64,000 bases of DNA from contig OZ038379.1 in the NCBI GenBank assembly GCA_964036045.1, positions 118,805,104 through 118,869,103 of the forward strand, given 5' to 3'. Position numbers and translations under genes: made by a program. Of this stretch, positions 1-64,000 are shown in pieces. Each line of letters opens with the position of its first letter. The first letter of the stretch is position 1. Under the pieces are notes generated by a model. It made no database searches and was not told where the DNA came from. It worked only from the letters and a program-made list of their open reading frames with translations. Source of the stretch: Eutreptiella sp. 'Long Island Sound 2002'. Taxonomy: Eukaryota; Euglenozoa; Euglenophyceae; Eutreptiales; Eutreptiaceae.

Positions 1-830
1 TGGAGTGAGTTTGCCTCACGTCACCTCTCCAAGCAACAATGGCAATTAAATTGGATGTTTTACTTTAGCCCTCGTGCTTACACTCAAAAAAAAATTCTCC
101 GAGTGCCTCACGCTCACACTCAAAAAGAAAGAATATGAAACAGAATATTTTTTGGAGTGTCACGCCAATACACTCGCGTGACGACTATCAACGCTCGCGT
201 GACACTTTTCCCCCTCCCCACTCCCCCACTACCGGGTGGTGTTTTGGGGAGGGCGGCATGACACCCCCCACGCCCTATTTTTGGGTTGGGGTGCACACAA
301 ACATGTGTTTTTTATAATCCTATTAAGGCCCACAAAAGCCTAAGAAGGATCAAAATTAGTGTACGACTTCACCGACGATATCATCCCAACCAAACAACTA
401 AAAGAACACAACTTGCCCGCTAAAATTGGCCCGCTCCTGAACCATATCCCCTATAGCATGGAAATTGCATGCATTCCACTCCTTTTTCATCAGTTTCATG
501 GTGCACAATTTTTTAGGTTTGTACGGGCTTCTCTCATGGGGTTTGCCCCTTGTTAGCCGATTTTTAGCAGTCTTCGAAGGATCCTTTCAACAGCGATGCC
601 ATACACTACTTTATTTACTTTGTTTCAAAATAGGAGAGGGGGGTCACCCAAACCCCATCCCAAAGTCCACCTAATAGTGGGGGAGAGGGGGGGGGGGGGC
701 ATAGCTTTTTGGGGTGGGCAAGGGTTGGTGGTGTGTTGCAGCCATTCTCATGGGCAACGGTGGGGGGCGTAGTAGGCTCTTCATTAGCAGGATGGTGAAC
801 CCAAAGATCCGTGTGGCGATTGACCCCACC
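1..830. other. No supported gene; short open frames and a G run
   Basis: Only short open frames (60-70 codons) without recognisable domain or consistent coding character are seen. A run of about 12 G lies near 690. The first 130 bases repeat a short 'cacactcaaaaa' theme. I see no RNA gene, splice-flanked exon or clear repeat boundary here. Confidence 0.5.
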
Positions 831-2381
831 TCACGCGGGACAATTAGTAGTACCCAAGCAAAAAGCGCATCCACCACAGTGTGTGGACCACAAGTACTGC
901 TTGCAACCGCATTGCACACAAGTGTAGGGCTCGGCGCTCCCCAAAGCCAAAGCCACCTTCCTTTCCAAAACCCGTTCGGTGGCATGCACAGGTAGGCGTG
1001 CAGTCAACCACAGCTGTGGAACACACTTCACCAAAGTCACCTTTTCTGTTTGCAAGTTGGGTGACGCAGTCACAGGGGAAAACAAGCCCGGAGGAGGGAA
1101 GGGAGGTGCTACATCCTGTTTAAATCTTTGGCGTCGTGCGGCCTTGTCTTGATGGGCTGTCTTTTGCTTTTCGCTACAATTCACACCATCATGTTTGGCT
1201 GATTGTCTGCGGTTGACAACACGTTCCACATGTTGCTGACGCTCATGATACAGTAGGGCAAATTGGAACTCTGAAGTGAGGCAACTGGCAAGCAAATTTC
1301 GATCATGGGTATGAATGATGAGGTGGTCAATCACATTTTGTTTTGCGTGGGCAGCAGCTATTTTGCAGTTGCATGGCACAAGATGCAACGTGTCCTGTTT
1401 CCAGCACAGACCATGACGCCAAAATTCTTTTTCAATTTGACCCTTGTATGCTGATTCCATCGGTGGTGCACATAAAATGATTTCCACAGTCAATTTCACT
1501 GATTCCAGTGACAGCGAGCCCCACAACTCTGGTACATGTTCAGCAATAAACTTCGAAGCAACGTGAATCATCTAGGGTCGAAACTTGCTCAATGCATCGA
1601 TGAAATGAACAGCCGGACGTTGCACAAGGAAGTTGGCAAGCCGCATCTACGTCCCCTGTGAACCATAAGAATGTCTAGCAGGCAAAGTTTGACAGCCTGC
1701 AGTAGCACCAGCACGTTCAGCACCAACGGAAGCAATAGGCGGCTCACTTGCAACAGCGCTGCCTGCGGCACTGCCGCATGCAACAACACCAACACGAGCA
1801 GTGGATTGTTCTATGACACTGCCCGCAAAAGCACTAGCAACTTCAACAGCAGGTGCCTCACTTAAAGTCCCACCGCCTGCAACAACACCCACAGAGGCAG
1901 TAGGCGGCTCACTTGCAACAACGCTGCCTGCAACAATGCACCTTGCAACAACACAAGCACGAGCAGTGGATGGTTCCGTGACACTGCCTACAGTAGCACC
2001 TGCACCTTCGCCAACAGCGCTGGCTGCACCAGTGGTGCCTACAACAGCACCAATAGGAGCAGCGGGTGGTTCAGCGGGCTGTCCACTACCAGTGACACCG
2101 CCTGTAGCAGCACCAGCAGAAGCAAAAACAGAGGCAGCCGTAGCACGGTGTTGTGCATGCACACATTTCAAGGCCTCTTGCGCGGTAGCCCACCTCCCAG
2201 CAAGGCCTCCGCCAGCAACATAGAGACCAATTACATCAGGTGCAAGAGTTTGCACCGCATGCTGCTTCATCACCTTGGCCACCTGTGATTGGGCGACCCA
2301 CTTCTGCGGCGGGTCGTACAGGTATGAGACACGAACATACAAAATGCCATTGTGCACACGAAAATCTGAGTTGTCTGACAT
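831..2381 (-). pseudogene. Decayed unknown protein with C-terminal cysteine cluster
   Basis: One reading frame runs for about 517 codons from the ATG at 2381 to a TGA at 831-833, interrupted only by two in-frame TAG codons (1647-1649 and 1572-1574). The protein begins MSDNSDFRVHNGILYVRVSY, continues through a low-complexity Ala/Val/Gly/Pro-rich stretch (about residues 75-235), then a compact charged and hydrophobic region. It ends in a cysteine-rich segment of the type CVQC-x-C...C-x2-C-x2-C that could bind zinc. Sequence on both sides of each TAG stays protein-like, and Gln would fit both sites. I do not recognise the family; the zinc-binding C-terminus and surroundings suggest a transposon-encoded protein. 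A stop-readthrough gene is possible but less likely, because neighbouring relics also carry TGA and frameshifts. Confidence 0.5.
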
Positions 2382-2399
2382 TTCTCAAAAAACAGTGGA

Positions 2400-2545
2400 T
2401 GTGAAAATTACCCTTTCGCCGTCATTATCCCATTATTCCCCATTATTCCACAATTTTCTCCCATCATTCCCCAATATTCCCCATTGTTCTCCCATGATTC
2501 CCCAATATTCCCCATTATTCCCCATTATTCCCCATGGAATTCCCA
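2400..2545. repeat. Degenerate ~10-bp minisatellite (CCCCATTATT type)
   Basis: The stretch is built from imperfect copies of a decamer such as CCCCATTATT and CCCCAATATT, clearest between 2440 and 2535. It lies just upstream of the start of the minus-strand relic at 831-2381. Confidence 0.7.
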
Positions 2546-4231
2546 CATCTAACCATGCATGCACAAAGATTCCCCACGGTGGCCCTTTGGAATAATGGGA
2601 ATTTCACTAGCCAAATCCAAAAAGCAATTACTTTCCAAAACTTTGGAAAGGTTTTTTGGGTTTTGGTAAGCGCAAAGGCCTGCAAGTGTGGGGTTGGCAA
2701 ATTAGAGCACACACTTGCCTTTTTTCTTTCGCCCACTATGCCAGTCATGGTAAAGATGTGGTAACCCGTTCTAGCCTAGGGTGCAATGGCAATGTCTTGT
2801 GACAAAATTTCGGAGTACCATCACTGTCATGCAAACAGAAGGCATTGCCTTGTTCCTTCTCTCTACCTTGGCCCCTCTTACCCCTTTCCTTGTAGGCGTC
2901 AACCCGCTCCTTGCTTCAGCGAAGGACTGCTCTGGTTTGTCACCTCGGAGTCATTCCAGTAGTTCGACCGAAGAGTTGTGAATCGTCGCGCTTGTTCAGA
3001 GACCTCTTGACCCATGGCTCCACCGAGTTGTGCTATTTTGGATGGCACATATACTTGTCCATGTTCGTTCTTATATCCTCCAAGAGACGCAGGTTCGAAT
3101 TGGTGGAGCCAGTGAGGGACTAGCGATCGCCTGACAAAGTGGGTCGGCGTGTCCCCCGTGGACCACAAAGGCCTCACAACTAGAGGGTATATGTGCAAGA
3201 ACACGTATCGCTGACGGTGTCGCCTCTTGGTTTGAGAGGTCCCCTATGTACCTAGAAGTAGTGGACCTCTATGTCTTTCTTCGCCCTTGTTGGTACACCT
3301 TTCGATGAACCTGAATGTAGCACTAGAGCACGGCGAAGGTTGGCAGGCCGGACGTTGACAGTGCTCATTGGCTCACTTATTGCGCTCAGTTTTGCTTCAA
3401 TTGCGTTCCTTGTGATCTTGCGCTGCTTGCTTGAGTTGGCCCAAGGATGCCTGTACTACAGGAAAGAATGAATCACCTCCACATTAGATTGTTGGTTTCC
3501 CCCAATGCAAAATGTTTTTGAAGACCATAGAAACAATTTGCAACGAGGTCCACCACAATCACAATAACAGGCACAACAAGCCGAGAAGATAAATTGGTTG
3601 ATTGGTTGTTGGATCAATAGAACATGAGTAGACCAAGAAGGGCGACAGATATGAATATATGCATGTAACTACGAAGGAATTTTTTCCTTAATCGGAAGAA
3701 AAGAAAGGCAAACGCCCTCTAAAATCGAAAGTGGAGAAAAAGACCATTTTGGTCCAAAACCACCATGAAATTGAGATCCAGCATGCGGAAAATACCCCCT
3801 CGGCATTCATTTCCAATTGAGGACATGCAATGTTGGCCCCCACCCCTACCTCCATTGTTGTCTTGGGGATTTAGGGCGCAGTTCTTTTTTTCAAAAATTT
3901 TATTAACTCTTTGCACGCGCAAAAGGGGAGGCGGGTCTGCGCACGCAAAATGCCCCTTTTATTTGAACACCAATCTTCGGTCTAGATGCAAAAAAAACCC
4001 CTTTTACGCATGCAAAAACCAAGTAAATTGGGCATTCACTGCCCCCCCCACCGAAAAAAAAAACCACACAAACCGCCAATGCGTGCCATGAGTGCAAGCA
4101 AACACTCAAACAATCGTTCAATGGTACTTTGTGTTCGGTGTCACCCGGGCACATCCCGTCACACAAGTCCAAGTGGTATCCCACCACTAGCTCACAGAAG
4201 TATGCACAAAAAATTGCCAACAAATGGAACC
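2546..4231. other. No confident gene; one weak 66-codon frame
   Basis: The best candidate is a plus-strand frame at 3271-3471 (66 codons, starting MSFFALVGTPFDEP) with one hydrophobic stretch of about 20 residues that could span a membrane (TVLIGSLIALSFASIAFLVI). It has no recognised domain, and a frame this short can occur by chance. Elsewhere, 3900-4030 has purine/pyrimidine stretches around 'cacgcgcaaaagg' that recur loosely near 12600-12790, perhaps a dispersed repeat. Confidence 0.3.
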
Positions 4232-5125
4232 CTACCTCTTCCCCTTGAGCATCACAATGGCTGAACCACAAGACAACCATACATTAACCCCGATGGAGTC
4301 TGGGAAACACATCCCAATCATATTGCCGGTGAAAGGAAGTGGGGTGAACAAAGCATAGCCATTGCTTGGGGCCCAAGGTCTTGGCAACACATCCCAGTCA
4401 TTGCTGCCTGCTATCACCCTTGAAGGCCTTGAATGCCAACATGGTCCCCCATTCCCTTGTGAATCCCCAATAGGTGCTCCACCCAAAGGTGGGCCCACAA
4501 CGTCACCCCAAAGCCACAAGCGTTGTGGCAACTCCCCGTCCCGGAAAATTTCTCTTCAAAACATTGAGATCACGAAGGTCCAATCTTCCCTCCCTCGACA
4601 CAATTTCACAACTGAATGCAGACTTTTCTTCCCACAAACGCCAATAAGCAGACCATGTCATAGGGAACCCCCCCCCCCCCCCCCGGCCTACTTGCACGAG
4701 GACTTGTAAAAGATTGTCCTCCTCCAAGTAGTCCACAATGCAATCCAAACCGTACCCGTTCACCGGAGCTCCAATGCAGTTTGCTCCAACCGCAAAGCCA
4801 TCTTTACCCCCTTCTGCTCCTTAGAATCAACCGTTGCGGCTGTGCGGCATGCTACCTCAATGTCATGCTAGCACCACTGCACCCGAACCAGTGCCCTCCC
4901 CTTTGCCCACTCATGGTGATGCATGAGAGCTCAAACCAACACATTGCCCGCGCAATGCACCAAATCGTGCACCCGGTGGAGTCTAAAGACGGGCGGCCTT
5001 TGGAAAAGAAAGATCTTTGGCAATAGCATCCCTTCCCATTGCCAATCCCTAATCAACTTTGTGTTCCCGTGCCCCAACCCACCAAAACATTGGGCGGTTT
5101 TCCCACAAACAAGGGGCGAAAACAC
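4232..5125 (-). pseudogene. Decayed unknown protein, several breaks
   Basis: Protein-like sequence reads on the minus strand from about 5125 to 4232 in more than one frame. The upstream frame is interrupted by TGA at 4931-4933 and TAG at 4868-4870, with coherent sequence on both sides (for example ALMHHHEWAKGRALVRVQWC between them). Near 4763 it shifts to a frame containing DYLEEDNLLQVLVQVGRG, and near 4520 it shifts again to a frame ending MLKGKR. A C run at 4670-4684 interrupts it as a Gly-rich stretch and may be an expansion. No domain is recognised. The mixture of C-to-T type stops and frameshifts marks it as a relic, probably of a mobile element. Confidence 0.4.
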
Positions 5126-5449
5126 TTTGGTTATAAATTTACGACATTCTTAGGCGTTAGAAGTTGCCCGCCTCCACCTAGCGCTATGGCCCACGGAAGT
5201 CCATGTTGTAGTGAGGAGAAAAGTATGTGAAAAAGGGTGTTATTTTTGGGGTATCTAACCCCCCCCCGGTGGCTATAGGCAAAATGAGGGTATGTATGTG
5301 AAATATATGCCATTATTTCTATTTCTAGCTACACACAAAATTTGGAAATAAAGGTACCAAATCACAAAAATATGGTGGTATTTTACATTTAAACCATTGC
5401 ATTTCATTAGTAGCGGGGGGGGGGTCTATCTATTATTACTTTTACCCCT
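5126..5449. other. Intergenic, no gene seen
   Basis: AT-rich sequence with short C runs (near 5262) and a G run (near 5415). No open frame of interest. Confidence 0.5.
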
Positions 5450-5591
5450 TGGTTCCAAGGTTACCACAGAACCCACCTGTACACCACAAGTAAAAGAACA
5501 ACAAAAATATGGGTCATTGAACAACAGAAAAACCTACCCCCGAAGCATATACTTCTATTTCCTTTTTTTATGAACCTGGCCGAAATTTCGG

Positions 5592-6300
5592 CCAGCTTTC
5601 CCAAAAGCATCAAAACACATGGTGTTATTCACCAGATATGCCCAAGCTCGCCCACATTTCGGCCAGGTCCCTCAAAACTTGAAATAACATCACATAAATG
5701 GATACCTTTGAGGTTTTTTGGAAGCTGGCCGAAATTGAGGCCAGCTTTTCCATTGGTTCCATTGGAAACATGCATGTGTATATACACTTTTTAACGCTTC
5801 CTGCTGAAATTTCGGCCAGCTTTTTAGTTTAATGTTGAATGAGTATACTCATTTTTATTTTTTTAGGGGCTGGCCGGAATTTCTCCCAGCTCTCTGGTCT
5901 AATCACCCTTCGTACGCTCATATTCGGCTTTTTTGCCAATCTGGTCGAAAAACATCAAAACACATGGTGCTATTCACCAGACAGGCCCAAGCTAGCCCAA
6001 ATTTCGGCCAGATCCTTCAAAACTTGAAATAACATCACATAAATGGATACCTGTGAGGTTTTTTGGAAGCTGGCCGAAATTGAGGCCAGCTTTTCCATTG
6101 GTTCCATTGGAAACATGCATGTGCATATACACTTTTAACGCTTCCGGCCGAAATTTCGGCTAGCTTTTTGGTTTAATGTTGAATGAGTATACTCATTTTC
6201 ATTTTTTTAAGGGCTGACCGAAATTTCTCCCAGCTCTCTGGTCTAATGACCTTTCATACACTCATATTCGGTTTTTTTGCTAGTCTCACCGCAATTTTGG
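5592..6300. repeat. Direct tandem duplication of ~360 bp in the left arm
   Basis: Two copies share the order: 'catcaaaacacatggtg', 'ttgaaataacatcac', 'gaagctggccgaaattgagg', 'cattggttccattgg', and 'cagctctctggtctaat'. They differ by scattered substitutions, so the duplication is not recent. Confidence 0.8.
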
Positions 6301-6809
6301 CCAGTGTGTCCCATTTCTGCGCATATTAGCAATTGTTTTCCCATCCAGCGCATCTGGCTGAAATTTCTGCCAAAGTGCAATTCTTGTTGTGCATAAATAT
6401 TACACCGTACACTCCTACAAAGCTGCTTTCTTGTCACAATGTTAATGTCCTCTGGTATTACTATAAATGTCATGCTGGTAAGGGCTGTGCCACGCATTGC
6501 CACCGTTTTTAGGTGTGTACATGCTCTGTTTTGCATTTTGCTGACCGAAATTTCGGCCAAAGTTGCCTTATGTGGACCCCCTGATTCCAAATGACACACA
6601 TTGGTGGCCGAAATTTCGGCCAGCTTCTCGGCAACCCGGTTTTGAAAAGGGGTTTCACATCCAGTGCAAGGCTGGCGGAAATTTCAGCTACGGAATCCTC
6701 ATGCGTGTCAAGACGTCGATTTTGGGCCATTTTGGGTTGAATTCCGCTTGTTATTGCCACTTTTGTTACTTCTCTTTCCGTGAAATCCCCTGTTGTAGCA
6801 TCCTTTTTA

Positions 6810-7346
6810 ATGACCGAGCTTGCAATGGATTCACAGGAGGTGCTTATTTCCCCTTCAGCTGAAGCTGTGTCAGAAAATGGGCAATGCCAATTTGCCGATC
6901 AATCAGAAGGGGATAAGGCAAGCACACAGGGACTTCAAAGGAAGCCTAAGGCACCACCAATGAAAAATTCATCAACCACCATCAAGTTATCCGACTGGGT
7001 CACGTTAGCGACCAAAATAAAAGTTTGCTTTGACCAAACTGTAATAGACCACGACCGAACCTTTGGCCGCGTCCGTCAATTATCCGAGGATCGTGTGTTG
7101 CGGCGCTATGACGATCTCAAGGCCGCGCCGCCTGTGGATTACATCCAAGATCTTCTTTTTTATAAAGTCATTCGTATGTCTCCTGTTGCCTACTGCCATT
7201 CCCAATGGGTTATACTGATTGTCGGTACGAAGGTTGGCCGAAATTTAGGCCAGCATGTGCGTCCCCAGTGTTTTTGGTGTACTGCTATTGTTTTTTCCCA
7301 CAGCGTGCGTGGATTTGTCAGTTGGCAAGTATTTGCTTGTCATTGA
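6810..7346 (+). CDS. Unknown protein in the loop of the foldback element
   Basis: The open frame starts at the ATG at 6810 (MTELAMDSQEV; a second ATG follows at 6825) and runs about 178 codons. Residues up to about 115 look protein-like: a charged Ser/Glu/Lys-rich N-terminus, then a more globular part containing WVTLATKIKVCFDQ and RVRQLSEDRVLRRYDDL. A possible 5' splice site (C/GTATGT, near 7172) suggests the last 55 codons may not be translated; they include arm sequence with the palindrome theme. I recognise no domain and no catalytic motif. It could be the remains of the element's own protein or an exon captured from elsewhere. Confidence 0.3.
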   Translation: MTELAMDSQEVLISPSAEAVSENGQCQFADQSEGDKASTQGLQRKPKAPPMKNSSTTIKLSDWVTLATKIKVCFDQTVIDHDRTFGRVRQLSEDRVLRRYDDLKAAPPVDYIQDLLFYKVIRMSPVAYCHSQWVILIVGTKVGRNLGQHVRPQCFWCTAIVFSHSVRGFVSWQVFACH

Positions 7347-8074
7347 GTGTGGTATATTGCACACCATCTTCAAATGTAAGTGCACCCGTACTCTTTGCTC
7401 ATGTCTACCGTCATAGGTATGCATTTCGGTGACGTTATTTCAAGTTTTGAAGGACCTGGCCAACATTTCGGCCACCTTGGGCCTGTCTGGTGAATGACAC
7501 CATGTGTTTTGATGTTTTTGGAAAAGCTGGATGAAATTTCGGCCAGATTAATAAAAATAGGAAATACACATATATGCTTCGGGGGTAGTTTTATTTGTTG
7601 TTCAATGAACAGTATCTTTGCGGTTCTTTTACTTGTGGTGTATAGGTGGGTTTTGTGCAAACCTTGGAACCAAATAGGATGTGTTGGATGGGAAAACAAT
7701 TGCTAATATACGAAGAAATGGGATATGCCGGCCGAAATTTCGGCCACACCGGCAAAAAAGCCGAATATGAGTGTATGAAAGGTGATTAGACCAGAGAGCT
7801 GGCAGAAATTTCGGCCAGCCCTAAGAAAAATGAAAACAAGTATCCTTATTCAACACGAAACCAAAAAGCTGGCCGAAATTTCGGCCAGAAGGGTTAAAAA
7901 CTGTATATACACATACCTGTTTCCAATTGAGCCCAAAAGCTAGCCTCAATTTCGGCCAGCTTCAAAAAAACCGCAAACATGATACACTAGATGAAGCGGA
8001 TACCTAAGGCTAACACATCACCACCTATTTCAATGGATGTCACACAACGCTGGTACCAACATTGCTCACATATG

Positions 8075-8846
8075 TTAAATAGCAGACTCAAAACAGACAT
8101 GTACAATATTCTCACATCGTGCAAATACCGGGTCCCAGGGGGCGGGCAACTTGTGACGCCGAAGACATTGTGGAAGGGCATCTTGGGCCTTGGTGTGTGC
8201 AAGAATCACACAAACAACACAAGTAGGAAACCCTTCCTCATCAACAACATGCATATTGTTGACATCCAACACATGAGTGCTTAGATTCTCCGGGCGGGCC
8301 AGAGCACGAAGAATTTGGGTTGTTGCCAAGCCTTGGAGCAGCACCCAGGATGACCCCAATGGCAGAAGCCCCCAACTCACCGACGGCAAAGAGCTCAAAG
8401 CCGCGCCCACAAAGGTTTGTGCCATCGTTTGAAATTCCCACAATAACGGGATGTCCTAGTTTCAGGGGGGGAGGGTTCTTCCACATTAGTAACAGCTTTT
8501 GCTCCCTTGTGCCAGTCTTCGCTACAGTAGTTCGAACGAATTTGGGCCTACGGAGATTACCATGGAGATGAGGCCCACCTATACTAAAGGCGCCGCACAC
8601 TTTGGCCATCCTTCTTTGATTCCCGCATGCTTGCCATGCCATTCAACCCCAAAACGAAATGGTGGCAACCGGGACATTGGTTCACACACCCGACCCATTG
8701 GTAACCCCACTTCGCATCTTTACTTGCCAATCCACACCCATAACCTTGTGAACGGCTTGCTGCAGGCTGGAGATACGGTCATAACGGCCTTTGCAATTAC
8801 ACACTTCCATGTGGTGAAATTGACAACAATAGTGCGGTGCAGCCAT
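8075..8846 (-). pseudogene. Decayed unknown protein next to a palindrome cluster
   Basis: A frame opens at the ATG at 8846 (MAAPHYCCQFHHMEVCNCK, with Cys/His residues that could bind metal). It continues to about 8330 with two in-frame TGA codons (8682-8684 and 8643-8645), then continues in another frame to 8075. The later part contains NNMHVVDEEGFPTCVVCVIL. Protein-like character persists on both sides of each break. The frame opens only a few bases from a cluster of CCTAGGAACCCCCC-type palindromes, so it may be the terminal gene of the same mobile element that carries the genes at 9143-12186. Function unknown. Confidence 0.4.
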
Positions 8847-8849
8847 GAA

Positions 8850-9180
8850 AGGATGGCCTAGGAACCCCCCCCTTCCTAGGGGTTTTCTACTCCTACACGT
8901 TACGACGGCACCCGAAGACTTTGAACACAAACACCACACCTTCAATGCACCTACTTTGGGGGACATTGGGTCCCGGGTCGGTGATGCCCAATTTTGGGGT
9001 GTTTTTGGAAACCCCGTTTTGGGCAAGAACCCCCCTAGGAACCCCCCTTCCTAGCCTGGCTAGGAAGGGGGGTTCCTAGGGGGGTTCCTGGGCAGGAACC
9101 CCCCCCTTTCCTAGACCCCTTCCTGGGCAGGAACCCCCCTTCCTAGACCCTTCCTATGACCCTTCCTGTCCCGAGGCAAT
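8850..9180. repeat. Cluster of CCTAGGAACCCCCC / GGGGGGTTCCTAGG palindromes
   Basis: The sequence is densely packed with 'cctaggaaccccccc' and its complement 'ggggggttcctagg', especially 9020-9170, which together form imperfect hairpins. The same motif cluster recurs at 12230-12380. The two clusters bracket the minus-strand genes at 9143-12186 and could be terminal or subterminal repeats of one element. Confidence 0.7.
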
Positions 9181-10840
9181 AGCACACAAATCCATTCGCT
9201 GGGGCTTCAATCGCATTGTGCAACCGCATTGATGTTGTCACTGGTCCACATGCCGCTAGCGTCGCTTGACAATGGCTGCACCGCGGCCTTGCCGCGCCTC
9301 GTACAATTGCAAACCGACACTCAACGCATCGGTGTGCACCACGTGCCTCATTCCGAGGCGTGTGACGCGGGGTCGCCGAAGACACCAACCGCGCATCGAG
9401 TTTTTGAGATGCCGCTTGAACGGTTGGTTTCTGTATTCTGTCGGAATACTGCGAAAAATGTACAAACTGCCAAAGCGACGCGCAAAATATGCGCTGTGAA
9501 CACATGCCCAATGTTCCCAAGGGGTCACACCCCATTGCAATTTACCCCAACACTCCCCTAAACGGTCACTCGCGGAGTCCAATTCCTTGAGTTCGGCGTG
9601 TGTTAGCCAATCCCTTTTGCGCCAGAGCGCGTGCATTCGATGCATTGATAATAACACATGCTTCATCAATAGGAAAAGCTTAACGCCACCAGAGGCCACG
9701 TCGGGTAGGTTGTCCCGCAATACGGCCACAACTCGGCCATGTAATGCACTGTCTTCAAAAAACATTTTGCCACCTGTTATATCAAATTTTCCGGCCTTGG
9801 TTGGCGGGGGAGCCAAACCGCTCAGCATGCGGAACATTTTTCACCTCATCCAAAAGCTTGTGAAGCTCCAAAACCAAAGCTTTCCCTGCGTCCCTTGCGG
9901 CACGGGCAACGTCGGGTTCACCGTTTTCAATCAAATCTTTCAATGTTTCATTGACTCGCTTAACAATTGCGTTCGCAATACGACATGAGCCATGCTCCGC
10001 GTCACCAACGTGGTTGCATGGGCCGATTGCCCTCAAAAAGGAGCCCCACCTGCATCCGGCCGGTACAGAATTGGCACGTGCCAAGGAATCAATGCAATGG
10101 CAGCCTACCCATCGTTTCCCCTTGTGATAATTGGCCGAAAGCATGGCCTTGCCATCGCGTGTCAAGGCACATACACCGGGGATGCGATTCCCCAAGTGCC
10201 AAAAATCCACAGTGGACAAAACATCTAAAACATCCTGATTAAGGTTTGCCTTAGTGTCAATGGCCCGGAGACAGTGCGTGTCATCCGGTCCGTCCAGCGC
10301 CCACCACGTCGCCCAGTGTCGCACGTCGCCTGCAGATGCTACACCCTCTGACCAAACGGTCACGTGGATGTCGCACTTGGTGGCTGAGGTCTGCCACAGT
10401 GGTGTGGCATCTGCGCAAATGATAATCAAAAGCCGGTCTTGACGAGGGATGTTAAGAGTACCGCACGCCCTACTCAACGTCAGCTGGCTTTGCACTACTT
10501 CAAGGTGTGGACATACAGCGGCAGATCGGCGCGATACCACCCCCGATGAAACCTCCACGGCCGTTGCGACATATGGCAGCAGTTTGCTACGCCCCTCCAT
10601 TAATTCCCTTCGTGTACAATTGCGCTCCAATTTTAACATGTTGCGCGTGGAGAGGCTCATTTGGTGTGCCGTTTACAAAACTTGGATCACTTCCTCGGAG
10701 ACATGCTGTTCGTCGTCATCGCGCACCTCGTGTGATTGCAGCAAAGGACTTGGACTCCACACCCAAAGCACTTCTCACTTGTCGGCTTCCAGCGGCATCC
10801 GTGGACTCCACAACTGACAGCGGCCTTGTGCGCCTAGAAC
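9143..10840 (-). pseudogene. Transposase-like relic with cysteine clusters
   Basis: The relic is read in pieces. First comes a Cys-rich start at about 10840-10690 (SEKCFGCGVQVLCCNHTRC), zinc-ribbon-like. A frame change follows into an acidic linker with an in-frame TAA at 10673-10675. Then comes a long frame (10660-9782, 292 codons) holding LLIICADATPLW and ALTRDGKAML, with Asp residues placed as in RNase H-fold transposases. A +1 shift near 9810 leads to 9837-9256 (containing RNQPFKRHLKNSM), and a final shift leads to a frame with CVEC...CSHC down to 9143. Cys clusters at both ends plus a possible DD-type core suggest a transposase, but no named family is recognised and the catalytic assignment is inference. 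Confidence 0.4.
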
Positions 10841-12186
10841 GGGGGCGTGATGGCGTGCGTGGTGGTGTAAGACACGGTGTGCGTCCACAATCCACAGAAC
10901 CCAATAATACGGCGGGACCCCGGTTCCGCAGCCAATGGCAGGCCGCCTCCTTCATGCACCTCTGTCGAGCAGATCACCCAGAGGGAACCGCTTCTCATCG
11001 GCATGCGGTGGATGATCCAAGGCCGAGGGAAGGCACGGGCAGACATCGCGACGAGCTGCGCGCAAACCTCATCATCAGGGATGTCCATCGACAGAGCCCA
11101 GAACACGGAGAGGGCGATGCCATCCACAGGGAGTGACGCCGCTGGGAAATCTCGGTGCGGCGGTTGGCGGACGTGGGTGATGGACTCGATGTAGCCTTGC
11201 TTCATGACGTGCAGCGTCTTGCCCAAGATCGCCTCCAACTTGGCCTTCACCCGCGTCACCATGGCCGACAGGCGCGGCGTGTCCCAGAGGCGGTTGTGTC
11301 CCTCCCCGTCCGGATGCTTCGCCATGTCCTCCGGCTTCCCCCATACCATCTTGCGGTCCGGTGGGTCGTGAGCTCATCCGGCAACTGGGCGGTTGTGGTT
11401 GAAGATCCGGGCCCAACGCTCCTCGGCGATCGCCAGTGCCTCCTTGTGCGCCTCCTCCACCTCATACTCCGCAAAAAAACTCCGGATGAACAAGTGCTGC
11501 AGGCCGGCAAGCTGACTGGGGTCGCTATTCACGGCAGTGGGGCAGTCACTCGGCAGCTCCAACAGCGGATCCTCGTGCGCGACAAACAGCGGCGTGGAGG
11601 TGACGGGGAGGGCAAGGAGCCCGCTGGCCGCATACGCACTCGGGACGGTGAGCCCGGGACCGTCGCCGTCCCATTCCCACGCCGAGCGACCGAAGAGCGA
11701 GTAGATGGGCAGCGTCTCCTCACCGGACTGCTGCGGATCGAAGAGGAAGAGCTTCCGCTTTGCCGCCTCCTTGTGCCATCCCTCCTTGGCGAAAGTCGCA
11801 GGCTTGGGCTTCGTAGAAGCGAAGCGGAGGGTGGTGGGCGGCTCGGCATCGACAGGGTGCGCAGCCATGTAATGGCTGTGGATCCGCGCGTGGTCGCTGG
11901 GAAGGCGGGTCGACAGGGACTCCAGCAAGGAGGAGTAGTCCGCTCCGCTGGGCCGCACATGAAAAGCGGTGATCTCGGGGTTCCGGCGCACTGTCTCTGC
12001 AATGAGGTCTGAGAGGGCACAGGGGTCCCTGTCACGGAGGATGGACTTGGTGATGCGCTCCCGGCCGATGCTCGTGCCCGACGGCCAAGTCTAGCCGGAG
12101 TTGGTTGCGATGGCCGTGTCGTGGAACGTCTGCCCCTCCGGAAGGGAGCAACCACGTGTACCGGCCGGGCCTGTGACGGCCGCCAT
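10834..12186 (-). pseudogene. Possible 2-oxoglutarate/Fe(II) dioxygenase-like protein, broken by two stops
   Basis: One frame runs from the ATG at 12186 (MAAVTGPAGTRGCSLPEG) to 10834, about 450 codons, with TAG at 12091-12093 and TGA at 11374-11376; flanking sequence stays coherent. Counting from the internal ATG at 11349, the C-terminal part carries an H-x-D at residues 65-67 (PPHRDF), a His at 132 (STEVHEGGG) and Arg at 146-147. This is the order and spacing of the iron and 2-oxoglutarate ligands in double-stranded beta-helix dioxygenases. The N-terminal part (ITKSILRDRDPCALSDL, then EEAHKEALAIAEERWARIF) matches nothing I know. Family knowledge: some algal and fungal transposons carry TET/JBP-type members of this superfamily; whether this is one is not shown. 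Local GC is clearly higher than in the flanks. Confidence 0.45.
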
Positions 12187-12229
12187 CCAATCTCAACCAA
12201 ATAGACAGGCAGACATTGCCAGAACCGGG

Positions 12230-12380
12230 CTGCCTTTGAGGGGCAGGAAGGGCCATAGGAAGGGGGTTTCCTGGCCACGAAGGGTCTAGGAAGGGGGGTT
12301 CCTACCAAGAAGGGGTCCAGGAAGGGTGCACGAAGGGTCTAGGAAGGGGTTCCTAGGGGGGTTCCTGCCCGAAAAAATTT
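12230..12380. repeat. Second cluster of GGGGGGTTCCTAGG-type palindromes
   Basis: Repeated 'ctaggaaggggggttcct' units occur in the same style as 8850-9180. Its position just upstream of the dioxygenase-like frame makes a matched pair of boundary repeats about 3.4 kb apart. Confidence 0.65.
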
Positions 12381-12951
12381 GACTCCCTTGGTCCCACACC
12401 GGGGTGGTGATAGTTCCTATAAGCTTATTTTGACCCCCAAAACACCCCCCATAAGTGTGGTCCGTCACTCTAGCGGTGCACTACCATGTCATTTGGAGGG
12501 GGGTTCCTAGGCCACCCTTCCTTGGCTGCACCCCAGGGTGGGCGTTTGGAAACAGCATACTTGGTACCCAAACGTGTTCCTCAGCAAGCTATGCAATTTT
12601 GCGCGTAAAAAAGTCTTTTGGTGTGCCACTGGTATCTTCCTACCCAACCTAAGTTGGGTCTATTGCAAACACAAAAAGAGGGTCTTTTGCGGCATCGTTC
12701 AAAATCACTTGTGGCAGAAAACGCGCAACGGGGAGAGTAGGGGAGGATTTTGGTTGCAACGCAAAAATATCCCTTTTGCGCGTGTAAAATAGGGTAAGTA
12801 CGTTGTGTCATGATATAGCTTGGACACAAAGTAGGCCTTTTACGGGTGCAAGAGTGGTAACTACACCCCTCCGTTTTCACTTAATTGTGAGTGACATACT
12901 TTCCCTTCGCGTTGGTTCACCCCGACCCGCCGAGAGCAGCACCAATGCCAT
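12381..12951. other. Intergenic, no gene seen
   Basis: Contains stretches such as 'gcgcgtaaaaaag' and 'gcaacgcaaaaatatccctt' that loosely resemble 3900-4030, but no supported coding region. Confidence 0.4.
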
Positions 12952-13439
12952 TCACCCGGTGTGGGGACCCGGGATGGTGAGGGGATCGGCGTTGGTGTGT
13001 TGAAATTGCCCTTTCTCAAAGATATTGACACTCGGATGGTCCATGGCTATGGGACGATTGCGACAGTGCAAGAGGGGATGGAATATCTTGAGGACAATCA
13101 CACCGTCAATCATAGGAATGTTCACCGTGGCATGGTGGTTATGCGGTGTGAAAGGGGCAAGTGGGGCTCGGGGTGAGCTGCCGGGACCGTCTATGAGTAT
13201 GGTTTGCCCGTTTGGGGTGTTGCAAACGAAGAGAGCAAGAGACGATATGTTTCCTTGTCCTGTTCGCGTATATTCGACCACCATTGACACCTAAATGTTT
13301 TCCCTCCTGTTCCCAAGATGGACTGGGCCAACTGCAGAGAGTCCGTGGTGTGGTGTTGGACGACATTACAAGACTCTTGCCCGGCATATGTGCTATCAGT
13401 GGTGTGGTGTAAAGCGGCACGGTTGAGGCGCAAGTCCAC
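12952..13439 (-). pseudogene. Relic of an unknown protein
   Basis: Two minus-strand frames overlap end to end. 13439-13191 contains RLNRAALHHTTDSTYAGQES. 13290-12952 contains NTPNGQTILIDGPGSSPRAP and VNIPMIDGVIVLKIFHPLL. A frameshift near 13280 would join them. The composition is protein-like, but I recognise no domain. It may be one end of the same decayed element as its neighbours. Confidence 0.3.
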
Positions 13440-13508
13440 GCGTTCTGGTTAAGGTGGGAGAATGATGCACATAGCGAGGTCGCGTGAAGGCCAGAGGCAC
13501 CTACCAAG

Positions 13509-14150
13509 GTGCGGTTGGAATCATGTGCGGGGAAGACGTTGTCTGCGCTACGGAGCAAGCAGCCTATGCATGGGCGCCCACGCAAGGCGGTAGCGGCGGC
13601 CGTGCCGGCACAGCACGCGGTGGTGGGCACGGCCGTCGTGCTGCTGGTGGAGAACCAAGTCATGAAAAGCTGGCCGGCTGTGCTCGGGGACCGGGTGCAG
13701 CTGAAGGACACCCAAGTGAGCAATTTTAAAATTGAGGGGCCTCGGATGGATGCATTGTTGAAGGAGCGCGAGGAGCAAGTGACGTCGGAAAGGAATGCGG
13801 CTGCAAGCGCGGAGCGGAGTTGCCAGCGTCGGGAGAAGCGACTCAAGGACGAGCTGGAGGTCGCTCCAGGCCAGCATGGTAGCAAGTAGGGGCCGCCGCT
13901 GCAGGAGTTTGGTGTCGCAGAGGACTAGATGCGGTTGCGGCGGGTGTGTGGTCGAGCTTGCAGCAGGCGGCAACGACCAGGTCGCTGTTGGAGGACGGAC
14001 TGAAGCGTGTCACCAAGGACACCCCCCCCCTCCCACAGCGACCCTTGCAGACTTGGAGAGTTTCCTCAAGCAGTACAAGGTGAAGGAGATTCTCCAACCG
14101 GGAAACCGGCACAAAGCGAACCCTACTCTATTTTTCTTGGTTCGATTGAA
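13509..14150 (+). pseudogene. Coiled-coil protein relic
   Basis: A plus-strand frame from 13509 reads through a Lys/Glu/Arg-rich segment (ALLKEREEQVTSERNAAASA, then QRREKRLKDELE) typical of a coiled coil. TAG codons at 13887-13889 and 13926-13928 are in the same frame, separated by GPPLQEFGVAED, and Gln suits both. Later pieces (LEDGLKRVTKDT, then LADLESFLKQYKVKEIL) lie in other frames; the last switch falls at an 8-C run near 14023-14030, a likely indel hotspot. It resembles the coiled-coil part of a retrotransposon Gag-like or similar multi-copy protein, but that is inference. Confidence 0.4.
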
Positions 14151-14714
14151 TATGGCTACGGTAGAGCGTGAGAAGCGTCCCGCCGTGGCCGCCATGACAA
14201 TGATGCCCAGCCCAAGTTTTGTCTGGCAGAATTGGGCGGTATTTCGTTCCAATATTCCAATTTTTGGGAGGAAACCAAGGGTCGCCACCGGGATCGAGTG
14301 TGGCTGCCTCTCGTTGGCGCATGTTTTTTGGGGTCGCTGGCGCTTCTTCTTTTTGACCTTTGATCATCAATATTTTCAGCTTTTTTGCATAATTCATCAA
14401 TGGCGCATGGACACCTATGCATTATTGGGAGGGATGGGGATTGATCCAGGGGCGTTTTGTTTGTGAATGCAGCCTGCGCACCTTTGACCCACTCCGTGCC
14501 CATGGCTTTGTTATGGTGAAAGCAGACCTTTGCCCCACTTGGCCTGCACTTCTGTGTGTGTAAATGGCTCATTTTGCGTGATTGCCCGATGTAGACCTCC
14601 TGCACAAAAACCCCACTGTGTGCGTACATGACCCGTTTTGTGTTCCTCCCCAACTGACACCACTGACGCAAATGCACCCTTTTGTGTGTGTGTGTGTGTG
14701 CAAAAATAGGGTAG
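14151..14714. other. Intergenic with a short (GT)n
   Basis: A GT-rich microsatellite lies at about 14682-14700. No supported gene. Confidence 0.5.
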
Positions 14715-15368
14715 TCACACACCTTCTCGGGTGCATGAGCATTGCCACTCGGCCTTCTTCTGGTCGTAGTTCACGACTTTGGAGGCCTTGGCTTGTATGC
14801 TGGCCGGGAAGGCCATGTCGTGTAGCACCATGGAAGCCAACTGCATCTCTTCCGCACCCGTTGCAAAGGTGCAACCGGTACCCACATATATGCCTCCTCC
14901 ATGGGCACGGGAATGCACCACCAGTAGTCACCATGGCACAGAGCACACCCCCGCATTTTGGTCCTCAAGGCCCAGCCCGGGCGTGGAGAAGCGGCGGATG
15001 CTGATGGACAAGTCCCCACTGCCAGTTACAATGACCCAAATGTCGCGCATGTACAGAGTGGTGGCCTCCTGGCCCAGGGGCGTCAGGGACAACGGCAACC
15101 ATTTCAACCGAGGGCCAAGCACGGAAGGCGGCTGAAGATCACTGCCTCAGCTAACAACCAATGGCTTAGCCTCCTTCTCCACCGCCTCAGGCGACCGGGG
15201 ATCAACAAACATCCAATCCGGTGTATTCTCCGGTTCCACGACATGGGGTCGGCAATTGGTTAGGTGTGGACCCGCCACTGTCCCTCCAGCCGCGCTTGCC
15301 CTAGGGCCTTCATTGCTCTCTCCATTCTTCACGTGTTCATCTGGCCAGTGGCCTTGTTCGTGTTCCAA
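14715..15368 (-). pseudogene. Relic of an unknown protein with two in-frame TGA codons
   Basis: A single frame from about 15368 down to 14715 (218 codons) is interrupted by TGA at 15147-15149 and 14928-14930. Recognisably protein-like blocks are PENTPDWMFVDPRSPEAVEK, RDIWVIVTGSGDLSISIRRF and SKVVNYDQKKAEWQCSC. In both places CGA (Arg) to TGA would explain the stop. No domain is recognised. The frame can be extended upstream to about 15410 without ATG, so the true start is lost or in another exon. Confidence 0.4.
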
Positions 15369-15803
15369 ACAGTCACAAGTCCCTACCTCCCTAGCTCGGG
15401 TTAGGGCTTTGGGCTTCGGGTTTTGGGCTTAACCGCCTGGACATACTACTGACTACATATTAACACCGGGTCGTGGCGTTTGTTCGGTGTTCCATGTTTG
15501 GGTTCTGCATTTACCTCGCTTGTGCTTGCTTGCGCTGGTCCCTCTTGGCGACACTCCCTTGGCTTTGTGGTCTCTTGGGGTCTTGGAGGGCTCGCGGCGC
15601 AAGAGGTCAGGAGTCAGCCGGGTTGGTTGCTGCCACCAACCCTAGCGAGGCATGGTCGTCCTTAGGGCTAAAAAGCCCCAGTGGGTACTGGTGTGTCGGA
15701 GTTAGCAGGCACATACAACATTCAATTCGCTAGGGAGGGTGGGTCATCCGTTCAGGGGGAGGGGTTTGTCCTCCAACAGCTCGACGCGCTGCAAGACCGG
15801 GTT

Positions 15804-17231
15804 TCATCCTCCCCGGTGGACGCCGGTTGACGGTCGGGCGTGGCGCACTTGGAACCTCTGTATTGCACTGGTCGGTGGACGCCGTGTCCGAGGATGCTGG
15901 GCTGTCGGGTGTCGTCCCAAATGCCAAGGGGGGGGGGGGGGATTCATTGCCACCAGGTTCAGGGAACTCAGCAGATTCCTTGACGCGTTGGGCGTCATAG
16001 GGGAGGGGGGGAACGGGGATCTAAAGGTAGTGCATGCTGGCCCAGGGACCCGTGGTTGGGTTGCGCCTGGTTCTTGTTCTGATGCCGCGGTCCGGTGGAA
16101 GAGGGCAGGCGGTGCATTTCTCGGGAAGGGGGCTAGCGTGTACGGGGAACGGGGTGGTGATCGGATGCGTTGGTGCTTCCGCCCCAGTGTAGGGGTGAGT
16201 ACCTCGATATCTGGGACCGTGGGGGTCTGTGTCCTTGGTCGGCACGGTGTGCCGTCCACCAGTCCGCCCGTGCGGACCGGCGTTTGCGGCAAGCCTGGCG
16301 TGCCATCCGCTGGCTCATCCATATGTACCGGTGTCTGCGGCTGTGGGAGGGGGTCCACGGGCATCTCCGGGAGTTCTTGGTACACTACTTCCAATGGGGG
16401 GTGTTCCTTGTCCACTAGCATTGTGGGGCTTGCCGACACATGCCCCCTTAGCAAGGGTGACCGGCGTCGCCCCTGATCAGCCAAGGAGTCTGCCTTTGCG
16501 TTACCGTAGATTCCTATGTGGGAAGGGACGTCAAGCCACTGTATCTCGGAGGCTATTATCTCCAGGATGTCGGGAACCCGTGTCCACAGGTCCAAGTGCC
16601 GGGCAGGCCCCGATGCAGCTTGCCAATTGTGTCGTCGCCACTTTTGTGCCCTCCCCAGCACTCTATCTACCACATACATTCAGTCCGGGCAGATTAGCAA
16701 CTGTGATCCCGGTCTATTGCCTTGCAATGCTGCGGATGCTGCTCGCATTCTCCTCTGTTATTGGTTTGCTGCCCGTTTGTGGGTAGGGCTTCTGCCACGT
16801 CCCCGGAGTCTGCAAAAAAGACTCCATAGCCACCCACCCGCCCAACTACGGGGTGCAACTCGGAAGACCCATCTGGGTAGATGATCTCCCAATTCTCCTG
16901 TGCATACCGGCCAATTATGTCCTCGAAATACTCACGCAGGGCTGCCTCATGTCCCTGTTTTGTGGACTTCTTGCGCCGGGTAGTGGAGTGTCAGGGGGGG
17001 GCCTGATTCTGGCTGGGTGGATCGAGGGTGATCCAAGAGGCCATCAGGGCCACCTAGTTGATCCAGGCCATGCAGCAACATTTTAATTTTAGCGTGGGGC
17101 ACTGTGGGGGTGGGGTGGTCCATCCAAGGTTCCAAGGTGTTAATCCACATGCGCCGAAAGTGGCTCCAATGCGGGGGGCTGGGCTGCGGGTCAAACTTGG
17201 GGGAGCAGCGCATGAGCCAGTTGGCACGCAC
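15804..17231 (-). pseudogene. RNase H type I relic of a retroelement
   Basis: Read right to left, the relic shows the conserved order of RNase HI. YPDGS (first catalytic Asp, about 16871) is followed by QTNNRGE (catalytic Glu, about 16762), then after a frame change PD-stop-MYVVD (in-frame TGA near 16680; the family has Asp then usually Ser), then VPSHIGI-x-GNAKADSLAD (last Asp, about 16480-16510). Downstream the frame continues to 15804 as a Pro-rich tail of over 200 residues. Upstream, 17231-16947 reads HFRRMWINTLEPWMD in another frame and may be part of the same polyprotein. No reverse transcriptase is visible beside it. At least one frameshift and one stop show it is inactive. Confidence 0.65.
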
Positions 17232-17474
17232 TGCTGACTACATGACTAAGCCCAAGGGAGAGGAGAGGGAGAGGGCGGGCACGACATGGGGGGGGGGGGG
17301 GGCTGTTCAGGCACAAGCAGGAAGAAAATGGCCTTCTGCGGCCCACTTGTACCGCGATGGATCAACGTCCCATGAATCAACAAAACACTGCCCTATTTTT
17401 GCTGAACCACATGCCACGCGTCCGTGCACAACCCGAAGTTAGGGTGTGACGCAAATTAGGGCTTTTACTGACAC

Positions 17475-18030
17475 AAAATCCATGTAATTGCCTTCTGACT
17501 CTTACCCACCGTCCGGGACCCCGGAGGACTATGAGGCCACAAGATACCGGTTGTTGTGAGATATTTTGCCGGCAGAGGTGGTGGAAGCGTTGTGTGGTGT
17601 GGATTTGGAGGGACACGAGAACTGGGAGGGGTTTCTCCTCAAGGGGTACAACCGGGGTGGTGGGCGCCGGCAGAACGCCCCGGGGACGGTGGACCAGTGG
17701 TCGCCCAAAGAGATCCGGGAACGTTTAGTCAACATTTTGTGTGACCTATCCCCGCAACTCAAGGACTTGGTCGTGAGAGAACCCCGGTTGGTGGCGCGGG
17801 TGCCAGTGGCCCCACCGTGATTTGATGTTGATGCTGCGGTGCACCCAAACACGCGTGTTGTTTTTGTGTCGCCGCAAGACGACCCACCGGAAGAATCCTT
17901 GTTCGTAAATTACCCGCTTTTGCGTCCGCAAATGACCCTCTTGGCGTCGGTCCTAAACGAAGGCAAACACACAAATGCAGATAAAAGGTGCAAAATGCAT
18001 CCATTTTCACTAGTATTTGCATGCAAATGT
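17475..18030 (+). pseudogene. Relic of an unknown protein with two in-frame TGA codons
   Basis: The plus-strand frame reads SGTPEDYEATRYRLL, TGA (17557-17559), DILPAEVVEALCGVDLEGHE, then further to TGA at 17818-17820, then FDVDAAVHPNTRVVFVSPQD to about 17970. Everything is in one frame. Both TGA codons are explained by CGA to TGA, giving Arg originally. The preceding in-frame TAA lies near 17468. The composition suggests a soluble protein, perhaps a Gag-like or capsid-like product, but I recognise no domain. Confidence 0.4.
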
Positions 18031-18639
18031 GCAGCCGAGGTATTCTAAAAGATGGCACGGCGAGCAAACACGCACAAGGCAAATTATTGAAGTTTTACCA
18101 TTTTGGCTTCCTTTTTATTTGGTTTCTACCCGAGAAACGCATGGGGCCTTTACTTCGTATTTACACCATGGATGGTTAGACTAAGTTACAACAAAGCAAA
18201 GACGTTTTGATGAAAATGTGACCGCAATCTTAGGTGAATAGGGAAATATGTATTCAATGTGCAGTCTTTTGATGAAATTGGTATTGGTTAGGAAGATAGC
18301 ACACCAGGTGTCCAGAGACACAAGTTCCATGGCTAAGGCTTGGCCAAGTAACTACATGGCCATCTTTCATGATTGAATCAGAATTGGCCACAACATTAAA
18401 ATAGATTTTCAGGGTATCTAGATCTTGGGGTGGGAGACCCCAAGCCTACCCTTAGTGGAAATTGTCCACTTTCTTTTGGTGTGTCCCTCATGAACGATGG
18501 TATCTCCGCTCAGCTTTAGCCTAGTCAAAGGGCCCCAAGAAAGACGCGGTAGCTGCCTTTTTTCTATCATTTACTTCGCTGTGCTTCACCAGAAAATATA
18601 GGGGCATCCGAAATTAAAACACCAAAGCGCAGCTAGAAA
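18031..18639. other. Intergenic, no gene seen
   Basis: AT-richer sequence without open frames of interest or visible repeats. Confidence 0.5.
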
Positions 18640-19402
18640 CAAAGGTGGCTACCAAAAAAACCAACTCCTCGTGGCAACCGGTAGCACTAAGGGGCAGCCT
18701 GGAACTCGTGGGGGCAATTCGGGGGCAACTAGACATTCCAGGGGGCAGCCACAAACACCAAGGGGTCGTCAAAAAGTCCAGAGGGAAACCAGAAAAGGGA
18801 GGAGGCGGCGGGATGCACCAGGCAGTAGCTAGAAACCTAAGGGGTAGCACCAAGGGGCGCCCAGAAAATCCGCTAGGCAGGCAGAAAATCTAATCACTAA
18901 GGGGTACCACGAAACACACACACACACGCTGAGAACCACGAAACAAGAATAGAGCAAGAACACACACACACACACACACAAACCATAGGGACACTGGAAA
19001 AAATAGCAAGCAACGAGAAACACAACGGAAAAAGATAAAATGTTTGTAGAGCATTTTGTTGGCAAGGGGCAGCCAGAAAATTGAGAAGGCAGCCCAAAAC
19101 ACCAAGGGTCCACCAGGCGCAACCAAAACCACCAAAATGGAGCGAGGAAAATCAAGATGCCGCCAAAAACTCCAGGGGGCAGCAAGAAAGTCCAAAGGGC
19201 AGCCGGAACAAATGGGGGGGCAGGCAAGGAAAAACGAGGGGCAGCCACAAGCACAAACAGGGGGCCAGTAAATTCGAGGAGTAGCCAGGAATCTAGGGAT
19301 AACTAGCAGATGCAACGGGGCAGCCATGAAATCTGAGGAGGTAGCCACAAACACCGGGTAAGCCAATAGAAGAGGCAAATAAGGGAAGAAAACACTTGCG
19401 TG
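18640..19402. repeat. Degenerate ~20-30 bp minisatellite plus (CA)n
   Basis: Irregular copies of a unit like 'aggggcagccagaaaatcc' fill 18640-18900 and 19060-19400. Between them lie two (CA)n tracts (about 18914-18928 and 18961-18980). Long open frames on both strands here only mirror the repeat. Confidence 0.65.
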
Positions 19403-19602
19403 NNNNNNNNNNNNNNNNNNNNNNNNNNNNNNNNNNNNNNNNNNNNNNNNNNNNNNNNNNNNNNNNNNNNNNNNNNNNNNNNNNNNNNNNNNNNNNNNNN
19501 NNNNNNNNNNNNNNNNNNNNNNNNNNNNNNNNNNNNNNNNNNNNNNNNNNNNNNNNNNNNNNNNNNNNNNNNNNNNNNNNNNNNNNNNNNNNNNNNNNNN
19601 NN
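19403..19602. other. Assembly gap (200 N)
   Basis: Exactly 200 N, which is a typical placeholder length, so the true size is unknown. It falls inside minisatellite sequence. Confidence 0.99.
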
Positions 19603-20360
19603 AACGGGATTCGCAAGTGGCGGACCTCAGTTTCAAAAACTACAGTTTAGGGCCAAAAACAGCCATTTTTGGGCCAAAAAAGCCCTGGAACCTACTCAAA
19701 ACGGCCAAACGAAGGGAAACGGTGGGTACACTCCATGTGCGTCTTGACTTCCCCGTATCCACGAGCTCTTTGCGGCCCTCTAACTCCATGATATGTCCCG
19801 GAAACGGCCCAAAAAGGCCCCCAAAAGCTCCAAATGCCGGCAGCCACAAACCAAGAATAGGCCATATCTTTGGCTACATGGCTCAAAATGCGATTCCGAG
19901 GGCACCTACTCCACCCGCAAACCCCCACTTTTTGTGGTTTCCACCCCTCAGAATTGCCCCAACGGACGCCTAGACCCCAATACCTAGGCCCACTAGGCTG
20001 CAGCAAGCTGCAAGCTCAAGCCCAAACAGGTGGGTGCCCAAATGGGTCAACAGGGTCCAGTAGGGGCAAAAAGATGACTTTTCTCAAAAATGATCCTAGA
20101 CCATGTGCGACGCTGAAACAAGTGTTTTTGGACCGTTTGGAGCTTGTGGTGGCCCATTTTGGTCCTCCGAAAATCCCAAAATGCCTTGAAAATGGGCTGT
20201 TTTGGGACCAAAAATCGGTCAAAAATGGGTCAAAAACGCGTTTTTCCAAACCTCATCCTAGACCATTTGGGGTGCACAAACGGGTGAAATGAGCCCGTTT
20301 TGAGCCCATTTTGGGGCATTTTGGCCCCTGAGAAGTCCAAAAAGCCTTGAAAGTGGGCCT
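19603..20360. repeat. Degenerate 'ggccaaaaa...ttttggcc' repeat
   Basis: Many short blocks such as 'gggccaaaaa' and 'ccattttgggg', and two diverged copies of 'cctagaccat' followed by 'tgcgacgctg' or 'ttggggtgca', indicate an old tandem or interspersed repeat. No gene is supported. Confidence 0.45.
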
Positions 20361-21990
20361 CGTGGTGATGGGGTTCACTTGCAAGACTTTGTCAAGAGGC
20401 ATCAATGTGTGAATCATTCTTGATGTCCCTCACCAGTCATAGCTGATGTTCCCTCCCCCACCAGCTCGGTCCAAAATTCAGTCTTGATTAGGGTTAGGTG
20501 TGGGGTTAGGAGCAGGCTGAGGGTTGGGATGGCGTTAGAGTCATGGTTGGGTTCAAGGATAGTGTTGGGGTGCTCCACCGCCTGGGCGGGGAGGGGTGCT
20601 ACGTTGGCAAGGGAAAAAATTTTCGGGCGCCTTTGGCGCCACCATATGTATGGCTGGCAGCTATTGACCCTTGGTAACTAAGTGGGCCCGGAGGGCAGGG
20701 AGGGGGGGGGAGGAGTCGCGTACCCGAACCGAGGAGACGGCCCCCCCGTGCCCACGACTGAACGTGGACAGAACAGGCCAGGGCATGCGCCCTTTACAAA
20801 CAACGTGCTGTGCGGATGACACAAGCATGTTGCGACAGCAATCCCAGACCCTTGCCTTCTGTGCGAAGCACGCCACACAGACTGCCAAGGCAGGCTGAGG
20901 GCCGTGCCCTGCATTGTTGGCTTTTGGCAATCAAACAGCCACCATACCTGATATGGGCCGGAATTGCTGGTGCTTGCTTGGCTGTCAGACTTCCTGTGGC
21001 AGTGTATTGAGCAGGTGGAACACAACTCAAATGTGGGTGATGGACATTAGGGCAGGGAAACAATCGATTTTTTGGGAGCCTGAGGAAAACTCATTTCTGA
21101 AAATTTTGCACAACTTGACAATATTTTGCGGGTGATGTCCCTGGCGATCAAACAAATGAAATGGCTTCCATGGCTGTCCACCTTTTCGTGAAACTGCTTC
21201 ATGGATGGGCCATCCAATAATATCTCACCGTTTGCTTGTTGACTGATGTTTGTTTGTTTTTCAGTGGACGGTTCCTCCTGGATGGTCGGCATGGATGATC
21301 AGCACGGACGCTTGGACGGTACTTGATCGCCTGCACGCAATGCATTTTTGACACAAATTTGTCCCCTGTTGGATGGATAAACAAGTGGGATAAAAAAAGC
21401 TGCATAACCTGCCCTTTTTGGTGAGCCCCTCTCCACTGCACCCGCTTCATCTTCATGCCGGTCTCATGGTACTTGTGCTTGCAGCTGGTCTTGGACAATT
21501 CTCAAAAACTTACACTGTGACTGAAAGGGCTCAGCTGTCGTTTCGCTGGTCCAATCCACATGCTTGTGAACAACCCAGACCAATTCAAGCCATGGCGGTT
21601 ACATACCCAGGCCGCGGCATCGCGGATCTCAGAATGGAACATGGCCTAATGGTGTTGCATCGGTGCTGGCAAACAAACTCGGCTAAGTTTCTTTTGCCCG
21701 TGCGCTGGACAGTCGAACTAGAGCGCCAAATCATTGATTCGAATGAAAAGCAATTAGCTGGGATGTTTATGGACCAACAACCTCAAAAGGCAGCGTTGAT
21801 GCAGACCCTTGCACCTGTATGGTCCTGTGGAGGCATATTGTTCTGAACCTTGCGGGCACCCTTGACACAGTGCATGTGCTGTGTGGTATGTTGAACACGC
21901 TACATTTTGCTGGAATTGTAAAAAATTGTATTGCCTATAAGCAAGGCAGAAGAGGGAGGGAGCACAGTCAGTCAATCAGTCCGTTGATTA
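20361..21990. other. No confident gene
   Basis: The longest plus-strand frame is 21418-21846 (142 codons, with TYTVTERAQLSFRWSNPHAC). It has no recognised domain, and opposite-strand frames look equally plausible. A 'gggttaggg' theme at 20487-20560 is short and not a telomere array. A G run occurs at 20701-20710. Confidence 0.3.
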
Positions 21991-21994
21991 CGAA

Positions 21995-22440
21995 GTGATT
22001 CAGGTGCCCCCCACCCCCGTCCAAACACCCAAATAGGGTGAAAAACACATAAAGAGGGTCTAAAACAGGGTATCTGATCATTGTGAATGGTTAGAATATC
22101 AAAAAAATGAGTTTGGCAAATTTGGGTTTTTGAGCTACAGAGGGTGGAAAACTGCATCAGCAAGTTGTGCCCCAGACCCTTCAGAACCACCTCACCCCAA
22201 GCCTCCAAACACCCAAATAGGGTGAAAGACACATAAAGACGGTATGAAACATGCTTTACATAAAATATTTGATCATTGTAAATGGTCAGAATATCAAAAA
22301 AATCGGTTTCGGAAATTTTCATTTTTGAGCTGCTGAGGGTGGAAAACTGCATCAGTAAGTTGTGCCCTAGACCCTTCACAGCCGCTTGAATCCCCCCTCC
22401 AAACACCCGAATAGGGTGAAAAACACATAAAGAGGGCATT
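21995..22440 (-). repeat. Diverged, inverted copies of the ~195-bp satellite
   Basis: About 2.4 monomers occur in reverse orientation. The landmark 'caaacacccaaatagggtg' falls near 22023, 22207 and 22401, with spacings of about 184 and 194 bp. It is followed each time by 'acacataaag', 'aatatcaaaaaaat', 'tttttgagct' and 'gtggaaaactgcatca', in the same order as the complement of the 195-bp monomer at 53-64 kb. G/C runs are shorter than in the main arrays. Confidence 0.8.
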
Positions 22441-23650
22441 CGTCTATTAGCGTCCGCTGGCCTATGTACAAAGGCAGAGGGGCGGGAAGGTGGGCCGAGT
22501 CGAGTTCAGGCGCCCGTGTCCTACCCTACAAGCCCCCCGCCTGAGCCTGCACAGCAGCCAGGAGGGACGCGTTGGAGGGGACTAGGTCTCTTCCGCGCTG
22601 GCCCTGCCGTGCTGCCGCCGCTGCGGCAGTGATGACGTGGATTGCGATGGCGGAAGCGCGGAAGGCGCGTCCACCAATGGGTCAGATGGCACTCCCCCCC
22701 CATGTCTATGGACACGGCGCGGGAGGCTGTGCGAAACATGGCTGGCACTATTCTGGGGGCCGTTGCCGGCGTCCGCCTGTGGCCCCGGGGGGGGGGGGGG
22801 GGGCGTCGCGGCGCAGCCACTCAGGGCCGCCGAGATGCGGCCAAAAACGTCGGGGAGCGTCACTAGGGATGCAGCCAGTGAGGGCGGGGACTGCCCCGCA
22901 GAGCGGGGAGCCGGCGACGGAGGGGAGCCCTGCGGTGCCGGAGGCACCTGGGGCGAGTCGGCAGAAGAATGGGCACGCTCAGGCGCTGGCCTCTGCTTGC
23001 TGTCAGTGGGGGGGGGGGGGTTGGCCCCCTCCCCCCATAGAATCCTGAGCCCACTCTCGCAGCCCCCCCCTGGTCAGGCGGGAGGTCAGGCTTGGGTTGC
23101 TTCAGGGGTCTAGAGCCTACGGGCCCGAACGCCTGGGGTGGGCGGGCCCCCAATGTCTTAGGGTGTGCCGCGCATCGGCGCGTCGCCGCAGGCCCTGTGT
23201 CCGGGAGCGCGTGAGATGCAGGGCGCGCCCTGCCCAACCAGGCGGATAGCGCCGCCGCCCCCGCGTGTCGCTCGTGGGGGACGAGGACCTGGCGGCCCGG
23301 CGCGACCCTCAGTTGGGCCGGCGGGCATCCCGGGCCCGCTATGGGGCCGTAGTGCCCCTCGTGGCCCGCTCGGCAGCAGCGGCTGATGCCCCACCCTAGG
23401 CTTTTGCACCGGGCGCACGAGGGCACCCCGTGCTCCATGCATAGTGCGCCCCGGGTGCTGCTGCCCCTTCAAGGGGGCGGCTGCGCTGCGGGACCGCGAG
23501 CGGTGCGCTCGAGGGTGGTGCCCGTGGGGGTCTCCTAGCGTACGGCAGGAGCAGCAGACCTCCCTCGGGGGGCCGGGGGTACACATGCATACACACCATT
23601 CGTGTGACCTAGGTAACATGCGCATACACCGGGTGAGCTTGGAGTGGGTG
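22441..23650. other. Very GC-rich block with long G runs, no firm gene
   Basis: GC content is far above the surroundings, and CpG-rich words such as 'cgcgcatcggcgcgtcgccg' are common. G runs occur at 22788-22802 and 23010-23021. Overlapping long frames exist on both strands simply because stops are rare at this GC. A minus-strand piece near 23420-23310 (CARCKSLGWGISRCCRAGHE) could be a metal-binding fragment, but I cannot support a gene. Confidence 0.4.
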
Positions 23651-25042
23651 TGGCTACTGCATTGCTCTTGCTGAGTTGAGGAGACAACATTCTGATGGGC
23701 ACATCCGCATGGCTAGATCAGGTGGACACATGGTGAGGAAAATGTGTTGTGGTATTCGTGCGAGACATGTGTTGGGCTGCTGTGCACGGGTACACGGGCG
23801 CGGGGAAAGCCACGTGGAAGACGTGGGGGACCTACGGCCTCGCCTTGATGCCCGTGTGATTGCAGTGGTCGCTCCATCTGATCCACCCCAGTCTGTGGCG
23901 GATGCGTCGACGTTGAAAGGTGTGTGGGTCCTCTCTATCCTTTGCGTGTGGTGGCCATCAAGACGCTGTGTTAATCCCCATCGTGTCCTGGGCGCTGAAA
24001 TGGTGTACATTGTGTGCCCAAACTTTCCATTGCTCCATTTCAGCCTCTCACCAGCTCCAAACCCTAATCACTTGCTGCGGTGTGGCCATGGGTCCTGGCC
24101 GCACTAGCTCTGATTGCGCCAGTTCTGGCTCCAGGCAGCAGAAAACATGGTCAGTACTCTCAACAACAGATGGCAGACAACGTGCACGCATGTAGCCAGG
24201 ACCCCAAGGGTCATCACCAGCTTCACCCAAGCGCGGACACACCACCCCGCCCACGAATACACACTGTGCGTGACCACCATCACCCCCACCGGGATGGAAG
24301 AGCTACTGTTACAAGAGATACCATGAACACACATGTTGGATCCCGGCACAGATACCCCATTCAAGCTACTCGCTAGGCCAATGCATAAGTATGCTGTAGT
24401 ACAGGACGAGAGCAGTGTCACCAGCGCACTGCCCACCCCTTGCTCGAGTGTATCTGTCTAATTTGTTGCGGTTAATCGGGGTTAAGCAGCGGTTGTTTGG
24501 TGCCCATGCACAAAGGGCCCATCTTGTCACATACTTGTATTTACCTTCCTTCTTGTTCACCTTTTAGGTGGAAAACAAGCAGGAGGGCTCATCTGGGCTG
24601 GGGTATCAAGCTGTGAGATGCAGAGCATCTGCCTGACCTGATTCACGCTGCACCCACGGGGGCGGCCGCCAGCCAATGTGTGACCCCGAGGGGTGTTCGA
24701 CAGTTTGGGGGGCTGTGGGGGGGGGGGGGACCCCCACCCCCCTCCGAAGGGGGGGGGGGGGGGACCCCTCCCCCCCCCTTGGTTGACCCAAACCCAGCAC
24801 CTTTTCCGGCAGGCCCCGTCCAAGCGCGCAAACACACAAAGCTAACAAGATGCACTGTGAATGGTCATTGTTTTGCTGCACTGCAGCACTTTCAGAGTAG
24901 TATTGAATGTTGCCTTGAGTTCGCCCAAAGGCCTCTCCTTCCCCTTGTCACAAACCACAGACATATATGTAGAAAAGCGAAGGGAGCCACAGACATATAG
25001 AGAGAGAGAGAGAGAGAGAGAAGCGAAGGGAGGGGAGGGGCC
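23651..25042. other. No confident gene; G/C homopolymer cluster
   Basis: 24712-24782 alternates runs of G and C (up to about 15 each), able to form hairpins or G-quadruplexes. A short (GA)n lies at about 25000-25021, just downstream of the minus-strand gene that ends at 25043. Open frames elsewhere are short and unconvincing. Confidence 0.4.
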
Positions 25043-27048
<2,006 letters not shown>

Positions 27049-27720
27049 CTGGTGCAAAGAGAACGGCCAACGTGGCTGTTGCGATTGGTGATGGGGAGCG
27101 TCGTGGGGGGGGGGGGTCTGCAGTTCAGTTCTAGATCCCAACCCCCGCAGCTTGGGTGGGGGGTCTGGAGGGGGGGGGGTCGAAATTTTTCTCCATTTTG
27201 GGGGCATTTTTGAATTCCCCGTTTCATTCTGAGCATTTTGAATATTTGAATATACACAGGGCGGGAAGAAAATTGCTCTGCGGGGGGGGGGGGGGGTGAC
27301 ACGGAAGCCCATTTTCCCAACCCCCCCCCCCCCTCCCTCCTTGGCCGCCGTGACAGGAGGGGGGGTTTCAGGGCGGGGGTGCCCGACCTGCCGTGCCGGG
27401 GGGGGGGGGGTCAACCCAACGTCTATGGCTCAAAATGATACCCACGTCGCGCTGATCATTTTGGCTACTCAAATGTGGGGGGGGAAATTATTGGTGGAAA
27501 AACTTTTTCGGGCCAAATTTTGTGTTCCTGTGCCTTTGGCGCCAACATCCGTTCTTACACAAAACAAAAGGCCCGACACGAAACCCCATTTCTCCAACCC
27601 CCCCCCCCCCCCCCTCCTTCGGCGGGCGTCCATGTCACGCCCCCTCCCGCAGAGCAATTTTCAGGTTGCCCAGGTGGGGTGAAATTTGGTTTTACCACTC
27701 ACAACAAATGAAAAACAGTA
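27049..27720. repeat. Two related blocks with long G/C runs, upstream intron
   Basis: Blocks at about 27105-27410 and 27470-27715 share 'acacg(g)aa(g/a)ccccat' followed by 'ccaaccccccccc', and 'gaaaattgctctgc' near 27267 recurs inverted as 'gcagagcaattttc' near 27649. G and C runs of 9-16 bases punctuate both. They lie in the intron just upstream of the acceptor at 27049 and look like copies of one short interspersed element. Confidence 0.5.
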
Positions 27721-30700
27721 CCGTATTCCAACAGATGTACCTCTGAATCAGCAAAGGCATCCCGGCCAGCAGAAGAAGACATGTGGTGCGGCATTCCCTA
27801 ACTCAGTGTGAGCATTTTGAATGTAAACAAGTGGGGGGAAATCAAGTGTGTTGCAAATTTTCCGGGCTCAAAAAAAATTTCTGGGCGCCCAAGTTGCCAG
27901 TTCTAACCAGGTGCTAACCAGTATGAATTGGAGGGTACAGAGGGGGGGGGGGCGGCAAGCCTCACAGGTAAGCCCCCCCCCCCCGTGGGGAGCGTGACGT
28001 CACTATGACAAACCTCTCCATAGTTGAGTAAAATGACTCATTGCTAACGACGCCTGTGTCCAAGGCCGTGCTCACTGCCATGGGCACATCACAACTTGCA
28101 CGAGCACACAGAGAGATCTTGCAAGCATAGCTGCTAAATTTGATTCATCATTAGCATCAAACCCTCGTGGGTATTCTCTACTCCGTCTCTGTGTCAAGGC
28201 TGCAAAATACCAGTCCTGAACGTTTTAGGTATGCACATTTCGTTTTAGGTATGCACATTTCGTTGCATCCCGATCTCACCCCACCCAAAGGGACTCACCG
28301 TGGTTGCGGAACCGTACCACACAATATGGTCCCGACTTTATGACCCATAAAGTTAGCAGTTCACATGCCTTGCGATCTTCCGGTTTTTCTTTGTCATAGG
28401 CCTTCCAACACGGAATCGCCGGTCACTCGTTTTTGGCTCGCCTCTTATTCAAGTACCGGAGGCCTTCTGGGGTGCTTACGACGCCCAAAGGTGGGGTGCC
28501 ACAATCCATATGTATTGGTGTGGAAGTGATTGTCGAGCTCATTTGTAATTCGTATGCAGCGTGTGTACCAAGCATGTTAACTTCGTCGTTTGGCGACGCA
28601 CCCCAATTTCTCTATGCAGCAAGTAATTTTTGTACGATGATTTCGCCTTGGCAGGGATATGCCAAAAAATCCACATCCATGGTGCCGGTCATGGACACTC
28701 CCAGCACTTTTGGGAAGGACATGGCTTGCTGACTATGCCTGTTACTTGCGAATGCGGAATGCATGTGGCACACTCGAACATTTTTACCAAGATGCCCATG
28801 TCATAGTTACAAGCATGTCAACTTACTTGGGAGCTACAATAGCTACCAAAGCATGCTTCAATTATCGGTTTAAACCAAAAGTCGAAATCAAGACACCAAC
28901 AAACTCAGCGCCATTTTGCACCGAGATGCCAAAGTAGAGATGAAAAAAAACATGATACAAAACACAGAGGGATTGCTGAATGTCACAACTGAGGTCGTTG
29001 TTGCGGACCCTTTTCACCAAATGTAGTGCGGATTCAACCAAGGCTACTTGGGACTACACGCAAAAATTATCTCCACACAAAGAAGGATTGTCAATTCTAA
29101 GACATTGGGCATACATACCTAAATTGACGTGATGAACGAAAACTCATGACATGTAGCAACCACACAACATGGGCTAAAAGAGATGAAAGCCACAACAGTT
29201 GGCGAGGTGGGCGTTTGTGTATTGAAGAAGAAAGGCTGTGCTGCCCCCATGCCATTCACATTCAGTGACAAGCAAATGCTGAACGCTCATCTCTTCAAGC
29301 ATGTCATATCCCACGCCACCTATGTCGAAGCGCGACAACAGCTGCGATTCAAGAAAGTGCTTCTCTTTGTTCACCTCAAAACTTTCCCAATCATAAAACA
29401 CCCACATTGCGATGGACCCGAAATGTCATTCGCGTTCTCCACACTACCATATCCCATCTCAGTCCTTGAAATAGCCACACCAGTTACAAACCGCGCGGAG
29501 CCACTTTAAAGTTTTCGTATATGCAGAGTGATGTGCTTTGATCCATAGGTTGCACGACATCTTCCTATGCGCTTTAGTCGAGGGGACTGGGTGCAAGTCT
29601 ACATTCTCGTAATCACAAAGATGATCTGTCTCGTTGTCCGTGTTTCCCCAACATTTTCTCACAGCGTCGGCAACAAGAGAAATGGGTTTTTGAGAAAGCA
29701 GTATGTACTACTTTGATACGCACAGCACATATTCCTTTCCACCACTTCACTACTGTTGAAGCACACAAGCACAGGACATGCAAGCAACACAAACGGTTGC
29801 TCCTAGCTATGCAGGAAGAGAGTGCAATCACCTGTTGTCATTGGATACCAATCGGGTTCAGAAAGCCCCTGTGTCATCTGTGGCCCTACCATACAGCCCA
29901 ATCACCAGCCCCCTCCCTCCCCACTCCGACATGAGTTTGGCTTCAAGCGGCGCCCAGGTGGTGCCCTCTGCATCAATTTGTAGATGCAAACCCAGCTTTT
30001 TTCAAAACATTTTTGGAGGGTCTCCAGCAACGTGTTACAGTGTCTGACACCCACTATACTATGAAGAAATCTGAAAAGTCGGGCGACCAGTCCTGGTCTT
30101 CGCCCATGCCTTTGAGCCACCTCCATCTTTCAACCATATGTACTCAGGGTGCATGCAATACAAAGATGCACACTGCGTAGACAGCATGCTCCCTAAGGCG
30201 ACACCAAATCTCTGCCTAAAAACCCTGCCCCCCAGCAAGAACAAATGGTTATCAAACAGATCAAAATGTAAATACTTTTGTTTTGTACTCCGGTGCTGCA
30301 TAAGTTCTCAGCCCAACAGTGGGTTTATGAAACCGGAGGAGATCACTGCACACATGGAAGGGGCACTGTGTGCCCATGGCAGACCACATGTGCACATACA
30401 TGGCAGCTGACTGTCCAAACACATGTCCCCTGTGGACCTGCGTAACATGCCTGTCTGTGGCTATGGTTGTAGCAGCTGTACATACGCGTACATACGCTAG
30501 GCGCCTTTGCCCAAGTGCGCTTCGCTTGCTGTGTGGCTTTTGCAAGCACGTTACTCGTTGGCGAGGTGATCTTGTAAGCTGGATTTCTCAGGGTGAGGCG
30601 TCTAGGGACTCCTGTGAGCTACGTGATGCAGGACTGTGTATAAGGTCTGATGCCTGATGTCTGATGTGGCATGTCATGTGTGCAGTGTATCCAAGAGGAC

Positions 30701-30785
30701 GTCTGATGACAGGTTTGGGTCTGATGCTTGGAGGAAGGGGGGGGGGGGTCAAAATGGGTGTGCAAAAACCCACTCAAGAAAAAAA
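27721..30785. other. No confident gene; weak frames and a 22-bp duplication
   Basis: A tandem duplication of 'cgttttaggtatgcacattt' lies at about 28218-28262. Weak plus-strand frames occur at 28433-28732 (99 codons) and 29183-29509 (108 codons); the second has an equally plausible opposite frame (29407-29174, MWVFYDWESFEVNKEKHF). No domains are recognised. G/C runs occur at 27940-27985 and 30738-30748. It could hold upstream exons of the minus-strand gene, but none is identifiable by eye. Confidence 0.3.
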
Positions 30786-31451
30786 TCACCTCGCAGAGGT
30801 TGTTAGATCAAAGCCAGGCAGGCGTATATATGGGGAAAACGCCACATACCCCCCCATTTTGGCCTTTTTGGGCCTATTTGCGTACCCTACCCCAAGGGGT
30901 TGAATTGTTAGTTTAACCCCTTGTAAAATTATTATTTTGTCCAATAAACACATCCCCCAATGAGTTTTTGGTCCGGACCCCCCCAGACCCCCCCCACTTG
31001 AAACCCACTTTTTTGAGGTTTTGAGGGAGGTGGGGGGGGGGGTGGGGGGGGGGGGTCAAAAATGTCGAAAAAATGACCCCCCCTTTTTTTGGGTCGAAAA
31101 TCATGAATCTTTTGGTTTTTTTCGATTTTGAGCCGAAAAAGTGTTTCCGGGTCCCGACTCTATGGGGTTTGTATGGGGCGGAGCGGGACGAGCGCTTATG
31201 CAGTTTATGCACTTTTTGGCCATTTTTGCTATGTTGGCGGTTTTGGCAACCTCGGTGAACCCGTGGTACCCACCCTGAGGGGTGCGAGTGGGGATGTTGT
31301 GACAATATATGCCTACTAGGATACGGAAGGACATTTTTTGCATTCTCTAGCCTTGCCTAGGGCCGTTCACAACCCGTGCCAAAGACGCGAAATGGCTGTT
31401 TCCACCAATAATGGCCCAGTGAAGGGGCCAGTACACAACCTGCTAGCACAA

Positions 31452-34400
31452 TCACCTCGCAGAGGTTGTTAGATCAAAGCCAGGCAGGCGTATATATGGG
31501 GAAAACGCCACGTACCCCCCCATTTTGGCCTTTTTGGGCCTATTCGCGTACCCTACCCCAAGGGGTTGAATTGTTAGTTTAACCCCTTGTAAAATCATTA
31601 TTTTGTCCAATAAACGCATCCCCCAATGAGTTTTTGGTCCGGACCCCCCCAGACCCCCCCCACTTGAAACCCACTTTTTTCAGGTTTTGAGGGAGGGGGG
31701 GGTCAAAAAATGACCCCCCCATTTTTTGGGTCGAAAATCATGAATCTTTTGGTTTTTTTCGATTTTGAGCCGAAAAAGTGTTTCCGGGTCCCGACTCCAT
31801 AGGGTTTGTATGGGGCGGAGTGGGACGAGCGCTTATGCAGTTTATGCACTTTCCAGCCATTTTTGCTATGTTGGCGGTTTTGGCGACCTCGGTGACCCCG
31901 TGGTACCCACTTTGAGGGGTGCGAGTGGGGATGTTGTGACAGTATATGCATGCTAGGATACGGAAGGACGTTTTTTGCAGTCTCTAGCCTTGCTTAGGGC
32001 CGTTCACAACCCGTGCCAAAGACGCGAAATGGCTGTTTCCACCAATAATGGCCTAGTGAATGGGCCGCGGCACAACCTGCTTATGCAGTTTTTCACCCTA
32101 GGCAGCTCAAAAATGGAAGTTTTCGAAACTTCTTTTTTTGATATTGTGACCACCCAAAATGACCATCCAAGGTATGTAAAGCCTGTTTTAGGCCGTATTT
32201 ACGTGTTTTTCACCCTATTTGGGTAGTATGTCCGGGGGGGGGGAAGGTCCTCCGAAGGGATTGGTGCACAACCTGCTTATGCAGTTTTTCAACCCGGACA
32301 GCTCAAAAATCGAAGTTTTTGAAACTTTTTTCTTTGATATTGTGACCACCCAAAATGACCATCCAAGCTATGCAAAGCATATTTTAGGCCGTATTTGCGT
32401 GGTTTTCACCATATTTGGGTATTAGGTCCGGTGGGGAGGTGTGGGGGGGGGGGCTCCCAAGGGATTGGTACACAACCTGCTTATGCAGTTTTTCACCTTG
32501 GACAGCTCAAAAATCGAAGTCACCTCGCAGAGGTTGTTAGATCAAAGCCAGGCAGGCGTATATAGGGGAAAATGCCACATACCCCCCCATTTTGGCCTTT
32601 TTGGGCCTATTGGCGTACCCTACCTCAAGGGGTTGAATTGTTAGTTTAACCCCTTGTAAAATCATTATTTTGTCCAATAAATGCATCCCCCAATGAGTTT
32701 TTGGTCCGGACCCCCCCAGACCCCCCCCCACTTGAAACCCACTTTTTTGAGGTTTTCAAGGAGGGGGGGGGGGTGGGGGTGGGGGGGGGGGGGGTCAAAA
32801 AATGACCCCCCCTTTTTTTGGGTCGCAAATCATGAATCTTTTGGTTTTTTTTGATTTTGAGCCGAAAAATTGTTTCCGGGTCCCGACTCCATAGGGTTTG
32901 TATGGGGCGGAGTGGGACGAGCGCTGATGCAGTTTATGCACTTTTCAGCCATTTTTGCTATGTTGGCGGTTTTGGCAACCTCGGTGAACCCGTGGTACCC
33001 ACCCTGAGGGGTGCGAGTGGGGATGTTGTGACAGTATATGCCTACTAGGATACGGAAGGACGTTTTTTGCAGTCTCTAGCTTTGCTTAGGGCCGTTCACA
33101 ACCCGTGCCAAAGACGCGAAATGACTGTTTCCAACAATAATGGCTCAGTGAATGGGCCGGGACACAACCTGCTTATGCAGTTTTTCACCCCGGACAGCTC
33201 AAAAATCGAAGTTTCCGAAACTTACTTTTTTGACATCGTGATCACCTAAAATGACCATCCAAGGTATGTAAAGCATTTTTTAGGCCGTATTTACGTGTTT
33301 TTCACCCGATTTGGGTATTAGGTCCGGGGGGGGGGGTCTTCCAAGGGATTGGTACACAACCTGCTGATGCACTTTTTCACTATGGGCAGCTCAAAAATCG
33401 AAGTTTTCGAAACTTGTTTTTTTGATGTTGTGACCACTTAAAATGACCATCCAAGCTATGTAAAGCATGTTTCAGGCCGTATTTGCGTGTTTTTCACCCT
33501 ATTTGGGTGTTAGGTCCGGGGGGGGGGGGGGGGTCTCCCAAGGGACGGGTGCACAACCTGCTTATGCAGTTTTTCACCCCGGGCAGCTCAAAAATGGAAG
33601 TTTTCGAAACTTGTTTTTTTGATATTGTGACCACCTAAAATGACCATCCAAGCTATGGAAAGCATGTTTTAGGCCGTATTTACGTGTTTTTCACCCTTTT
33701 TGGGTGTTGGGTCCGGGGGGGGGGGGGTGTCTCCCAAGGGACGGGTGCACAACCTGCTTATGCAGTTTTTCACCCCGGACAGCTCAAAAATCGAAGTTTT
33801 TGCAACTTGTTTTTTTGATATTGTGACCACCTAAAATGACCATCCAAGCTATGGAAAGCATGTTTTAGGCCGTATTTACGTGTTTTTCACCCTTTTTGGG
33901 TGTTAGGTCGGGGGGGGGGGGTCTCCCCCAAGGGACGGGTGCACAACCTGCTTATGCAGTTTTTCACCCCGGACAGCTCAAAAATGGAAGTTTTCGAAAC
34001 ATATTTTTTTGATATTGTGACGACCCAAAATGACCATCCAAGGTATGTAAAGCATGTTTTAGGCCGTATTTACGTGTTTTTCGCCCTATTTGGGCATCAG
34101 GTCGGGGGGGGGGGGGGGGGGCTCCCAAGGGACGGGTGCACAACCTGCTTATGCAGTTTTTCACCCCGGACAGCTCAAAAATGGAAGTTTTTGAAACTTG
34201 TTTTTGTGATATTGTGATCACCTAAAATGACCATCCAAGGTATGTAAAGCATGTTTTAGGCCGTATTTACGTGTTTTTCACCCGATTTGGGTATTAGGTC
34301 CAAGGGGGGGGGGGTCTCCCAAGGGATTGGTACACAACCTGCTGATGCAGTTTGTCACCCTGGGCACCTCAAAAATGGAAGTTTTCGAAACTTGTTTTTT

Positions 34401-34541
34401 TGATACCGTGATCACCTAAAATGATCATCCAAGGTATGTAAAGCATGTTTTAGCCGGTATTTATGTAGTTTCCACCCTATTTTGCGTGTGTGTTGCTCGC
34501 GGTAGATTCTCTGCGAGGTGGACTTGCCGAAGGCAATAGAA
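31452..34541 (+). mobile_element. Element copy 2, nested in copy 1 (contains a third 5' module)
   Basis: Left flank 'gctagcacaa' and right flank 'tttttcaccctgggcagc' join into a perfect satellite monomer (compare 41295-41315), showing an insertion without target duplication. Inside, a second 5' end (TCACCTCGCAGAG at 32520) follows 'aaaaatcgaag' within a monomer but has no 3' end of its own. This suggests a further insertion followed by deletion or unequal exchange through the arrays. Satellite monomers occupy about 32075-32519 and 33165-34500. Confidence 0.75.
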
Positions 34542-34596
34542 TTTTTCACCCTGGGCAGCTCAAAAATCGAAGTTTTCAAAACTGGTTTTTATGAAA

Positions 34597-37500
34597 TCAC
34601 CTCGCAGAGGTTGTTAGATCAAAGCCAGGCAGGCGTATATATGGGGGAAACGCCACATACCCCCCATTTTGGGCCTATTCGCGTACCCTACCCCAAGGGG
34701 TTGAATTGTTAGTTTAACCCCTTGTAAAATCATTATTTTGTCCAATAAACGCATCCCCCAATGAGTTTTTGGTCCGGACCCCCCCAGACCCCCCCCACTT
34801 GAAACCCACTTTTTGGGGGGGGGTGGGGGTGGGGGGGGTGGGGGGGTCAAAAATGTCGAAAAAATGACCCCCCCTTTTTTTGGGTCGAAAATCATGAATC
34901 TTTTGGTTTTTTTCGATTTTGAGCCGAAAAAGTGTTTCCGGGTCCCGACTCCATAGGGTTTGTATGGGGCGGAGTGGGACGAGCGCTTATGCAGTTTATG
35001 CACTTTCCAGCCATTTTTGCTATGTTGGCGGTTTTGGCGACCTCGGTGAACCCGTGGTACCCACCCTGAGGGGTGCGAGTGGGGATGTTGTGACAGTATA
35101 TGCCTACTAGGATACGAAAGGACGTTTTTTGCAGTCTCTAGCCTTGCCTAGGGCCGTTCACAACCCGTGCCAAAGACGCGAAATGACTGTTTCCACCAAT
35201 AATGGCCTAGTGAATGGGGAGGTACACAACCTGCTTATGCAGTTTTTCACCCCAGGCAGCTCAAAAATCGAAGTCACCTCGCAGAGGTTGTTAGATCAAA
35301 GCCAGGCAGGCGTATATAGGGGAAAATGCCACATACCCCCCCATTTTGGCCTTTTTGGGCCTATTCGCGTACCCTACCCCAAGGGGTTGAATTGTTAGTT
35401 TAACCCCTTGTAAAATCATTATTTTGTCCAGTAACCGCATCCCCCAATGAGTTTTTGGTCCGGACCCCCCTAGACCCCCCCCACTTGAAACCCACTTTTT
35501 TGAGGTTTTCAAGGAGGGGGGGGGGTGGGGGGTGGGGGGGGGTGGGGGGGGGGTCAAAAAATGACCCCCCCTTTTTTTGGGTCGCAAATCATGAATCGTT
35601 TGGTTTTTTTTGATTTTGAGCCGAAAAAGTGTTTCCGGGTCCCGACTCCATAGGGTTTGTATGGGGCGGAGTGGGACAAGCGCTTATGCAGTTTATGCAC
35701 TTTTTCAGCCATTTTTGGTATGTTGGCGGTTTTGGCGACCTCGGTGACCCCGTGGTATCCACTTTGAGGGGTGGGAGTGGGGATGTTGTGACAGTATCTG
35801 CCTCCTAGTATACGGAAGGACGTTTTTTGCAGTCTCTAGCCTTGCTTAGGGCCGTTCACAACCCGTGCCAAAGACGCGAAATGACTGTTTCCACCAATAA
35901 TGGCTTAGTGAATGGGCTGGTACACAACCTGCTTATGCAGTTTTTTACCCTGGACAGCTCAAAAATCGAAGTTTCCGAAACTTACTTTTTTGACATCGTG
36001 ATCACCTAAAATGACCATCCAAGCTATGTAAAGCATGTTTTAGGCCGTATTTACGTGTTTTTCGCCCGATTTGGGTATTAGGTCCGGGGGGGGGGGGGGG
36101 GGCTTCCAAGGGATTGGTACACAACCTGCTTATGCACTTTTTCACTACGGGCAGCTCAAAGATCGAAGTTTTCGAAACTTGTTTTTTTGATGTTGTGACC
36201 ACTTAAAATGACCATCCAAGCTATGCAAAGCATGTTTTAGGCCGTATTTACGTGTTTCTCATCCTATTTGGGTATCAGGTCCGGGGGGGGGGGGGGGGCT
36301 CCCAAGGGACGGGTGCACAACCTGCTTATGCAGTTTTTCAACCCGGACAGCTCAAAAATCGAAGTTTTTGAAACTTTTTTTTTGATATTGTGACCACCCA
36401 AAATGACCATCCAAGCTATGGAAAGCATGTTTTAGGCCGTATTTACGTGTTTTTCACCCTATTTGGGTGTTGGGTCCGGGGGGGGGGGGTGTCTCCCAAG
36501 GGACGGGTGCACAACCTGCTTATGCAGTTTTTCAACCCGGACAGCTCAAAAATCGAAGTTTTCGAAACACATTTTTTTTATATTGTGACCACCCAAAATG
36601 ACCATCCAAGCTATGGAAAGCATGTTCTAGGCCGTATTTACGTGTTTTTCACCCTATTTGGGTATCAGGTCGGGGGGGGGGGGTCTCCCAAGGGACGGGT
36701 GCACAACCTGCTTATGCAGTTTTTCACCCCGGACGGCTCAAAAATGGAAGTTTTTGAAACTTGTTTTTGTGATATTGTGATCACCTAAAATGACCATCCA
36801 AGGTATGCAGAGCATGTTTTAGGCCGTATTTACGTGTTTTTCACCCGATTTGGGTATTAGGTCCAAGGGGGGGAGGGGGGGGTCTCCGAAGGGATTGGTA
36901 CACAACCTGCTGATGCAGTTTGTCACCCTGGGCACCTCAAAAATCGAAGTTTTCGAAACTTGTTTTTTTGATACCGTGATCACCTAAAATGATTATCCAA
37001 GGTATGTAAAGCATGTTTTAGCCGGTATTTATGTAGTTTCCACCCTATTTTGGGTGTGTGTTGCTCGCGGTAGATTCTCTGCGAGGTGGACTTGCCGAAG
37101 GCAATAGAATTTTCGAAACTTGTTTTTTTGATATTGTGACCACCCAAAATGACATTTCAAACTATGCAAAGCATGTTTTAGGCCGTATTTACGTGTTTTT
37201 CACCCTATTTGGGTGTTAGGTCCGGGGGGGGGGGGGTCTCCCAAGGGACGGGTGCACAACCTGCTTATGCAGTTTTTCACCCCGGACAGGTCAAAAATGG
37301 AAGTTTTCGAAACATATTTTTTTGATATTGTGACCACCCAAAATGACCATCCAAGCTATGGAAAGCATGTTTTAGGCCGTATTTACGTGTTTTTCACCCT
37401 ATTTGGGCATCAGGTCGGGGGGGGGGGGGGGGGCTCCCAAGGGACGGGTGCACAACCTGCTTATGCAGTTTTTCACCCCGGGCAGCTCAAAAATGGAAGT

Positions 37501-38243
37501 TTTTGAAACTTGTTTTTGTGATATTGTGATCACCTAAAATGACCATCCAAGGTATGTAAAGCATGTTTTAGGCCATATTTACGTGTTTTTCACCCGATTT
37601 GGGTATTAGGTCCAAGGGGGGGGGGTCTCCCAAGGGATTGGTACACAACCTGCTTATGCAGTTTTTCACCCTGGACAGCTCAAAAATGGAAGTTTTTCAA
37701 ACTTGTTTTTTTGATATTGTGACCACCCAAAATGACCATCCAAGCTATGGAAAGCATGTTTTAGGCCGTATTTACGTGTTTTTCACCCTATTTGGGCATC
37801 AGGTCGGGGGGGGGGGGGGGGGCTCCCAAGGGACGGGTGCACAACCTGCTTATGCAGTTTTTCACCCTGGGCAGCTCAAAAATGGAAGTTTTTGAAACTT
37901 GTTTTGGTGATATTGTGATCACCTAAAATGACCATCCAAGGTATGTAAAGCATTTTTTAGGCCATATTTACGTGTTTTTCACCCTATTTGGGTATCAGGT
38001 CCGGGGGGGTAGGGGGTCTCCCAAGGGATTGGTACACAACCTGTTCATGCAGTTTGTCACCTTGGGCAGCTCAAAAATCGAAGTTTTTGAAACTTGTTTT
38101 TTTGATACCGTGATCACCTAAAATGATCATCCAAGGTATGTAAAGCATGTTTTAGCCGGTATTTATGTAGTTTCCACCCTATTTTGGGTGCGTGTTGCTC
38201 GCGGTAGATTCTCTGCGAGGTGGACTTGCCGAAGGCAATAGAA
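34597..38243 (+). mobile_element. Element copy 4, nested in copy 1
   Basis: Left flank 'ggtttttatgaaa' and right flank 'ttgtgatcacctaaaatg' together restore a near-normal monomer. The copy has a full 5' module, then satellite, is itself interrupted at 35274-37109, and ends with the standard CTCTGCGAGGTG, hairpin and TAGAA. Confidence 0.7.
35274..37109 (+). mobile_element. Element copy 5, nested in copy 4
   Basis: Left flank 'gctcaaaaatcgaag' and right flank 'ttttcgaaacttg' join into an exact monomer. Because the left flank ends in G while the element ends in A, this copy fixes the termini without ambiguity: 5'-TCACC ... TAGAA-3', inserted between G and T with no duplicated target. It has a complete 5' module and about six monomers. 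Confidence 0.8.
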
Positions 38244-38639
38244 TTGTGATCACCTAAAATGACCATCCAAGGTATGTAAAGCATGTTTTAGGCTGTATTT
38301 ACATGTTTTTCACCCCTATTTGGGTATTAGGTCCCGGGGGGGGGGGGTCGTCTCCCAAGGGATTGGTACACAACCTGCTTATGCAGTTTTTCACCCTGGG
38401 CAGCTCAAAAATTGAAGTTTTCGAAACTTTTTTTTTTGATATTGTCACCACTTAAAATGACCATCCAAGGTATGTAAAGCATTTTTTAGGCCGTATTTAT
38501 GTAGTTTTTACCCTATTTAGGGTGTGTGTGGCTTGGGATAGAATCTCTGCGAGGTGGACTTGCCGAAGGCAATAGAATGAAAGAATAAAATTAAGGGGTT
38601 GGGAAAGATCAAGCCAACATGAAAAAGCTGGAAAAAACC

Positions 38640-40446
38640 AAAATCCGGAAAAAGTCTCCATAGGTCCCCATACGTCCCCATAGGTCCGTGTAAGTATCCA
38701 AAGGTTCCCAAAACTTCCCATAGGTCCCCATAGGCCCCCATAGGTTCCTAGAGGGCCCCCACGACCCCATAGGTCCCCATAGGTGCCAATAGGTCCCCAT
38801 ATGCCCCCCATAGGTCCCCATAGGTCCCAATAGGGCCCCATAGGCCCCCCTAGGCCCCCATAGGTCCCCATAGGTCCCAATGGACCCCATAGGGTCCCTT
38901 AGGTCCCCATAGGTCCCCACTGGTCCCCATAGGCCCCCATAGGTCGCCATAGGTCCCCATACGTCCCCATAAGTGCCAATGGGTCCCCATATGCCCCCAT
39001 ACGCCCTCAATAGGTCCCAATAGGTCCCAATAGGGCCCCATAGGCGCCCCTAGGCCCCATTAGGTCCCCATGGACCCCATAGGGTCCCCATAGGTCCCCA
39101 CTGGTCCCCATAGGTCCCCATAGGTGCCCCTAGGCCCCCATAGGTCCCCAAAGGTGCCCATAGGCCCCCATAGGTCCCCAAAGATCCCCATAGATCCCCA
39201 TAGGTCACCATAGGTCCCAATAGGTCCCCATAGGTGCCCCTTGGCCCCCAAGGGTCCCCATAGGTCCCCAAAGGAGCCAATAGGCCCCCATAGGTCCCCA
39301 TAGGCCCCCAAAGGTGCCCATAGGTCCCCATAGGCCCCCATAGGTGCCAATACGCCCCCATAGGTCCCAAAGGTCCCCATACGTCCCCATAGGTCCCCAA
39401 AGGAGCCAATAGGCCCCCACAGACCCCCATGGGTCCCCAAAGGTCCCCATAGGCCCCCATATGCCCCCATAGGTCCCCAAAGGTGCCCATAGGCCCCCAT
39501 AGGCCCCCATAGGTCCCCAAAGATCCCCATAGATCCCCATAGGTCACCATAGGTCCCAATAGGTCCCCATAGGTGCCCCTTGGCCCCCAAGGGTCCCCAT
39601 AGGTCCCCAAAGGAGCCAATAGGCCCCCATAGGTCCCCATAGGCCCCCAAAGGTGCCCATAGGTCCCCATAGGCCCCCATAGGTGCCAATACGCCCCCAT
39701 AGGCCCCCAAAGGTCCCAAAGGTCCCCATACGTCCCCATAGGTCCCCAAAGGAGCCAATAGGCCCCCACAGACCCCCATGGGTCCCCAAAGGTCCCCATA
39801 GGCCCCCATATGCCCCCATAGGTCCCCAAAGGTGCCCATAGGCCCCCATAGGCCCCCATAGGTCCCCAAAGATCCCCATAGATCCCCATAGGTCACCATA
39901 GGTCCCAATAGGTCCCCATAGGTGCCCCTTGGCCCCCAAGGGTCCCCATAGGTCCCCAAAGGAGCCAATAGGCCCCCATACGTCCCCATAGGCCCCCAAA
40001 GGTGCCCATAGGTCCCCATAGGCCCCCATAGGTGCCAATACGCCCCCATAGGCCCCCAAAGGTCCCAAAGGTCCCCATACGTCCCCATAGGTCCCCAAAG
40101 GAGCCAATAGGCCCCCACAGACCCCCATGGGTCCCCAAAGGTCCCCATAGGCCCCCATATGCCCCCATAGGTCCCCATAGGTCCCCAAAGGTCCCCATAG
40201 GTCCCCATAGGCCCCCATAGGTCCCCATAGGCCCCCATGGGCCCCTATAGGTGCCAATAGGCCCCCATAGGTCCCCATAGGTCCCCAAAGTTACCCATAG
40301 GTCCCCAAAGGTGCCAATAGGCCCCCATAGGCCCCCACAGGTCCCCATAGGTCCCCAAAGGCCCCCATAGGTCCCCATAGGTCGCTATAGGCCCACATAG
40401 GTCCCCATAGGTCCCCAAAGGCCCCCATAGGTCCCCATATGTCCCC
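38640..40446. repeat. Decamer satellite (CCCCATAGGT) with ~340-350 bp higher-order repeat
   Basis: About 1.8 kb of 10-bp units, mostly ccccataggt with variants (ccccaaaggt, cccaataggt). A variant block beginning 'aagatccccatagatcccc' recurs at 39181, 39520 and 39869, giving a higher-order unit of 339-349 bp. Because 10 bp repeats in phase every 30 bp, the minus strand is open for hundreds of codons as a Gly/Trp/Tyr repeat; this is a by-product, not a gene. Confidence 0.9.
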
Positions 40447-40448
40447 TC

Positions 40449-40502
40449 AGGGAGTCATCGCATCCCCTCTAAACTAGTGTATACCCCATGCGATGATTCC
40501 CT
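40449..40502. repeat. Imperfect inverted repeat, 15-bp arms
   Basis: AGGGAGTCATCGCAT (40449-40463) and ATGCGATGATTCCCT (40488-40502) are complementary except for one base, with a 24-base spacer. It lies between the decamer satellite and the 53-bp repeat. It could be a small structured RNA or the ends of a tiny inverted-repeat element; nothing distinguishes these. Confidence 0.6.
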
Positions 40503-40506
40503 AAAG

Positions 40507-40559
40507 GTTTTACGAACAAAGCAAAACGCAAATCAGGCATATTGTGGCTCCTCGCTGCT
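40507..40559 (+). repeat. 53-bp direct repeat, left copy
   Basis: Begins 'gttttacgaacaaagc' and ends 'ctcctcgctgct'. An almost identical copy (one mismatch) lies at 50021-50073. The pair flanks the block of element copies 6-8. Confidence 0.9.
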
Positions 40560-41285
40560 GCACCATATTCCACAAAGGCGTACAGACGCCATAGAAACAC
40601 ATGTTGTTCGTGGTGGGTGGGCGGGCTTCCCCAGGCAAAATCACCTCGCAGAGGTTGTTAGATCAAAGCCAGGCAGGCGTATATATGGGGAAAATGCCAC
40701 ATACCCCCCCATTTTGGCCTTTTTGGGCCTATTGGCGTACCCTACCCCAAGGGGTTGAATTGTTAGTTTAACCCCTTGTAAAATCATTATTTTGTCCAAT
40801 AAACGCATCCCCCAATGAGTTTTTGGTCCGGACCCCCCCAGACCCCCCCCACTTGAAACCCACTTTTTTGAGGTTTTGAGGGAGGTGGGGGGGGGGTGGG
40901 GGGGGGGGTCAAAAATGTCGAAAAAATGACCCCCCCTTTTTTTGGGTTGAAAATCATGAATCTTTTGGTTTTTTTCGATTTTGAGCCGAAAAAGTGTTTC
41001 CGGGTCCCGACTCTATGGGGTTTGTATGGGGCGGAGCGGGACGAGCGCTTATGCAGTTTATGCACTTTTTGGCCATTTTTGCTATGTTGGCGGTTTTGGC
41101 GACCTCGGTGACCCCGTGCTACCCACTCAGAGGGGTGTGAGTGGGGATGTTGTGACAGTATATGCCTACTAGGATACGGAAGGACATTTTTTGCAGTCTC
41201 TAGCCTTGCCTAGGGCCGTTCACAACCCGTGCCAAAGACGCGAAATGGCTGTTTCCACCAATAATGGCCTAGTGAATGGGCCAGA

Positions 41286-43728
41286 ACACAACCTGCTAGC
41301 ACAATTTTTCACCCTGGGCAGCTCAAAAATCGATGTTTTTGCAACTTGTTTTCTTGATATTGTGACCACCCACAATGACCATCCAAGGTATGTAAAGCAT
41401 GTTTTAGGCCGTATTTACGTGTTTTTCACCCTATTTGGGTATCAGGTCCGGGAGTGTAGGGGGGCTCCCAAGGGATTTGCTACACAACCTGCTTATGTAG
41501 TTTTTCACCCTGGGCAGCTCAAAAATGGAAGTTTTTGAAACTTGTTTTTTTGATATTGTGACCACCCACAATGACCATCCAAGGTATGTAAAGCATGTCT
41601 TAGGCCGTATTTACGTGTTTCTCACCCTATTTGGGTATCAGGTCCGGGGGGGGGTAGGGGGTCTCCCAAGGGATTGGTACACAACCTGCTTATGCAATTA
41701 TTCACCCTGGACAGCTCAAAAATGGAAGTTTTTGAAACTTGTTTTTTTGACATTGTGACCACCCACAATGACCATCCAAGGTATGTAAAGCATGTCTTAG
41801 GCCGTATTTACGTGTTTCTCACCCTATTTGGGTATCAGGTCCGGGGGGGGGCGGGTCTCCCAAGGGATTGGTACACAACCTGCTTATGCAGTTTTTCACC
41901 CTGGGCAGCTCAAAAATGGAAGTTTTTGAAAATTGTTTTTCTGATATTGTGACCACCTAAAATGACCATCCAAGGTATGTAAAGCATGTTTTAGGCAGTA
42001 TTTACGTGTTTCTCACCCTATTTGGGTATCAGGTCCGGGGGTGGGGGGTCTCCCAAGGGATTGCTACACAACCTGCTTATGCAGTTTTTCACCCTGGACA
42101 GCTCAAAAATGGAAGTTTTTGAAATTTGTTTTTTTGATATTGTGACCACCCACAATGACCATCCAAGGTATGTAAAGCATGTCTTAGGCCGTATTTACGT
42201 GTTTCTCACCCTATTTGGGTATTAGGTCCGGGGGGGGGGGGGGTCTCCCAAGGGATTGGTACACAACCTGCTTATGCAGTTTTTCACCCTAAGCAGCTCA
42301 AAAATGGAAGTTTTTGAAAATTGTTTTTCTTGTATTGTGACCACCTATAATGACCATCCTAGCTATGTAAAGCATGTTTTAGGCAGTATTTACGTGTTTC
42401 TCACCCTATTTGGGTATCAGGTCCGGGGGGGGGGGGGTCTCTCAAGGGATTTGCTACACAACCTGCTGATGCAGTTTTTCACCCTGGACAGCTCAAAAAT
42501 GGAAGTTTTTGAAATTTGTTTTTTTGATTCCATGACCACCTAAAATGACCATCCAAGATATGTAAAGCATGTTTTAGGCCGTATTTACGTGTTTTTCACC
42601 CTATTTGCTTATCGGGTCCGGGGGGGGGGGTCTCCCAAGGGATTTGCTACACAACCTGCTTATGCAGTTTTTCACCCTGGGCAGCTCAAAAATGGAAGTT
42701 TTTGAAACTTGTTTTTTTGATATTGTGACCACCCACAATGACCATCCAAGGTATGTAAAGCATGTTTTAGGCCGTATTTACGTGTTTCTCGGCCTATTTG
42801 GGTATCGGGTCCGGGGGGGGAGGGGGGCTCCCAAGGGATTGGTACACAACCTGTTTATGCAGTTTTTCACCCTGGGCAGCTCGAAAATGGAAGTTTTTGA
42901 AACTTGTTTTTTTGATATTGTGACCACCTAAAATGACCATCCACGATATGTAAAGCATGTCTTAGGCCGTATTTACATGTTTTTCACCCTATTTGGGTAT
43001 TAGGTCCGGGGGGGTAGGGGGGCTCCCAAGGGATTGGTACACAACCTGTTTATGTGGTTTTTCACCCTGGGCAGCTCAAAAATGGAAGTTTTTCAAACTT
43101 GTTTTTCTGATATTGTGACCACCTAAAATGACCATCCAAGATATGTAAAGCATGTTTTAGGCCGTATTTACATGTTTTTCACCCTATTTGGGTATTTGGT
43201 CCGGGGGGGCGGGGGGGGGCTCCCAAGGGATTGGTACACAACCTGCTTATGCAGTTTTTCACCCTGGACAGCTCAAAAATGGAAGTTTTTGAAACTTGTT
43301 TTTTTTGATATTGTGACCACCTAAAATGACCATCCAAGCTATGTAAAGCAGGTTTTAGGCCGTATTTACATGTTTGTCACCCATTTGGGTATCAGGTCCT
43401 GGGGGGGGGGGGTCTCCTAGGGGATTGGTACACAACCTGTTTATGCAGCTTTTCACCCTGGGCAGCTCAAAAATGGAAGTGTTTGAAACTTGTTTTTTTT
43501 GATATTGTGACCACCTAAAATGACCATCCAAGCTATGTAAAGCAGGTTTTGGGCCGTATTTACATGTTTGTCACCCTATTTGGGTATCAGGTCCTGGGGG
43601 GGGGGGGTCTCCCAAGGGATTGGTACACAACCTGCTAATGCAGTTTTTCACCCTGGACAGCTCAAAAATGGAAGTTTTTCAAACTTGCCTTTTTGATTCC
43701 ATGACCGCCTAAAATGACCATCCAAGAT
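41286..43728 (+). repeat. ~195-bp satellite array inside copy 6
   Basis: About 12 monomers, landmarked by 'acacaacctgcttatgcag', 'cagctcaaaaatggaag', 'gatattgtgaccacc' and 'cctatttgggtatcaggtcc' followed by a G run. Several monomers here have 'cccacaatgacc' instead of 'cctaaaatgacc'. Confidence 0.95.
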
Positions 43729-43753
43729 TGTCCCAAGGGTGCCAAGTAGAGGC

Positions 43754-44150
43754 CTATTGGCCTGCGCAAGAGGCTGTAGACTGCTTGATCTGCTTGTTTT
43801 GGCCTGTCTGCTGTGTGTAGTCAATTGGTAAATCCCGCTCTTCATCCGGCGTTGTCCGTGCAGGTGTTGTTGATATTTTGATGCCTGGTTTCTTTTGATT
43901 TGGTTTAGCTGGCAGAAATTGCGTCCAAGTTTGTTGTTTTTGAAGAATACATAGTGCACTTTCCAAGTTTTGCAAGGTGTGGCAGAAAGTTCATGCGCGG
44001 CTCTCTACATTGGCAAATAGAAACCTCGTTTGCAGATTTAAGTTGCTGTTGGTAGTCACTTGTTGTGCATTCACACGCCGCGTGACTAAATGTCACGGGT
44101 ATGCCATCCTGTTTCTTGTAATGCAGTGGAGTGGTGCATGATCCATATTC
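43754..44150 (-). pseudogene. Gene fragment, unknown protein
   Basis: One minus-strand frame reads VNAQQVTTNSNLNLQTRFLF, then VESRA, TGA (43991-43993), TFCHTLQNLESALCILQKQQ and on to TPARTTPDEERDLPIDYT, ending at 43754. Glutamine- and threonine-rich; no domain recognised. The TGA fits a CGA origin. Both ends are lost. Confidence 0.4.
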
Positions 44151-44439
44151 CTTTGTCTACCACGCGCAGAACGGAATCAACGTTTTTTGTTCGTCAAAAA
44201 TGAATCCCTAAAGTTTTGTGCTTCCGGGGGGTTTTTGCACGTGCCGGACGTCGTGGAGGCATCCGTTTTGTTCATTTCCACCGTTTTCCATGTGAGAAGT
44301 GTATCATGCCATTGCCTCTACCTTGCCTCCCGTGCTTCGTGTGCCGCGCGTGCTATGCATGTTACGCATTCTAAGCGTTTGATTGTAGGTGTGCCTCCGG
44401 AAACCAAATAACAGGTGTCGCATATCCGTGCAGGGCACG

Positions 44440-46396
44440 TTTCGGGTGCCGCGCGTATCGAATAATATGCTTATGGAGGCCGGAACCCACGTTTTGCGCG
44501 AGCTACGCGTCCTCCTGTGCCACAACCCTTTCTTTATGCCCGCATCCCTTTTCCCGGACAGCCACAAGCAGTGGCTTGCCAAGGGGGGCCACCTGGGGAG
44601 CTGGGGGAACGCGTCCACGCTAAAACACAACGTGTTCATCGTGTTCGAGATTAAACCCCACACATGTATCTGATTGTTTAACGGGGTGGAGTGCGGGTGT
44701 TGTGCCTTTTGATGCCCCCCACGTCGATGCCGTTCGTTTTGCATTTTTGTTTTTGCTTCTCGGGTTGTTTCTTCATAACCGGTTGGCACGCAACCTGAGT
44801 GAACGGCAAGAAGTTCGGCAGCAAGGATCGCGGAGAGGATGAGATGTTCCTCACCAACGTGACCACATACCAAGTATCCATGCATAACACGTGCCACGTT
44901 GTTTTGTATGTTCGCACCGTCCCCAGCGCTCATCAAGCTGCGCACACACCCCAATTTTGCTACCTGCAGATTAGGACGAAGAAAGGAAACCCGCGTGATC
45001 CCGCAAAGGTCCAAGATTGCAGCGCCAAGCCGGATGGGTGGTTCAAGTATACAAAGGTTGTATTGCGCGCGCCGCGTGTTGCATCTGTAAGTGATTCTGC
45101 CCCGTGTCATACGCGTTTTGCGCGTGTTGCGCGTTCTGCGCGTTCCGGTGATGTGGCTTTTGTTCCGCCTCTGGGGGCGCCGCCACCGTGCTACACGTGC
45201 TGCGCGTCGTGCAGATCCAACACAACCGATTGTGAACCTGATTGGAGGGCGCAGACGAAGAGAGTGAGGAGGATGAGGTGGACTAGACAGCACATGGCAA
45301 GAAGCAGGCCCGAGGCGCACTGAAGAAGCCGAAGCGAGAGGAGGGGCATTCCGACGACGACCCAGAGGACAACCCCGTTGTGCCGGAGAAAGGGTCTTCC
45401 GCGAAGCAGCACGGTCCACCGTGCTGGAAGTGAAGCAGGAGCCACAGACCATGGCAGAGAAGAAGAAGCGGAAGCGAGAGGACCGGAGCCCGCCTAAGGT
45501 ACCACCAAAGAAGTTCGAGGCGGAGATGCCCAAGAAAAAGGAGGACAAGGACAAGGCAGTCCGTGGTCAGGTGTCCTTAGCGATTTCCGGGAAGGGCCCA
45601 CATAAGAGCATCAGCGCCGCACCGACAAGGGCAGAGAAGTTCCGGCACGAAGGCAGGTACGACCGTGATCTTGACACAATGTAGAGAATCTTGGAGACGG
45701 ACTTCAATGCGAGTTTGGGCATATTGGTGATGCACTACAAGGACTGTTTGTCAGAGGAACCCGAGTCAGGGCAAGAGATCGGTATGGCAGTTCTGCTGCA
45801 CACCGGTGTCTGGGCCCTGAGCGTGCAAAGCGTGCTAAGCTGCGGAGCCAAGAATGCCCAATCGGCTGCAGCACCCCGTGAGTATTTCGAAAAGCGGTAT
45901 CCCTCGAGTAGCTCACAACCAGTGGCGGAGGGGTTGTTGAAGGGCCTTTCGGTTTGTACGGGGTTGCGTCTCCGCACCGCAATGGCCATGGGACCTCAGC
46001 CGGCCATCGGAGGGTACCAGTCTGGCCAAGCCAAAGATGGAGGGCCTGCGAAGTGGTTGTGGAGGTGGCGGGGCCGATGGGGTCAACGCAATGGGCATCG
46101 AAGACATTGTTGACATGGGAACGGATGTTTTGCAGGTGTTGCGCACGGCCTCTATAGTGCTTCTGTAACGTCGTGCCGCACGTCATGTGCGTTCCGCGCG
46201 TTCTACGCGTGTGCCACTGACCTGCCTCTGGAGGACCATTCACGTATTCCGCGTTGTGCATGACAAGTTCTTCCGTTACGTTCGGATGGCCCGTTTGATG
46301 GCGTACGAGTTGGAAGAAGAACGGAACCTCGAACTCCCGTCGTCTGGAGAATGGTCATTGGTGCGCACCCGAGAGCTGGCGGCGAAGAAACCGCGG
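44440..46396 (+). pseudogene. Multi-exon gene fragment, unknown protein
   Basis: Exons with usable splice sites join in frame. About 44440-44665 (RELRVLLCHNPFFMPASLF; donor T/GTATCT) joins 44800-44873 (GSKDRGEDEMFLTNVTTYQ), then 44970-45056 (acceptor CTGCAG/AT; KPDGWFKYTK/GTTGTA), then 45215-46135, a long exon. That exon is acidic then Lys-rich (EEDEVD, TAG at 45284-45286, TAHGKKQARGALKKPKREEG). It later has TAG at 45682-45684 between RDLDTM and RILETDFNASLGILVMHYK, and ends at donor CAG/GTGTTG. A last exon (to 46396) reads FFRYVRMARLMAYELEEERN. Frameshifts near 45245 and 45415 and the two TAGs show decay. Intron sequences share a 'gtgttgcgcgttctgcgcg' flavour. No family recognised; the Lys-rich stretches suggest a nuclear protein. 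Confidence 0.45.
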
Positions 46397-47106
46397 GTAT
46401 TTGCGTGCTTCGTGGTGTCGGTGGTGTGTGTGATATTGCCTCCGCTCCGCGTCTGGAGGTCAGTCGTCGCGTGAAGCGAGTTCTACGTGTCTTGCACGTA
46501 TGATTCTACGTACGCTTCCCGGAGGAGGTTGTGCCGTGCTACCCGTTGTGCAGGCTACCGCTTGGGATTGGGAGCCCCCTCACATGAGTGGGTACCACTA
46601 CCCGCACCTTCCCCCCATGTAAAGCATGTTTTAGGCCGTATTTACATGTTTTTCACCCTATTTGGGTATTAGGTCCGGGGGGGGGGGTCTCCCAAGGGAT
46701 TGGTACACAACCTGATTAAGCAGTTTTTCACCCTGGACAGCTCAAAAATCAAAGTTTTTGAAACTTGTTTTTTTGATATTGTGACCACCTAAAATGACCA
46801 TCCAAGATATGTAAAGCATGTTTTAGGCCGTATTTACATGTTTCTCACCCTATGTGGGTATTGGCTGCACGGGGGGGGGGGGTGACCCAAGGGATTGGTA
46901 CACAACCTTATGCGGTTTTTCACCCTCAACAGCTCAAAAATCGAAGTTTTCGAAACTTGTTTTTTTGATATTGTCACCACTTAAAATGACCATCCAAGGT
47001 ATGTAAAGCATTTTTTGGGCCGTATTTATGTAGTTTTTACCCTATTTAGGGTGTGTGTGGCTTGGGGTAGAATCTCTGCGAGGTGGACTTGCCGAAGGCA
47101 ATAGAA

Positions 47107-48163
47107 TCACCTCGCAGAGGTTGTTAGATCAAAGCCAGGCAGGCGTATATAGGGGAAAACGCCTCATACCCCCCCATTTTGGCCATTTTGGGCCTATTCG
47201 CGTACCCTACCCCAAGGGGTTGAATTGTTAGTTTAACCCCTTGTAAAATCATTATTTTGTCAAATAAATGCATCCCCCAATGAGTTTTTGGTCCGGACCC
47301 CCCCAGACCCACCTCACTTGAAACCCACTTTTTTCAGGTTTTGAGGGAGGGGGGGCGGGGGGGTGCGGGGGGGTGGGGGGGGGGGTCAAAAAATGACCCC
47401 CCCTTTTTTTGGGTCGAAAATCATGAATCTTTTGGTTTTTTTCGATTTTGAGCCGAAAAAGTTTTTCCGGCTCCCGACTCTATGGGCTTTGTATGGGGCG
47501 GAGTGGGACGAGCGCTTATGCAGTTTAAGCACTTTTTGGCCATTTTTGCTATGTTCGTCGACCTCGGTGACCCCGTGGTACCTACCCTGAGAGGTGCAAG
47601 TGGGGATGTTGTGACAGTATATGCCTACTAGGATACGGAAGGACGTTTTTTGCAGTCTCTAGCCTTGCCTAGGGCCGTCCACAACCCGTGCCAAAGACGC
47701 GAAATGACCGTTTCCACCAATAATGGCCTAGTGAATGGGCCAGTACACAACCTGCTTATGCAGTTTTTCAACCTGGGCTGCACAAAAATCGAAGTTTTCG
47801 AAACTTGTTTTTTTGATATTGTGACCACCTAAAATGACCATCCAAGCTATGTAAAGCATGTTTTAGGCCGTATTTACGTGGTTTTCACCATATTTGGGTA
47901 TTAGGTCCGGGGGGGAGGGGTGGGGGGGGGGGGGGGGCTCCCAAGGGACGGGTGCACAACCTGCTTATGCAGTTTTTCACCTTGGACAGCTCAAAAATCG
48001 AAGTTTTCGAAACTTGTTTTTTTGATATTGTCACCACTTAAAATGACCATCCAAGGTATGTAAAGCATTTTTTGGGCCGTATTTATGTAGTTTTTACCCT
48101 ATTTAGGGTGTGTGTGGCTTGGGGTAGAATCTCTGCGAGGTGGACTTGCCGAAGGCAATAGAA
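47107..48163 (+). mobile_element. Element copy 7, short, tandem
   Basis: A 1,057-bp copy with intact termini, a full 5' module and only about two monomers before the 3' end. It sits head-to-tail between copies 6 and 8 with no intervening base. Its module shares private variants with copy 8 ('ctatgttcgtcgacctcgg', 'gtttaagcactttttggcc'), so the two are close relatives. Confidence 0.85.
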
Positions 48164-49955
48164 TCACCTCGCAGAGGTTGTTAGATCAAAGCCAGGCAGG
48201 CGTATATAGGGGAAAACGCCACATACCCCCCCATTTTGGCCATTTTGGGCCTATTCGCGTACCCTACCCCAAGGGGTTGAATTGTTAGTTTAACCCCTTG
48301 TAAAATCATTATTTTGTCAAATAAATGCATCCCCCAATCAGTTTTTGGTCCGGACCCCCCCCAGACCCCCCTCACTTGAAACCCACTTTTTTCAGGTTTT
48401 GAGGGAGGGGGGGGGGGGGGTGCGGGGGGGTGGGGGGGGGTCAAAAAATGACCCCCCCTTTTTTTGGGTCGAAAATCATGAATCTTTTGGTTTTTTTCGA
48501 TTTTGAGCCGAAAAAGTTTTTCCGGGTCCCGACTCTATGGGGTTTGTATGGGGCGGAGTGGGACGAGCGCTTATGCAGTTTAAGCACTTTTTGGCCATTT
48601 TTGCTATGTTCGTCGACCTCGGTGACCCCGTGGTACCTACCCTGAGAGGTGCAAGTGGGGATGTTGTGACAGTATATGCCTACTAGGATACGGAAGGACG
48701 TTTTTTGCAGTCTCTAGCCTTGCCTAGGGCCGTCCACAACCCGTGCCAAAGAGTGAATGGGCCAGTACACAACCTGCTAATGCAGTTTTTCAACCTGGGC
48801 AGCACAAAAATCGAAGTTTTCGAAACTTGTTTTTTTGATATTGTGACCACCCACAATGACCATCCAAGCTATGTAAAGCATCTTTTAGGCCGTATTTACG
48901 TGGTTTTCACCATATTTGGGTATTAGGTCCGGGGGGGGGGGGGCTCCCAAGGGACGGGTGCACAACCTGCTTATGCAGTTTTTCACCTTGGACAGCTCAA
49001 AAATCGAAGTTTTCGAAACTTGTTTTTTTGATATTGTGACCACCTAAAACGACCATCCAAGCTATGGAAAGCATGTTTTAGGCCGTATTTACGTGTTTTT
49101 CACTCTTTTTGGGTGTTAGGTCGGGGGGGGGGGACGGGTCTCCCAAGGGACGGGTGCACAACCTGCTTATGCAGTTTTTCACCCCGGACAGCTCAAAAAT
49201 GGAAGTTTTCGAAACATATTTTTTTCATATTGTGACCACCCAGAATGACCATCCAAGCTATGGAAAGCATGTTTTAGGCCGTATTTACGTGTTTTTCACC
49301 CTATTTGGGTATCAGGTCGGGGGGGGGGGGGTCTCCCAAGGGACGGGTGCACAACCTGCTTATGCAGTTTTCCACCCCGGACAGCTCAAAAATGGAAGTT
49401 TTTGAAACTTGTTTTTGTGATATTGTGATCACACAAAATGACCATCCAAGGTATGTAAAGCATGTTTTAGGCCGTATTTACGTGTTTTTCACCCGATATG
49501 GGTATTAGGTCGGGGGGGGGGGGTCTCCCAAGGGACGGGTGCACAACCTGCTTATGCAGTTTTTCACCCCGGACAGCTCAAAAATGGAAGTTTTTGAAAC
49601 TTGTTTTTGTGATATTGTGATCACCTAAAATGACCATCCAAGGTATGTAAAGCATGTTTTAGGCCGTATTTACGTGTTTTTCACCCTATTTGGGTATCAG
49701 GTCCGGGGGGGCGGGGGGGGGGGGGGGGTCTCCCAAGGGATTGGTACACAACCTGCTTATGCAGTTTGTCACCCTGGGCAGCTCAAAAATGGAAGTTTTC
49801 GAAACTTGTTTTTTTGATACCGTGATCACCTAAAATGATCATCCAAGGTATGTAAAGCATGTTTTAGCCGGTATTTATGTAGTTTCCACCCTTTTTTGGG
49901 TGTGTGTTGCTCGGGGTAGATTCTCTGCGAGGTGGACTTGCCGAAGGCAATAGAA
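48164..49955 (+). mobile_element. Element copy 8, tandem
   Basis: A 1,792-bp copy with intact termini and about six monomers. It follows copy 7 directly and ends TAGAA before 'tttcaaaaacaatctgg'. A deletion in the module removes about 35 bp after 'cccgtgccaaag' relative to other copies. Confidence 0.85.
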
Positions 49956-50020
49956 TTTCAAAAACAATCTGGAACAAAAAAAGCAGGCATATAAAACCCC
50001 AGTTAGCAAAGCGAACAGTC

Positions 50021-50073
50021 GTTTTACGAACAAAGCAAAACGCAAATCAGGCATATTGTGACTCCTCGCTGCT
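50021..50073 (+). repeat. 53-bp direct repeat, right copy
   Basis: Matches 40507-40559 with one substitution. It lies 65 bp after the end of copy 8, so copies 6-8 sit between two copies of the same short sequence, perhaps part of an older repeat. Confidence 0.9.
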
Positions 50074-50153
50074 TATTTTGTTCATTCATATAGGGGCAAA
50101 ACCACCACACATTCCAGGGCCAGGCTCTCAATGAGTCAGGGCTTTGGCTCAGC

Positions 50154-53062
50154 TCACCCCAGGGCCACTTCATCTAGGTTATGGGCTGCCCCTTGACGCC
50201 CTTTAGGGAAACCGAAGACCCAAAATGGGGAGGGGACCCCTGGGAATGATTGCAAAGCCACGTGGCGGTCTGAAGCCCCCGCACAAGCCTCCTTCACCTG
50301 CCACTTCCACTCCGAGTCCACCCTGGAAAGGCTGTCCGCCGGGTTCAGGTCTCCGGGGACGAATTCTAGATACACCGAGCCTTCCAGGCGCCGGAGCAAG
50401 TAAAACAACCTCCGAAGCTGCCTGTTTTGGCGCCTTAGCCCCGCACTCGCCCGCACGGAGGCCACTTGCTCCAAAGCCGAGGAATTATCCCCAATAAGAC
50501 GCCCCACAGGCCAGCCCACCCTGATGCAGAGCCTAACCCCACGAAATAGAGCTTCAAGTTCCGCCTCCTGTTGCGTGCAAACACCGGGAGAGCATGGGAA
50601 TACTCGTCCCCCCAGAACTGGGCCCCGTACCCCATTTTTGAACCGGTTCAACCGGTTCAACCGGTTCAAATCAAAGGCGGCATCCACATACAGGACCCCC
50701 CCCCCACAAATGCTAAGGGGAAGCAGTACCTGTGGTTTCCAAGCCCTGTATGAAAGAAGGAGGCAGTGCAAGAGGCTTTGGAGCAAGGAAAGGGGGTAAT
50801 TTTGAAGCCAATTTGCCCCCCATTGACAGTGGGCCCACCATCCACTCAAAAAGGGGGCGAACCCAACAGTCGGGCGCAAACTCCAAATAAAACGACCCAG
50901 GATCCTGCGGGCGTGTTTGCGGGTAAGGGGCAAGACCGCAGCACGGATCCAGAGGCCCAGCAAAGCAGCCCCCCCCTGCCCCTTAGAGAAGACCCCCGCA
51001 CCACCGCTAGACAGCACCAACCACTTGCCCAACCACTGGATTTCAGGCAAGGGTTCCAAGACACTTTTAGTGCTGATAACAGCCCCTGCCCTACGCAAAG
51101 CATCGCACAGGTGCTATGCCATTGATCCTGCCCTAGTCTTCCCGTAGCCGACAAGCAGGACGTCGTCCAAATAGTGCAAGAATATGACCCCATTGGTATC
51201 CACCGAAGTGGTCACAAAGGCAAGCACATATTGGCACATGACCCGTGAAAAACGCCAACCAAAAGGAAGGCAAGAAAAAGGGTAAGATTTACCGTCGATG
51301 CGCACTCTAAAGCTGTTTTTATAGGGTTCAGGCAAAGTCAATGACCAAAAACCGTTGGTAAGGTCATGTGACAGGCCACGAGGGGTGCACCCGGTTCCAC
51401 CAAAAGACGCAAACTGTCTAGTTCACGCACGAAGGGGTCGTTCATGTGGACCAGACAGGGTGACCCCAGCGAGAGATTGGGGAGGCCCATAATGTGGGCT
51501 TGTATAAGGAAGGCAAGATCTTCCACCGAGGGCAAACTAAAACGCGACGGCTCAAAATGGTGGTACTTATTCAGGCGCACCAAATGCACTATCATGGAAG
51601 CCTTCAAGGCATTCTTGGGAAAGGTGAACAAGTAGCTGTTGGGCCCCAGGGGACCCCCCCCACTCAGCACATTGCCGGAGGACCCCGTCCCTAACCAAAG
51701 CACGTGCCATAATGAGACCCTCGGGGGGGATCTCTGGCATCTGCCCCAAATCACAAGCTGTCACCTCTTGAAAATCGAGTGGGACGAGGAAATCCCACAA
51801 GAATTCCGGGATGGGGATATTGCCCACCGGCCCCAGCCCGCTGTCCAACACAGACGGGTCGAGGGTTAGGAGGAGGGTAACCGGGGAGGTGGAACCCCGC
51901 AACACACAGGACCATACATCCCCTCGCAGGGAGTCCAAAGCTGCAATTAATTGGTCATCTATATCCACCATACCGAGGCCCCTCGCTACCCTCCCCCCTT
52001 GGATGAGCAAGAAACGGATTCGCCGGTGTAGCAAGTCCCTTAGGTTACCACTCAGTCTCAGACCTTGAGAAATTTCGTCCAGCCACCGTTTACCTCGCTC
52101 CGATTGGATCAGGCCTTCCACAGCCCTTTCCCCAGGGCACTCTTCGTTTACCGGCGCCGCCGGCTGTACGTCGAGCCAGCGTCCCCGGGTGCTTGGCTCC
52201 GAGACCCGCAGTGGTTCAGGGCCGTGTTCTCCACGTCGTGAAACCCCGTGGTCGTCCCTGAAATCGTCCTCCTGCCCGAAATGGCCCGGAAGGGCTTGCT
52301 CCCCCATCGGCCTCTCGACGTGTCGGGGGACCCATCTCCACGTCCTGCTGCTCATCGGCGTCAATGGGGGCTTCTCTGGAGGCGTTGGGGGCTTCCTGTG
52401 AGGCGCTGGATGCCCTACCCCGTGCCGGCATCGGGTCCACCGACCTCGTGCCCCCGGGAGGCCTGGTGTCCTTTGGTGCTCTCGCCCCTGCGGCTTCTGT
52501 GGTATATGTGCGTCGGGGCTTCGGGCCTCCTCTCTCTAGGCGGCTGAAACCGACCGCCAGTGCTCCCGCGGTTGTGTCCTTTTCTGGCTCGCCCTCTCTT
52601 GGCTTGGACCGTGTCCTCTTGACCTCGGTCGGTGATCTCCGGACTGTCTCGTCATTTTCAAAGAGTTCCACAAGGCTGGGCGGCCACAAGTCCCGGGTAT
52701 CAGTTTTTCGCCATCGGATTCCCTCATTGGCTGGCCAAGGCAGTCGCGTAAGCTGCACACATTCAAATTCGTCGGGGGGAGACGCGTAAAGGTGCGCAAT
52801 TTTGATGCTATGCCATCTACCCCACGACAAGAGGTGTCTCCACGGCAGTCCCAACCAACGGAGGTATGTAGCGCCTGCTCCTCCAGGCACGCCATTTGGC
52901 CTCTCCTCCGTCAGTCCCTTGCACGGGTTTGGCCATACCAATTTCGAGGTCTGCTGCACGCCCCAACGCTGGTGCCTCACCCGGGGCGATCCTGCGGAGC
53001 CATGAAGCCCAAGCTTGCGCGTACGGTCCCAGACGTTGTGTGATCTGGCGGTGGTCTCTCAT
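50154..53062 (-). mobile_element. Decayed retrotransposon: Gag-like, reverse transcriptase, RNase H
   Basis: On the minus strand, in order: a Gag-like region (52980-52216: LYASPPDEFECVQLTRLPWP, then a Pro/Arg/Ser-rich linker); a second region in another frame (52364-51567: LVPLDFQEVTACDLGQMPE); then reverse transcriptase with motif A DLTNGFW (Asp at 51363-51365), motif B CLPFGWRFSRVMCQ and motif C YLDD (51162-51173). Last comes an RNase H-type domain (51098-50154: YVDAAF, QQEAELEALF, IGDNSSALE, NPADSLSR). At least four frame changes are needed, so it is dead. The RT style and NPADSLSR ending resemble tyrosine-recombinase (DIRS/Ngaro) and some LTR retroelements; no recombinase, integrase or terminal repeat was found. 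Confidence 0.75.
50641..50668. repeat. Triplicated 9-bp unit AACCGGTTC inside the RNase H region
   Basis: Three consecutive copies of AACCGGTTC (the core AACCGGTT is self-complementary) add an LNRLNRLNRF stretch to the RNase H domain just after the first catalytic Asp. Likely a local slippage expansion. Confidence 0.9.
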
Positions 53063-53161
53063 GACGCCGTGGTACGTAATCCCCAGCTTGGAGATGTTCG
53101 ATCGTCGAAGCGACTATATTTCCCCCACCCTGCATAGCGTGGCACAGGACGTGACCGCCGC

Positions 53162-56100
53162 TCCAAGGTATGTAAAGTATGTTTTAGGCCGTATTTACGT
53201 GTTTCTCACCCTATTTGGGTATCAGGTCCGGGGGGGGGGGTAGGGGGTCTCCCAAGGGATTGGTACACAACCTGTTTATGCAGTTTTTCACCTTGGACAG
53301 CTCAAAAATGGAAGTTTTTGAAACTTGTTTTTCTGATATTGTGACCACCTAAAATGACCATCCAAGCTATGTAAAGCATGTTTTAGGCCGTATTTACGTG
53401 TTTCTCACCCTATTTGGGTATCAGGTCCGGGGGGGGGGGGGGGGGTAGGGGGTCTCCCAAGGGATTGGTACACAACCTGTTTATGCAGTTTTTCACCCTG
53501 GGCAGCTCAAAAATGGAAGTTTTTGAAACTTGTTTTTTTGATATTGTGACCACCCACAATGACCATCCAAGGTATGTAAAGCACGTTTTAGGCCGTATTT
53601 ACGTGTTTCTCACCCTATTTGGGTATCAGGTCCGGGGGGGGGGTGTCTCCCAAGGGATTGGTACACAACCTGTTTATGCAGTTTTGCACCCTGGACAGCT
53701 CAAAAATGGAAGTTTTTGAAACTTGTTTTTCTGATATTGTGACCACCTAAAATGACCATCCAAGCTATGTAAAGCATGTTTTAGGCCGTATTTACGTGTT
53801 TCTCATCCTATTTGGGTATCAGGTCCGGGGGGGTAGGGGGTCTCCCAAGGGATTGGTACACAACCTGTTTATGCAGTTTTGCACCTTGGACAGCTCAAAA
53901 ATGGAAGTTTTTGAAACTTGTTTTTTTGATATTGTGACCACCTAAAATGACCATCCAAGCTATGTAAAGCATGTCTTAGGGCGTATTTACATGTTTTTCA
54001 CCCTATTTGGGTATCAGGTCCCGGGGGGTAGGGGGGCTCCCAAGGGATTGGTACACAACCTGTTTATGCAGTTTTTCACCCTGGGCAGCTCAAAAATGGA
54101 AGTGTTTAGAACTTGTTTTTTTTGATATTGTGAACACCTAAAATGACCATCCAAGCTATGTAAAGCATGTTTTAGGCCGTATTTACGTGTCTTTCACCCT
54201 ATTTGGGTATCAGGGCTGGGGGGGGGGGGGGTTCCCTAGGGGATTGGTACACAACCTGTTTATGCAGTTTTTCACCCAGGACAGCTCAAAAATGGAAGTT
54301 TTTGAAACTTGTTTTTTTGATATTGTGACCACCTAAAATGACCATCCAAGATATGTAAAGCATGTTTTAGGCCGTATTTACGTGTTTCTCACCCTATTTG
54401 GGTATTAGGTCCGGGGGGGTAGGGGGACTCCCAAGGGATTGGTACACAACCTGTTTATGCAGTTTTTCACCCTGGGCAGCTCAAAAATGGAAGTTTTTGA
54501 AACTTGTTTTTTTGATATTGTGACCACCTAAAATGACCATCCAAGATATGTAAAGCATGTTTTAGGCAGTATTTACGTGTTTCTCACCCTATTTGGGTAT
54601 TAGGTCCGGGGGGGTAGGGGGGCTCCCAAGGGATTGCTACACAACCTGCTTATGCAGTTTTTCACCATGGGCAGCTCAAAAATGGAAGTTTTTGAAACTT
54701 GTTTTTTTGATATTGTGACCACCTAAAATGACCATACAAGATATGTAAAGCATGTTTTAGGCAGTATTTACATGTTTTCCACCCTATTTGGGTATTAGGT
54801 CCGGGGGGGTAGGGGGGCTCCCAAGGGATTGGTACACAACCTGTTTATGCAGTTTTTCACCCTCGGCAGCTCAAAAATGGAAGTTTTTGAAACTTGTTTT
54901 TTTGATATTGTGACCACCTAAAATGACCATCCAAGCTATGTAAAGCATGTCTTAGGGCGTATTTACATGTTTTTCACCCTATTTGGGTATCAGGTCCCGG
55001 GGGGTAGGGGGGCTCCCAAGGGATTGTTACACAACCTGCTTATGCAGTTTTTCACCCTGGGCAGCTCAAAAATGGAAGTGTTTGAAACTTGTTTTTTTTG
55101 ATATTGTGACCACCTAAAATGACCATCCAAGCTATGTAAAGCATGTTTTAGGCCGTATTTACGTGTTTTTCACCCTATTTGGGTATCAGGGCCGGGGGGG
55201 GGGGGGGGTTCCCTAGGGGATTGGTACACAACCTGTTTATGCAGTTTTTCACCCAGGACAGCTCAAAAATGGAAGTTTTTGAAACTTGTTTTTTTGATAT
55301 TGTGACCACCTAAAATGACCATCCAAGATATGTAAGGCATGTTTTAGGCCGTATTTACGTGTTTCTCACCCTATTTGGGTATTAGGTCCGGGGGGGTAGG
55401 GGGGCTCCCAAGGGATTGGTACACAACCTGTTTATGCAGTTTTTCCCCCTGGGCAGCTCAAAAATGGAAGTTTTTGAAACTTGTTTTTTTGATATTGTGA
55501 CCACCTAAAATGACCATCCAAGATATGTAAAGCATGTTGTAGGCAGTATTTACGTGTTTCTCACCCTATTTGGGTATTAGGTCCGGGGGGGTAGGGGGGC
55601 TCCCAAGGGATTGGTACACAACCTGCTTATGCAGTTTTTCACCATGGGCAGCTCAAAAATGGAAGTTTTTGAAACTTGTTTTTTTGATATTGTGACCACC
55701 TAAAATGACCATACAAGATATGTAAAGCATGTTTTAGGCAGTATTTACATGTTTTTCACCCTATTTGGGTATTAGGTCCGGGGGGGTAGGGGGGCTCCCA
55801 AGGGATTGGTACACAACCTGTTTATGCAGTTTTTCACCCTCGGCAGCTCAAAAATGGAAGTTTTTGAAACTTGTTTTTTTGATATTGTGACCACCTAAAA
55901 TGACCATCCAAGATATGTAAAGCATGTTTTAGGCAGTATTTACATGTTTTTCACCCTATTTGGGTATCAGGTCCGGGGGGGTAGGGGGGCTCCCAAGGGA
56001 TTGGTACACAACCTGTTTATGCAGTTTTTCACCTTGGGCAGCTCAAAAATGGAAGTTTTTGAAACTTGTTTTTCTAATATTGTGACCACCTAAAATGACC

Positions 56101-59100
56101 ATCCAAGCTATGTAAAGCATGTTTTAGGCCGTATTTACGTGTTTTTCACCCTATTTGGGTATCAGATCCGGGGGGGTAGGGGGGCTCCTAGGATATTGGT
56201 ACACAACCTGCTAATGCAGTTTTTCACCCTGGACAGCTCAAAAATGGAAGTTTTTCAAACTTGCGTTTTTGATTCCATGACCACCTAAAATGACCATCCA
56301 AGATATGTAAAGCATGTCTTAGGCCGTATTCACATGTTTTTCACCCTATTTGGGTATCAGGTCCGGGGGGGGGGGGGTCTCCCAAGGGATTGGTACACAA
56401 CCTGCTTATGCAGTTTTTCACCCTGGGCAGCTCAAAAATGGAAGTTTTTGAAATTTGTTTTTTTGATATTGTGACCACCTAAAATGACCATCCAAGGTAT
56501 GTAAAGCATGTTTTAGGCCGTATTTACGTGTTTTTCACCCTATTTGGGTATCAGTCTCGGGGGGGGGGGGGGACTCCTAGGGGATTGGTACACAACCTTC
56601 TTATGCAGTTTTTCACCCTGGGCAGCTCAAAAATGGAAGTTTTTGAAACTTGTTTTTCTGATATTGTGACCACCTAAAATGACCATCCAAGCTATGTAAA
56701 GCATGTTTTAGGCCGTATTTACGTGTTTTCCACCCTATTTGGGTATCAGGTCCGGGGGGGGGGGGTCTCCCAAGGGATTGGTACACAACCTGTTTATGCA
56801 GTTTTTCACCCTGGACAGCTCAAAAATGGAAGTTTTTGAAACTTGTTTTTTTGATATTGTGACCACCTAAAATGACCATCCAAGATATGTAAAGCATGTT
56901 TTAGGCCGTATTTACGTGTTTCTCACCCTATTTGGGTATTAGGTCCCGGGGGGTAGGGGGGCTCCCAAGGGATTGGTACACAACCTGTTTATGCAGTTTT
57001 TCACCCTGGGCAGCTCAAAAATGGAAGTGTTTGAAACTTGTTTTTTTTGATATTGTGACCACCTAAAATGACCATCCAAGATATGTAAAGCATGTTTTAG
57101 GCAGTATTTACGTGTTTCTCACCCTATTTGGGTATTAGGTCCGGGGGGGTAGGGGGGCTCCCAAGGGATTGGTACACAACCTGCTTATGCAGTTTTTCAC
57201 CATGGGCAGCTCAAAAATGGAAGTTTTTGAAACTTGTTTTTTTGATATTGTGACCACCTAAAATGACCATACAAGATATGTAAAGCATGTTTTAGGCGGT
57301 ATTTACATGTTTTTCACCCTATTTGGGTATTAGGTCCGGGGGGGGTAGGGGGGCTCCCAAGGGATTGGTACACAACCTGCTTATGCAGTTTTTCACCATG
57401 GGCAGCTCAAAAATGGAAGTTTTTGAAACTTGTTTTTTTGATATTGTGACCACCTAAAATGACCATACAAGATATGTAAAGCATGTTTTAGGCAGTATTT
57501 ACATGTTTTTCACCCTATTTGGGTATTAGGTCCGGGGGGGTAGGGGGGCTCCCAAGGGATTGGTACACAACCTGTTTATGCAGTTTTTCACCCTCGGCAG
57601 CTCAAAAATGGAAGTTTTTGAAACTTGTTTTTTTGATATTGTGACCACCTAAAATGACCATCCAAGCTATGTAAAGCATGTCTTAGGGCGTATTTACATG
57701 TTTTTCACCCTATTTGGGTATCAGGTCCCGGGGGGTAGGGGGGCTCCCAAGGGATTGTTACACAACCTGCTTATGCAGTTTTTCACCCTGGGCAGCTCAA
57801 AAATGGAAGTGTTTGAAACTTGTTTTTTTTGATATTGTGACCACCTAAAATGACCATCCAAGCTATGTAAAGCATGTTTTAGGCCGTATTTACGTGTTTT
57901 TCACCCTATTTGGGTATCAGGGCCGGGGGGGGGGGGGGGGGGTTCCCTAGGGGATTGGTACACAACCTGTTTATGCAGTTTTTCACCCAGGACAGCTCAA
58001 AAATGGAAGTGTTTGAAACTTGTTTTTTTTGATATTGTGACCACCTAAAATGACCATCCAAGATATGTAAAGCATGTTTTAGGCAGTATTTACGTGTTTC
58101 TCACCCTATTTGGGTATTAGGTCCGGGGGGGTAGGGGGGCTCCCAAGGGATTGGTACACAACCTGCTTATGCAGTTTTTCACCATGGGCAGCTCAAAAAT
58201 GGAAGTTTTTGAAACTTGTTTTTTTGATATTGTGACCACCTAAAATGACCATACAAGATATGTAAAGCATGTTTTAGGCAGTATTTACATGTTTTTCACC
58301 CTATTTGGGTATTAGGTCCGGGGGGGTAGGGGGGCTCCCAAGGGATTGGTACACAACCTGCTTATGCAGTTTTTCACCACGGGCAGCTCAAAAATGGAAG
58401 TTTTTGAAACTTGTTTTTTTGATATTGTGACCACCTAAAATGACCATACAAGATATGTAAAGCATGTTTTAGGCAGTATTTACATGTTTTTCACCCTATT
58501 TGGGTATTAGGTCCGGGGGGGTAGGGGGGCTCCCAAGGGATTGGTACACAACCTGTTTATGCAGTTTTTCACCCTCGGCAGCTCAAAAATGGAAGTTTTT
58601 GAAACTTGTTTTTTTGATATTGTGACCACCTAAAATGACCATCCAAGCTATGTAAAGCATGTCTTAGGGCGTATTTACATGTTTTTCACCCTATTTGGGT
58701 ATCAGGTCCCGGGGGGTAGGGGGGCTCCCAAGGGATTGTTACACAACCTGCTTATGCAGTTTTTCACCCTGGGCAGCTCAAAAATGGAAGTGTTTGAAAC
58801 TTGTTTTTTTTGATATTGTGACCACCTAAAATGACCATCCAAGCTATGTAAAGCATGTTTTAGGCCGTATTTACGTGTTTTTCACCCTATTTGGGTATCA
58901 GGGCCGGGGGGGGGGGGGTTCCCTAGGGGATTGGTACACAACCTGTTTATGCAGTTTTTCACCCAGGACAGCTCAAAAATGGAAGTTTTTGAAACTTGTT
59001 TTTTTGATATTGTGACCACCTAAAATGACCATCCAAGATATGTAAAGCATGTTTTAGGCAGTATTTACGTGTTTCTCACCCTATTTGGGTATTAGGTCCG

Positions 59101-62100
59101 GGGGGGGTAGGGGGGCTCCCAAGGGATTGGTACACAACCTGTTTATGCAGTTTTTCACCCTCGGCAGCTCAAAAATGGAAGTTTTTGAAACTTGTTTTTT
59201 TGATATTGTGACCACCTAAAATGACCATCCAAGATATGTAAAGCATGTTTTAGGCAGTATTTACATGTTTTTCACCCTATTTGGGTATTAGGTCCGGGGG
59301 GGTAGGGGGGCTCCCAAGGGATTGGTACACAACCTGTTTATGCAGTTTTTCACCCTCGGCAGCTCAAAAATGGAAGTTTTTGAAACTTGTTTTTTTGATA
59401 TTGTGACCACCTAAAATGACCATCCAAGATATGTAAAGCATGTTTTAGGCAGTATTTACATGTTTTTCACCCTATTTGGGTATTAAGTCCGGGGGGGTAG
59501 GGGGGCTCCCAAGGGATTGGTACACAACCTGTTTATGCAGTTTTTCACCTTGGGCAGCTCAAAAATGGAAGTTTTTGAAACTTGTTTTTCTAATATTGTG
59601 ACCACCTAAAATGACCATCCAAGCTATGTAAAGCATGTTTTAGGCCGTATTTACGTGTTTTTCACCCTATTTGGGTATCAGATCCGGGGGGGTAGGGGGG
59701 CTCCTAGGATATTGGTACACAACCTGCTAATGCAGTTTTTCACCCTGGACAGCTCAAAAATGGAAGTTTTTCAAACTTGCGTTTTTGATTCCATGACCAC
59801 CTAAAATGACCATCCAAGATATGTAAAGCATGTCTTAGGCCGTATTCACATGTTTTTCACCCTATTTGGGTATCAGGTCCGGGGGGGGGGGGGGGTCTCC
59901 CAAGGGATTGGTACACAACCTGCTGATGCAGTTTTTCACCCTGGGCAGCTCAAAAATGGAAGTTTTTGAAATTTGTTTTTTTGATATTGTGACCACCTAA
60001 AATGACCATCCAAGGTATGTAGAGCATGTTTTAGGCCGTATTTACGTGTTTTTTACCCTATTTGGGTATCAGATCCGGGGGGGGGGGGGGTCTCCTAGGG
60101 GATTGGTACACAACCTTCTTATGCAGTTTTTCACCCTGGGCAGCTCAAAAATGGAAGTTTTTGAAACTTGTTTTTCTGATATTGTGACCACCTAAAATGA
60201 CCATCCAAGCTATGTAAAGCATGTTTTAGGCCGTATTTACGTGTTTTCCACCCTATTTGGGTATCAGGTCCGGGGGGGGGGGGGGGGTCTCCCAAGGGAT
60301 TGGTACACAACCTGTTTATGCAGTTTTTCACCCTGGACAGCTCAAAAATGGAAGTTTTTGAAACTTGTTGTTTTGATATTGTGACCACCTAAAATGACCA
60401 TCCAAGCTATGTAAAGCATGTTTTAGGCCGTATTTACGTGTTTTTCACCCTATTTGGGTATCAGGTCCGGGGGGGTAGGGGGGGTCTCCCAAGGGATTGG
60501 TACACAACCTGTTTATGCAGTTTTTCACCCTGGACAGCTCAAAAATGGAAGTTTTTGAAACTTGTTTTTGATATTGTGACCACCTAAAATGAGCATCCAA
60601 GATATGTAAAAGCATGTTTTAGGCCGTATTTACGTGTTTCTCACCCTATTTGGGTATCAGGTCCGGGGGGGGGGGGGGTCTCCCAAGGGATTGGTACACA
60701 ACCTGTTTATGCAGTTTTTCACCCTGGACAGCTCAAAAATGGAAGATTTTGAAACTTGTTTTTTTGATATTGTGACCACCTAAAATGACCATCCAAGATA
60801 TGTAAAGCATGTTTTAGGCCGTATTTACGTGTTTCTCACCCTATATGGGTATTAGGTCCGGGGGGGTAGGGGGCTTCCCAAGGGATTGGTACACAACCTG
60901 CTTATGCAGTTTTTCACCCTGGACAGCTCAAAAATGGAAGTTTTTGAAAGTTGCGTTTTTGATTCCATGACCACCTAAAATGACCATCCAAGATATGTAA
61001 AGCATGTCTTAGGCCGTATTCACATGTTTTTCACCCTATTTGGGTATCAGGTCCGGGGGGGGGGGGGGGTCTCCCAAGGGATTGGTACACAACCTGCTGA
61101 TGCAGTTTTTCACCCTGGGCAGCTCAAAAATGGAAGTTTTTGAAATTTGTTTTTTGATATTGTGACCACCTAAAATGACCATCCAAGGTATGTAAAGCAT
61201 GTTTTAGGCCGTATTTACGTGTTTTTCACCCTATTTGGGTATCAGATCCGGGGGGGGGGGGGGGGTCTCCTAGGGGATTGGTACACAACCTTCTTATGCA
61301 GTTTTTCACCCTGGGCAGCTCAAAAATGGAAGTTTTTGAAACTTGTTTTTCTGATATTGTGACCACCTAAAATGACCATCCAAGCTATGTAAAGCATGTT
61401 TTAGGCCGTATTTACGTGTTTTCCACCCTATTTGGGTATCAGATCCGGGGGGAAGGGGGGGTCTCCCAAGGGATTGGTACACAACCTGTTTATGCAGTTT
61501 TTCACCCTGGACAGCTCAAAAATGGAAGTTTTTGAAACTTGTTTTTTGATATTGTGACCACCTAAAATGACCATCCAAGATATGTAAAGCATGTTTTAGG
61601 CCGTATTTACGTGTTTCTCACCCTATTTGGGTATCAGGTCCGGGGGGGTAGGGGGGCTCCCAAGGGATTGGTACACAACCTGCTTATGCAATTTTTCACC
61701 TTGGACAGCTCAAAAATGGAAGTTTTTGAAACTTGTTGTTTTGATATTGTGACCACCCACAATGACCATCCAAGCTATGTAAAGCATGTTTTAGGCCGTA
61801 TTTACGTGTTTTTCACCCTATTTGGGTATCAAGTCCGGGGGGGGGGGGGTCTCCCAAGGGATTGGTACACAACCTGTTTATGCAGTTTTTCACCCTGGAC
61901 AGCTCAAAAATGGAAGATTTTGAAACTTGTTTTTTTGATATTGTGACCACCTAAAATGACCATCCAAGATATGTAAAGCATGTTTTAGGCCGTATTTACG
62001 TGTTTCTCACCCTATATGGGTATCAGGTCCCGGGGGGTAGGGGGGCTCCCAAGGGATTGGTACACAACCTGTTTATGCAGTTTTTCACCCTGGGCAGCTC

Positions 62101-64000
62101 AAAAATGGAAGTTTTTGAAACTTGTTTTTTTGATATTGTGACCACCTAAAATGACCATCCAAGATATGTAAAGCATGTTTTAGGCAGTATTTACATGTTT
62201 TTCACCCTATTTGGGTATTAGGTCAAGGGGGGGTAGGGGGGCTCCCAAGGGATTGGTACACAACCTGTTTATGCAGTTTTTCACTCAAAAATGGAAGTTT
62301 TTGAAACTTGTTTTTCTAATATTGTGACCACCTAAAATGACCATCCAAGCTATGTAAAGCATGTTTTAGGCCGTATTTACGTGTTTTTCATCCTATTTGG
62401 GTATCAGATCCGGGGGGGGGGGGGTCTCCTAGGGGATCGGTATACAACCTGCTAATGCAGTTTTTCACCCTGGACAGCTCAAAAATGGGAGTTTTCAAAC
62501 TTGCCTTTTTGATTCCATGACCACCTAAAATGACCATCCAAGATATGTAAAGCATGTCTTAGGCCGTATTCACATGTTTTTCACCCTATTTGGGTATCAG
62601 GTCCGGGGGGGGGGGGGGTCTCCAAGGGATTGGTACACAACCTGTTTATGCAGTTTTTCACCCTGGGCAGCTCAAAAATGGAAGTTGTTGAAACTTGTTT
62701 TTTTGATATTGTGACCACCTAAAATGACCATCCAAGATATGTAAAGCATGTCTTAGGCCGGATTTACATGTTTTTCACCCTATTTGGGTATCAGGTCCGG
62801 GGGGGGGGGGGGGGGGTCTCCCAAGGGATTGGTACACAACCTGCTTATGCAGTTTTTCACCCTGGGCAGCTCAAAAATGGAAGTTTTTGAAACTTGTTTT
62901 TTGATATTGTGACCACCCACAATGACCATCCAAGGTATGTAAAGCATGTTTTAGGCCGTATTTACATGTTTCTCACCCTATTTGGGTATCAGGTCCGGGG
63001 GGGGGGGGGGGGGTAGGGGGGCTCCCAAGGGATTGGTACACAACCTGCTTATGCAATTTTTCACCCTGGGCAGCTCGAAAATGGAAGTTTTTGAAACTTG
63101 TTTTTTGATATTGTGACCACCTCAATTGACCATCCTAGCTATGTAAAGCATGTTTTAGGCATCATTTACATGTTTTTCACCCTATTTGGGTATTAGGTCC
63201 GGGGGGGTAGGGGGGCTCCCAAGGGATTGGTACACAACCTGTTTATGAAGTTTTTCACCCTGGGCAGCTCAAAAATGGAAGTTTTTGAAACTTGTTTTTT
63301 TGATATTGTGACCACCTAAAATGACCATCCAAGATATGTAAAGCATGTTTTAGGCCGTATTTACGTGTTTCTCAGCCTAGTTGGGTATCAGGTCCGGGGG
63401 GGTAGGGGGGCTCCCAAGGGATTGGTACACAACCTGTTTATGCAGTTTTTCACCCTGGGCAGCTCAAAAATGGAAGTTTTGAAACTTGTTTTTTTGATAT
63501 TGTGACCACCTAAAATGACCATCCAAGATATGTAAAGCATGTCTTAGGCCGTATTTACATGTTTTTCACCCTATTTGGGTATCAGGTCCGGGGGGGGGGG
63601 GGGGGTCTCCCAAGGGATTGGTACACAACCTGCTTATGCAGTTTTTCACCCTGGGCAGCTCAAAAATGGAAGTTTTTGAAACTTGTTTTTTTGATATTGT
63701 GACCACCCACAATGACCATCCAAGGTATGTAAAGCATGTTTTAGGCGGTATTTACATGTTTCTCACCCTATTTGGGTATCAGGTCCGGGGGGGGGGGGGG
63801 GGAGGGGGGCTCCCAAGGGATTGGTACACAACCTGCTTATGCAGTTTTTCACCCTGGGCAGCTCAAAAATGGAAGTTTTTGAAACTTGTTTTTTTGATAT
63901 TGTGACCACCTAAAATGACCATCCAAGATATGTAAAGCATGTTTTAGGCATTATTTACATGTTTTTCACCCTATTTGGGTATTAGGTCCGGGGGGTAGGG
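53162..64000 (+). repeat. 10.8-kb array of the ~195-bp G-tract satellite, running off the window
   Basis: About 55 monomers, all in one orientation. 'ggtcc' landmarks at 54408, 54603, 54798 and 54993 give an exact 195-bp period; others vary by a few bases with the length of the G run (7-19 G, often interrupted as GGGGGGGTAGGGGGG). Monomers fall into recognisable types that recur in order, forming 4-5-mer blocks of about 780-980 bp and larger duplications. No 5' module or 3' terminus of the element family is seen in this stretch, so it may be the interior of one very long copy. Occasional open frames arise because 195 is a multiple of 3. Confidence 0.95.

What the first reader, a model, noticed from the sequence alone, without database searches (positions are those of the whole stretch)
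30786..49955. Satellite-carrying Helitron2/Helentron-like element family
Eight copies of TCACCTCGCAGAG (30786, 31452, 32520, 34597, 35274, 40641, 47107, 48164) and seven copies of CTCTGCGAGGTGGAC + TTGCCGAAGGCAA + TAGAA define an element. The 12-bp CACCTCGCAGAG is at the 5' end, but its complement sits 21 bp inside the 3' end, followed by a 5-bp-stem hairpin. Insertions fall between A or G and T without target duplication. This matches asymmetric-inverted-repeat Helitrons (Helitron2/Helentron, and their HINE derivatives that carry internal tandem repeats). The conserved ~650-bp 5' module plus an expandable 195-bp array appears to be a satellite being spread by rolling-circle transposition.
Basis: partly seen in the sequence, partly recalled or inferred. 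Interest (0 to 1): 0.9.

Follow-up and report, generated by a model that had tools for sequence, protein, structure and literature searches.

The report
Satellite-carrying Helitron2-type mobile DNA family
A family of mobile DNA elements, whose ends look like those of rolling-circle transposons, carries a 195-base satellite repeat through a large eukaryotic genome and often lands inside its own earlier copies; the kind is known from oysters and fruit flies, and the enzyme that moves this family was not found.

Summary
In detail: eight 5' ends and seven 3' ends lie at the stated places. They bound one unit (1.06-7.8 kb in the window): T + CACCTCGCAGAG hairpin end, ~660-bp module, 195-bp array, complementary 12-mer, hairpin, TAGAA. 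The 2.28-Gb genome holds 6,438 such 5' ends and 6,538 such 3' ends at up to 3 mismatches. On C1, 54 of 77 listed exact 3' ends have an exact same-strand 5' end within 10 kb upstream (random mean 0.33; 23 have one downstream). Copies nested in satellite give built-in empty sites without target duplication. The terminal structure fits published Helitron2 (PMC3627910, passages); satellite-carrying non-autonomous Helentrons are published in oyster (PMC7492417, passages). Insertion is A|T, unlike the TT or TTTT sites of those groups. The genome has at least 150 Helitron Rep-domain matches, but none was found with these ends, so the mechanism is inferred. New points: neighbours within 6 kb mostly share a strand (40 of 41 by 3' ends, 33 of 36 by 5' ends), one copy looks like an exchange product of its neighbours, and element arrays are close to a free satellite array of at least 20 kb.

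The parts
30786..38577 (+). Element A, outermost of a nest (5' end 30786, 3' end 38577)
   Evidence: Ends; nesting read from flank continuity
31452..34541 (+). Element B nested in A; its 3' part is fused with that of C
   Evidence: Joined flanks align across the junction to other copies and satellite: 102 spanning alignments, 101 without gap
32520..34541 (+). Element C nested in B, no separate 3' end; sister of E
   Evidence: Units 1-3 nearest to E units 1-3, 94-97%; right flank is that of B
34597..38243 (+). Element D nested in A
   Evidence: Joined flanks: 101 spanning alignments, 84 without gap
35274..37109 (+). Element E nested in D
   Evidence: Joined flanks: 102 spanning alignments, 85 without gap
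40641..47106 (+). Element F, array interrupted by a foreign 2.9-kb stretch
   Evidence: arrays 41286-43726 and 46617-47028
43727..46616 (.). Non-satellite stretch in F with exon-like frames; one frame belongs to a multi-copy family
   Evidence: 37 related proteins, 63-84% identity to a 94-aa frame
47107..48163 (+). Element G, head-to-tail after F; H-type 5' module and F-type 3' tail
   Evidence: 5' module 98.2% to H, tail 98.4% to F; unit G.1 97.4% to H.1
48164..49955 (+). Element H, head-to-tail after G
30786..30800 (+). 5' end: T + 12-base repeat CACCTCGCAGAG, part of hairpin ACCTC-GCA-GAGGT (same sequence in all eight copies)
   Evidence: first 45 alignment columns invariant
49923..49955 (+). 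3' end: complementary 12-mer, GAC, hairpin TTGCC-GAA-GGCAA, TAGAA (same sequence in all seven)
32070..32520 (+). 195-bp array in B, left of C
33163..34482 (+). 195-bp array in B/C
35919..37055 (+). 195-bp array in E
37103..38189 (+). 195-bp array in D, right part (the run starts in the last bases of E's 3' end)
41286..43726 (+). 195-bp array in F (12.5 units)
   Evidence: units as close to the free array as to one another
46617..47028 (+). 195-bp array in F, right of the foreign stretch
48768..49903 (+). 195-bp array in H
53162..64000 (+). Free 195-bp satellite array without element ends; goes on through the next 10 kb (L066), also without element ends
   Evidence: satellite covers 9,512 of 10,000 bases of L066

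Best explanation
This is a high-copy family of non-autonomous transposons with Helitron2-type ends. SHOWN: constant ends that bound one unit, insertion between A (or G) and T without duplication at three sites, thousands of ends on both strands of the genome, copies inside copies, head-to-tail copies, arrays inherited at least partly as blocks. INFERRED: a Rep-helicase supplied in trans nicks at the 3' TAGAA end and/or the 5' T end, copies one strand by rolling circle, stops when the 5' hairpin or 12-mer is reached, and joins the single strand at an A|T site. INFERRED: the 195-bp array changes length by unequal exchange inside the element and with other arrays, so that transposition spreads the satellite and exchange lengthens it. 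The exchange step is supported by element G, which has the 5' part of H and the 3' part of F.
For: Genome counts 6,438 and 6,538 with zero in the reversed control. Pairing of 54 of 77 listed 3' ends against a mean of 0.33 (at most 5) in 1,000 random placements; 3 of 77 have an opposite-strand 5' end upstream; 23 of 77 have a same-strand 5' end downstream, which measures the clustering. 22 distinct units of 174-6,466 bp. Of 24 true 5' ends, 22 are preceded by A and 2 by G; all 37 distinct 3' ends there are followed by T. Empty sites mostly without gap. 5' hairpin in copy A and 3' hairpin in copy H predicted. Terminal invariance in the window: 45 columns at the 5' end (0 of 20,000 shuffles), 34 at the 3' end (24 of 20,000). 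Partial block inheritance of arrays and kinship of F's array with the free array. Rep-domain matches in the genome, two read as Rep plus PIF1 helicase.
Against: No Rep-helicase gene with these ends: none in 34 stretches, 143,497 bases, around Rep matches, but 30 of these are only about 3.5 kb long and need not reach element ends; and only 150 of 863 candidates were scored. The A|T target differs from the published Helitron2 and Helentron targets. The hairpins are short and not clearly better than shuffles (z -1.05, -0.82, -1.39), and in copy A the 3' hairpin is not in the minimum-energy fold. An invariant run of 37 columns also occurs inside the module, so invariance is not confined to the end. 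The shared strand of neighbours is not a plain prediction of random insertion. L028 has satellite on its left and no satellite match on its right, so not every copy shows a simple empty site.
Confidence: 0.85

Rival explanations
1. A Helitron1-type (canonical) family with drifted ends: TC at the 5' end and A|T insertion. This shares the rolling-circle mechanism with the best explanation, so the two odds are not exclusive.
For: 5' TC and A|T insertion are Helitron1 features (PMC4067079, passages); the best-scoring Rep group has Helitron_like_N plus PIF1 domains.
Against: The 3' end is TAGAA, not CTRR; the 12-base asymmetric inverted repeat and the 5' hairpin are Helitron2 features (PMC3627910, passages).
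Confidence: 0.15
2. Not transposition but satellite evolution: the element-like pieces are higher-order units spread by unequal exchange and segmental duplication.
For: G looks like an exchange product; neighbours mostly share a strand; C and E sit at the same satellite position.
Against: Of 100 listed exact 3' ends on C1, 36 have no other listed one within 10 kb and strands are 50:50; flanks differ from copy to copy right at the ends; the F-G-H block and units in L025, L069, L073 and L075 have no satellite or module match in 80 bases on either side; a 174-bp unit almost without array has the same ends.
Confidence: 0.04
3. Another kind of transposon with short inverted repeats and a one-base (T) target duplication.
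For: T stands on both sides of nearly every copy, so one base cannot be assigned.
Against: The inverted repeats are asymmetric (1 base from the 5' end, 21 from the 3' end) with a hairpin outside the inner one; no other superfamily of that make-up is known to me (recalled, not searched).
Confidence: 0.04

Closest known systems
Cg_HINE elements of the Pacific oyster (PMC7492417, passages seen)
   Same: Non-autonomous, subterminal inverted repeats of 11-12 bp, palindrome at the 3' end, central array of satellite-like units (about 170 bp) in fixed orientation, no target duplication, link to classical satellite; no autonomous partner could be related to them there either
   Different: Here one family with about 6,500 ends of each kind; target A|T rather than TT; a 45-base 5' end invariant in the window; self-nesting and head-to-tail copies; module of ~660 bp
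Helitron2 (PMC3627910, passages seen)
   Same: 8-15 bp asymmetric inverted repeats, 5' repeat folding with its downstream bases, 3' repeat just upstream of a hairpin, 5' T
   Different: No Rep-helicase gene seen in this family; Chlamydomonas Helitron2 inserts after TTTT
FoHeli of Fusarium oxysporum (PMC5148889, passages seen)
   Same: FoHeli1/2 start with TCA (one form T[c/a]A), have an inverted repeat and a hairpin with GAA loop, insert after TNAT; joined-end forms reported
   Different: Full copies encode Rep-helicase, end ATTTT; no satellite array mentioned in the passages seen
DINE-1 / HINE of Drosophila and mite (PMC4067079, passages seen)
   Same: Subterminal inverted repeats, 3' palindrome, central repeats
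   Different: TT or T-rich target; partner Helentrons identified

Membership tests
[quoted passage not shown]
   12 bp, 1 base from the 5' end and 21 bases from the 3' end, all 8 and 7 copies of the window
Helitron2 | 5' repeat forms a hairpin with its downstream bases | tested here: met
   ACCTC-GCA-GAGGT predicted in copy A; energy not clearly below shuffles, z -1.05
Helitron2 | 3' repeat subterminal, immediately upstream of a hairpin | tested here: met
   3 bases before TTGCC-GAA-GGCAA; hairpin in the predicted fold of copy H, not of copy A
Helitron2 | Rep-helicase of the Helitron2 clade with the same ends | tested here: inconclusive
   None in 34 Rep stretches nor seen in the odd-end copies examined; search incomplete
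Helitron2 | Insertion after TTTT (as in Chlamydomonas) | tested here: not met
   A|T; 22 of 24 left flanks end in A, 2 in G
Helentron / HINE | TT dinucleotide target | tested here: not met
   A or G before, T after; the base after that T is often but not always T (A of the window has TG, L029 TA)
Helentron / HINE | Central tandem repeats between two end modules | tested here: met
Helentron / HINE | Partner with AP endonuclease domain | not tested
   No partner found
Helitron1 (canonical) | 5' TC | tested here: met
Helitron1 (canonical) | 3' CTRR | tested here: not met
   Ends TAGAA
Helitron superfamily | No target site duplication | tested here: met
   Three nested sites, most alignments of joined flanks without gap (101 of 102, 84 of 101, 85 of 102); not testable for A and F-G-H (0 spanning hits)

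The most novel reading that the evidence does not exclude
The satellite is both cargo and landing pad: single-strand copies are inserted into their own satellite in one orientation, because insertion follows the strand exposed at the replication fork (or because concatemeric rolling-circle products insert head-to-tail). This would make the element a self-nesting engine that builds long, strand-coherent satellite arrays. Support: neighbours within 6 kb share a strand in 40 of 41 cases by listed 3' ends and 33 of 36 by listed 5' ends, although the satellite offers similar numbers of RAR|T sites on both strands (166 and 174), and 5 of 30 genome copies abut another 5' end exactly. Against it: opposite-strand neighbours exist (L073; C1:1776549-1776615). 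Not excluded: plain duplication of existing nests by exchange or by transposition of the outer copy.
Probability: 0.2. Interest if true: 0.75.

Novelty: new member of a known kind. Interest (0 to 1): 0.45.

Why it matters
Where satellite DNA comes from and how it spreads is a long-standing question. Here one sequence family shows the steps side by side: a mobile element with an array, copies with few to more than 12 units, signs of exchange between arrays, and a free array of at least 20 kb of the same repeat. With about 6,500 ends of each kind, insertion rules, array length change and strand bias can be measured by computation alone. The published parallels seen are in animals (oyster, fruit fly); the host here is not named, so whether the lineage is new cannot be said.

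Tried and rejected
Autonomous partner: looked for by (a) Helitron_like_N in the genome (150 of 863 candidates scored); (b) 3' ends with foreign letters before them, 31 found, of which seven were looked at (L004, L015/L061, L067, L068-L071); (c) 5' ends with foreign letters after them, 8 found, of which five were fetched and looked at. No Rep-helicase frame was seen, but a direct protein comparison was run only on L068-L076, about 3-4 kb each; for L061 and L067 only long frames were listed, and of L004 only 1.5 kb before the end was held. These were ordinary copies, a 174-bp mini-copy (L075), copies with foreign DNA, or fragments beside other genes.

Gene capture by F: first suspected because 43727-46616 looks like exons and introns. 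Weakened: a 94-aa frame from it has 37 relatives, so it belongs to a multi-copy sequence; it interrupts the satellite almost cleanly (by eye). It may be another insertion.

No match to a 20-letter exact 3'-end pattern in viral contigs or in prokaryote genome contigs, nor of 47108-49953 in phages. Rfam at gathering scores: nothing. Pfam on 119 of the 221 reading frames of 75 aa or more outside the arrays: six families with E up to 0.01, of which only RNase_H, RVT_1 and RVT_3 are of note; no helicase.

Not answered: count of head-to-tail junctions genome-wide, and the origin of the F insert in the genome. Empty sites of A and F-G-H in the genome were not searched. The genome search machine was mostly busy.

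Full report
OBSERVATION. In the window each 5' end reads T-CACCTCGCAGAG-GTTGTTAGATCAAAGCC, each 3' end CTCTGCGAGGTG-GAC-TTGCCGAAGGCAA-TAGAA. TRF finds the 195-bp arrays between them and a further array from 53162 to the window's end.

ANATOMY IN THE WINDOW. Reading flanks as satellite phase resolves two groups. Group 1 is a nest: A (30786-38577) holds B (31452-34541) and D (34597-38243); D holds E (35274-37109); B holds C (32520), which has no 3' end of its own, so its 3' part and that of B are fused, as a deletion between direct repeats would give. Group 2 is F (40641-47106), G (47107-48163) and H (48164-49955), head-to-tail with no base between them. For B/C, D and E the joined flanks align across the junction to other places in the window: 102, 101 and 102 spanning alignments, of which 101, 84 and 85 have no gap. 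These are natural empty sites: nothing is duplicated or lost if the unit is TCACC...TAGAA. Because T stands on both sides, one base cannot be assigned; the unit could also be CACC...TAGAAT. For A and for F-G-H no empty site was found in the window (0 spanning hits).

RELATEDNESS OF COPIES. 5' modules are 92-98% identical. 3' tails fall into two types (B/C, E, D, H against A, F, G; 87-90% between types, 96-98% within). G has the H-type module (98.2%) and the F-type tail (98.4%), and its first unit is nearest to that of H (97.4%). This is what an unequal exchange between the arrays of F and H gives; it needs no transposition. C and E share unit order at the start (units 1-3, 94-97%) and sit at the same satellite position, so they are probably related by copying of a nest rather than by two independent insertions. 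Some units correspond across copies by position near the 3' end (for example BC.6 and D2.2 at 99.0%), so arrays are inherited at least partly as blocks. Units of F's array are as close to the free array (mean 92.1%) as to one another (91.5%). The unit analysis used 89 units cut at 100 anchors; irregular spacings were dropped. The free array goes on through the next 10 kb: satellite matches cover 9,512 of 10,000 bases of L066, with no element end at up to 3 mismatches.

GENOME SCALE. At up to 3 mismatches there are 6,538 3' ends (3,177 and 3,361 by strand) and 6,438 5' ends (3,188 and 3,250), the reversed patterns giving none. The near-equal numbers speak against heavy truncation at one end. 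The tool lists only the first places, all exact and on C1. On C1 up to 107.4 Mb (77 of the 100 listed 3' ends, 89 of the 100 listed 5' ends), 54 of 77 3' ends have a 5' end upstream on the same strand within 10 kb (median unit 1,883 bp), against a mean of 0.33 and at most 5 in 1,000 random placements; 3 of 77 have one on the opposite strand, and 23 of 77 have a same-strand one downstream, which shows how clustered the copies are. The 23 unpaired 3' ends may have 5' ends with mismatches, which the list does not show. The 30 genome loci were the first exact 3' matches on C1, so they are not a random sample and their perfect 3' ends are a selection effect. Among them, all 30 have T after TAGAA, and 5 of 30 are followed at once by another 5' end (one of these with a mismatch), with a sixth 6 bases away. 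Pooled with the window and L061: 22 of 24 true 5' ends follow A and 2 follow G (5 of the 29 rows are 3' ends read from the other strand and were left out), and all 37 distinct 3' ends are followed by T. Among 22 complete units, 18 follow A and 4 follow G, and 21 are followed by T and one (in L069) by A. Of these 22 units, those in L025, L073 (plus strand), L075 and the first of L069 have no satellite or module match in 80 bases (28 on the left of L075) on either side; the same holds for the F-G-H block; A has only an 18-base module match on its left.

UNUSUAL COPIES. L061 holds two head-to-tail elements, the second with about 3 kb of foreign DNA between its array and the last ~48 bases. L075 is a 174-bp unit with 24 bases of 5' end; L076 has 27 bases of 5' end directly on satellite. 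If these moved as such, some 25 bases suffice at the 5' end; they may also be deletion products. L012 has, by eye, a single diverged satellite-like unit between a diverged module and the tail, which hints that the array grew from sequence inside the element, but contraction is possible too.

STRAND OF NEIGHBOURS. In the list of 100 exact 3' ends on C1 (50 on each strand), neighbours within 6 kb share a strand in 40 of 41 cases; in the list of 100 exact 5' ends (58 on the plus strand) in 33 of 36. All eight 5' ends of the window are on one strand. Counter-examples: L073 holds units on both strands, and two 5' ends stand head-to-head at C1:1776549-1776615. The satellite offers similar numbers of target-like sites on both strands (RAR|T 166 and 174; AAT 121 and 247, so if anything more on the other strand), so target supply does not explain it. 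Duplication of nests, transposition of an outer copy with its passenger, rolling-circle concatemers, and strand-led insertion all could.

ENZYME. The genome has 150 scored Helitron_like_N matches, all over the cut-off, out of 863 candidates, in two groups by score. One of each was read: a 1,924-aa frame with Rep, PIF1 and Pif1_2B domains, and a 2,631-aa frame with Rep, PIF1 and SAP domains and a DnaJ match just below its cut-off. Neither has the family's ends within the 18 and 19 kb examined. Of 15 Rep matches on C1 below 109.97 Mb, the nearest listed exact 5' end is 42.9 kb away; by eye none lies within 20 kb of a listed exact 3' end. No partner is therefore known.

COMPARISON. Published Helitron2 ends (PMC3627910, passages) agree in four terminal features: short asymmetric inverted repeats, 5' hairpin, 3' repeat before a hairpin, 5' T. 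Non-autonomous Helentrons that carry satellite-like arrays are published in the Pacific oyster, also without a related partner (PMC7492417, passages). Differences are the A|T target, the copy number of one family, the 45-base 5' end invariant in the window (0 of 20,000 shuffles; but a 37-column invariant run also lies inside the module), and the self-nesting. Six searches of the paper library listed no paper whose title or abstract start describes this family, but only the top of each list was shown, its ends cannot be searched for as text, and the host is unknown.

VERDICT. A real, large transposon family; Helitron2-type by its ends, membership not closed for lack of a partner; satellite cargo shown; mechanism inferred. 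New member of a known kind.

Noticed in passing
window 38654-40446: 10-bp minisatellite GTCCCCATAG, about 180 copies, between elements A and F.
   Followed up: no
window 50154-52980 (-): Reverse-transcriptase / RNase H-like fragments (RVT_3 match below its cut-off in 50154-51098); a search with that frame gave 50 proteins, one of them the window's own. They end next to the free satellite array.
   Followed up: partly
window 22075-22437 (-): Two diverged units of the same satellite (71% identity) on the opposite strand, with no element ends near.
   Followed up: no
G000 C13:10435153-10443045 (L064, L065): A 2,631-aa Rep-helicase frame with an added SAP domain and a near-threshold DnaJ match, flanked on both sides by repeats of about 162 bp, with large inverted repeats between the two sides.
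   Followed up: partly
window 43727-46616: Exon-like stretch inside F; a frame from it belongs to a multi-copy family of unknown function.
   Followed up: partly
satellite site AAAAATCGAAG|TTTTCG (C, E; L070, L076; variant GGAAA|TTTTC in L005, L006, L007): The same satellite position carries a 5' end in several places; hot spot or copied nests.
   Followed up: partly
G000 C1:1776549-1776615: Two exact 5' ends head-to-head with one base between the matches.
   Followed up: no
L067 and six other 3' ends (five of the seven on C13): A 3' end preceded by ATGTTATT, with only its last 36 bases closely family-like, near an LRR-protein-like frame; no 5' end within 9.7 kb in the one copy read.
   Followed up: partly
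window 19403-19602: 200 N, an assembly gap.
   Followed up: no
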